Positions 1-31,107 of a stretch of DNA of 31,107 nt are shown in pieces. This DNA is from a virus. Position 1 is the first letter of the stretch; every line of letters begins with the position of its first letter. The translations under genes were made by a program, and so were the position numbers. The stretch lies in the IMG/VR virus record IMGVR_UViG_3300018080_000437, positions 1 through 31,107 of that record; one strand, 5' to 3'. Below the pieces are notes generated by a model. The model saw only the letters and a list, made by a program, of their open reading frames with translations, ran no database searches and was not told where the DNA came from.

Positions 1-132
1 CCGCAATGGGGCGCGATGCTTAACCAGGCCGGGTCGGCAGCCGGGGCCATGGTAGACCAGGCCATACCGGTGGACAAGCAGGTCACCCGGGAGGAGTTCG
101 AAAAGGCCGTCAAGAAATACCGCGGAAAATAA
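1..132 (+). CDS. C-terminal end of an unidentified phage protein (partial)
   Basis: Reading frame 1 is open from the first base and stops with TAA at 130-132, giving the last 43 residues of a protein whose start is outside the window. The tail is alanine-rich, then charged and probably helical (TREEFEKAVKKYRGK at the end). It sits 29 bases ahead of the sheath gene, where Mu-type phages carry small head-tail completion proteins. I do not recognise the family; the fragment is too short to assign a role. Confidence 0.6.
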   Translation, partial: PQWGAMLNQAGSAAGAMVDQAIPVDKQVTREEFEKAVKKYRGK

Positions 133-161
133 ATTATTAATTTTTTAAAGGAGACTGAGCA

Positions 162-1610
162 ATGCAAGACAACAAACCGACCCTGCCGAATGCTTACGTC
201 AACATAAACAACCGGAACCTGGGCCTGTCCCCGGGCCTGGTTACGGGCATTATGGCATTTACGGGCGTCTGCCAGGAGGGCGCCGCGGCATTCGACGCGA
301 TCGTCAGCCTTAACAAGAGCGACGTGGCCGCACAGATCGGATACGGGGAGCTGGCCGATGAGCTGCTGGACTTTTTCGACGCCGGCGGCCGGAAAGCGAT
401 CGCCGTACCCCTGGACATCACCACGGAGGCCACCGGTACCGGGGCCATGACCCCTACCAGGATAGGGAGCAGCACCGGGACCATCGCCCTGGACAAGGTG
501 AGCGGGAAAAAGATATCGATCGGGGCCAAGGTCCAGATCGAGATCACCAGCACGGAAACCACCACGGCCGGCAAGGCCAAGTTCAAGTACAGCCTGGACG
601 GCGGCGTGAATTTCTCCCCGGAGATTTACGTGCCGGCAACCACCTATGAAATACCCGGGACCAACATGGAGCTGACCTTCACGGCCGGCGCCGGCGCGAC
701 GTATTGGGAGGACGGGGACCTGTTCGACAGCACGATCGTCAAACCGGAGGCCAGCACCGGGGACATAGAGGACGCCGCGGACGCGATCATCGCCAGCGAT
801 TACCAGATCGACGCGATGGTGATCGTCCCGGATTGCAGCCCGGCCCTGGGGACCAGCCTGCAGACCAAGATCAAGGCCGCGGAGGGCAAGCCGGACTTCC
901 GGTACGCGTATTGCATGGTCCACGCGGATCTGGCCGCCAGCGACATGAGCGACCTTATGACCCTTTACAACGCGCTCCGGGCCACGGTGGAGAACGACCG
1001 GATGCAGGTAGTGGGCGCGGAGGCCGTGATGCGGCGGGTTAACCACGGAGGCGCGGAGATCGAAAAGACCTGCATCGGCATAATTGCCGGCAGGCGGTCC
1101 GCCCTGGACCCGCAAAACGACCTGGGCCGGTTCGATGCCGGCGCCCTGGCCAACGTTCTGCGGCTGCGGGAGAACATGACCGAAACGCTAACGGAGGACC
1201 TGGACGCGATCCGGGTGGTCACGATCCGGCAGTTCAAGGGCGTGGCCGGTTTCCGGCCTACCAACGGCTGGATGACCGACCCGTTCTCGGACATTAAAAA
1301 GGACGCGTGGCGGGTGGTCCTGGATGACGCCAGCCATATCGCCCGGATCACCGCCCTGGGCCGGCTTAAAAACGAGGTCAACCCGGCGGATATCGAGGGC
1401 AGCACCACCGCGCTGAAAAACGATATCCAGAACGCCCTCGGCACGGAGATCGTGGGCAAGGGCCGGGCGGTTTCGGTTATCGTGGATATCCCGAATGACC
1501 AGGACATCATGACCACGGAAACCCTGCTGGTCGATCTCCAGCTGCTGCCCTACGGCCACATGAGCTGGATCGGAATCACCGTGGCCATTACCAACCCGGC
1601 AACGGCATAA
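162..1610 (+). CDS. Phage tail sheath protein
   Basis: This 482-residue protein is the likely contractile sheath, which polymerises around the tail tube and shortens to drive it through the host envelope. The C-terminal third (about 340-480) has the sheath-type signature: a motif RQFKGVAGFRPTNGWM, then DDASHIARITALGRLKNEVNP and a terminal beta-rich segment. The N-terminal part (LPNAYVNI, PGLVTGIMAFTG) resembles DUF2586/Mu gpL-like sheaths. A middle insert (about 90-210), rich in Thr and Gly, probably forms a surface domain. The SD is AAAGGAG about 9 bases upstream of ATG. The downstream order tube-chaperone-tape measure supports the call. Length is typical for compact sheaths. The family name rests on motif memory; the role rests on motif plus gene order. 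Confidence 0.85.
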   Translation: MQDNKPTLPNAYVNINNRNLGLSPGLVTGIMAFTGVCQEGAAAFDAIVSLNKSDVAAQIGYGELADELLDFFDAGGRKAIAVPLDITTEATGTGAMTPTRIGSSTGTIALDKVSGKKISIGAKVQIEITSTETTTAGKAKFKYSLDGGVNFSPEIYVPATTYEIPGTNMELTFTAGAGATYWEDGDLFDSTIVKPEASTGDIEDAADAIIASDYQIDAMVIVPDCSPALGTSLQTKIKAAEGKPDFRYAYCMVHADLAASDMSDLMTLYNALRATVENDRMQVVGAEAVMRRVNHGGAEIEKTCIGIIAGRRSALDPQNDLGRFDAGALANVLRLRENMTETLTEDLDAIRVVTIRQFKGVAGFRPTNGWMTDPFSDIKKDAWRVVLDDASHIARITALGRLKNEVNPADIEGSTTALKNDIQNALGTEIVGKGRAVSVIVDIPNDQDIMTTETLLVDLQLLPYGHMSWIGITVAITNPATA

Positions 1611-1638
1611 AAATATTTAAAACCGGAGGAGATCGAAA

Positions 1639-2070
1639 ATGATAAACGGCAAGTCTTTTGATTGGGAGGACGTCGCGGTCGACGCGCCGTGGGGAATCGG
1701 CCTGCAGATCAAAAATATCAGTTACAAGAGCACCCGGCCGGCGGTACCTACCTACGGCCGCGGCACGGTACCCAGGGGATACGGCCGGCAGAACCTGGAG
1801 CAGGACGGTGCCATAGACCTCACCCATGAGGAGTTCCAAAAGCTGGCGATTTACGCGGCTACCCAGGGCGGGTTTAGCCGGATCAAACCTTTTCCCATCA
1901 CGGTGCGGTACAGCAACGATGACCAGCCGACCCAGGTCGACGTGCTGCCCAGCGTGTGCCTGGAGGAGGTAAGCGCCGAGGCAAACCAAGGGGACGAGGA
2001 GGTCGGGACCAAGAGCCTGACATTCAAGGTGATGGACCCGATCCTTTATAACGGCGTCCCGTTTGCGTAA
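1639..2070 (+). CDS. Probable tail tube protein
   Basis: This 143-residue protein directly follows the sheath and precedes the chaperone, the usual place of the major tail tube protein. The sequence is predicted beta-rich, with DVAVDAPWG near the N-terminus and a basic YGRGTVPRGYGRQNLEQDGAIDL region where tube proteins often have loops, and it lacks signal peptide or membrane segments. A strong GGAGGAG SD lies 7 bases before ATG. Size fits a single-domain tube subunit that stacks in hexameric rings inside the sheath. I do not recognise a specific sequence family, so the function is mainly inferred from position. Confidence 0.7.
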   Translation: MINGKSFDWEDVAVDAPWGIGLQIKNISYKSTRPAVPTYGRGTVPRGYGRQNLEQDGAIDLTHEEFQKLAIYAATQGGFSRIKPFPITVRYSNDDQPTQVDVLPSVCLEEVSAEANQGDEEVGTKSLTFKVMDPILYNGVPFA

Positions 2071-2099
2071 TATTCACCATTTAACCGGAGGGGTTAAAA

Positions 2100-2462
2100 A
2101 TGGACGAGCAGTACCTCAACCACGTAACGGAGGAGGACATCACCGCGGCCAAGGACAAGCACGGTGATGAACCGCTCCAGCTGTTAGAATTCACGATGGA
2201 TGACGGCAAAATTTTTGAGGGGATATTTGCCGTACCAACCACCGCCTCATTCCAGCGGTATCTCCAGACCGTAAACGACGCCAAGCGGAAAAACGCGTCG
2301 ATCACGGCCAGCCAGACCTACGTCAAGGACAATATGGTGGCGCCGGCCTGGGACGATTTCTACGAGATGACCAAGGACCGGCCAGCCCTGCCCGTGATGA
2401 TCGCGAATGAGCTGGCCCAGGGCAAAGGACTGGTGCGGAATACCGAAAAAAAAATGCTTTAA
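2100..2462 (+). CDS. Tail assembly chaperone, short (G-like) form
   Basis: This 120-residue acidic protein lies between the tube and tape measure genes, where tailed phages encode the tail assembly chaperone that coats the tape measure protein before tube polymerisation. The SD is CCGGAGGGG before ATG. Near its 3' end is a run of nine A (2446-2454) just before the stop at 2460-2462. The -1 frame is open from there to 2671, ending immediately before the tape measure start. This is the lambda G/GT and P2 E/E' arrangement, so this ORF would be the abundant unshifted product. The N-terminal sequence itself (LQLLEFTMDDGKIFEGIFAV) is not distinctive; the call rests on position and the shift signal. 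Confidence 0.8.
   Translation: MDEQYLNHVTEEDITAAKDKHGDEPLQLLEFTMDDGKIFEGIFAVPTTASFQRYLQTVNDAKRKNASITASQTYVKDNMVAPAWDDFYEMTKDRPALPVMIANELAQGKGLVRNTEKKML
2446..2454 (+). promoter_or_regulatory. Candidate -1 ribosomal frameshift site (A AAA AAA)
   Basis: In the zero frame the codons here are GAA AAA AAA ATG CTT TAA. The heptamer A AAA AAA at 2447-2453 fits the X XXY YYZ slippery pattern, and a slip of one base leads into a frame open to 2671. The stop codon only three codons downstream and the position inside the chaperone gene both match known tail chaperone shift sites. I did not fold the downstream RNA for a stimulatory structure. Confidence 0.8.
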
Positions 2463-2671
2463 GCCGGGTCACCGTCGACATTTACGAGCAGCACTGGTTT
2501 ATTGAAAGGTACGCAGGGGCCGCCGTTCTTAAGGAGGCATTACATGCCAAGGACGGCGGCCTGCTTTATTCAATAGCGATTATGAAAGCCAGGAAAAACC
2601 GGGAATTCCATATCCAGGATATACGCGTCGGGACCCTGCAGGCAATAGGGGACGCGTTCAAAAAGAGATAA
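2453..2671 (+). CDS. Tail assembly chaperone, frameshift extension (T-like part of GT form)
   Basis: This is the -1 frame segment joined to the short chaperone after the A-run. After the slip, translation reads N-A-L-S-R-V-T-V and continues for 72 codons to TAA at 2669-2671. The fused product would be about 190 residues: 118 from the upstream frame and 72 from here. The segment has protein-like content (tryptophan and tyrosine spread out, helix-like KEALHAKDGGLLYSIAIMKARK) and no good start codon with SD of its own, as expected for a part made only by frameshifting. In lambda-like models the T part binds the tape measure and recruits tube subunits. The tape measure gene begins 4 bases later. 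Confidence 0.75.
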   Translation, partial: NALSRVTVDIYEQHWFIERYAGAAVLKEALHAKDGGLLYSIAIMKARKNREFHIQDIRVGTLQAIGDAFKKR

Positions 2672-2674
2672 GCG

Positions 2675-4744
2675 ATGCCAAAAAAGCGTGAGGCCGAATT
2701 TATAATCCGGGCCAGGAACCTGACCCGCCGCGCCCTCCGGGCCGTAGGCACGGACGTTAATAAGCTGGGCAAACAGGTCAAGCAATTTAATGCGATCGGC
2801 GGCCGGATCAAGGCCGTGGGCCAGCAGGTCAGCGCCGTCGGCCGGCAGATGACCATAGCCGCCGGGATAATGACCGCGGCCATAGCGCTGCCAACCAAGG
2901 CGGCCGCGGATTTTGAAACGGGCATGGCCCGGGTTTCCACCCTCCTGGATGGGGACCTAACCAGGACCACGGAAATGTACGGGGAAACCGTCAAGCAAAT
3001 GGCGGTGGACACGAACCAATCGGTCAAAATCCTAAACGACGCCTTATACCAAGCGGTATCCGCCGGCGTGGACGCCGGCGATGCAATGGAATTTATGGAC
3101 GTAGCGGCCAAGGCCGCGACCGGTGGGTTCACGGACGTCCGGACCGCGGTGGACGGTTTAACCACGGTCATGAATTCCTACCAGCTGGAAACCAAGGACG
3201 CGCTCCGGGTCGCGGACCAAATGAACATCGCCGTAAAATACGGCAAGACCACGTTCGGAGAATTATCCGGCAGCATAGGCCGGGCGGCAGCCATGGCCGC
3301 GAATTTCGGCGTGGCCAGCGGGGACCTGCTGTCGGCCGTGGCCGTGATGACCAAGGCCGGGATATCCACAGAGGAGGCCGTGACCGCCGCCAGGGCGCTC
3401 CTGGTTTCCATTTCAAAGCCATCGGATGACGCGGCGGCCGCCCTGGACGCCCTGCAGCGACATATCCCGGTAGCGGACCGGCTCCGGTTTTCCATTACCA
3501 GCCTGCAGGATCGCGGCTTTTTAAATTATTTCCAGACATTGATCCAATTAACCGGCGGCAGCGCGGAGGCCATGAACGCCCTGCTGGGTACCAACGTCCG
3601 GGCCGCGGCCGGCTTTTTTAACCTGGCCAACCAGGCGGAAATATTCACCACGGTAGCGGAGGAGATGAAAGCGGCCGGTACCGGGGCCAGCCTTACCTTG
3701 CGGAATTTTGAAACCGTGAGCGGTACCGCCGGCTTCCAGCTGGGGCAGCTGGGCAAGGAATTTAAAAACATTTTGATCGAGCTGGGCGCCGCGTTTATAC
3801 CGACCCTGCAGGACCTGGCGGCCTGGTTAAAACCGATTATCGCCAGCACGGTGGAATGGATAAAAGAGAACCGGCCGCTGATTACCACCCTGGGAAAAAT
3901 CGTGATGGCATTAACGGCCGTATTCGCGGTCGTGGGACCGGTCCTGGTAGCGGTCGGGACCCTGGCCGGCGCGGTGGGCGCCGTGGCGGCAGCCGGCCCG
4001 GCCCTGCTGGTGGTGGGCAAGGCCCTTTTAATTATCGTGGGCCTGGTGGCCGGATTGATGATCGTGTGGGAGCTTTTAAAATTAATCGTGGAGGGCATCG
4101 AGTGGGTCGTGAAATGGCTGGCCGGACCGGTTAATCCATACGAGGCCATGGGCGGAGGGCCGGCCAGGGAGATGACGGCGGAGGACGCGGAGGCCCTGGG
4201 GTTCGAATTCGAACCGATCGGAGAAACGGCCGTGGAGCCGGACATAAAGGTCGGCGCCGCGGAGGGTGACATATCGGATTTTTACACCAGCGCGGAGGCG
4301 GACATCACCGCGGTCCATAGGGAGGAGGAGAAAAAACGGACCAAGGCATCGGCCCTGGAGGTAGAGAAACGGCTGGCCAACCTTAAGGCGGCCGGGGCCA
4401 AGGCCAAGGGAGCCGCGGCCATTACCCTCACCCCGGAGCAATACCAAAAATTACAGGGCCGGTTCTGGCTGGGAGCATCGGAGCTGGCAGAATTCCTGGG
4501 CGCCCGGGGCGTGGCCAGGAAAGCAGCTGCACCAGGCCCGTCCAAGGTAGAGAGCAAGCGGGAGGTTAATATAGGGGAGATCAACGTACCGGCCATAGAC
4601 GATCCCCTGGCGCTGATGAACATCGATTTAAATATGCAGGTCATGGAGGCGGCCTACGGTTTCCACACCGCCGGGCAATCGTCGACATTCGTGACCGGAA
4701 TCCCGGAAAGGGAGCGCCAGCGCGGGGCCGGAGGAGAATGGTAA
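2675..4744 (+). CDS. Tail tape measure protein
   Basis: This 689-residue protein is the largest in the window and follows the chaperone. Residues about 75-270 match the PhageMin_Tail/TP901 type core (AADFETGMARVSTLL, VSAGVDAGDAMEFMD, GKTTFGELSGSIGRAAAMAANFG). A hydrophobic region at about 404-482 contains several membrane-like helices, common in tape measures that enter the host membrane during ejection. The C-terminal 200 residues are charged with helical segments. Tape measure length sets tail length; at roughly 0.15 nm per residue this would predict a tail near 100 nm. That figure is an estimate from the general rule, not measured. The upstream GATAAGCG gives only a weak SD, so translation may be coupled to the frameshifted chaperone that ends 3 bases earlier. 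Confidence 0.93.
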   Translation: MPKKREAEFIIRARNLTRRALRAVGTDVNKLGKQVKQFNAIGGRIKAVGQQVSAVGRQMTIAAGIMTAAIALPTKAAADFETGMARVSTLLDGDLTRTTEMYGETVKQMAVDTNQSVKILNDALYQAVSAGVDAGDAMEFMDVAAKAATGGFTDVRTAVDGLTTVMNSYQLETKDALRVADQMNIAVKYGKTTFGELSGSIGRAAAMAANFGVASGDLLSAVAVMTKAGISTEEAVTAARALLVSISKPSDDAAAALDALQRHIPVADRLRFSITSLQDRGFLNYFQTLIQLTGGSAEAMNALLGTNVRAAAGFFNLANQAEIFTTVAEEMKAAGTGASLTLRNFETVSGTAGFQLGQLGKEFKNILIELGAAFIPTLQDLAAWLKPIIASTVEWIKENRPLITTLGKIVMALTAVFAVVGPVLVAVGTLAGAVGAVAAAGPALLVVGKALLIIVGLVAGLMIVWELLKLIVEGIEWVVKWLAGPVNPYEAMGGGPAREMTAEDAEALGFEFEPIGETAVEPDIKVGAAEGDISDFYTSAEADITAVHREEEKKRTKASALEVEKRLANLKAAGAKAKGAAAITLTPEQYQKLQGRFWLGASELAEFLGARGVARKAAAPGPSKVESKREVNIGEINVPAIDDPLALMNIDLNMQVMEAAYGFHTAGQSSTFVTGIPERERQRGAGGEW

Positions 4745-4745
4745 A

Positions 4746-5612
4746 ATGGCAGTAATACCGATAATGACAGCGGCCGTGAGTTACATCAACCGGAAAGCGG
4801 ACGGGTTCTCCGGGGACGCCCTGGACCAAAACGCGTACCCCGCGGAGCTGGAAAAGGTCCCGGAGCTGCAGGACCGGCAATCGGCCTGGGGTTATGCCCG
4901 GGGTTATGTGCGGCCCCTGGTTCCGTTCGGCGGAATTTTGCCGCCGTTCGGACCGCCACAGCTGTCCAAGGAATACCGGCAGCTGCAGGAGGAGGCCCGG
5001 ATCACCGCGGAGCTGGCCAACTTGGACCGGTTCGTGGAGGACCAGGTTTATATCAACGGCCGGGTCCTGCCCGGGATATTCCAGGGCATGCGGCTATCGG
5101 GCGGGATCTACAGCGAACGGGTGACGGTCAAGGCCCGGCCGGACAAAAAAGTAAAAGGCAAGGTGGTCAAGCGGCACTTCCAGGTAGACAACGGGGACCG
5201 GCCGATATCCGGGAGCATTGCATTTTTATTGCTGGATGACGAATACAGCACGGCCAAGCGCAAGGCCCGGGAGTTCATCAGCATTATAACGGATTGGGAG
5301 GCCGGCCAGGTCGGGGACAAGGAAAAGATACCCCGCGTTTTTACCCTGGGGTCGAATTGGAACGGGGAGGACTGGAGCGGCCCGTATAATTTCACCAGGA
5401 TAAAAATCCGGGATTACAGCATGGAGGCTAACACCGGGGACCTGGAGGGCCAGCTTAATATCGAGTTCATGTTCGAACAATACGATGCCCTGGACAGCGA
5501 GGGCAAGCTAAAGAAACCCAAGACGCCGGTCGGCAGCGAGGGCGCCGAACCGACAGAAATGGAGGGCGCCCCGGTACTACCGCCGGGCGGTGATGAATTC
5601 GCGCCAGTATAA
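4746..5612 (+). CDS. Tail protein following tape measure (Mu gp43-position protein)
   Basis: This 288-residue protein starts 1 base after the tape measure stop. In Mu-like phages this position holds a protein linking the tape measure to the baseplate hub (Mu gp43/N). A beta-rich central part (about 100-265) contains YINGRVLPGIFQGMRLSG and a later stretch ending in LNIEFMFEQYDAL, consistent with a hub-associated or distal tail domain. The last 30 residues are proline- and glycine-rich and probably flexible. I do not recognise a named domain with confidence. GGAGAATGGTAAAATG, which overlaps the end of the tape measure gene, supplies the SD. The role in the tail-baseplate junction is inferred from position. 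Confidence 0.65.
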   Translation: MAVIPIMTAAVSYINRKADGFSGDALDQNAYPAELEKVPELQDRQSAWGYARGYVRPLVPFGGILPPFGPPQLSKEYRQLQEEARITAELANLDRFVEDQVYINGRVLPGIFQGMRLSGGIYSERVTVKARPDKKVKGKVVKRHFQVDNGDRPISGSIAFLLLDDEYSTAKRKAREFISIITDWEAGQVGDKEKIPRVFTLGSNWNGEDWSGPYNFTRIKIRDYSMEANTGDLEGQLNIEFMFEQYDALDSEGKLKKPKTPVGSEGAEPTEMEGAPVLPPGGDEFAPV

Positions 5613-5712
5613 AAACCGGCCGCGGTTCTTGATGGTTGGTGTTTTCCGGTACACAACCCGGGACCCTTTCGGTGCCAAATATAGAACCCGGCCACCTTTA
5701 AAAAAGACATGA
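5593..5712 (+). CDS. Small 39-residue ORF between tail genes, translationally coupled
   Basis: ATG at 5593 opens a 39-codon frame that overlaps the last 20 bases of the upstream gene and ends TGA at 5710-5712, sharing ATGA with the start of the hub gene. It fills what would otherwise be a 96-base gap in a region where genes nearly touch. The product is basic and contains VGVFRYTTRDPFGAKYRTRP. It sits where many phages carry a tiny tail protein X before the hub gene, but it has no clear LysM repeat. The hub gene has no SD of its own, so translation through this ORF would explain its expression. The function is unknown; coding status is inferred from layout. Confidence 0.5.
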   Translation: MNSRQYKNRPRFLMVGVFRYTTRDPFGAKYRTRPPLKKT

Positions 5713-6440
5713 TAAAAAAAGTAACCACCAGCCGGGCCGGTACCCAGGAGGGGACCAACGTCCCGGCTTTCCTTATTAGGGACAGCATCAATTTTAATAA
5801 TTCCGGGGAGGTCTGGATTAACAACCCGAACGGAACCCTGGACGGGAAATACCAGGTAGATGATGAGATCACCGTCGAGATAGGGGAAATTTTAAGCGGC
5901 GCGGAGGAGTTAGATATTATTTTTAAGGGACTTATAGCGGACGTGGATGAGGACGATCGGACCCGCCTGGTCGTGGCCGGGTTCGGCCGGACCCTGCAGC
6001 GAACGCAATACAAAAAGACCTACCACCTAATAGACGCGCCGAAAATTATCCGGGATCTGCTGGACCCGACCGGGATCGATTACGAAACCGGGACCCTGCC
6101 AACGGACCGGAGGCATACCCACATATGCCCGAACGGCAGCATATGGAAAGAGCTGAACCGGCTAAACGAGGCATGGAACCTGCAGCTGGTCCCGTATTTT
6201 AACCGCCGCGGCGTTTTGATTTTAAAGACCCGGGAGGAGGCGGCCATAGACACGGACATAGAATATAACAGCGGGGAATTTAAAAATTTTCAAGACCACC
6301 TGCTGACCCTGCCCCTGGACCAGGAGATCGAGGCAATGATGAAAATAAAAATCCTGGGGCAGGAATACAGAGTAACCGAACACCAGATGAGGCACGATGA
6401 GCGCCGATCTACCAGCACTATCGTCACTGCAAAAATTTGA
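5709..6440 (+). CDS. Baseplate hub protein (gpD / Mu gp44-like)
   Basis: This 243-residue protein looks like a short form of the gp27/gpD hub family, the trimeric ring joining tube and spike. Early beta-rich segments (GEVWINNPNGTLDGKYQVDDEITVEI is one continuous stretch around residues 33-58) are followed by LVVAGFGRTLQ, an insertion YHLIDAPKIIRDLL and SIWKELNRLNEAWNLQLV, a pattern typical of gpD proteins. It overlaps the spike gene by 44 bases and is preceded by an ATGA overlap with the 39-codon ORF. It is shorter than many hub proteins (often 320-400 residues), lacking an obvious C-terminal domain, which the next ORF may supply. Confidence 0.75.
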   Translation: MIKKVTTSRAGTQEGTNVPAFLIRDSINFNNSGEVWINNPNGTLDGKYQVDDEITVEIGEILSGAEELDIIFKGLIADVDEDDRTRLVVAGFGRTLQRTQYKKTYHLIDAPKIIRDLLDPTGIDYETGTLPTDRRHTHICPNGSIWKELNRLNEAWNLQLVPYFNRRGVLILKTREEAAIDTDIEYNSGEFKNFQDHLLTLPLDQEIEAMMKIKILGQEYRVTEHQMRHDERRSTSTIVTAKI

Positions 6441-6948
6441 ACAGCTGATATGGAACGCGGTGGCCAAGCTGCTGCCCGGGACCGTGGGCAGTTTTGGCAC
6501 GTTCATATTTGCCAGGATCAACAAGGTGAATACGCCCTGGGGAAAATGCGATGAGCGCGGCAAGGGATACAGCTGCGACATACAGCCGCTGCTGGCCAAC
6601 CTGGAGGAGGACCCGAACGTGGAGGAGATAAAGGACGTGCCGATCGACCCCTCGCTATTCGGCGCCAGCATTGCCGTGACCGGGACCCCGGTGGAGGGGA
6701 TGATCGCCCGGGTCGGGTTCATGTACCGGAATCCGGGATACCCTTTTATTTTATCGATCACCGCGGAGGGTGACAGTTTCCCGGGCCAGGGACCGCCGCA
6801 GCACCCGGGCCAGGTCCCGGGAGAAACCCTGGCGGAGATGCTGGTGAGGCATACGCACCTATCGACCGGACCCGGGGCGCCTACCACGAACACGCAAGCA
6901 ACGGTACCGCCAGGCGGACCAATTATAAAACCGGACCTGCAGAGGTAA
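6397..6948 (+). CDS. Baseplate spike / assembly protein V-like (Mu gp45-like)
   Basis: This 183-residue protein follows the hub gene and has the layout of a central spike: a probable OB-fold in the first two thirds (TFIFARINKVNT, ASIAVTGTPVEGMIARVGFMYRNPGYPFILSI is one strand-rich stretch around 91-122) and a Gly/Pro-rich C-terminus. Near residue 151 it has HTH followed by LSTGPGAP, like the HxH iron-binding tips of gpV-type spikes. The trimer would pierce the outer envelope during contraction. It begins inside the hub gene (44-base overlap), at an ATG preceded by GATGAG only, so start choice is less certain; ATG at 6397 keeps the whole domain. Confidence 0.75.
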   Translation: MSADLPALSSLQKFEQLIWNAVAKLLPGTVGSFGTFIFARINKVNTPWGKCDERGKGYSCDIQPLLANLEEDPNVEEIKDVPIDPSLFGASIAVTGTPVEGMIARVGFMYRNPGYPFILSITAEGDSFPGQGPPQHPGQVPGETLAEMLVRHTHLSTGPGAPTTNTQATVPPGGPIIKPDLQR

Positions 6949-6950
6949 CC

Positions 6951-7274
6951 ATGGCATTAATAGACAGCGGACAATTGACGGCCCTGGCGGAGGACATCGT
7001 ACCGCCCCTGCCGGCAGACCCTACCCAGGAGCAAATAGACGGGCGCCAGGCGGCCGTGGATAATACCAAGGAGCTGTGCCAGAAAATAATGCAGTACTTG
7101 ATTGACCACCTGGAAATCCTGGGCGTGAGCGTGGGGACCGGGACCCTGCTGACCCCGCCGCCGATCGTCACGCCGGCCGATGGCGGAGTTACATTATTTG
7201 GATCGACCCTGGTACCGCAGATCAACGGCAAGAGCATAACCCAGGACAACCCGGGGACAGGACTCATACAATGA
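6951..7274 (+). CDS. Unknown tail-region protein, 107 residues
   Basis: ATG is preceded by AGAGGTAACC, a fair SD. The N-terminal 60 residues look helical (TQEQIDGRQAAVDNTKEL, then MQYLIDHLEILG), and the C-terminal part is glycine- and threonine-rich (GVSVGTGTLLTPPPIVTP), perhaps a beta-structured tail. It lies between the spike and accessory structural proteins and its stop overlaps the next start (ATGA at 7271-7274), so it is probably co-translated with the next ORF. I do not recognise the family. A structural or baseplate accessory role is plausible only from position. Confidence 0.6.
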   Translation: MALIDSGQLTALAEDIVPPLPADPTQEQIDGRQAAVDNTKELCQKIMQYLIDHLEILGVSVGTGTLLTPPPIVTPADGGVTLFGSTLVPQINGKSITQDNPGTGLIQ

Positions 7275-7450
7275 GCGTGGACCAGCTGCCAGGCCAGGTA
7301 ACCGGCGGGATCGTGACCCTGGGAACCGAAACGCCGCCCCGGGTAACCGGCTGCGTAATTAACAAAGCGACACCACCGGCAATCCAGGGAGGCATGGTCC
7401 AGGAGGCCCTGCCGCCGGCGCCGGAGGGGACTCACATAGAGCAACCATAG
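7271..7450 (+). CDS. Small 59-residue protein, tail region
   Basis: ATG at 7271 overlaps the preceding stop as ATGA and the frame runs 59 codons to TAG at 7448-7450. The SD and start of the next gene follow at once (CGGAGGAGAAATG), so the ORF exactly fills the interval. The sequence is Pro/Gly/Thr-rich (GGIVTLGTETPPRVTG, later LPPAPEGTHIEQP), low in predicted helix, without membrane segments. The function is unknown. Support for coding is its exact fit and ATGA coupling; composition alone is not decisive. Confidence 0.5.
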   Translation: MSVDQLPGQVTGGIVTLGTETPPRVTGCVINKATPPAIQGGMVQEALPPAPEGTHIEQP

Positions 7451-7460
7451 CGGAGGAGAA

Positions 7461-8045
7461 ATGGATAATATTTTATTTTGGGACGTCTCTCCGGACACCA
7501 CCGTGACCGAATACGATATCGGCCGGGCCGTGGACCCGGGAGGCCAGGTCATGCCGCCGCCCGGGACATTTTCAATAATTGATACCGTGACCGGCCGGCT
7601 TAACAATACGTACACGGACACCGGCGGGACGGCCACCAGCTGGTACCGGGTCCGGGCCGTCAGCCCGGCAGGGGACGGGGAATGGAGCGTACCGTTCCGG
7701 GCCTGGGAGATCGCGGCCGCGGACACCTGCGTGGTATTCGGCGTTTTATTCGGCACGGACGGCAAGCCGGCGGAGGACGCGGAGGTATTGATCGCGGCCA
7801 GCAAGGGCAGCCTTTACATAACCGGCCAGCAATTCCAGATCGGGATGCTGAACGCCATGCCGATCCGGACCAACGAGAACGGGCAATGGGCCGCGGTCAT
7901 GGTCCGGACCAGCAAGATGACCCCGTCCGGTTCGCATTATGTCTTTGAATTCCGGGACAGCCAGGGCCGGCCCCTGCAGGACCCCGGGAAAAAGACCGTG
8001 CCGGACCAGGAGAGCGCGAATTATAACCAGCTGCCGGCAGTTTAA
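7461..8045 (+). CDS. Fibronectin type III-like virion accessory protein
   Basis: This 194-residue protein begins with a segment like a fibronectin type III domain (about 1-85): LFWDVSPDTTVTEYDIGRAV, then TSWYRVRAVSPAGDGEWS, which carries the YRVRAV strand and the closing Ser/Pro pattern. The second half (about 88-180) resembles a carboxypeptidase-regulatory-like beta-sandwich (GVLFGTDGKPAEDAEVLI, TNENGQWAAVMV). Such domains decorate phage virions and bind carbohydrate surfaces. The SD is CGGAGGAG 3 bases before ATG. It lies between the spike and a beta-helix protein, suggesting an adhesin or adaptor on the baseplate. Binding specificity cannot be read from sequence. Confidence 0.65.
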   Translation: MDNILFWDVSPDTTVTEYDIGRAVDPGGQVMPPPGTFSIIDTVTGRLNNTYTDTGGTATSWYRVRAVSPAGDGEWSVPFRAWEIAAADTCVVFGVLFGTDGKPAEDAEVLIAASKGSLYITGQQFQIGMLNAMPIRTNENGQWAAVMVRTSKMTPSGSHYVFEFRDSQGRPLQDPGKKTVPDQESANYNQLPAV

Positions 8046-8047
8046 AT

Positions 8048-8075
8048 TTGACAATTACAGGAAAAACACTATTTT
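8048..8075 (+). promoter_or_regulatory. Candidate internal promoter, would give a leaderless transcript
   Basis: TTGACA at 8048-8053, a 16-base spacer, and TATTTT at 8070-8075. It lies in the 36-base gap before the beta-helix gene, which has only a weak SD-like AGGAAA. Transcription would start near 8082, the gene's own ATG. The -35 is perfect and the -10 has four of six consensus bases. Confidence 0.4.
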
Positions 8076-8081
8076 AAAACC

Positions 8082-9578
8082 ATGAGCGCCGTAAAAGAAT
8101 GCCTGGCCGATCGGTTCATCGATCAGACCAACCCTACCAGCGCGGACGGCGGGACCACAGTAACGGTCCAGGCCGTGACCGACGGCTTCCCGCCGGACCC
8201 GGAATACAAACACGGCCTGTTCCGGTTCGATCCAACCGGGATCAGCAAGACCAACCTGCAAAAAGTAATATTCCGATTTTACGGCGCCTGCCCCCCGTCC
8301 GACAGCATAAACCTGGAATTCTGGCTTTTAAAAAGGGACTGGATAGACGGGCAGCAATCCTGGAATAATTGGAAAACGGGATCTGCCTGGCAGACCCCGG
8401 GCGCCCTGGGCGCCAACGATCGGCTCACGCCGGCCATAGCAACCAAGACCATACCGGACACCAGCGGCACGTTTCAATGGTGGGAGGTGGAGCTGGACAA
8501 GACCACGTTCGAAACCTGGATCGACAGCCCGTCCACGTACCACGGAATCCTGGTGACCACCACAAACAGCGATGCACAGATCGCGATATATTCCATGGAG
8601 CACGGCAGCGGGAATAAGCCCTATTTATATTTTTTATACGAGCCGGAGGTTTACTTCGTAGACAAGGCCAGCACCACGGAGCGCGTACCGTATGACGTGG
8701 ATCACCCGGCCCAGGAGCTGGAAACGGTCCGGGCATTTCATGACAGCGTAGAGCTGGACGCGGAAATCCGGGTCGCACCCGGGACCTATACCACCCCGGT
8801 AAACGGGAACCTGGCCATGGACGCGGACATCACGATAATCGTGGACCCGGCCAAAGGGGACGTGGATGACCGGGACACCTGGCCGACTTTGCCGGCAGTT
8901 ACCCTTATTCACCCGGCGGACCACGGAGAGATCAACGATTTTAAAATACAGGGATTTAATATCGAGCGATTATATATCGATGACCAGGAATGGCATACCC
9001 TAAATGTGGACCTTTGGGATTTGCATTTCCCGGAGGCGGACTACGCCGGCCACCTAATCACCCTAAAGGAAACCCGGGCCACGGACCTGCAGCGGATAAC
9101 GATGGACGGGAACGTGAACGCCAGCGGCCGGGCCATCCTGCTGCAGACCGAACACAGCGGCGTCCTGGTTAAGAAATGCACGATCAACGGAATGGAGCAA
9201 TGGGGAATACACTGCAGCGCCGGAGATTTTAACGGCACGATCAGCAGCTGCATAATAAGGAATTGCGGCCAGGCGGTCCGGAATAGCAGCGGCGGCGGGA
9301 CCACCACGGTGCGGGAAACCTGCCTATTTGAAAATGACCAGGACCTGGTGGACGCCAGCGGCGGCGCGATCACTTACGTAGAAATTAACAACATATCGGA
9401 TGACCCGGACCATTACGATCCGGACGCGTTCGATTTCAGATTATGGGAATACAGCCCCTGCGTCGGTACCGGGGAGGGCGGCGTGAACATGGGCAGCATT
9501 GACGAGCTGGTAGCGGTCCCGGCCGGGGAGGCCGTGGCCGATTATTATTATACCCTTTGCAATTATTTATTTTACTAA
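8082..9578 (+). CDS. DNRLRE-domain plus right-handed beta-helix adhesin (tailspike-like)
   Basis: This 498-residue protein has two parts. Residues 1-190 resemble the DNRLRE beta-sandwich seen in surface proteins (ADRFIDQTNPTSADGG, GLFRFDPTGI, WNNWKTGSAWQTPGA, WWEVELDKTTFETW). Residues about 200-480 look like a pectate-lyase-type parallel beta-helix with short repeated strands and turns (ILLQTEHSGVLVKKCTINGM, GTISSCIIRNCGQAVRNSSG). The C-terminus has NMGSIDEL, like the closing motif of several beta-helix proteins. Such proteins usually trimerise as tailspikes that bind or cut host polysaccharide. I cannot identify catalytic residues. It is inserted between the spike and wedge genes rather than at the end of the tail operon. 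Confidence 0.7.
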   Translation: MSAVKECLADRFIDQTNPTSADGGTTVTVQAVTDGFPPDPEYKHGLFRFDPTGISKTNLQKVIFRFYGACPPSDSINLEFWLLKRDWIDGQQSWNNWKTGSAWQTPGALGANDRLTPAIATKTIPDTSGTFQWWEVELDKTTFETWIDSPSTYHGILVTTTNSDAQIAIYSMEHGSGNKPYLYFLYEPEVYFVDKASTTERVPYDVDHPAQELETVRAFHDSVELDAEIRVAPGTYTTPVNGNLAMDADITIIVDPAKGDVDDRDTWPTLPAVTLIHPADHGEINDFKIQGFNIERLYIDDQEWHTLNVDLWDLHFPEADYAGHLITLKETRATDLQRITMDGNVNASGRAILLQTEHSGVLVKKCTINGMEQWGIHCSAGDFNGTISSCIIRNCGQAVRNSSGGGTTTVRETCLFENDQDLVDASGGAITYVEINNISDDPDHYDPDAFDFRLWEYSPCVGTGEGGVNMGSIDELVAVPAGEAVADYYYTLCNYLFY

Positions 9579-9581
9579 GCC

Positions 9582-9974
9582 ATGAGCAAGTACAGCGATT
9601 TAACAGACCTGGAGCTGAACCTGGAAACCGGGGAACCGGTGATCGACCCGAACACGAATGACGGCGTTTTAATTTCCGGGACCGCGGTCATCCTGCAGGA
9701 CACCGCGATCCGGCTCCGGACCCAGCTGGGCCAGATCAAGCGCCAGGGCCTGGATGATTTCGGCTGGGATTACATGGCCAGATTAAAAAAGGATATCGAC
9801 CTGAACACCCTAATGGACACGGCCCGGGAAATTGAGCGCATGGTCCTGCTGGACACCAGGGTCGATGACGCCCGGGCGGTCCCGTTTGACAAGACCGATG
9901 AGGAAACGGTACTATATAAAATCACCCTGGAGATTGAGGACGCGATCGCCGGGGAGGTCACGGTAACCCTATAG
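9582..9974 (+). CDS. Baseplate wedge protein (gp46 / gp25-W-like)
   Basis: This 130-residue protein belongs by sequence pattern to the gp25/Mu gp46 group: DLELNLETGEPVI near the start, then TAVILQDTAIRLRTQLGQIKRQGLDDFGWDY (residues about 33-63) and REIERMVLLDTRVDDAR before a final beta-strand pair. These small proteins join the hub to the wedge and nucleate the sheath. It stands 9 bases before the baseplate J gene, as in Mu (gp46-gp47). The ATG at 9582 has no clear SD and lies 3 bases after the preceding stop, suggesting re-initiation. Confidence 0.8.
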   Translation: MSKYSDLTDLELNLETGEPVIDPNTNDGVLISGTAVILQDTAIRLRTQLGQIKRQGLDDFGWDYMARLKKDIDLNTLMDTAREIERMVLLDTRVDDARAVPFDKTDEETVLYKITLEIEDAIAGEVTVTL

Positions 9975-9983
9975 GAGCGGACA

Positions 9984-11255
9984 ATGAACGAGGTAATAAT
10001 TAAAACGTTCGATGAGATATACGCGGAATTTTACGCGGACCTGGTGACGTTCGGCAGCCAGATATCGAACACCGAACCGGGCGGCCATTACGATCAGCTG
10101 ATCCGGATCAGCTGCCGGATATTGGCCGATGCGTATACCACCCTGGGAGCGGCCCTTAATATTTCCTTTTTAGATTACGCAACGGCGGAATGGCTGGACC
10201 TTAAGGCCGCGGAATTCGGCACGGCCCGGCAGGCAGCAACCAAGACCATAAAGGAATTCAAGCTAACCAGGACCAGCACCACCGGGACCCTGCAGGTTCC
10301 GATCGGGGACATTATCAAGACCCCGGTAATACCGCTGCTGGGCCAGCTGCGGTATTTTTCTATTATCAGCGATAAGGCGGACTACGCGGCCGCCGGCCTG
10401 GCCGGACAATTTGAGGACGGGGAGGGTGAGATATACGTCCGGTTCGAGGCGGAGCAACCAGGCAGCGATTATAACAACATAGAGGAGCGCCTGGACGTTT
10501 CCACCGTGACCATGGAGATCGAGAGCGGCCTGACCGGCGTGGACGGCGTGGAGAGCACCGGGGAGGACGCGGAGCCGGGGACCAACGCGGAAACGGACGC
10601 GGAGCTACGCGCCAGGTTAAAGGAGCGCTGGGCGGTCCTGGCAACGGGCGCGACCCGGGCAGCTTATATAGGATTTGCCAAGGACAGCCATGCCAGCGTT
10701 TACGATGCGAACATAAGCGGGGACCAGCCGGGCGGACACCCTACGGACGTAGAGGTGGTGGTGAGCGGCCCCCCGGGAAACCGGGCGCTGGACATCGGGA
10801 TCAAGGTATACCCGGCGGACAATTTCAACAGCCTGTACACGGATGACGGGACCCCGGGCGGGGACCAGACCATCGGGACCGATATCCACGAATATATCCG
10901 GGCCAGGGCGCCGCTCACGGATTACGTTTATTTAAAAACCGTGACCGAAACCAGCCAGAACCTCACCCTGGAAATCAAGGTCCTGGACGGGTTCGAATTC
11001 GCCACGGTCCAGGCGGACCTGGAAACGCGGCTGCAGGCCCTATTTTTAATCGAGCGGGACGTGGAGGACGTGACCCCGCTCAAGGTAGGGGAGGATCTGC
11101 TGTTTTCAGTTTTGACCCGGATCTGCACGGACACGGCCGGGTTCAAGGATTTTAAATTCACGGTGCCGGACCCGGGCGTAAATGACGGCAATATCGACGT
11201 GGACCTGGATGAGGTACTAACCAAGGGGACCATAACGATAACGGAGATGACATAG
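9984..11255 (+). CDS. Baseplate J-like protein (Mu gp47-like)
   Basis: This 423-residue protein is a baseplate wedge subunit of the J family (T4 gp6 related), which forms the ring that changes shape on contraction. Recognisable parts: N-terminal EIYAEFYADLVTFG, the ATAEWLDLKAAEFGTARQAAT segment (about residues 65-85), and the family block GTNAETDAELRARLKERWA with GATRAAYIGFAKD about residue 205-245. Next comes DVEVVVSGPPGNRALD, then a C-terminal beta/alpha domain. An SD of AGGAGCGGACAATG precedes it. Length is normal. Position after the gp46-type gene strengthens the call. Confidence 0.92.
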   Translation: MNEVIIKTFDEIYAEFYADLVTFGSQISNTEPGGHYDQLIRISCRILADAYTTLGAALNISFLDYATAEWLDLKAAEFGTARQAATKTIKEFKLTRTSTTGTLQVPIGDIIKTPVIPLLGQLRYFSIISDKADYAAAGLAGQFEDGEGEIYVRFEAEQPGSDYNNIEERLDVSTVTMEIESGLTGVDGVESTGEDAEPGTNAETDAELRARLKERWAVLATGATRAAYIGFAKDSHASVYDANISGDQPGGHPTDVEVVVSGPPGNRALDIGIKVYPADNFNSLYTDDGTPGGDQTIGTDIHEYIRARAPLTDYVYLKTVTETSQNLTLEIKVLDGFEFATVQADLETRLQALFLIERDVEDVTPLKVGEDLLFSVLTRICTDTAGFKDFKFTVPDPGVNDGNIDVDLDEVLTKGTITITEMT

Positions 11256-11489
11256 ATGGGCAGCGAAGATGGGGGCCGCTGCCAGCTGGTGGACGCGGTC
11301 CGGGACAAGACCTGTGAGGAGCGCCGGGAGGCCATGGAGAAATTATGGCAGGAGCGGCACGGCGGACTCATCAGCCGGCTAAAGGGAATGAGCGGCAAGC
11401 AGAATTTTATAATCGGCTTTTTGACCGTCGATTTTATCGGGATATTAATTTTAATTTTAGGATTATTTTTTAAATTATCATCCAATTAA
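11256..11489 (+). CDS. Small single-pass membrane protein (holin/XhlA-like topology)
   Basis: ATG follows the J stop codon with no gap. The 77-residue product has a charged N-terminal half (DAVRDKTCEERREAMEKLW) and one hydrophobic helix at about residues 51-73 (IIGFLTVDFIGILILILGLF), ending with a short polar tail. This layout is like hemolysin XhlA-type proteins and some single-helix holins, with an N-terminal helix and C-terminal anchor, but I see no decisive family motif. It is odd to find it inside the tail operon, upstream of fibre genes. Alternatives are a membrane-targeting tail accessory or a superinfection factor. Confidence 0.65.
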   Translation: MGSEDGGRCQLVDAVRDKTCEERREAMEKLWQERHGGLISRLKGMSGKQNFIIGFLTVDFIGILILILGLFFKLSSN

Positions 11490-11499
11490 GGGAGGACAT

Positions 11500-11856
11500 A
11501 TGGAAACCAGGATAACCAAGGCGGACCTCACGGCGCCCGGATCAACGGACCCGATTTATATCGGGGAGCTGGCCCAGCACGGCCTGCAGTTCCGGCTGGA
11601 CGGGATCTCCACGGACCTGGCCCTAAAGGTAGAGGCCAGCAATAATGACAAAAACGATCCGCCGGACGCGGACAACGAATGGTATAACGCCGCGGAGGAC
11701 AACGAAGTTTTTACTTTCGTGGCGGACGTTACCGACTGCTTCCGGCTGCCGGGCCTGGCGGCCAATTGGCTGCGGTTAACATTCGTAAGTTTTACCGGCG
11801 GGACGCCGGCGGTCCGGGACATTCAGTATATCGGCGTTTCCCAGGGAGGGAGGTAG
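11500..11856 (+). CDS. Unknown probable virion protein, 118 residues
   Basis: The SD AGGGAGGAC precedes ATG at 11500. The protein appears all-beta: METRITKADLTAPGSTDPIY, LQFRLDGISTDLALKVEAS, DCFRLPGLAANWLRLTFVSF, IQYIGVS. This resembles small beta-sandwich proteins that describe and decorate fibre or virion surfaces, but I do not recognise the family. It lies 3 bases before the repeat fibre gene and is probably translated with it. A fibre-associated role is an inference from location. Confidence 0.6.
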   Translation: METRITKADLTAPGSTDPIYIGELAQHGLQFRLDGISTDLALKVEASNNDKNDPPDADNEWYNAAEDNEVFTFVADVTDCFRLPGLAANWLRLTFVSFTGGTPAVRDIQYIGVSQGGR

Positions 11857-11859
11857 GCC

Positions 11860-12843
11860 ATGATAACCCTTATCAAGTCAGTTTTTGGAGGCGGCGGCGC
11901 GGCCAGCTTCCTGGGCCTGGATGACACCCCGTCCAGCTACAGCGGCCAGAGCGGGAAATCGGTCCGGGTCAAGGCCACGGAGGACGGCCTGGAATATTAC
12001 ACCCCGTCCGCGGACACGGATGAAAAGGTAGGGATCACCGCGGCAGACACCACGCCGGATTATTTGAACGCCAAGGTCGTGGGCGGGACCGGGATCGGCA
12101 CGGCCGTCCTGGGCGCCGGCGGCAATGAGGACCTGCAGATCAACAATACCGGCCTGCCGGCAAACAACGCGCACCGGACCGGGGACGGCAGCGATCACGC
12201 GAATGTGGCGCTCAATGATACCCACCGGGGCGGGGACGGTTCAGACCACGCGAACGTGGCCCTAAACGATACGCACCGCGGGACCACCACCGGCAACCCG
12301 CACAGCGTGACCAAAGGGGACGTGGGCCTGGCCAACGTTACCAACGATGCACAGATCGCCAAGAGCCTGGTGACCACCAAGGGAGATCTGATAGCGGCCA
12401 CAGCCAGCGCGACCCCGGACCGGGTGGCGGTAGGCAGCAACGGCCAGGTCCTGGAGGCGGACAGCACCCCGGGCGTGGGCGTGGCGTGGAAAAACAAGCC
12501 AACCAAGCAGCTGACCTACGTAATACCCGGGGACCTTTCCACCGGGGACCACCAGGCCATAGATATCCGGCCGCCGCAGAATTGCACCCTGGTGGAGGTT
12601 TACGCGACGGTTCTGAGCGCCCCTACCGGCGCCGCGATCAACATCGCGGTCCGGATCGGCGGCACGGACCGGATCACCGGCGGGACCTTTTCAATAGCGG
12701 CCACCGCAACCACCGGCAGCACTACCAGCTTTACGGACGCGGACGTGGACAAGGATGAACTGGTCCAGATCGACATAGACCAGGTAGGCAGCACCCTGCC
12801 CGGATCGGACCTGGCGGTAATGCTCCGGGTCCGGCCGGATTAA
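11860..12843 (+). CDS. Tail fibre protein with repeat shaft
   Basis: This 327-residue protein has the architecture of a phage fibre. The N-terminal region has FLGLDDTPSSYSGQSGKSVRV, a widespread virion attachment motif. A Gly/Asp-rich shaft carries two near-identical 17-residue repeats (105-138) followed by TTGNPHSVTKGDVGLANVTN, a classic fibre motif, and TTKGDLIAATASATPDRVAVG. The C-terminal 120 residues form a beta-rich head (CTLVEVYATVLSAPTGAAIN, ITGGTFSIAATATTGS), which probably contacts the receptor. The preceding gene ends 3 bases before, and GGGAGGGAGGTAGGCC supplies a strong SD. Host receptor cannot be inferred. Confidence 0.82.
   Translation: MITLIKSVFGGGGAASFLGLDDTPSSYSGQSGKSVRVKATEDGLEYYTPSADTDEKVGITAADTTPDYLNAKVVGGTGIGTAVLGAGGNEDLQINNTGLPANNAHRTGDGSDHANVALNDTHRGGDGSDHANVALNDTHRGTTTGNPHSVTKGDVGLANVTNDAQIAKSLVTTKGDLIAATASATPDRVAVGSNGQVLEADSTPGVGVAWKNKPTKQLTYVIPGDLSTGDHQAIDIRPPQNCTLVEVYATVLSAPTGAAINIAVRIGGTDRITGGTFSIAATATTGSTTSFTDADVDKDELVQIDIDQVGSTLPGSDLAVMLRVRPD
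12172..12273 (+). repeat. Two tandem 51-base coding repeats in the fibre shaft
   Basis: Two adjacent 17-codon units encode HR(T/G)GDGSDHANVALNDT. The protein copies differ at one residue, while the DNA copies differ at many third positions, so the repeat is held at the protein level rather than being a recent duplication. A shortened third unit (HRGTTTGNPHSVT) follows. Confidence 0.8.
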
Positions 12844-12855
12844 AGGAGGCCAGCC

Positions 12856-13275
12856 GTGGAATTATTAATCAAGACATCGGACAACGGGGTCCCGGGACAG
12901 ACCGCCCGGGACCGCCGCGCATATAAGCAAGGGATGATCGTGGCGGCTTTCCCGGACGGCCATGAATGGGGAACCGCGGAGATGGATATCCGGAAATTTG
13001 TAATTATACGGATACCGGACGCGGCCTGGGACCCGGCCTGGCTGCAGCCAGAAATGAGCGCGGTCCTGGACCTGGACAGCAAGCCGTTTATAACGGCCAG
13101 GCGGCCCAAGGTGATCCCGCTCCTGGAGATTTTCACCAGAGCGGAGCTGTCCGGATTGATAGCGGACGCCAGGCCCCTGCCAGACAACGCGATCCGGAAA
13201 ATATCCGACATCGGGACCAAGGCCCAGGATTACGATTATAACAGCCGGCCGGCGGAATTCGGCCTGGATTGGTGA
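12856..13275 (+). CDS. Unknown protein, 139 residues, fibre region
   Basis: The chosen start is GTG at 12856, placed 6 bases after AAAGGAGG. The product has mixed alpha/beta character with segments VPGQTARDRRAYKQGMIV, PDGHEWGTAEMDIRKFVIIR and a C-terminal helical part (FTRAELSGLIADARPL). There is no signal peptide or membrane helix. Similar-sized unknown proteins are common beside fibre genes, but I do not recognise a family. It lies between the repeat fibre and the second beta-helix protein. Possible roles include fibre chaperone or virion accessory; neither is shown by sequence. Confidence 0.6.
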   Translation: MELLIKTSDNGVPGQTARDRRAYKQGMIVAAFPDGHEWGTAEMDIRKFVIIRIPDAAWDPAWLQPEMSAVLDLDSKPFITARRPKVIPLLEIFTRAELSGLIADARPLPDNAIRKISDIGTKAQDYDYNSRPAEFGLDW

Positions 13276-13285
13276 GGAGAGCGCG

Positions 13286-14308
13286 ATGGCAACGGAAATA
13301 ATAAAAACCATTAAGGCAAGCGGCGGGGACTATTCCAGCCTGGCCGCCTGGGATGCAGGGGAGGCCCGGGATCTGCCCAGCGCGGATGAGATCGCGATCG
13401 CGGAGGTTTACGATTTCGTAGACACGGCCGCGGTCAACATTGGAGGCGGCTGGACCACGGACCCTACCAGGTACATACATATCCGCCCCGGGGCCGGCCA
13501 GGGACACCAGGGAAAATACGACGCCAGCAAATACGTCCTGCAGGTCACGGATTGGAGCGGTTCACTTTTTCAAATGGATGACGGCGCGGAATATTCCAAG
13601 ATCGACGGGATACAGATCGAGGGCATATTAACAACCGGCTCGTCGTTTTGGTACATATTCCACCCGAACGCCCTGGCCAGCACCAGCAACCTGCTGGAGG
13701 TCCAGAAAATGATCATTAAAGGCACGATCACGGCCGGCGTCACCGGTTCAGTATTCGGATGGCGGATGGACGGCACGAATTGGAATTTTAAGGCCAAGAA
13801 CATGATCATCCAGGACATAGAGAACGGCGGCAGCCAGACCAACTACGTGGGACTTTATGACAGCGACGTCAACTCTTTATTTTTGGCCCACATAACGATC
13901 AACAACTGCCGGGCCGGAATCCGGCGCGTAGGCGCGGACAACCCGGCGGCCAGCAGCAAGATCAGAAACGTGGTGTCCAGCAATAGCAGCAACCTGGATT
14001 TTTACGACGTTTACGACCCGGCCAACATTGCCTGGGATTACAACGCCGGAGATGAAACCCAGGCGGACATATACGGCGCCAGGTCCCGGAAAGGATCGGC
14101 CGGGATACCGACATACCAGGATGAGAGCGGCGGAGATTTCACGCCGGCCAGCAGCGACCGCAATATCCGCGGCCGCGGCGTGGACCTCTCCGGGGACAGC
14201 GACCTGCCGGTAACGGATGACATAAAAGGAAACCCGCGGCCGAACGCCGGCAAGGCCGTGGACATCGGCGCGATCGAGCGCCAGGACGGTACCGTACTAA
14301 CCACATAA
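13286..14308 (+). CDS. Right-handed beta-helix protein (second tailspike-like adhesin)
   Basis: This 340-residue protein opens with TIKASGGDYSSLAAWDAGEA, an opening common in secreted or virion beta-helix proteins. Its middle (about 85-215) is a run of short strands and Asn/Gly turns (YSKIDGIQIEGILTTGSSFW, NMIIQDIENGG, LAHITINNCRAGIRRVG). It ends with NAGKAVDIGAIERQDG, a motif that often closes such domains. It likely binds or modifies a host surface glycan; catalytic residues are not evident. SD GAGGAGAG stands 6 bases before ATG. Together with the DNRLRE protein it gives the virion two beta-helix adhesins of unrelated N-termini. Confidence 0.7.
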   Translation: MATEIIKTIKASGGDYSSLAAWDAGEARDLPSADEIAIAEVYDFVDTAAVNIGGGWTTDPTRYIHIRPGAGQGHQGKYDASKYVLQVTDWSGSLFQMDDGAEYSKIDGIQIEGILTTGSSFWYIFHPNALASTSNLLEVQKMIIKGTITAGVTGSVFGWRMDGTNWNFKAKNMIIQDIENGGSQTNYVGLYDSDVNSLFLAHITINNCRAGIRRVGADNPAASSKIRNVVSSNSSNLDFYDVYDPANIAWDYNAGDETQADIYGARSRKGSAGIPTYQDESGGDFTPASSDRNIRGRGVDLSGDSDLPVTDDIKGNPRPNAGKAVDIGAIERQDGTVLTT

Positions 14309-14314
14309 AAAACG

Positions 14315-14863
14315 ATGGCGAACGCGAACAAGGATTATATCAAGGCCCTTTCCTACGCCTGGCAGCGGTTCCGGGATGAGGCGGAGAACATGCTCCGCAA
14401 CCATTACGCACAGACAGCGCCGGAGGCCAGCCTGGAGGCCCTGGGCCGGGAGCGGCTGGTACCGCGGTACCCGGAGGAGAGCGACCTGGCAAAATACCGG
14501 GACCGGGTCGTGGGCGCCTGGGATGAGAACGTAGGCCGCGGCGGGTACCCGGAGATCATCCGGCTAATCGAGGGATACGGTTTTACATTTGTAAGTTTCA
14601 CGGCCGGCTTTGCCGGCGGGGACCCGTATGACGGTTTTAATTTATTGGTGCCGACGTTAAGCGTTTTAAAATACGACGGGACGTACCAATACGACGGGAC
14701 CATAAAATACAACGCCGTCGGGGAGAATGAAATCGCGATCGAGATCAAGCGCCCGATCGGGACACCGGTACCGCCGGCAACCAAGCAGCAGCTGCAGGCG
14801 GCCCTTTTAAATATCGTCCGGGCATCGATCAAATATATAAATATTTACGATATAGAAATGTAA
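14315..14863 (+). CDS. Baseplate protein gpI / Mu gp48-like
   Basis: This 182-residue protein matches tail protein I-type sequences that link wedge to fibre. The characteristic block is LEALGRERLVPRYPEESDLAKYRDRVVGAW (residues about 42-70), where PRYPEESD..Y..RV..AW is the family signature. This is followed by GGYPEIIRLIEGYGF and a beta-rich Tyr/Asp segment (SVLKYDGTYQYDGTIKYNAV). In Mu, gp48 directly follows gp47; here about 3 kb of accessory genes separate them. No SD is visible at ATG 14315, 6 bases after the preceding stop, so re-initiation is likely. Confidence 0.75.
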   Translation: MANANKDYIKALSYAWQRFRDEAENMLRNHYAQTAPEASLEALGRERLVPRYPEESDLAKYRDRVVGAWDENVGRGGYPEIIRLIEGYGFTFVSFTAGFAGGDPYDGFNLLVPTLSVLKYDGTYQYDGTIKYNAVGENEIAIEIKRPIGTPVPPATKQQLQAALLNIVRASIKYINIYDIEM

Positions 14864-14877
14864 CGCGGAGGCAAAAA

Positions 14878-16074
14878 ATGGATTGGTTAAATTTAACGAG
14901 CGTGTGGGCCAACCAGGTCGAATCCCTGGAAACCGTCGATGACGTAAAGGGCAGCAGCGGCGGGGACCCGAACACCGGGGAGGCCAACCAGCCGCACATC
15001 TCCCTCGGGAAACGAACCGAATGGCTCCGCGCCCAGCACATAATCCTGGACAACAAGGTCACCGGAATAGACAACCAGGTAATTATAAATATCGGGGACA
15101 TCACGGATCTGCAGAATGATAAATACGATAAGGCCGGCGGGGAGATCAGCGGCAATACGGAATGGGAGGACCGGATCGTAGAATTCAAGGGCGTGACCGC
15201 GGTCCTGCACAGCGGCGCCGGCAGCATTATGCATACCGGGGCCGGTTCGATTTTACACGCCGGCGCCGGGGACATCGAGCACCAGGGCGCCGGGAAAATT
15301 AAGCATACCGGGACCGGGGACATCGAGCAGGCCGGGACCGGACATATTCATCAGAGCGGCAACGGAGATATTAAAAGCACCGGCAACGGGGACATAAAAA
15401 AGACCGGACCGAACGGATCGATCCTGGCGGAGGCCGGGGCCAGCGTGAGCGTTATCGGCGGCGGGGTCATACGGCAATGGGGATACCAAAAACAGAATCC
15501 CTACGTCTATGAATTGAGGCCGGAGGGCGGCCGCCTGCATTGGATCGATTACGATGACAGCGGGGAGCTGAACGTTTGCGAATACAACAAGCGAATCGGT
15601 TTTAATTATTTCAATGCCGGAACGGGAGCGGCGGGATACGAATACAATTTAATAAAATTAATCGGGGCAAATTCCCTGTCGACCCTCGATACCCCGGCCG
15701 GAGATTGGGATTATACCAAGCACAACGTATCGACCAACGACCCGTACTGCTGGCGCGTCCGGGTTTGGGGCAAGGTAATATGGCCGGCCGGAACGGAATA
15801 CACCTACGCGGAGGGCATCCTTATAATTCCGGCAACGCCGGGAACGTACCAGGGCCTGCGCTGCAGTCATATAACAGCGGCCACAAATAACCCGCCGCGC
15901 TACGTGGCCCAGGAAAGCGGGGCCAGCGTGGTCCAGGCGGACACGTTCGGCGGCTGGTTCGGAATTAAAACCACTACCGGCTGGCTGATTTTTAAAAACA
16001 ACCGGGCAACCCACAGCATCACCGGCCTGCGGATCGCCGTGGAACTGGAGATCATGGACCCGGGCATCACATGA
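14878..16074 (+). CDS. Tail fibre protein with octapeptide His-rich repeats
   Basis: This 398-residue protein follows the gpI-like gene, where the main fibre is usually found. The N-terminal 100 residues include GKRTEWLRAQHIILDNKVTG and appear helical or connector-like. Residues 110-182 hold nine tandem octads of pattern x-H/Q-x-G-A/T/N-G-x-I. The C-terminal 200 residues are aromatic-rich and beta-like (YKQKNPYVYELRPEGG-type strands, LTSL-free), with a terminal domain reading LRIAVELEIMDPG. The octads would suit a trimeric beta-helical shaft. SD CGGAGG precedes ATG. Receptor specificity is unknown. Confidence 0.75.
   Translation: MDWLNLTSVWANQVESLETVDDVKGSSGGDPNTGEANQPHISLGKRTEWLRAQHIILDNKVTGIDNQVIINIGDITDLQNDKYDKAGGEISGNTEWEDRIVEFKGVTAVLHSGAGSIMHTGAGSILHAGAGDIEHQGAGKIKHTGTGDIEQAGTGHIHQSGNGDIKSTGNGDIKKTGPNGSILAEAGASVSVIGGGVIRQWGYQKQNPYVYELRPEGGRLHWIDYDDSGELNVCEYNKRIGFNYFNAGTGAAGYEYNLIKLIGANSLSTLDTPAGDWDYTKHNVSTNDPYCWRVRVWGKVIWPAGTEYTYAEGILIIPATPGTYQGLRCSHITAATNNPPRYVAQESGASVVQADTFGGWFGIKTTTGWLIFKNNRATHSITGLRIAVELEIMDPGIT
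15205..15423 (+). repeat. Nine tandem octapeptide repeats in the fibre (coding)
   Basis: Consecutive units read LHSGAGSI, MHTGAGSI, LHAGAGDI, EHQGAGKI, KHTGTGDI, EQAGTGHI, HQSGNGDI, KSTGNGDI, with a ninth carrying a one-residue insertion (KKTGPNGSI). Gly 4, Gly 6 and Ile 8 are fixed. Position 2 is His in five successive units. DNA copies differ at many bases. Confidence 0.88.
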
Positions 16075-16835
16075 GAATAAAAATTTATAGCAGGACCACG
16101 CCGGATGATCCGGAAACCGGCTACCAGGATGACCTGGAGCTAATCGGCCGGCACGGAAAAAAAGAGGGCCGATTTAAATGCAGCGCCTGCCCGAACCCGT
16201 ACAAGCCCAGCGATCCGAAAATCCGGTGGGGAGATTACTACGGATGGCTGGCCCCGGGGACCTACAGCTGGCGGGTTTACCACAGCCAAAAATACGGGAA
16301 ATGCCTGCTGCTGAACGGCGGAGGAGAATGCAAGAGCCGGGTCCCGAATTGGAGGCACGGGGACCGGCGGATTTTAAAGCAGGTCCTGGTCCACGCCGGC
16401 GGACATAAATGCCAGAACCCGGAATGGCGGGGCAGCGCCGGCTGCGTTACCCTGCACCGGGCCGTGTGGCCGAATTTTATAAACCATTTCAAGGAAAAGG
16501 ATAGCGGGACCCTGGAGATCATCGATGCCCGGGGAACCGGTAACAAAAAGGAGGGGACCATGGGACGTTTCAGAATTGGACTCGGGATAAAGAAAGCGAT
16601 CAAGACCGCCCTGGGAGCCGGCCTGGCAACCGCGGCCGCAACCAGCGTGGCCCCGCTCATGACCGGCCCGGCCGGGGACGCGGTCACCACCGGCGCGGAC
16701 AGCCTGGTCACGGCCGTGGCCACCGCGGCAACCACCGCCAGCCTGGAGCCGCCGGATCTGCCGATCACCGCGATCGTGACCGTGGCCACCTGGGCATTAA
16801 AATTTTTAGCCGGGTGGATTAAGCACAGAAAATAG
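16071..16835 (+). CDS. L,D-transpeptidase/DUF5675-like lysis protein with holin-like C-terminus
   Basis: ATG overlaps the fibre stop (ATGA). The 254-residue frame has two parts. Residues 1-155 contain APGTYSWRVYHSQKYGKCLL, then LVHAGGHKC and GSAGCVTLH. The His108-Ala-Gly and Ser122-x-Gly-Cys125 arrangement resembles the active-site signature of YkuD-type and DUF5675-type proteins that act on peptidoglycan. Several extra cysteines (37, 40, 78, 87, 114) may bind metal. Residues 164-254 begin MGRFRIGLGI and carry two hydrophobic segments, like a small holin. A strong internal SD AAGGAGGGG precedes codon 164. Position at the end of the late operon, before a terminator, fits lysis. Enzymatic activity is inferred, not shown. 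Confidence 0.6.
   Translation: MRIKIYSRTTPDDPETGYQDDLELIGRHGKKEGRFKCSACPNPYKPSDPKIRWGDYYGWLAPGTYSWRVYHSQKYGKCLLLNGGGECKSRVPNWRHGDRRILKQVLVHAGGHKCQNPEWRGSAGCVTLHRAVWPNFINHFKEKDSGTLEIIDARGTGNKKEGTMGRFRIGLGIKKAIKTALGAGLATAAATSVAPLMTGPAGDAVTTGADSLVTAVATAATTASLEPPDLPITAIVTVATWALKFLAGWIKHRK
16560..16835 (+). CDS. Holin-like small protein from an in-frame internal start
   Basis: ATG at 16560 is in frame with the larger lysis gene and lies 3 bases after AAGGAGGGG, among the best ribosome sites in the window. The 91-residue product has a basic start, hydrophobic stretches at about 15-35 (TALGAGLATAAATSVAPLM) and 68-86 (ITAIVTVATWALKFLAGWI), and a basic tail KHRK. That suits a two-helix holin that permits endolysin release. 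It may be made both as part of the 254-residue protein and separately. If the upstream frame contained an unnoticed indel, this would simply be a separate gene. Confidence 0.6.
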   Translation: MGRFRIGLGIKKAIKTALGAGLATAAATSVAPLMTGPAGDAVTTGADSLVTAVATAATTASLEPPDLPITAIVTVATWALKFLAGWIKHRK

Positions 16836-16869
16836 GCGCCCCTCAACCTCCAGCAGCACCAGGCGCCAG

Positions 16870-16904
16870 GCGCCCCGGGATGGCGACCCCGGGGCGCTTT
16901 TTTT
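16870..16904 (+). terminator. Strong intrinsic terminator of the late operon
   Basis: A perfect 10-bp stem (16870-16879 with 16888-16897; gcgccccggg and its complement) encloses an 8-base loop and is followed by seven T (16898-16904). It lies 34 bases past the lysis gene and should end late transcription coming from the left. Confidence 0.95.
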
Positions 16905-16954
16905 ATACCGATAAAGCGGCTTTTACAAGATATACAAATATTTTAATTTTTCAT

Positions 16955-16983
16955 TTGACAAAACCGCCGATATGGTGTATATT
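16955..16983 (+). promoter_or_regulatory. Sigma70-type promoter P1
   Basis: TTGACA at 16955-16960, a 17-base spacer and TATATT at 16978-16983. The upstream 30 bases are AT-rich and may act as an UP element. It drives the isolated 57-codon gene and lies directly after the late terminator. Confidence 0.9.
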
Positions 16984-17024
16984 CCATAGTATAGAAATTA
17001 ACCCATACACGGAGGCAAGGAGCG

Positions 17025-17198
17025 ATGACCAGGGAAACGGCGGTGAACGTGGAGGAGCGGAGGCTGGAGGCCCGGGAACAGGCCAAGGCCACGGCCGCGG
17101 AGATCGTAGCCGGCCTGGACCAGGCCAGCCTGCAGGAGCTGCAGGAGGCCAACGACTGCCTGCAAAAGGCGGCAGATACGATAAACAGCGATAAATAG
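17025..17198 (+). CDS. Small acidic helical protein, 57 residues, own transcription unit
   Basis: ATG at 17025 follows GGAGGCAAGGAG and the frame ends TAG at 17196-17198. The product is charged, alanine- and glutamate-rich, with no aromatic residues, and looks like one or two helices (ERRLEAREQAKATAAEI, SLQELQEANDCLQKAADTI), so a small coiled coil or dimer is likely. It has its own promoter 40 bases upstream and its own terminator 20 bases downstream. A gene kept alone like this at the late/early boundary may encode a regulator, anti-host or maintenance protein. I do not recognise the family. Confidence 0.75.
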   Translation: MTRETAVNVEERRLEAREQAKATAAEIVAGLDQASLQELQEANDCLQKAADTINSDK

Positions 17199-17217
17199 GC
17201 TTTTATTCCTTATATAT

Positions 17218-17260
17218 AAGGGCCGGTTTCCCAGCGACGGGAGGCCGGCCCTTTCTTTTT
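17218..17260 (+). terminator. Intrinsic terminator after the 57-codon gene
   Basis: Outer stem aagggccgg (17218-17226) pairs with ccggcccttt (17245-17254). An inner stem tccc/ggga can form inside the loop, and a T-rich tail TTTCTTTTT follows (17252-17260). Confidence 0.85.
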
Positions 17261-17302
17261 CCAGGCCCCGGAAAAATAATAAAAGTATTTTGATTATTTC
17301 TC

Positions 17303-17330
17303 TTGACTTTTCCCGGAAACGGTGTATATT
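17303..17330 (+). promoter_or_regulatory. Sigma70-type promoter P2 for the early operon
   Basis: TTGACT at 17303-17308, a 16-base spacer containing TTTCCCGGAAA, and TATATT at 17325-17330. The upstream bases are AT-rich. From the -10 onward it resembles P1 (GGTGTATATT followed by a similar AGTAGAA stretch). Confidence 0.88.
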
Positions 17331-17370
17331 GTAGAGTAGAATGAGAACAAAAACCGAAAGGAGCACAGGG

Positions 17371-17598
17371 ATGAAAAAGGGAACCAAGGTACAGGTTAAC
17401 AGGAAGCACCACGGCCTGGTCGGCAGCATCGGCCGGATCACCGGCAAGACCCACAAATACGGCGGACATACCTACCTGGCGGTGCGGTTTACGGGCGGCC
17501 GGGGCCGGGGAGAAACCCACTTCATGAGCGCCGGGGAGCTGAACATTATCCGGAAAAAAACCGACCTGCGGAGCACCAGCCGCTGGGACTACGTATAA
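17371..17598 (+). CDS. Small beta-barrel (KOW/SH3-like) early protein
   Basis: I start at ATG 17371, 7 bases after AAAGGAG; the in-frame ATG at 17341 lies close to the P2 start site and has no SD. The 75-residue product is basic with strand-rich KGTKVQVNRKHHGLVGSIGR, then HTYLAVRFTGGRGRGETHFM, resembling small SH3-like barrels such as KOW domains in transcription or nucleic-acid-binding proteins. It is first in the early operon, a place for regulators and host-takeover proteins. The fold is a guess from the pattern of Val/Gly strands; no function is shown. Confidence 0.7.
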   Translation: MKKGTKVQVNRKHHGLVGSIGRITGKTHKYGGHTYLAVRFTGGRGRGETHFMSAGELNIIRKKTDLRSTSRWDYV

Positions 17599-17615
17599 AC
17601 CGAAAAGAGCCAAAA

Positions 17616-17924
17616 ATGACAGGATACGATCCGGCAGCAGAGGGAGAAAGGGCAGCACGGCAGGACCGGGCCAGGACCCGGGCCAGGGACGCGCTCAAGG
17701 CCACGGTGGCCCGGAAAGCAACCAGGTACGCCAAGGACCCCCTGGCCGCCCTGGAGGCCCGGAGAGCGGAGATCACCAGCAAGACCCTGGCGGAGATCAC
17801 GGAAAAGGAATACACGGACCTGCTGGCCATTATCAAGGCAGAGGCCCGGATACGGCGGGACAGCGGGATGCCGGAGCCGGACAGCGGATACCCCTACAAA
17901 AACCGAAAGGGAGGTAAGGAATGA
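17616..17924 (+). CDS. Highly charged unknown early protein, 102 residues
   Basis: The leader ACCGAAAAGAG precedes ATG by 6 bases. The product is very rich in Arg, Ala, Lys and Glu (RAARQDRARTRARDALKATV, then EARRAEITSKTLAEITEKEY) and is likely almost entirely helical up to residue 80. The last 20 residues, with Pro/Gly/Tyr, appear disordered. The stop overlaps the next start (ATGA at 17921-17924). I do not recognise it; helical charged early proteins may bind nucleic acid or host polymerase but nothing here proves that. Confidence 0.65.
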   Translation: MTGYDPAAEGERAARQDRARTRARDALKATVARKATRYAKDPLAALEARRAEITSKTLAEITEKEYTDLLAIIKAEARIRRDSGMPEPDSGYPYKNRKGGKE

Positions 17925-18262
17925 GCACCATAGAAAAAATTCAATACCGGGGTTTTGAGATCGAGATCGACGCGCACAGTACCCGGTTCGGGACCCTTTA
18001 CGAACCCAGCAATAACTACGGGGAGCCGGTCATCACCCGGACGGCCTACCAGGACAAGGCCGTCGCGATCAAACAGGGCAAAAAGGACCTGGACCAGCTG
18101 ATAGACCAGGAGGCCGCGGCCCAGCCCAGGAGCACCTGGTGCGATTGCAAGGAGGACCAGCTGCCGAATTCGGATTTTTACCAGGACGGGGAATGCCCCT
18201 GCGGAATTCACCACCACCACTACCACTGCCGGGAATGCGGCGGCGTAACGCAGACCGGATAA
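17921..18262 (+). CDS. Early protein with cysteine/histidine-rich zinc-binding tail
   Basis: The ATG overlaps the upstream TGA and is preceded by ACCGAAAGGGAGG. The N-terminal 65 residues are mixed alpha/beta (YRGFEIEIDAHSTRFG, AYQDKAVAIKQGKKDLDQLI). The tail has Cys74, Cys76, Cys92, Cys94, His97-100, His102, Cys103 and Cys106, enough for one or two zinc sites (CDC, CPCGIHHHHYHCRECG). Similar short N-terminal domains occur in other phage early proteins, but I cannot name a family. Nucleic-acid binding is possible; the sequence shows only likely metal binding. Confidence 0.7.
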   Translation: MSTIEKIQYRGFEIEIDAHSTRFGTLYEPSNNYGEPVITRTAYQDKAVAIKQGKKDLDQLIDQEAAAQPRSTWCDCKEDQLPNSDFYQDGECPCGIHHHHYHCRECGGVTQTG

Positions 18263-18281
18263 CCGAAAGGGAGGACAGGAC

Positions 18282-18641
18282 ATGGACGCAATAGAAAAAA
18301 ACAGGCTGGACCGCCTGCAGGCCCTGGCCCGGGCAACCGGGACAGCCAAGCAGCTGGTCACGGCCCTGGAGGAGCGGATGGCCCAAGAAACCGGCAAGGA
18401 CGGGATCTCCCGGATGCCGGCCCGGATCAGCCTGCCGGACATCCAGGACGTAACCGAAAAGGCCCGGCTGGCCCTGGACCGGATCAACCGCGGCAGCCGG
18501 CCGGTCGGGATGATCTGGCGGGAGCCGGAGGGGACCCGGACCAAATACAAGGTCCAGTTCCCGCGCGGGATCATGACCTACTGCCGCAAAAAGGATGCGG
18601 AGGCGGTAGCCGGCGCCCTGGCCGGATTGGCCCAGGGATAG
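18282..18641 (+). CDS. Unknown early protein, 119 residues
   Basis: ATG follows ACCGAAAGGGAGG by 7 bases. The first 45 residues are probably helical (KNRLDRLQALARATGTAKQL) and the C-terminal half (GMIWREPEGTRTKYKVQFPR, GIMTYCRKKDAEAVAGALAG) could form a small beta-alpha unit. No catalytic motif, signal or membrane segment is visible. It stands third in the run of genes sharing the same leader motif, followed by a 70-base gap with a perfect GC hairpin. I do not recognise the family. Confidence 0.65.
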   Translation: MDAIEKNRLDRLQALARATGTAKQLVTALEERMAQETGKDGISRMPARISLPDIQDVTEKARLALDRINRGSRPVGMIWREPEGTRTKYKVQFPRGIMTYCRKKDAEAVAGALAGLAQG

Positions 18642-18663
18642 ACCGATAAACCACCGTTTACCA

Positions 18664-18698
18664 CGCCCCGGGGAGGCCAGCCAGGCAGCCCCGGGGCG
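18664..18698 (+). other. Perfect GC-rich hairpin in a 70-base intergenic gap
   Basis: The 10-bp stem cgccccgggg (18664-18673) pairs with 18689-18698 around a 15-base loop. It shares its core with the late terminator stem at 16870 but has no following T-run, so it is not an ordinary terminator. It ends 2 bases before the GGGAG site of the next gene. Confidence 0.75.
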
Positions 18699-18711
18699 CC
18701 GGGAGCTGGCC

Positions 18712-19002
18712 GTGGACCTTTACATCGATTATAAAAAGGAAAAGGAAATCGAGGCTGCCATAGCGGCCGAACAAAACCCGGTCCAGAGCTGGAGGATCGT
18801 GGACCGGATCGAGGGACCCTTCGAAACGCGGCAGGCCCGGACCGCCGCGGAGGCCCTGGACCCCTGGATGCAGGACGGGGACCGGGTCGAAACCACCAGG
18901 ACAACCAGCGGGATCATGATCCACGAGATCATCGGCCCGGACGGCGGAGCGCTGGACTTTTACGCCGTTAAAATCGAGGCCGCGATTACCAACGGCCGAT
19001 AG
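18712..19002 (+). CDS. Unknown early protein, 96 residues, GTG start
   Basis: GTG at 18712 is preceded by GGGAG 6 bases upstream, just past a strong hairpin. The product opens with a charged helix (YIDYKKEKEIEAAIAAEQNP) and continues with a probable beta region (SWRIVDRIEGPFETRQARTA, VETTRTTSGIMIHEIIGP). There is no recognisable motif. The gene ends 8 bases before the Spo11-like gene, so the two are probably co-expressed. The hairpin could tune translation of this gene. Its role is unknown. Confidence 0.6.
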   Translation: MDLYIDYKKEKEIEAAIAAEQNPVQSWRIVDRIEGPFETRQARTAAEALDPWMQDGDRVETTRTTSGIMIHEIIGPDGGALDFYAVKIEAAITNGR

Positions 19003-19010
19003 GAGGAGCG

Positions 19011-19916
19011 ATGCCCAAGATTTGTTATATTGAAAAGAATTTTAACCAGCGGTCCCTGGAGCTGATCGACACGGCCAACGGGATCATAGAGGAGTACGAG
19101 GCGGAGGGATACGATTTGACCCTGCGGCAGCTGTACTACCAGTTCGTGGCCCGGGACATTATCCCGAACAAGGACACGGAATACAAGCGCCTGGGTTCGA
19201 TCATCAGCGACGCCCGGCTGGCCGGCCTGGTGGATTGGACGGCCATAACGGACCGGACCAGGTACGTCCGGACCTGCAGCCATTGGGACACGCCGGCGGA
19301 GATCATCGAATCGGCGGCCAGCAGTTACGCGATCGATAAATGGGACGGGCAGCAGGAGCGGTGCGAGGTTTGGATAGAAAAGGACGCGCTCATCGGCGTG
19401 ATTGAGCGGACCTGCCAGCGCCTGGACGTCCCCTGCTTTTCGTGCCGCGGTTACGTTTCACAGAGCGAAATGTGGGTGGCCGCGATGCGGCTCAAGCGGT
19501 GGACCAAGCGCGGCGTGGGAGTTACCATTTTTCACCTCGGGGACCACGATCCCAGCGGGATCGACATGACCCGGGACATCCAGGACCGGGTGCAGCTGCT
19601 GGCCGGGACCACGGATATCCGGATCGAGCGGATCGCGCTGAACATGGACCAAATAGAGGAGTACGGACCGCCGCCGAACCCGGCCAAGGTCACGGACAGC
19701 CGGGCCGGTACCTACATCGCGGAGCACGGCAACGAATCATGGGAGCTGGACAGCCTGGACCCGAAAGTTCTGGACAGCACGGTGGAGGAGGCGGTAGGCA
19801 CGGTAATGAACAAGGCCCTGTGGAAAGGGCGCCAGGAAACCCAGGAGGCCGGCCGGGAGATGCTGACCCGGGCCAGCCGGGCCTGGGCGGACGTGGTCGA
19901 CTTTTTAAACCAATAA
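19011..19916 (+). CDS. Standalone Spo11 / topoisomerase VI subunit A-like TOPRIM protein
   Basis: This 301-residue protein joins two features of type IIB topoisomerase A subunits. Near the N-terminus, TLRQLYYQFV (Thr37 to Val46) resembles the T-x-R-x-x-Y-Y motif around the catalytic tyrosine of topoisomerase VI A and Spo11 (Tyr42 or Tyr43 here). Further on, VWIEKDAL (Glu123) and HLGDHDPSGIDM (Asp178, Asp180) fit the TOPRIM acidic metal-binding residues. The DARLAGLVDWTAITDRTR block lies between. It is shorter than usual TopoVI A (about 360-390) and no GHKL-ATPase B subunit is encoded in the window. SD GGAGGAG precedes ATG. It may cleave DNA for recombination or replication, or act as a primase-like TOPRIM enzyme. 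Assignment rests on motifs. Confidence 0.75.
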   Translation: MPKICYIEKNFNQRSLELIDTANGIIEEYEAEGYDLTLRQLYYQFVARDIIPNKDTEYKRLGSIISDARLAGLVDWTAITDRTRYVRTCSHWDTPAEIIESAASSYAIDKWDGQQERCEVWIEKDALIGVIERTCQRLDVPCFSCRGYVSQSEMWVAAMRLKRWTKRGVGVTIFHLGDHDPSGIDMTRDIQDRVQLLAGTTDIRIERIALNMDQIEEYGPPPNPAKVTDSRAGTYIAEHGNESWELDSLDPKVLDSTVEEAVGTVMNKALWKGRQETQEAGREMLTRASRAWADVVDFLNQ

Positions 19917-19932
19917 CCGAAAGGGAAAGGAG

Positions 19933-20577
19933 ATGGTAGACATGCAGATCAAAACCGTCACGGACCGCAAGCGCGGCTGCGGCTGGCGTAAAGAGGGCGG
20001 CCTGTATTTGATGGGCGGCGGAGAATTCGCGCCCTGCGGCAAGCTGCCGGTACCGCTGGACGTTTGCCCCTGCTGCGGCGCCGGCGTCAAGCCGGCCCGG
20101 GGATGGACCTGGGTGAACGCGGACGCGCTGACCAAGGACGCGCCCTGCAGCATGGCCGGGACCCTGGAGCACGGATACCAGCACGAGATCTGCCCCCTGG
20201 ACGGCCGGATCGGACGCGCCGGCCTGCTGTGGATCGGGGAGGCATATTACAAGACCCCGGAGGACTGGCTCCGGGAATCCCGGGACCAGGGGATCAGCCG
20301 CCGGATCAAGGCGGTACCCCGCGGCTTTGAGGTCGGGGAAACCTGGGTCCTGCTGGCACACCGCAAGGCGGTGCCGGCGCCGGCCCCGGACCAGGAGCCG
20401 GGACCCGGGATATTCCAGGCATTCCAGCCAACGGAAATCCAGTACGTGGTCACCGGCAAGGAAACGGACAAGGAGCTGGAGGACATGTGGGACCGGGGCG
20501 TGACCCCGATCCGGATCGAGCGGGATGAGGCCCAGGTAGACATGGGCCTGGGAGGCGCCAGCGATGACGCCGAATAA
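19933..20577 (+). CDS. Conserved phage zinc-ribbon-like protein, 214 residues
   Basis: The protein has paired cysteines: Cys16 in GCGWRK, Cys35 in PCGKL, Cys45/47/48 in VCPCCGAGVKPARGWTW, then Cys72 and Cys87 (EICPLDG). This is followed by LLWIGEAYYKTPEDWLRE and SRRIKAVPRGFEVGETWVLL. I recognise this layout as a recurring unnamed phage family, with metal binding likely. The C-terminal 65 residues are acidic and Pro-rich. Start is uncertain: ATG 19933 has GGAG directly abutting it but AAGGG at better spacing; ATG 19942 has GGAG 9 bases away. It follows the Spo11-like gene in one operon, so a role in DNA metabolism is possible. Confidence 0.75.
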   Translation: MVDMQIKTVTDRKRGCGWRKEGGLYLMGGGEFAPCGKLPVPLDVCPCCGAGVKPARGWTWVNADALTKDAPCSMAGTLEHGYQHEICPLDGRIGRAGLLWIGEAYYKTPEDWLRESRDQGISRRIKAVPRGFEVGETWVLLAHRKAVPAPAPDQEPGPGIFQAFQPTEIQYVVTGKETDKELEDMWDRGVTPIRIERDEAQVDMGLGGASDDAE

Positions 20578-20875
20578 CGGATCGATAAAGGCGGAGGCCC
20601 GGCGTCAATGGCGCCGGGCCGTCCGGGAGGACGCGAACATAAACGGCTGGCCGATTATGCCAACGGCCATGATGGATGAATGGACGCGGATCTACCAGGC
20701 GGAGGGCAAGGAGGCAGCATACCAGGACATAAAACAATTTAACAAGCGGGACGTGGTGGCCATTTACCTCGGACTTTTAGTTTTTATGGAATTTGGGATC
20801 GAGGTATACAACGCCGGCCGGCCGATCCCGGAGGAGGCAATCGATGGCCAAGAAAAAACTGAAAGCGGCAGGTAA
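20564..20875 (+). CDS. Unknown early protein, 103 residues
   Basis: The start overlaps the preceding gene by 14 bases, with GGGAGG about 10 bases upstream. The first half is charged and helical (KAEARRQWRRAVREDANING). Residues about 67-83 (VVAIYLGLLVFMEFGIEVY) are hydrophobic and could be a buried amphipathic helix or a weak membrane segment. The C-terminus overlaps the next gene by 32 bases. No family is recognised and no function is inferred. Confidence 0.6.
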   Translation: MTPNNGSIKAEARRQWRRAVREDANINGWPIMPTAMMDEWTRIYQAEGKEAAYQDIKQFNKRDVVAIYLGLLVFMEFGIEVYNAGRPIPEEAIDGQEKTESGR

Positions 20876-21098
20876 GCGGCCCCGGGGCGGCAAGATGACC
20901 TACCAGGCCCGGGTGGAGGACAAGGACGTGCCGTGCGAGATCTGCAGCAAAAGACCGGAGCGGATAAAAGGGACCGGAATATGCTGGATTTGCCACGGAG
21001 AAATCCTTAGATTAAAAGCCATAGCTAACACGCCCCGGGGACGGGCGGAAATTAACGCGATACTGGAGGAGATCGATGCAGCAGGAAAAACCGAATAA
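20844..21098 (+). CDS. Small zinc-finger protein, 84 residues
   Basis: I start at ATG 20844 because GGAGGAGG lies 6-7 bases upstream; the frame is open earlier (to 20793) without an SD. The basic N-terminus (MAKKKLKAAGKRPRGGK) precedes a four-cysteine motif, Cys31-x2-Cys34-x12-Cys47-x2-Cys50, that would hold one zinc ion. A helical tail follows. Such small basic zinc proteins can bind DNA or RNA. It overlaps both neighbours by 23-32 bases, showing tight translational packing. Confidence 0.7.
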   Translation: MAKKKLKAAGKRPRGGKMTYQARVEDKDVPCEICSKRPERIKGTGICWICHGEILRLKAIANTPRGRAEINAILEEIDAAGKTE

Positions 21099-21507
21099 GA
21101 CCCAGCAGCTGGTGGCCGCGGCCGTGACCCAGGTCCTGGCCGGCGGGAAAAAGCAGATCGTGGCAAACAAGCTGTACCGGATCACCGCGGAAACCGCGGC
21201 GGCCCGGAAAAAGGACATACCGCCCTGGGCCGTTTTTATCCAGGCGGTCCGGGACCTGGGATATCCGATCAGCAAGGCGGAGGTGATCGAGTTCAAGGCC
21301 AAGAAAAAGGTAACATTCCAGGAGCAGGCATACCACCGGGTGGACCGGAGCCTGGACAATTGCATCAGCGAAATCGTGATGGCCGCGGCAAAATTAAAGA
21401 CCAAGGCCAAGGCCAAGGGATATCCGCAAGAGATGCGGAGCGCCCTGGCCGATGCCCGGGGCCAGCTGGTGGCGGCCGCAAACAAGATAAATGAGGCGGC
21501 CCGGTAA
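21076..21507 (+). CDS. Unknown early protein, 143 residues, mostly helical
   Basis: The ATG overlaps the zinc-finger gene by 23 bases, with GGAGGAG upstream. The sequence is Lys/Ala-rich and helical (TQQLVAAAVTQVLAGGKKQI, VDRSLDNCISEIVMAAAKLK), with a central YPISKAEVIEFKAKKKVT. The pattern AVRDLGYPISKAEVIEF hints at a helix-turn-helix-like segment near 58-74, but that is weak. It is the last gene before promoter P3. I do not recognise a family. Confidence 0.65.
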   Translation: MQQEKPNKTQQLVAAAVTQVLAGGKKQIVANKLYRITAETAAARKKDIPPWAVFIQAVRDLGYPISKAEVIEFKAKKKVTFQEQAYHRVDRSLDNCISEIVMAAAKLKTKAKAKGYPQEMRSALADARGQLVAAANKINEAAR

Positions 21508-21514
21508 AAATAGC

Positions 21515-21543
21515 TTGACTTCCGGTTAAAATATTTTTACATT
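21515..21543 (+). promoter_or_regulatory. Sigma70-type promoter P3 with possible operator
   Basis: TTGACT at 21515-21520, a 17-base spacer, and TACATT at 21538-21543. An inverted pair TCCGGT (21521-21526) and ACCGGA (21544-21549) brackets the spacer and -10, as an operator would. It lies in the gap after 21507 and would drive the small membrane protein and annealing genes. Confidence 0.75.
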
Positions 21544-21568
21544 ACCGGAAAAACCGAAAGGAGGCGGA

Positions 21569-21712
21569 GTGCGGCAGCACCAGCAGCAGGACAAGCTAAT
21601 CGGGATCGCGATCTGCATCGCGGTCGTTATCCTTGGATTAACATTAATATGCCGGGATTTTTACCCCGGCAAAACCGAAAGGGAGGACAGCTATGGTCAA
21701 CGAGCGGACTAA
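21569..21712 (+). CDS. Small single-pass membrane protein, 47 residues, GTG start
   Basis: GTG at 21569 follows ACCGAAAGGAGG at good spacing. The 47-residue frame ends TAA at 21710-21712, overlapping the start of the next gene by 20 bases. After a polar start (RQHQQQDK) comes a hydrophobic helix (LIGIAICIAVVILGLTLIC, residues 10-28), then a short charged tail. It is first after promoter P3. Small membrane proteins in phage early blocks can be superinfection exclusion or inhibitor peptides; that is only a possibility here. Confidence 0.6.
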   Translation: MRQHQQQDKLIGIAICIAVVILGLTLICRDFYPGKTEREDSYGQRAD

Positions 21713-22802
21713 AGAGATGGGCGGGGACCAGGCCCCGGGGACCGGGGCAACGGAGGTGATAGACGACGTGGAGGTACGGACCAACCAGGTACCGGCAACC
21801 GCCGGAGATTTACCAGCGGACGCGATGTCACCGCAGCAGCGGCTCCTCATGGATAAGATCAGCCCGGTGGAGCTGGACAAGCGCGTGGCGGAGGCGGAGG
21901 CGTTTATCGGCTACATGAACAAAATCCGCAAGCTGGCAATCCGGGCCACGGCCCCGCAGGATTGGGTCATAATGGATGACCGGCCCTGGCTGCAGGAAAC
22001 CGGCGTAAAAAAAGTAAACCAGGTCCTGGGCATCCGCGTGTACGACGTAACCCTCACCGCGGAAAAGCATACCGATGACAACGGGCGCCTGGATTTGTAC
22101 TTCACGGCAACCGGAAAAGGGGAGCTGCTGGGCCGGCAGGCAATGAACGTCGGGATGAGCAGCACCCGCGATCCGTTCTTTGCCCGGCGGAAAAAGCGGG
22201 ACAGCCAGAACAAGGTAATATGGGACAACGAAAACAACCGGCCCGTAACCTACCTTTTAAATCTGGATGAGATCGATATACCCAGCGTCCGGAAAAAGGC
22301 CGTGACCAACCTGCAGGCCCGGCTGCAGCGGGACCTTTGCCCGATCAACCCTACGGCGGCGGAGCTTAAAGAGGCATTCGGAGATCGCGCCGATCAGATC
22401 GAGGGGTTCAAGTTCAATACCGGCGGCAAGGGCGGCGGCCAGAAAAAGCGGGACAGCAAGGATGACAGCGGGACCCGGGACCAGCTGAAAGCGAACGTCC
22501 GGGATCTGGCCGATCTGACCAACGCAACGATACCGGATATCCTGGTACCGATTACCCGGCAGTTTTCCAAGTTTGACAATTTCAAAGGCTGGGGCGATCC
22601 GGATCAGATACAGCCGTTCATGCTGGACCGCGTGGCCAAGGAGGTCGCGGCCCGGCTTAAAAAGCTGCAGGACGCCGGAGGACCCGGGGCCGGGCAGCCG
22701 GCCGGACAGCCTGCAGCGGAGGAGCCGGCAGCCGGACCGGACGCCGGACCGCCGGTCGATCACCCGGCCAGCATGGTGCAGCCGGAGGACCTGCCGGAAT
22801 AA
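21693..22802 (+). CDS. Candidate single-strand annealing (recombinase) protein
   Basis: This 369-residue protein is preceded by ACCGAAAGGGAGG. Its core (about 78-215) reads LAIRATAPQDWVIMDDRPWL, then QETGVKKVNQVLGIRVYDV, a beta-rich segment, GMSSTRDPFFA, and IPSVRKKAVTNLQARLQRDL. I recall this pattern in phage proteins encoded beside PD-(D/E)XK exonucleases and thought to act as Rad52/RecT-like annealases. The C-terminal 60 residues are Pro/Ala/Gly/Asp-rich and acidic, ending DLPE, like the acidic tails of many ssDNA-binding proteins. The gene is followed by the Cas4-like nuclease, supporting a recombination pair. Function is inferred from context and family memory; no catalytic motif exists in such proteins. 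Confidence 0.6.
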   Translation: MVNERTKEMGGDQAPGTGATEVIDDVEVRTNQVPATAGDLPADAMSPQQRLLMDKISPVELDKRVAEAEAFIGYMNKIRKLAIRATAPQDWVIMDDRPWLQETGVKKVNQVLGIRVYDVTLTAEKHTDDNGRLDLYFTATGKGELLGRQAMNVGMSSTRDPFFARRKKRDSQNKVIWDNENNRPVTYLLNLDEIDIPSVRKKAVTNLQARLQRDLCPINPTAAELKEAFGDRADQIEGFKFNTGGKGGGQKKRDSKDDSGTRDQLKANVRDLADLTNATIPDILVPITRQFSKFDNFKGWGDPDQIQPFMLDRVAKEVAARLKKLQDAGGPGAGQPAGQPAAEEPAAGPDAGPPVDHPASMVQPEDLPE

Positions 22803-22807
22803 TTTTA

Positions 22808-22836
22808 TTGACAATTCCGGCCGCGATCGTTAATAT
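22808..22836 (+). promoter_or_regulatory. Sigma70-type promoter P4
   Basis: TTGACA at 22808-22813, a 17-base spacer beginning ATTCCGG, and TAATAT at 22831-22836. Both boxes are close to consensus. It lies in the 78-base gap before the nuclease gene. Confidence 0.9.
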
Positions 22837-22880
22837 GTTTTTATCCCGAATCAATACCTTTTAACCGAAAGGGGACAACC

Positions 22881-24026
22881 ATGATAGAGATGGACACCAG
22901 CCAGGAGGGCCAGGGCGGCTCCCAGCCGCAACCACCGGCCGAACCGATCAAAAAAGAGGACATCAAGGTCACCAGGCAGCCGGCCGATCCGGACGCCAGC
23001 GAACGGCCTGCGATCCCGGACATAGAGGAGGCGCTCCGGGGCAAGCTGATAGCGGACGCCGAAAAGGACAAGGGCCGGCCGCAATACGTAAACCGGGCCA
23101 GCAGCATCGGGGACATTTGCGAACGGTCCCTGGTGTACGCCCGGACCCATTACGATCAGAAACCCGCCGCGGAGCTGGGCCTGCAACGGGCATTCCATGA
23201 GGGCCGCCTACACGAACGGGCATTTAAAAAGGACCTGCTGGACGCCGGCGTCGATTTCGTGGAGCCGGAGATGGGGTTCATGGATCAGCAGACCAAGACC
23301 AGCGGACATATGGACATGGCCATACCGGACGGCAGCACCCGGTGGCCCCTGGAGTTCAAGAGCTGCGCGTCGTCCACGTTTAACGCCCTGGCAAAATACG
23401 GCCGGTGGGATTTCATGAAAGCGATCCCGGAGCTGGTCAAGCGCGGAAAGTACTGGCTTTCAAAATACCCGGGCCAGGTCCAGATGTACGGATTTTTTAA
23501 AGCGGAGCAATGGGCAATCGTTATTTTTAAGAACAAGGACAACGGGGCCTATAAACAATTTAACGTCCGCCTGGACCTTTTATACGTGGACCAGCTGCTG
23601 GAAAAGAGCAAGCGCGTGAACGCGGTCGTGGACCAGGCCCTGGAGGACAAGGGCGCCGGCCAGGAGCTGGACGCCAAGTACTGCGACGCGCACTACCCAG
23701 AGCGGATCAAGGAGCGGTCCCTTTATTGCAAAGGCTGCTGGTTCAACCACCTGTGCCTGCCGGACATCGACTTTAATGCCCCGCTGAAAATCGAGCAGGA
23801 CCCGGAATTTGAGGAGAAACTGGCACGGTGGCATTCGCTGAAAAAGGCGGCGGCGGAATACGATAAATTGAACAAGGAGCTGACCGGGCAATGCCAGGGC
23901 CGGGAGAACGTAATGGTCGGGCGGTTCCACGTCACCGGCAAGAAAAATGTAAAAGGGACCTGGCTCAAAAAGATCGAAACGATCGATGAGGAGGAGGACC
24001 AGGCCCAGGAAGTTAAAACCAGTTAA
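22881..24026 (+). CDS. Cas4/RecB-like PD-(D/E)XK nuclease with Fe-S cluster residues
   Basis: This 381-residue protein carries the motifs of the RecB/Cas4 nuclease family. SSIGDICERSLVY (Cys80) is the N-terminal motif, GRLHERAF (His111) motif I, SGHMDMAI (Asp145) and LEFKSC (Glu158, Lys160) the PD-(D/E)XK centre, and YPGQVQMYGF (Gln199, Tyr203) the downstream motif. Cys283, Cys286 and Cys292 (CxxC-x5-C) pair with Cys80 as an AddB/Cas4-type 4Fe-4S site. It would digest DNA ends to make single strands, working with the annealing protein upstream. The N-terminal 65 residues are acidic and probably flexible. It has its own promoter P4 and ACCGAAAGGGG site. Confidence 0.85.
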   Translation: MIEMDTSQEGQGGSQPQPPAEPIKKEDIKVTRQPADPDASERPAIPDIEEALRGKLIADAEKDKGRPQYVNRASSIGDICERSLVYARTHYDQKPAAELGLQRAFHEGRLHERAFKKDLLDAGVDFVEPEMGFMDQQTKTSGHMDMAIPDGSTRWPLEFKSCASSTFNALAKYGRWDFMKAIPELVKRGKYWLSKYPGQVQMYGFFKAEQWAIVIFKNKDNGAYKQFNVRLDLLYVDQLLEKSKRVNAVVDQALEDKGAGQELDAKYCDAHYPERIKERSLYCKGCWFNHLCLPDIDFNAPLKIEQDPEFEEKLARWHSLKKAAAEYDKLNKELTGQCQGRENVMVGRFHVTGKKNVKGTWLKKIETIDEEEDQAQEVKTS

Positions 24027-24050
24027 CCAGGACCGAAAGGAGGAGATCGC

Positions 24051-24302
24051 ATGGCCAGGAACATCAACGTAAAGACCACCGCCGGGACAATAACGATCCC
24101 CGGGATGCCGGAGATCGGCCGCCGGCTCGAGGGGTTCCGGGCCGTGACCGGTAAAAATAAAAAGGAATTCGCGGAGTTCATCGGGACCACGGCCGCAAAT
24201 TACCAGCACCTTACAAACGGAAAAAGCTACCCCCGCTTTGAGGTTCTGGCTATTTTAAAATATCACGGATACGATATATCCGGAATATTAACCCCTAAAT
24301 AA
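24051..24302 (+). CDS. Small helix-turn-helix (XRE/Cro-like) regulator
   Basis: The 83-residue protein contains a helix-turn-helix pattern at about 36-70: NKKEFAEFIGTTAANYQHLT, then NGKSYPRFEVLAILKYH, close to Cro/CI-type XRE domains, where the second helix (AANYQHL) would contact DNA. The N-terminal 20 residues (TTAGTITIPGMPEI) form a probable strand pair. SD GGAGGAG (after ACCGAAAGG) precedes ATG. It may repress the early promoters; no cognate operators are proven. The neighbouring stop overlaps the SD of the next gene. Confidence 0.8.
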   Translation: MARNINVKTTAGTITIPGMPEIGRRLEGFRAVTGKNKKEFAEFIGTTAANYQHLTNGKSYPRFEVLAILKYHGYDISGILTPK

Positions 24303-24313
24303 TGGAGGAGCGC

Positions 24314-24733
24314 ATGGCGCTAAAGAAACCCACGATGGTCCCCTACCTTTTTGAATTGCGGGAGGACCAGGAGCTGCTGGCCAACCAGGTAAATATCCAG
24401 GTCAAGGCCCCGGGCGGCGGGACCACGGTCGACGTACCGGTGGCGGTCCGCAAGCTGGACCCCGGCAGCAAGGAGGCCAAGGGAGCCAAGAGCCAGGAGA
24501 TGGCCGCGGACATCAAGGCAGCCCAGGAGCGGATGCTGGAAATGGATGAGGAGATCAAGGCCAAGGATGAGGAGATCACCGGCCTGCGGGAGGCCCTGGA
24601 CACGGCCAACCAGGGCGCGGAGGAGGCCAGCAAAAAGATCGAGGCGGCAGAATCGGCCAAGGCGGATCTGCAGACCAAGGTCGAGCAGCTGGAAAAGGAC
24701 CTGGCCGCCGCCAAAAAGAAAAAGAAAAAGTAA
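24314..24733 (+). CDS. Coiled-coil protein, about 139 residues
   Basis: I choose ATG 24314, 5 bases after GGAGG; an in-frame ATG at 24302 would place that SD inside the gene. The N-terminal 50 residues have beta-like character (VPYLFELREDQELLANQVNI, GGGTTVDVPVAVRKLDP). The rest (about 58-139) is a long heptad-like charged helix (MAADIKAAQERMLEMDEEIK, LQTKVEQLEKDLAAAKKKKK) ending in a poly-lysine tail. It probably oligomerises. The function is unknown; poly-Lys ends can bind nucleic acid. Confidence 0.7.
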   Translation: MALKKPTMVPYLFELREDQELLANQVNIQVKAPGGGTTVDVPVAVRKLDPGSKEAKGAKSQEMAADIKAAQERMLEMDEEIKAKDEEITGLREALDTANQGAEEASKKIEAAESAKADLQTKVEQLEKDLAAAKKKKKK

Positions 24734-24763
24734 GCGGCATGACCTGCCGGACAGAAAATCGAG

Positions 24764-24793
24764 GGGCGGCCTGGTTCACAGATCGGGCCGCCC
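24764..24793 (+). other. GC-rich hairpin in the gap 24734-24814
   Basis: gggcggcc (24764-24771) pairs with ggccgccc (24786-24793), a perfect 8-bp stem around a 14-base loop, with no T-run after it. The rest of the 81-base gap shows nothing else apart from the SD AGGAGG for the next gene. Confidence 0.65.
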
Positions 24794-24814
24794 TGCCTTA
24801 TAACAGGAGGTACC

Positions 24815-25261
24815 ATGGATTTATTCTCCCCGGAATATGCGAACGCGGTCAGCGAGATCGCGATCAAAAAGAAAATCCTGGCGGACCATAACCGCAAGTA
24901 CGCGACCCTGCTGGAGCGGCAACGGGCCACGGCCAGACACCACCTATACAGCCAGACCTACCTAAACAAATACCGGATGCCCTGGGCCATTACCATGGAT
25001 GACGTCCGGATCATTTGCGAAATCGACAGCGTCCCCGGGAAAACCACGAACAACAAGTACGGCGCTTTTTTTGCCGGCAGCCCGGACTTTGCCTGGACCG
25101 GGGACATGCACGTCAGCACGGCCCCGGGAGGCCACGGCAACCTTATAAAAATATGGACCTTATCACCGGCCAAGTTCCTGGCAAAGTTCGGCCGGATACC
25201 AGGCGGCGCCGTATTCGCGCCCGGGGTCCTGGAGGCATTCAATAATCGGAGGGCATCATGA
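24815..25261 (+). CDS. Unknown early protein, 148 residues
   Basis: ATG follows AGGAGGTACC, an ideal SD. The product has a helical N-terminus (NAVSEIAIKKKILADHNRKY), a middle with TMDDVRIICEIDSVPGKTTN and PDFAWTGDMHVSTAPGGHGN, and a C-terminal SPAKFLAKFGRIPGG. The central part looks alpha/beta. I see no known active site; the DMHVS and GGHG His/Gly segments are not a recognised motif. Its stop overlaps the next start (ATGA). No family is recognised. Confidence 0.65.
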   Translation: MDLFSPEYANAVSEIAIKKKILADHNRKYATLLERQRATARHHLYSQTYLNKYRMPWAITMDDVRIICEIDSVPGKTTNNKYGAFFAGSPDFAWTGDMHVSTAPGGHGNLIKIWTLSPAKFLAKFGRIPGGAVFAPGVLEAFNNRRAS

Positions 25262-25479
25262 GCGGAGAATTTACGGACGTACAGCGGGGAGCGCTCCTGG
25301 CAATGAAAAAGTGGTGCCAGGATTATATCCAGCACGTGGACCGGTGGATAGAAACCGGAGATGAGGACGCGGTCCACGAACACCTGGATCGCCTGGACAA
25401 AATCGCGGAGGAGTACCCGCCGGCCGGTACCGGGACCCAGCCCGGCAGCGGGGCCAGCGTGAAACGCAAACAGCTATAA
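25258..25479 (+). CDS. Unknown early protein, 73 residues
   Basis: The start shares ATGA with the preceding stop, with CGGAGGG upstream. The first 50 residues are amphipathic helix (DVQRGALLAMKKWCQDYIQH, EDAVHEHLDRLDKIAEEYPP) and the last 20 are Gly/Ser-rich and basic. There is no membrane segment or metal motif. Translation is probably coupled to the upstream gene. The function is unknown. Confidence 0.6.
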   Translation: MSGEFTDVQRGALLAMKKWCQDYIQHVDRWIETGDEDAVHEHLDRLDKIAEEYPPAGTGTQPGSGASVKRKQL

Positions 25480-25491
25480 CCGGAGGCGGAA

Positions 25492-25821
25492 ATGAAAATC
25501 GTAGGATGGGTGGTTATTAATCCCAAGGGCCTGCCAATATTGACGTTTACGGGCAAGACCCGGCGGGACGCGATCGGCCGCTGTTCCCATTTTGACCCGG
25601 ACCGGGGATGGCGGTGTAAGCGGTTCACAATGAACATACGCGGAAACCGGACGGACCCGGGCGCGGAAAAAAAGGCCAGCGGATATATTGTCCTTTTTAC
25701 CAGCGGCCCGGATAAAAGGGAGGGCCAGCATGCAGGAGATCGTGGAGGCCATGGAAACCATAATCGAGGCCCTGGGCGCCGCGATAGGGACCGCGGAGCG
25801 CATGCAGAGCGGCCTACATGA
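25492..25821 (+). CDS. Unknown early protein with long 3' overlap, 109 residues
   Basis: ATG follows CCGGAGGCGG. The first 75 residues look like a real small alpha/beta domain (KIVGWVVINPKGLPILTF, RRDAIGRCSHFDPDRGWRCK, ASGYIVLFTSG). The last 30 residues, rich in Arg, Gly and His, are read from the out-of-frame start of the next gene and have the composition of a shadow reading. The 92-base overlap is the longest in the window. The gene may end normally there, or a frameshift may be present. The function is unknown. Confidence 0.55.
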   Translation: MKIVGWVVINPKGLPILTFTGKTRRDAIGRCSHFDPDRGWRCKRFTMNIRGNRTDPGAEKKASGYIVLFTSGPDKREGQHAGDRGGHGNHNRGPGRRDRDRGAHAERPT

Positions 25822-25954
25822 CGTTAACGCGATCCTGGCCGGCTACCGGTTCGCGGTGGGCCTAAATATTGGACAGGCGGCCGTGATAGGGGTCCTGGTG
25901 GCCATTCTGATAAGGATCACCATTAAAAACCGGAGGCAGAAAAATGGGAGATAA
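25730..25954 (+). CDS. Small membrane protein, 74 residues
   Basis: ATG at 25730 lies 5 bases after GGGAGGG; the frame is open further upstream without an SD. The N-terminal 45 residues form an amphipathic helix (QEIVEAMETIIEALGAAIGT), followed by a membrane-like helix at about 48-64 (IGQAAVIGVLVAILIRI) and a basic tail NRRQKNGR. The positive tail suggests the C-terminus stays in the cytoplasm. The role is unknown. It overlaps the upstream gene by 92 bases and the downstream gene by 11. Confidence 0.65.
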   Translation: MQEIVEAMETIIEALGAAIGTAERMQSGLHDVNAILAGYRFAVGLNIGQAAVIGVLVAILIRITIKNRRQKNGR

Positions 25955-26219
25955 ACAGACCAGGCGGATCGAGCTGGGGACCTTTGTGGAAACGCCCCGG
26001 GTTCCCGGGACAATAACGGAGCGCAACAACCAGGGACAGGTCATGGAGATCACCCCGGACCGGAAATATTGCAAGGTTCGAATTCGAGTTAAGGGATTGA
26101 AAAGACAGGACGTACCGTTCCCGGTCAGCCAGGTAAAGCGGGTCCCGTTCCCGGACCGGAGCACGAAAAGAAAGCCGCGGGAATGGGACTACGGCAAGGA
26201 AAAACCGACCGGAGAATAA
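25944..26219 (+). CDS. Small basic SH3-like protein beside the origin, 91 residues
   Basis: ATG follows CGGAGGCAGAAAA. The product is basic with short strand-like segments (RRIELGTFVETPRVPGTITE, QVMEITPDRKYCKVRIRV, KGLKRQDVPFPVSQVKRVPF), consistent with a small SH3-like barrel. Its stop TAA (26217-26219) directly abuts the first DnaA box. Binding near the origin is possible but only suggested by position. Confidence 0.65.
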   Translation: MGDKQTRRIELGTFVETPRVPGTITERNNQGQVMEITPDRKYCKVRIRVKGLKRQDVPFPVSQVKRVPFPDRSTKRKPREWDYGKEKPTGE

Positions 26220-26453
26220 TGTGGATAACCAGGCGGACAAGATGTGGACAATTAAAGTTTTACGTGAACCGGCCGTCAATTTGTGGAAAAGATCGCGGTT
26301 ATCCCAAAGTTATACACACAGATATCAACACCCTAACCCTTTTAAAATATTGACTTTCCAGAGAAAACGGCCAGTTATCCACAGCATTATTATTGTTGTT
26401 ATATTTATATTTAATAAAAACAATAATATAAAAGCCGGTGGAAATGTGGATAA
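26220..26453. other. Probable DnaA-dependent replication origin
   Basis: In this 254-base gene-free interval I see four perfect TTATNCACA DnaA boxes: TGTGGATAA at 26220 (minus strand box), TTATACACA at 26310, TTATCCACA at 26375 and TGTGGATAA at 26445. One-mismatch boxes lie at 26243 (TGTGGACAA) and 26282 (TGTGGAAAA), and a poorer one at 26299. Between the last two perfect boxes is a 45-base AT-rich stretch (26386-26434) with inverted arms TATTATTGTT (26388) and AACAATAATA (26419), suited to unwinding. A TTGACT at 26350 could be a weak promoter. The layout matches bacterial and phage origins; activity is inferred. Confidence 0.85.
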
Positions 26454-26473
26454 CCCAGGACCCGGGAGGGGAA

Positions 26474-27799
26474 ATGCCTAAAAAACAAGCGGATAAGAAA
26501 AAGGCCAAGGCCGGGAAAAAGGCGCCGGCAAAAACCGCGCTGCCGATCCGGTGGCATCATGAGGAGCGGCCGATCAAGGAGCTGCAGGGATACGACAGGA
26601 ACCCGCGAATCATTAAAAAGCGATCCCGGAAATTCCAGGACCTGGACAAGAGCATCGGGAAATTCGGCCTGGCGGAGCCGGTCACGATCCAGCCGAACGG
26701 TACCATAATAGGCGGACACGCCCGGGTCCAGGACTTCCAGAAACGCAAACAGAAAAAGATCGACTGCTGGGTACCGGAGCGGCCGCTGAACGCGGCGGAG
26801 CTAAAGGAATTAAATATCAGATTAAACAAAAACATAGCCGGGGAATGGGACCTGGATGAATTAAAAAAATTCGATTTAAACGACCTCATGGATTGGGGAT
26901 TTTTACCGGAGGACCTGGGCCTGGAAAAAGAGAAACCAGGCAAGACCGATGAGGACGCGGTGCCGCCGGTCCCGGGAAAAGCAAAATCTAAAAAGGGCCA
27001 GATATTCCAGCTGGGAGAGCACCGGCTCATGTGCGGGGACGCCACGAACATCGATGACGTGGAGGCGCTGATGGCCAAGGAGGCCGCGGACCTGGTATGG
27101 ACCGACCCGCCGTATAACGTAAATTACGAGAGCAAAAAGACCGGCAAGATTGCCAACGATAATATGACAGACAACGAATTTTATAGCTTTTTACACGATG
27201 CCCTCAATTGCCTGCTGCAGGTAACCCGGGCCGGCGGCGCGATCTACATATGCCACGCGGACAGCAACGGCCTAACATTCCGAAAGGCAATGATCGACGC
27301 CGGCTGGATGATGAAACAGGCCATTATATGGGTAAAGGACGTGGCGGTCCTGGGCCGGCAGGATTACAACTGGCAGCACGAACCGATCCTGTACGGATGG
27401 AAAGAGGGCGCCGCGCATTACTTCGCGGCCGATTTTACACAGAAAACCGTCAAGGAGGAGGAGGGGAAAAACCTGCAGGCCATGCCCAAGGACCAGCTGA
27501 TAAAAGAATACCAGGACCTGGTACGGCGGATCAAGACCACCGTGACCAAGCACAGCCGGCCCCGGGAATCAGATCTGCACCCTACCATGAAACCGGTAAA
27601 ATTGATAAAAGAATTTATCCGGAATAGCACCCGCAAGGGCGGGATCATCCTGGACACGTTCGGCGGCAGCGGCAGCACCATGATAGCCGCGGAGGAAACC
27701 TACCGCAAGGCCCGGGTCCTGGAGCTGGAGCCGCGGTATTGCGATGTGATCATCCGGCGCTGGGAGGAGTTCACAGGAGAAAAAGCGAAAAAGCTATGA
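26474..27799 (+). CDS. ParB-N domain fused to DNA adenine/cytosine-N4 methyltransferase
   Basis: I start at ATG 26474, 4 bases after GGAGG; the in-frame ATG at 26438 lies within the origin. The 441-residue product has a Lys-rich N-terminus, a ParB-N domain (about 20-130; PIKELQGYDRNPR, GGHARVQDFQKRK), then a beta-class methyltransferase. The catalytic DPPY is at about 211-214 (TDPPYNVNY), HPTMKPVKLI precedes the SAM-binding DTFGGSGSTMIAAE at about 394, and ELEPRYCDVIIRRWEE closes it. Motif order DPPY before FxGxG marks the beta class. It probably modifies N6-adenine or N4-cytosine in phage DNA. Target sequence cannot be read. The gene starts 20 bases past the last DnaA box. Confidence 0.9.
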   Translation: MPKKQADKKKAKAGKKAPAKTALPIRWHHEERPIKELQGYDRNPRIIKKRSRKFQDLDKSIGKFGLAEPVTIQPNGTIIGGHARVQDFQKRKQKKIDCWVPERPLNAAELKELNIRLNKNIAGEWDLDELKKFDLNDLMDWGFLPEDLGLEKEKPGKTDEDAVPPVPGKAKSKKGQIFQLGEHRLMCGDATNIDDVEALMAKEAADLVWTDPPYNVNYESKKTGKIANDNMTDNEFYSFLHDALNCLLQVTRAGGAIYICHADSNGLTFRKAMIDAGWMMKQAIIWVKDVAVLGRQDYNWQHEPILYGWKEGAAHYFAADFTQKTVKEEEGKNLQAMPKDQLIKEYQDLVRRIKTTVTKHSRPRESDLHPTMKPVKLIKEFIRNSTRKGGIILDTFGGSGSTMIAAEETYRKARVLELEPRYCDVIIRRWEEFTGEKAKKL

Positions 27800-28356
27800 A
27801 AAAACAGCAGCATAAGAAAAAACGGGCAGCCAAGAAAAAGGGCGCCGGCAAGACCAAGGCCCGGTCCCGGGACAAGGCCAAGGATAAGAAAAAGACCAGG
27901 ACCGCCGCGGACCGGAAAAACAAAAAGGAGCGGACCCCGGAGAACCCGAACGCCGCCGGACGGCCGGAGATAGAGGTCGACTGGACCGTGGTGGACAAGC
28001 TATGCGCGATACAATGCACCCTGGAGGAGATCGCCGGGTTTGCCGGGTGTTCAGAGGACACGATCGAGAGGGCCTGCGAACGGGTCCACGGCGTTAAATT
28101 TGCGGAGTACTATAATAATAAGAGCGCGGAGGGCAAAATTAGCCTGCGGCGCGAACAATTCCGGGTGGCCCAAAAAGGGAATACCAGGATGCTGACCTGG
28201 CTGGGCATCCAGGTCCTGGGCCAGAAACACCGGCACGATATCACCACCGGCAAGCGCCTGGATTACCGGGACGTAAAAAAGCGGCTGCAGGAGGTCAAGG
28301 ACCCGGCGGAGCGTTCGAAAATATTAATGGACTTCATAATGCAGGGCAACGAATAA
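27796..28356 (+). CDS. Terminase small subunit-like packaging protein
   Basis: ATG 27796 overlaps the methyltransferase TGA (ATGA). The 186-residue product has a 60-residue Lys/Arg-rich N-terminal tail, then a helix-turn-helix (LCAIQCTLEEIAGFAGCSED, then TIERACERVHG) and a packaging-type block SLRREQFRVAQKGNTRMLTW-LGIQVLGQK. The C-terminal part (RDVKKRLQEVKDPAERSKIL) is helical. This pattern is common in small terminase subunits that bind pac or cos DNA and form a ring. TerL begins only 2.1 kb later, separated by six small genes. The very basic tail is unusual and may bind DNA. Confidence 0.75.
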   Translation: MKKQQHKKKRAAKKKGAGKTKARSRDKAKDKKKTRTAADRKNKKERTPENPNAAGRPEIEVDWTVVDKLCAIQCTLEEIAGFAGCSEDTIERACERVHGVKFAEYYNNKSAEGKISLRREQFRVAQKGNTRMLTWLGIQVLGQKHRHDITTGKRLDYRDVKKRLQEVKDPAERSKILMDFIMQGNE

Positions 28357-28401
28357 CCAGGCCACCAGGGCCGTAACCTATTATTTTTATTGAACGGAAA
28401 A

Positions 28402-28578
28402 GTGGACTACCCGTACAAATACCGATGGGGCAACAACGCGAAACGCGCACAACTGAAAGGGCGGCGGTGCCGGATCGTGGCCCGGGGCCGAATGAACACG
28501 GTCCTGGTGGAATTTGAGAACGGGCAGACCGAAACCATCAGCCGCCGGGCATTAAAAAAGGAGGAGCCGTGCGGATAA
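28402..28578 (+). CDS. Small conserved phage protein (KYRWGNN family), about 58 residues
   Basis: The frame is open to TTG at 28390; I favour GTG 28402 (VDYPYKYRWGNN as first residues) because the preceding ACGGAAA is a weak SD and TTG has none. The basic product reads YRWGNNAKRAQLKGRRCRIV, then RMNTVLVEFENGQTETISRR, a small beta unit seen in many phages near terminase genes. It is likely nucleic-acid-binding by composition, but no activity is known to me. The end overlaps the next gene by 10 bases. Confidence 0.65.
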   Translation: MDYPYKYRWGNNAKRAQLKGRRCRIVARGRMNTVLVEFENGQTETISRRALKKEEPCG

Positions 28579-29027
28579 AAAAAGTAAAGATCACCACGGA
28601 TGACAAGGTTTATATCGAGTACGAAAAGGAGAGCGGGGAGCAATGGGATCTGTTCACGATCACCTGCGCCGGCAAGCCGCGGCCGGCATTTTTCAAGGCC
28701 ATGGACGCCCTAAAAAAACACGCCGGGGACCTGCTGGAGCTGGACCTGGCCCCGGGCAATTTGAAAGTTCGCGGCGTGACCTATTCCTATTCAGAGGAGC
28801 AAGGGATCATGGGCGCCGTGGTGAGCTACCGGTACAAGCTGGAAAAATCCGGGACCAGCATCGCCCTTAACACCCCGCATAAACCGGAAAAGCAATACCG
28901 GGAGGGCAAAAAGGAACCGAAACCCGCCAGCTTCCTGTCCAAGAAATGCGTGGAGGACCTGGTAAAATTAAAGGTCGAATGCCAGGAATATTTAAAAGGA
29001 GAGCGGGAGCAACAAACCCTTTTATAG
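28569..29027 (+). CDS. Unknown conserved phage protein, 152 residues, GTG start
   Basis: GTG at 28569 stands just after AAGGAGGAG. The product reads IKKVKITTDDKVYIEYEKES and WDLFTITCAGKPRPAFFKAM, a central YSYSEEQGIMGAVVSYRYKL, and a C-terminal segment CVEDLVKLKVECQEYLKGE. It appears alpha/beta and is a type I associate with phage packaging neighbourhoods, without known function. No catalytic motif is evident. It lies in the six-gene insert between the terminase subunits. Confidence 0.65.
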   Translation: MRIKKVKITTDDKVYIEYEKESGEQWDLFTITCAGKPRPAFFKAMDALKKHAGDLLELDLAPGNLKVRGVTYSYSEEQGIMGAVVSYRYKLEKSGTSIALNTPHKPEKQYREGKKEPKPASFLSKKCVEDLVKLKVECQEYLKGEREQQTLL

Positions 29028-29037
29028 CGGAGGACCG

Positions 29038-29439
29038 ATGACCGAAAGGACAAGGACAGCAGCCCTGGCGGCCCTGCAGGAGGCCCGGGAATTGATAAAG
29101 GGATGGCACAACATGGGGAAAACGGGCCTCAAGGACGTGGATAAAATGTGGGAGATATACGATCAGAATAGCCCGGAGATGAAACGGATCAACAGCGCGA
29201 TCCGGGATCTGCAGGAAACGACCGGGGACCCGGGCCTGGTATTGACAGACCGCAAGCCGGAGCGGGAGGGAATGTGGTGGTACCAAAACCCGAAAGGGCA
29301 GCGGACCGTGGTCCGGCTGGTCCGGAGGGCGGAGGAGCCGGGCCTATTTTTTATCGCGGATGACAACCACCTGTACCCAGCGGAGGGCGTCCTGGGGCAA
29401 TGGGCCGGGCCGATCCCGGAGCCGGAGGAGAAAAAATGA
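29038..29439 (+). CDS. Unknown phage protein, 133 residues
   Basis: ATG follows GCGGAGGACC. The N-terminal 65 residues are helical (RTAALAALQEARELIKGWHN, MKRINSAIRDLQETTG) and the C-terminal half is beta-rich with aromatic residues (EGMWWYQNPKGQRTVVRLVR, GLFFIADDNHLYPAEG). This two-part build is common in phage regulatory or accessory proteins. Its stop overlaps the next start (ATGA at 29436-29439). The function is unknown. Confidence 0.65.
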   Translation: MTERTRTAALAALQEARELIKGWHNMGKTGLKDVDKMWEIYDQNSPEMKRINSAIRDLQETTGDPGLVLTDRKPEREGMWWYQNPKGQRTVVRLVRRAEEPGLFFIADDNHLYPAEGVLGQWAGPIPEPEEKK

Positions 29440-29834
29440 TAGGGCCAACCACATTAAAAAACGAGGGCCAAGACCGGGACCGGGGCATGGAGGTGATCTA
29501 CGTATGCAGCCCCTACGCCGGAGATTACATAATGAACAAATTAAACGCCCGGCGTTATATAAAATTCGTAATGGACTGCGGACACGTACCGGTGGCGCCG
29601 CACATTTGGTTTGAAAAATTCCTAAACGATACGGTGGAGGCGGAGAGAGCGCACGGCCTGGCCATGGCGATCCGCCTGGTACCGCGCTGCGACCAGCTGT
29701 GGATTTTTGGAAATAAGATCACCGGCGGAATGAAAATGGAAATCGAGGTGGCCAAGATAACACCCCGGGTCCGCCGGATAATTAGGAATATAAAAATCGA
29801 GGGACCGAACCGGTGGGACGGGAAAACGTTATAA
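29436..29834 (+). CDS. Nucleoside 2-deoxyribosyltransferase-like protein (DUF4406/DUF7768 type)
   Basis: I start at ATG 29436, which overlaps the previous stop and follows GGAGGAG; an earlier ATG at 29400 has no SD. The 132-residue protein has the Rossmann-like pattern of this group: VIYVCSPYAGD near residue 20, YIKFVMDCGHVPVAPHIWFE, then CDQLWIFGNKITGGMKMEIEVA near the C-terminus. Related enzymes cleave or exchange nucleosides, and phage members may salvage nucleotides or degrade signalling molecules. The catalytic Asp/Glu cannot be firmly located. It lies in the terminase insert with an ASCH protein. Confidence 0.7.
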   Translation: MIGPTTLKNEGQDRDRGMEVIYVCSPYAGDYIMNKLNARRYIKFVMDCGHVPVAPHIWFEKFLNDTVEAERAHGLAMAIRLVPRCDQLWIFGNKITGGMKMEIEVAKITPRVRRIIRNIKIEGPNRWDGKTL

Positions 29835-30214
29835 AGGCCCTGTCGATCCAGCAGCCCTGGGCCTGGGCCATTGTTTACGCGTTCAAGGACGTGGAGAACC
29901 GGACCTGGCGGACCACCTACCGCGGGGAATTCTGGATACACGCCGGCCAAGGTTTTGATTGGGACGGCCTGCATTGGATGCAAGAGCACCAGGACCAGCT
30001 GCTGGTGGGACCCGGGACCACGGTCCGGATACCAACCAAGGCCCAGGAATATAAGCGCGGCGGGATCGTGGGCCGCGCCAGGATCACAGGATGCGTAAGC
30101 GAACACGGCAGCCCCTGGTTTGTGGGACCCTGGGGCCTGCTGCTCCGGGACGCCCTGCCGGTACCGTTCCTGCCGTGCAAGGGCCGCCTGGGATTTTTTG
30201 AACCGAAAACATAG
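29813..30214 (+). CDS. ASCH-domain (PUA-like) protein
   Basis: The 133-residue frame uses GTG at 29813, overlapping the previous gene by 22 bases; SD quality is low. The N-terminus reads VIKALSIQQPWAWAIVYAFK-DVENR, the ASCH signature (KALSxxQPWA...K..E.R), followed by YRGEFWIHAGQGF and GGIVGRARITGCV, strands of the PUA-like barrel. ASCH proteins bind RNA or modified nucleobases, and some are RNases or deaminate-type enzymes. The C-terminal PCKGRLGFFEP matches the family close. It may deal with phage or host nucleic acid; specificity is unknown. Confidence 0.85.
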   Translation: MGRENVIKALSIQQPWAWAIVYAFKDVENRTWRTTYRGEFWIHAGQGFDWDGLHWMQEHQDQLLVGPGTTVRIPTKAQEYKRGGIVGRARITGCVSEHGSPWFVGPWGLLLRDALPVPFLPCKGRLGFFEPKT

Positions 30215-30222
30215 GAGGACCG

Positions 30223-30474
30223 ATGCGGATCGTAAAATTTAAAGAGGCAAACAAAACATTAAAACCGCCGAAAGGACCGACGCCCTGCAAGGTGGTGGAC
30301 CTGCCCGTTTTTTCCGACGGGGAATATTGCATCAGCTGCTGGCGCCCCGGGATATGGGAAATTATAAAATTATTTTTTACCCGGAGAATCTGGCTATCCG
30401 TTTTAAGCGGCGCGACCTCGCCGCCGGTCATGGTTTCCATACAATACCCGTTCCTTAAGCCCGGACAGAAATGA
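30223..30474 (+). CDS. Small conserved phage protein before terminase, 83 residues
   Basis: ATG follows TAGGAGGACC. The product contains CKVVDLPVFSDGEYCISCW, then EIIKLFFTRRIWLSVLSGAT and SPPVMVSIQYPF. I recall this pattern in small phage proteins near morphogenesis genes; its function is not known. The aromatic C-terminal half is hydrophobic but not a clear membrane helix. The stop overlaps the TerL start (ATGA at 30471-30474). Confidence 0.7.
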   Translation: MRIVKFKEANKTLKPPKGPTPCKVVDLPVFSDGEYCISCWRPGIWEIIKLFFTRRIWLSVLSGATSPPVMVSIQYPFLKPGQK

Positions 30475-31107
30475 CCCACCAGGAGCGCCTCGATAAAAAC
30501 ATAGAGATGCGCCAGGAGCTGGTCCTGGAGGCATTCACCAGCCCGGACCTGCAGCGCGAAACCGCGGACCGCTGCCGGCAAGACATCCTGTTTTTTTTTA
30601 ACGCATTCCTGTGGACCTATAACCCGCGCAAGCCGCCGTACCATTTCCCGTTTGTTTTATACCCGGCCCAGGAGATCGTGGTCCACCAGGTCAACGAGGC
30701 CGTCCGGATCGGGGACGGGACCCTGGGAGAAAAATCCCGGGATTGGGGCGCGACCTACATATGGCTGGGCGTTTTCCTTTACCATTTTTTATTTTTTGAA
30801 TTCGAGGGCCTGCTGCTTTCCCTGCGGCAGACAGAGGTAGACAACCCGACCCCGTCGTCCCTTTTTGGAAAATTACGGTACATGATGCGGCGCCTGCCGT
30901 TCTGGCTGCTGCCCAGGAAATGGAGCTGGCGCCGGGATGGCGATACCTTCCTGCGGATATTGAACCCGGACAACGGCAACAGCATAATCGGCCAGGCAAC
31001 CACGGAGGACGCCGGCCGGTCCGGCCGCAAGACCGCGGTCCTGGTGGATGAGTACGCCGCGATCCGCAACCGGATAGCGGAGGGCATGGAGCGGTCCCTG
31101 GCCCATA
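30471..31107 (+). CDS. Terminase large subunit (N-terminal part, truncated by window end)
   Basis: ATG 30471 overlaps the preceding TGA. The open frame runs to the last base, giving 212 residues of the packaging motor. It contains RQDILFFFNAFLWTYNPR (about 36-53) and YPAQEIVVHQVNEAV. The Walker A-like GEKSRDWGATY is at about 86-96 and a Walker B-type AVLVDEY at about 189-195, the latter after SIIGQATTEDAGRSGRK. This is a TerL ATPase domain; the nuclease domain lies outside the window. The P-loop departs from classic GxxxxGKS (K-S-R-D-W-G-A-T), as in many TerL proteins. It should drive DNA into proheads with the small subunit at 27796. Confidence 0.88.
   Translation, partial: MTHQERLDKNIEMRQELVLEAFTSPDLQRETADRCRQDILFFFNAFLWTYNPRKPPYHFPFVLYPAQEIVVHQVNEAVRIGDGTLGEKSRDWGATYIWLGVFLYHFLFFEFEGLLLSLRQTEVDNPTPSSLFGKLRYMMRRLPFWLLPRKWSWRRDGDTFLRILNPDNGNSIIGQATTEDAGRSGRKTAVLVDEYAAIRNRIAEGMERSLAH

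Follow-up and report, generated by a model that had tools for sequence, protein, structure and literature searches.

A viral relative of Topo VI-A and Spo11 close to a putative annealase-nuclease pair in phage DNA

What is a Spo11-like protein doing next to recombination genes in a virus? This question is raised by IMG/VR record IMGVR_UViG_3300018080_000437 (positions 1 to 31,107, a stretch of 31,107 nt that we call the window), whose open reading frames include genes for Spo11-like, annealase-like and Cas4-like proteins, all on the + strand and within 5 kb. A first-pass annotation had proposed that the three may form one system for making programmed breaks, resecting them and annealing the strands. 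Our best explanation, which we hold with a probability of about 0.65, is that the window encodes an ordinary annealase-nuclease recombinase together with a general, non-obligate transesterase of the Mini-A type, and that this stretch belongs to the early, DNA-metabolism region of a myovirus genome. It is built on gene identities, conserved active-site residues, predicted folds, co-localisation and a B-subunit homologue that went undetected. The features concerned are the following.

19011..19916, + strand: Mini-A protein (Topo VI-A/Spo11 superfamily), 301 aa, from the phrog_6247 profile, identity to the phage NP1 protein and Toprim structural alignment; an N-terminal winged-helix (5Y-CAP-like) part, in which the LRQLYYQ motif holds Tyr43, is joined to a Toprim domain carrying Glu123, Asp178 and Asp180
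19933..21507, + strand: four small ORFs (19933-20577, 20564-20875, 20805-21098 and 21076-21507) between the Mini-A and annealase genes, function unknown, no Pfam or PHROG family above cut-off
21675..21682, + strand: leader motif CCGAAAGG, preceding the annealase gene
21693..22802, + strand: candidate Rad52-superfamily single-strand annealing protein, 369 aa, core at residues about 58-215, from the predicted fold
22865..22872, + strand: leader motif CCGAAAGG, preceding the Cas4-like gene
22881..24026, + strand: putative Cas4-domain, RecB-type exonuclease, 381 aa, from the phrog_1990 profile and conserved residues

The identities originally suggested for the three proteins are upheld by profiles, conserved residues and predicted folds. 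The first one gives a full-length match to phrog_6247 ('DNA topoisomerase', E 2e-111) and is 45% identical, over 95% of the protein, to a protein of Pseudomonas phage NP1 that has been named as Mini-A (PMC7614492, Fig. 4A). Judging from sequence and structural model, it belongs to Mini-A, the published viral relatives of Topo VI-A/Spo11. Tyr43, Glu123, Asp178 and Asp180 are invariant in 182/182 Mini-A sequences, part of these motifs having served to fetch the sequences, and relatives give a weak TP6A_N profile match across the tyrosine motif. Its AlphaFold model (pLDDT 88) finds no significant match by Foldseek alone (E above 0.001), and the evidence on the fold therefore rests on VIA-align, which pairs it with Topo VI-A (1d3y, Z 10.8, rmsd 3.1 over 138 residues) and Spo11 (8uru, Z 8.7) in an alignment limited to Mini-A residues about 115-264, the Toprim part. 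The features shared with the Topo VI A subunit and Spo11 are the Toprim fold, the Glu and Asp-x-Asp metal residues and a catalytic tyrosine in the winged-helix part. The window protein differs in being only 301 aa long, in having no B subunit that could be found nearby and in its sequence distance from solved chains, since Mini-A profiles run against the sequences of solved structures, Spo11 chains included, gave no match up to E 10. A search of the window with Pfam PF20768 gave no match either.

The protein encoded at 21693-22802 has no Pfam or PHROG match, its family as a whole adds no more than a single weak PHROG without a name and Pfam hits at chance level, and it falls into none of the named annealase sequence families (RecT, Erf, Rad52/22, Sak3, Sak4, Gp2.5). 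In a Foldseek comparison with the PDB, the top match of its AlphaFold model (pLDDT 68 overall, mostly 75-90 in the core) is RAD52 (probability 1.00, E 3e-3). RAD52 leads again in VIA-align, at a modest Z of 8.7, where Mgm101 and 80alpha Sak are also listed; viral proteins named RecT, Rad52 and ERF are matched with E values of 9e-7 to 8e-4. This match of the predicted fold to RAD52 agrees with the original guess of an annealase and supports a candidate Rad52-superfamily annealase whose family is new to Pfam/PHROG naming, a small addition to phage annealases. With phage annealases of the Rad52/22-Erf-Sak3 superfamily it shares a predicted core fold and the pairing with an exonuclease gene (Cas4-like or PD-(D/E)XK-like genes lie beside or near most of the relatives examined), but it matches none of the Pfam/PHROG families of that superfamily, and a profile comparison of its family with Erf is not significant.

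That neighbouring exonuclease gene (22881-24026) encodes a protein matching phrog_1990 ('Cas4-domain exonuclease', E 9e-23) and, weakly, solved Cas4 (4r5q, E 0.04). Alignment with three relatives shows conservation of four cluster cysteines (Cys80, Cys283, Cys286, Cys292) and of the RecB-type residues G108, E112, D145, K160, Q199 and Y203, which supports a phage-type Cas4-domain exonuclease. The annealase-nuclease pair also occurs without Mini-A, in Hydrogenobaculum phage 1, in a podovirus from Manatee Spring and in contigs of IMG/VR. It is most likely an ordinary two-component phage recombinase, in which the Cas4-like nuclease would expose single strands and the Rad52-type protein would anneal them, so that concatemers could form or repair or recombination-dependent replication proceed.

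How tightly is Mini-A bound to such pairs? An exonuclease and an annealase are both present in 12/48 Mini-A records and in 4/20 controls (P 0.76), in a comparison with a small control and a limited set of families, in which some records are fragments and phrog_1990 was left out for the controls. About three quarters of the Mini-A records have no detectable exonuclease plus annealase, and both partners lie within 5 kb of Mini-A in 4/48; a local iterative profile survey places both within 5 kb in at least 7/80 genome loci, a lower bound owing to the few seeds. The Spo11-like gene is thus commonly found without the other two, largely the outcome that the first-pass annotation had named as refuting its proposal, and a dedicated, obligate three-part system is rejected in that form because the two partners are found together as often as in controls. 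As to spacing, the annealase lies within 5 kb of Mini-A in 10/21 cases vs 4.5 expected under uniform placement (P 0.006; P 0.07 when compared with DNA polymerase A), the exonuclease in 4/17 vs 3.4 expected, i.e. at chance level. That annealases are closer than uniform placement predicts is suggestive of a functional link, though no proof of one, and so is the fact that Mini-A repeatedly lies close to annealases of unrelated families in different phage lineages.

Such close placements are not confined to the window. NP1 carries Mini-A (gp49), a Sak4 annealase (gp48) and a Cas4-domain exonuclease (gp45) within 4 kb according to its public annotation, with the functions, the single strand and the order seen in the window, but its annealase is a RecA-like ATPase rather than Rad52-like, and NP1 also has a helicase, an SSB-like gene and a DksA-like gene, located between these genes or after them. 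In Listeria phage LWP01 and Paenibacillus prophages, Mini-A is followed within 5 kb, on the same strand, by a phrog_69 exonuclease and then a Gp2.5-like annealase, so that the exonuclease precedes the annealase, and both have either no relationship or a very distant one to their counterparts in the window. Prophages of Hyphomicrobiales (Ensifer, Neorhizobium, Brucella, Mesorhizobium) have the three functions as adjacent genes on one strand (RecE-like exonuclease, RecT, Mini-A), but with Mini-A last and an annealase of the RecT type. Overall, tight trios with Mini-A recur with RecT, Erf, Sak4, Gp2.5-like and Rad52-like annealases, and phage clades of Hyphomicrobiales and of Bacillota keep a stable module order. 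The notion that no phage has this trio is therefore dismissed by NP1, whose trio has the same functions, and by the further combinations; what stands of the claim that the trio was undescribed is that we found no paper treating Mini-A/annealase/exonuclease combinations as a system.

The best reading of Mini-A is, in our opinion, a DNA transesterase whose links to recombination modules are optional. Most likely an active dimer, it would cut DNA using Tyr43 and the Toprim metal site, remain bound to the 5' ends and work without an ATPase B subunit, serving phage DNA replication or recombination generally rather than as an obligate partner of the window annealase and nuclease. This is an activity that we infer, like those of the other two enzymes and any processing of Mini-A breaks by them. 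If such breaks were passed to the annealase and nuclease, the covalent protein would have to be removed, perhaps by host SbcCD. The closeness of annealases, the recurring tight trios and the stable module order favour a closer functional link than this reading grants.

The strongest form of that link is a programmed pathway that starts with Spo11-like double-strand breaks introduced by Mini-A, continues with their resection by the Cas4-like protein and ends with strand annealing by the Rad52-like protein, driving recombination-dependent replication or genome mosaicism. The invariant catalytic residues, the missing B subunit (as one would expect if the enzyme breaks DNA and passes no strands), the repeated adjacency of Mini-A to at least five unrelated annealase families and the annealase proximity when tested against uniform placement (see above) all speak for it, and yet it seems unlikely, with partners missing from most Mini-A records, joint occurrence at control level, exonuclease proximity at chance, an annealase signal that weakens against DNA polymerase and no gene seen for taking the covalent protein off the ends. 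Also quite unlikely is a version in which tyrosine-linked programmed double-strand breaks made by Mini-A feed, in some phages, an exonuclease-annealase module that can be exchanged. Such an arrangement, put together more than once with annealases of unrelated families, would be the viral equivalent of how meiotic recombination begins. Should Mini-A breaks feed phage recombination, Mini-A would offer a simple model, in bacteria, of the way in which enzymes of the Topo VI-A type became break makers such as Spo11, and NP1, LWP01, the Hyphomicrobiales prophages and the window provide compact natural modules suited to a direct test.

Mini-A occurs in hundreds of phages (68 phage isolate records, more than 580 IMG/VR stretches and a further 218 stretches among some 85,000 species genomes), the reviews consulted give no known role for it, and its gene neighbourhoods are highly diverse among phages. 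BLAST clustering of the neighbours found almost no families in common, and profile searches were therefore used. The neighbours include general DNA-metabolism genes (ligase, primase, polymerase and ThyX, which adjoins or is near Mini-A in several phages). Together with the homology to the Topo VI A subunit and the 'DNA topoisomerase' annotation in many phages, they would suit a stand-alone topology enzyme or decatenase, perhaps working with a host ATPase, whose nearness to recombination genes merely reflects early-region clustering. However, type IIB strand passage, as in Topo VI, requires the ATPase B subunit. The GHKL ATPase B subunit (PF13589) is absent from 51 Mini-A records, some of them fragments, while 14/14 control genomes score, so that no B subunit or B domain of a complete type IIB topoisomerase (Topo VI or VIII) is seen in them, and this role appears improbable. 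Very improbable is a nuclease that attacks the DNA of the host or of competitors, to break down host DNA or exclude superinfecting phages, as in the JetD/MksG branch of the Topo VI-A fold: JetD (7til, Z 10.0) and MksG (8b7f, Z 10.4), the latter a Toprim nuclease acting in plasmid defence (PMC10123090), are among the best structural matches of Mini-A, but both have no tyrosine at the 5Y-CAP position (PMC10123090), unlike the Mini-A sequences, all of which keep Tyr43, and SMC-like JetABC partners were not noticed near Mini-A in an unsystematic inspection.

Promoter-like matches at 21515 and 22808 in the window mean that a single transcript is not established. The leader motif said to be common to the trio, CCGAAAGG, does sit about 10-15 bases ahead of the annealase and Cas4-like genes, but Mini-A has a one-base variant, CCGATAGG. 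Differing at Mini-A and being region-wide, the motif is rejected as a mark of a trio unit and does not tie the three genes together: CCGAAAGG occurs 13 times in the window vs 2.2 expected, and 12 of these occurrences are on the + strand, all 12 at 17354-30275.

The window is a linear IMG/VR viral record of 31,107 bases, probably a fragment, with myovirus tail genes in its left part and early-type genes in its right part. The latter include Mini-A, an annealase gene and a Cas4-like gene, all on the + strand and placed as in the first-pass annotation, which had also identified the three proteins correctly, including its guess at the annealase.

Features of the window
162-1610, tail sheath (left part)
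2675-4744, tape measure (left part)
9984-11255, baseplate wedge (left part)
19011-19916, + strand, Mini-A, 301 aa, matching phrog_6247 (DNA topoisomerase) end to end
21693-22802, + strand, annealase, 369 aa, Rad52-like by predicted fold
22881-24026, + strand, Cas4-like gene, 381 aa, phage-type Cas4-domain exonuclease
26438-27799, ParB-like/DNA-methyltransferase protein (right part)
29400-29834, nucleoside 2-deoxyribosyltransferase (right part)

Mini-A is viewed in reviews as a viral Topo VI-A/Spo11 homologue whose role is not established (PMC8185306, PMC11302465). Relatives are encoded in 68 phage records, and the window protein is 45% identical to that of Pseudomonas phage NP1, which a review gives as its example of 'Mini-A' (PMC7614492). 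In a good AlphaFold model (pLDDT 88), its Toprim half aligns best with Topo VI-A (1d3y, Z 10.8), further matches being MksG, JetD, other Topo VI-A entries and Spo11 (Z 8.7). Tyr43, Glu123, Asp178 and Asp180 are without variation among 182 distinct sequences, an invariance slightly favoured by the search, which used part of the active-site motifs to fetch sequences. Since Tyr43 never varies while Tyr42 is Phe in eight of these sequences, the alignment suggests that Tyr43 is the catalytic tyrosine, one that has no equivalent in JetD and MksG (PMC10123090). Profile searches found a GHKL ATPase of the HATPase_c_3 type in none of 51 Mini-A records; the same profile scores in 14/14 control genomes.

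The annealase matched no named family in Pfam or PHROG. Its model, built on an alignment with seven IMG/VR relatives, has a confident core and human RAD52 as top PDB match (Z 8.7), other structural matches including yeast Rad52, Mgm101 and phage 80alpha Sak, while viral proteins named RecT, Rad52 and ERF match it with E-values of 9e-7 to 8e-4. Because the RAD52 score is modest and the PDB E-values are weak, the predicted RAD52-type fold, though well supported, is not certain. The Cas4-like protein keeps the conserved cysteine and nuclease residues. In a Manatee Spring podovirus, Hydrogenobaculum phage 1 and several IMG/VR contigs, annealase relatives adjoin a Cas4-like nuclease or lie near one, and the stretches examined contain no Mini-A. 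Annealase and nuclease thus make up an ordinary recombination module of two genes that stands by itself. Gp12 of Hydrogenobaculum phage 1 (L033:4795-5427), annotated as hypothetical and encoded upstream of a Cas4-domain exonuclease gene, belongs to this new Rad52-like family.

How often does Mini-A keep such company? The trio is not unique: NP1 has in a row Mini-A, a Sak4 annealase, an SSB-like protein, a Cas4 exonuclease and a helicase. Other combinations are (i) Mini-A, a phrog_69 exonuclease and a Gp2.5-like annealing protein in Listeria phage LWP01 and Paenibacillus prophages, (ii) a RecE-like exonuclease, RecT and Mini-A in Hyphomicrobiales prophages, (iii) Mini-A, Erf and an exonuclease in IMG/VR record L073, (iv) Mini-A and an exonuclease-Sak4 fusion in record L010, (v) an exonuclease gene overlapping the Mini-A start (L062) or an Erf gene ending just before Mini-A (L041) in two further stretches and (vi) in Microbacterium phage Fizzles, Mini-A preceded at 25 bp by a Cas4 exonuclease, a recombinase and an ssDNA-binding protein also being encoded nearby. 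The annealases closely combined with Mini-A thus come from no fewer than five unrelated families. The L010 fusion, a 539-aa ORF downstream of Mini-A (9901-11517), apparently joins a PD-(D/E)XK exonuclease to a Sak4-like annealase. JWF, Commonplace, Delta, Pam3 and Clavibacter phage 33 have no annotated exonuclease or annealase close to Mini-A.

Counts, covering some annealase and nuclease families, were made in 48 IMG/VR Mini-A records (those most similar to the window's Mini-A, some being fragments) that were not picked for the trio. An annealase was present in 21, an exonuclease in 17 and both in 12, vs 11, 4 and 4 of 20 terminase-centred controls (phrog_1990 left out), with no significant difference for any of the three. 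Both partners lie within 5 kb of Mini-A in only 4/48 records. By these joint counts, and by the phages without close partners, it therefore largely holds that Mini-A commonly occurs without the other two, which the first-pass annotation had said would refute its three-part system. The trio exists and recurs, yet it is neither unique nor obligate. What keeps the idea of a functional link alive is a weak signal of proximity: an annealase lies within 5 kb of Mini-A in 10/21 records (one of the ten matches, in the compared stretch G003, being weak) where uniform placement predicts 4.5 (P 0.006), the corresponding figures being 4/17 vs 3.4 for exonuclease and 2/14 vs 2.8 for DNA polymerase A (annealase vs polymerase, P 0.07).

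Mechanistically, the conserved residues suggest that Mini-A is most likely an active DNA transesterase, able to leave tyrosine-linked breaks without an ATPase partner, and by homology the annealase and Cas4-like gene products are likely to be a two-component recombinase. The covalent protein would need removal before 5' end resection, and the gap in this scheme is that no phage gene for such removal was seen. We put at about 0.2 the probability that Mini-A breaks enter the recombination module in this virus, a link that is easy to test. Promoter-like matches ahead of the annealase gene (21515-21543) and the Cas4-like gene (22808-22836) mean that Mini-A may be on a transcript separate from both.

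The common leader motif does not tie the trio together. CCGAAAGG is strongly over-represented in the window (13 copies vs 2.2 expected), and 12 of the 13 copies are on the + strand, all within 17354-30275. The motif characterises the early genes of this phage as a whole. It precedes many of these genes, lying ~10-15 bases ahead of start codons in those checked around the trio, and may have a translational or regulatory role in this phage. It reads CC-GAAA-GG and could fold into a tiny GNRA-type hairpin.

Other neighbours of Mini-A deserve mention. ParB-like and methyltransferase proteins are among the commonest in other phages, and one window protein, at 26438-27799, has matches to ParB-like partition families as well as to DNA methyltransferase families. 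Genes for ThyX-type thymidylate synthase adjoin or lie near Mini-A in NP1, Salmonella phage SPN19 and Brevundimonas phage Delta. Finally, three archaeal-binned contigs (L238, L239 and L276; Methanosarcinales, Nanoarchaeota and Methanimicrococcus) encode relatives 52-55% identical to the window's Mini-A, unexpectedly close for another domain, mis-binning being possible.
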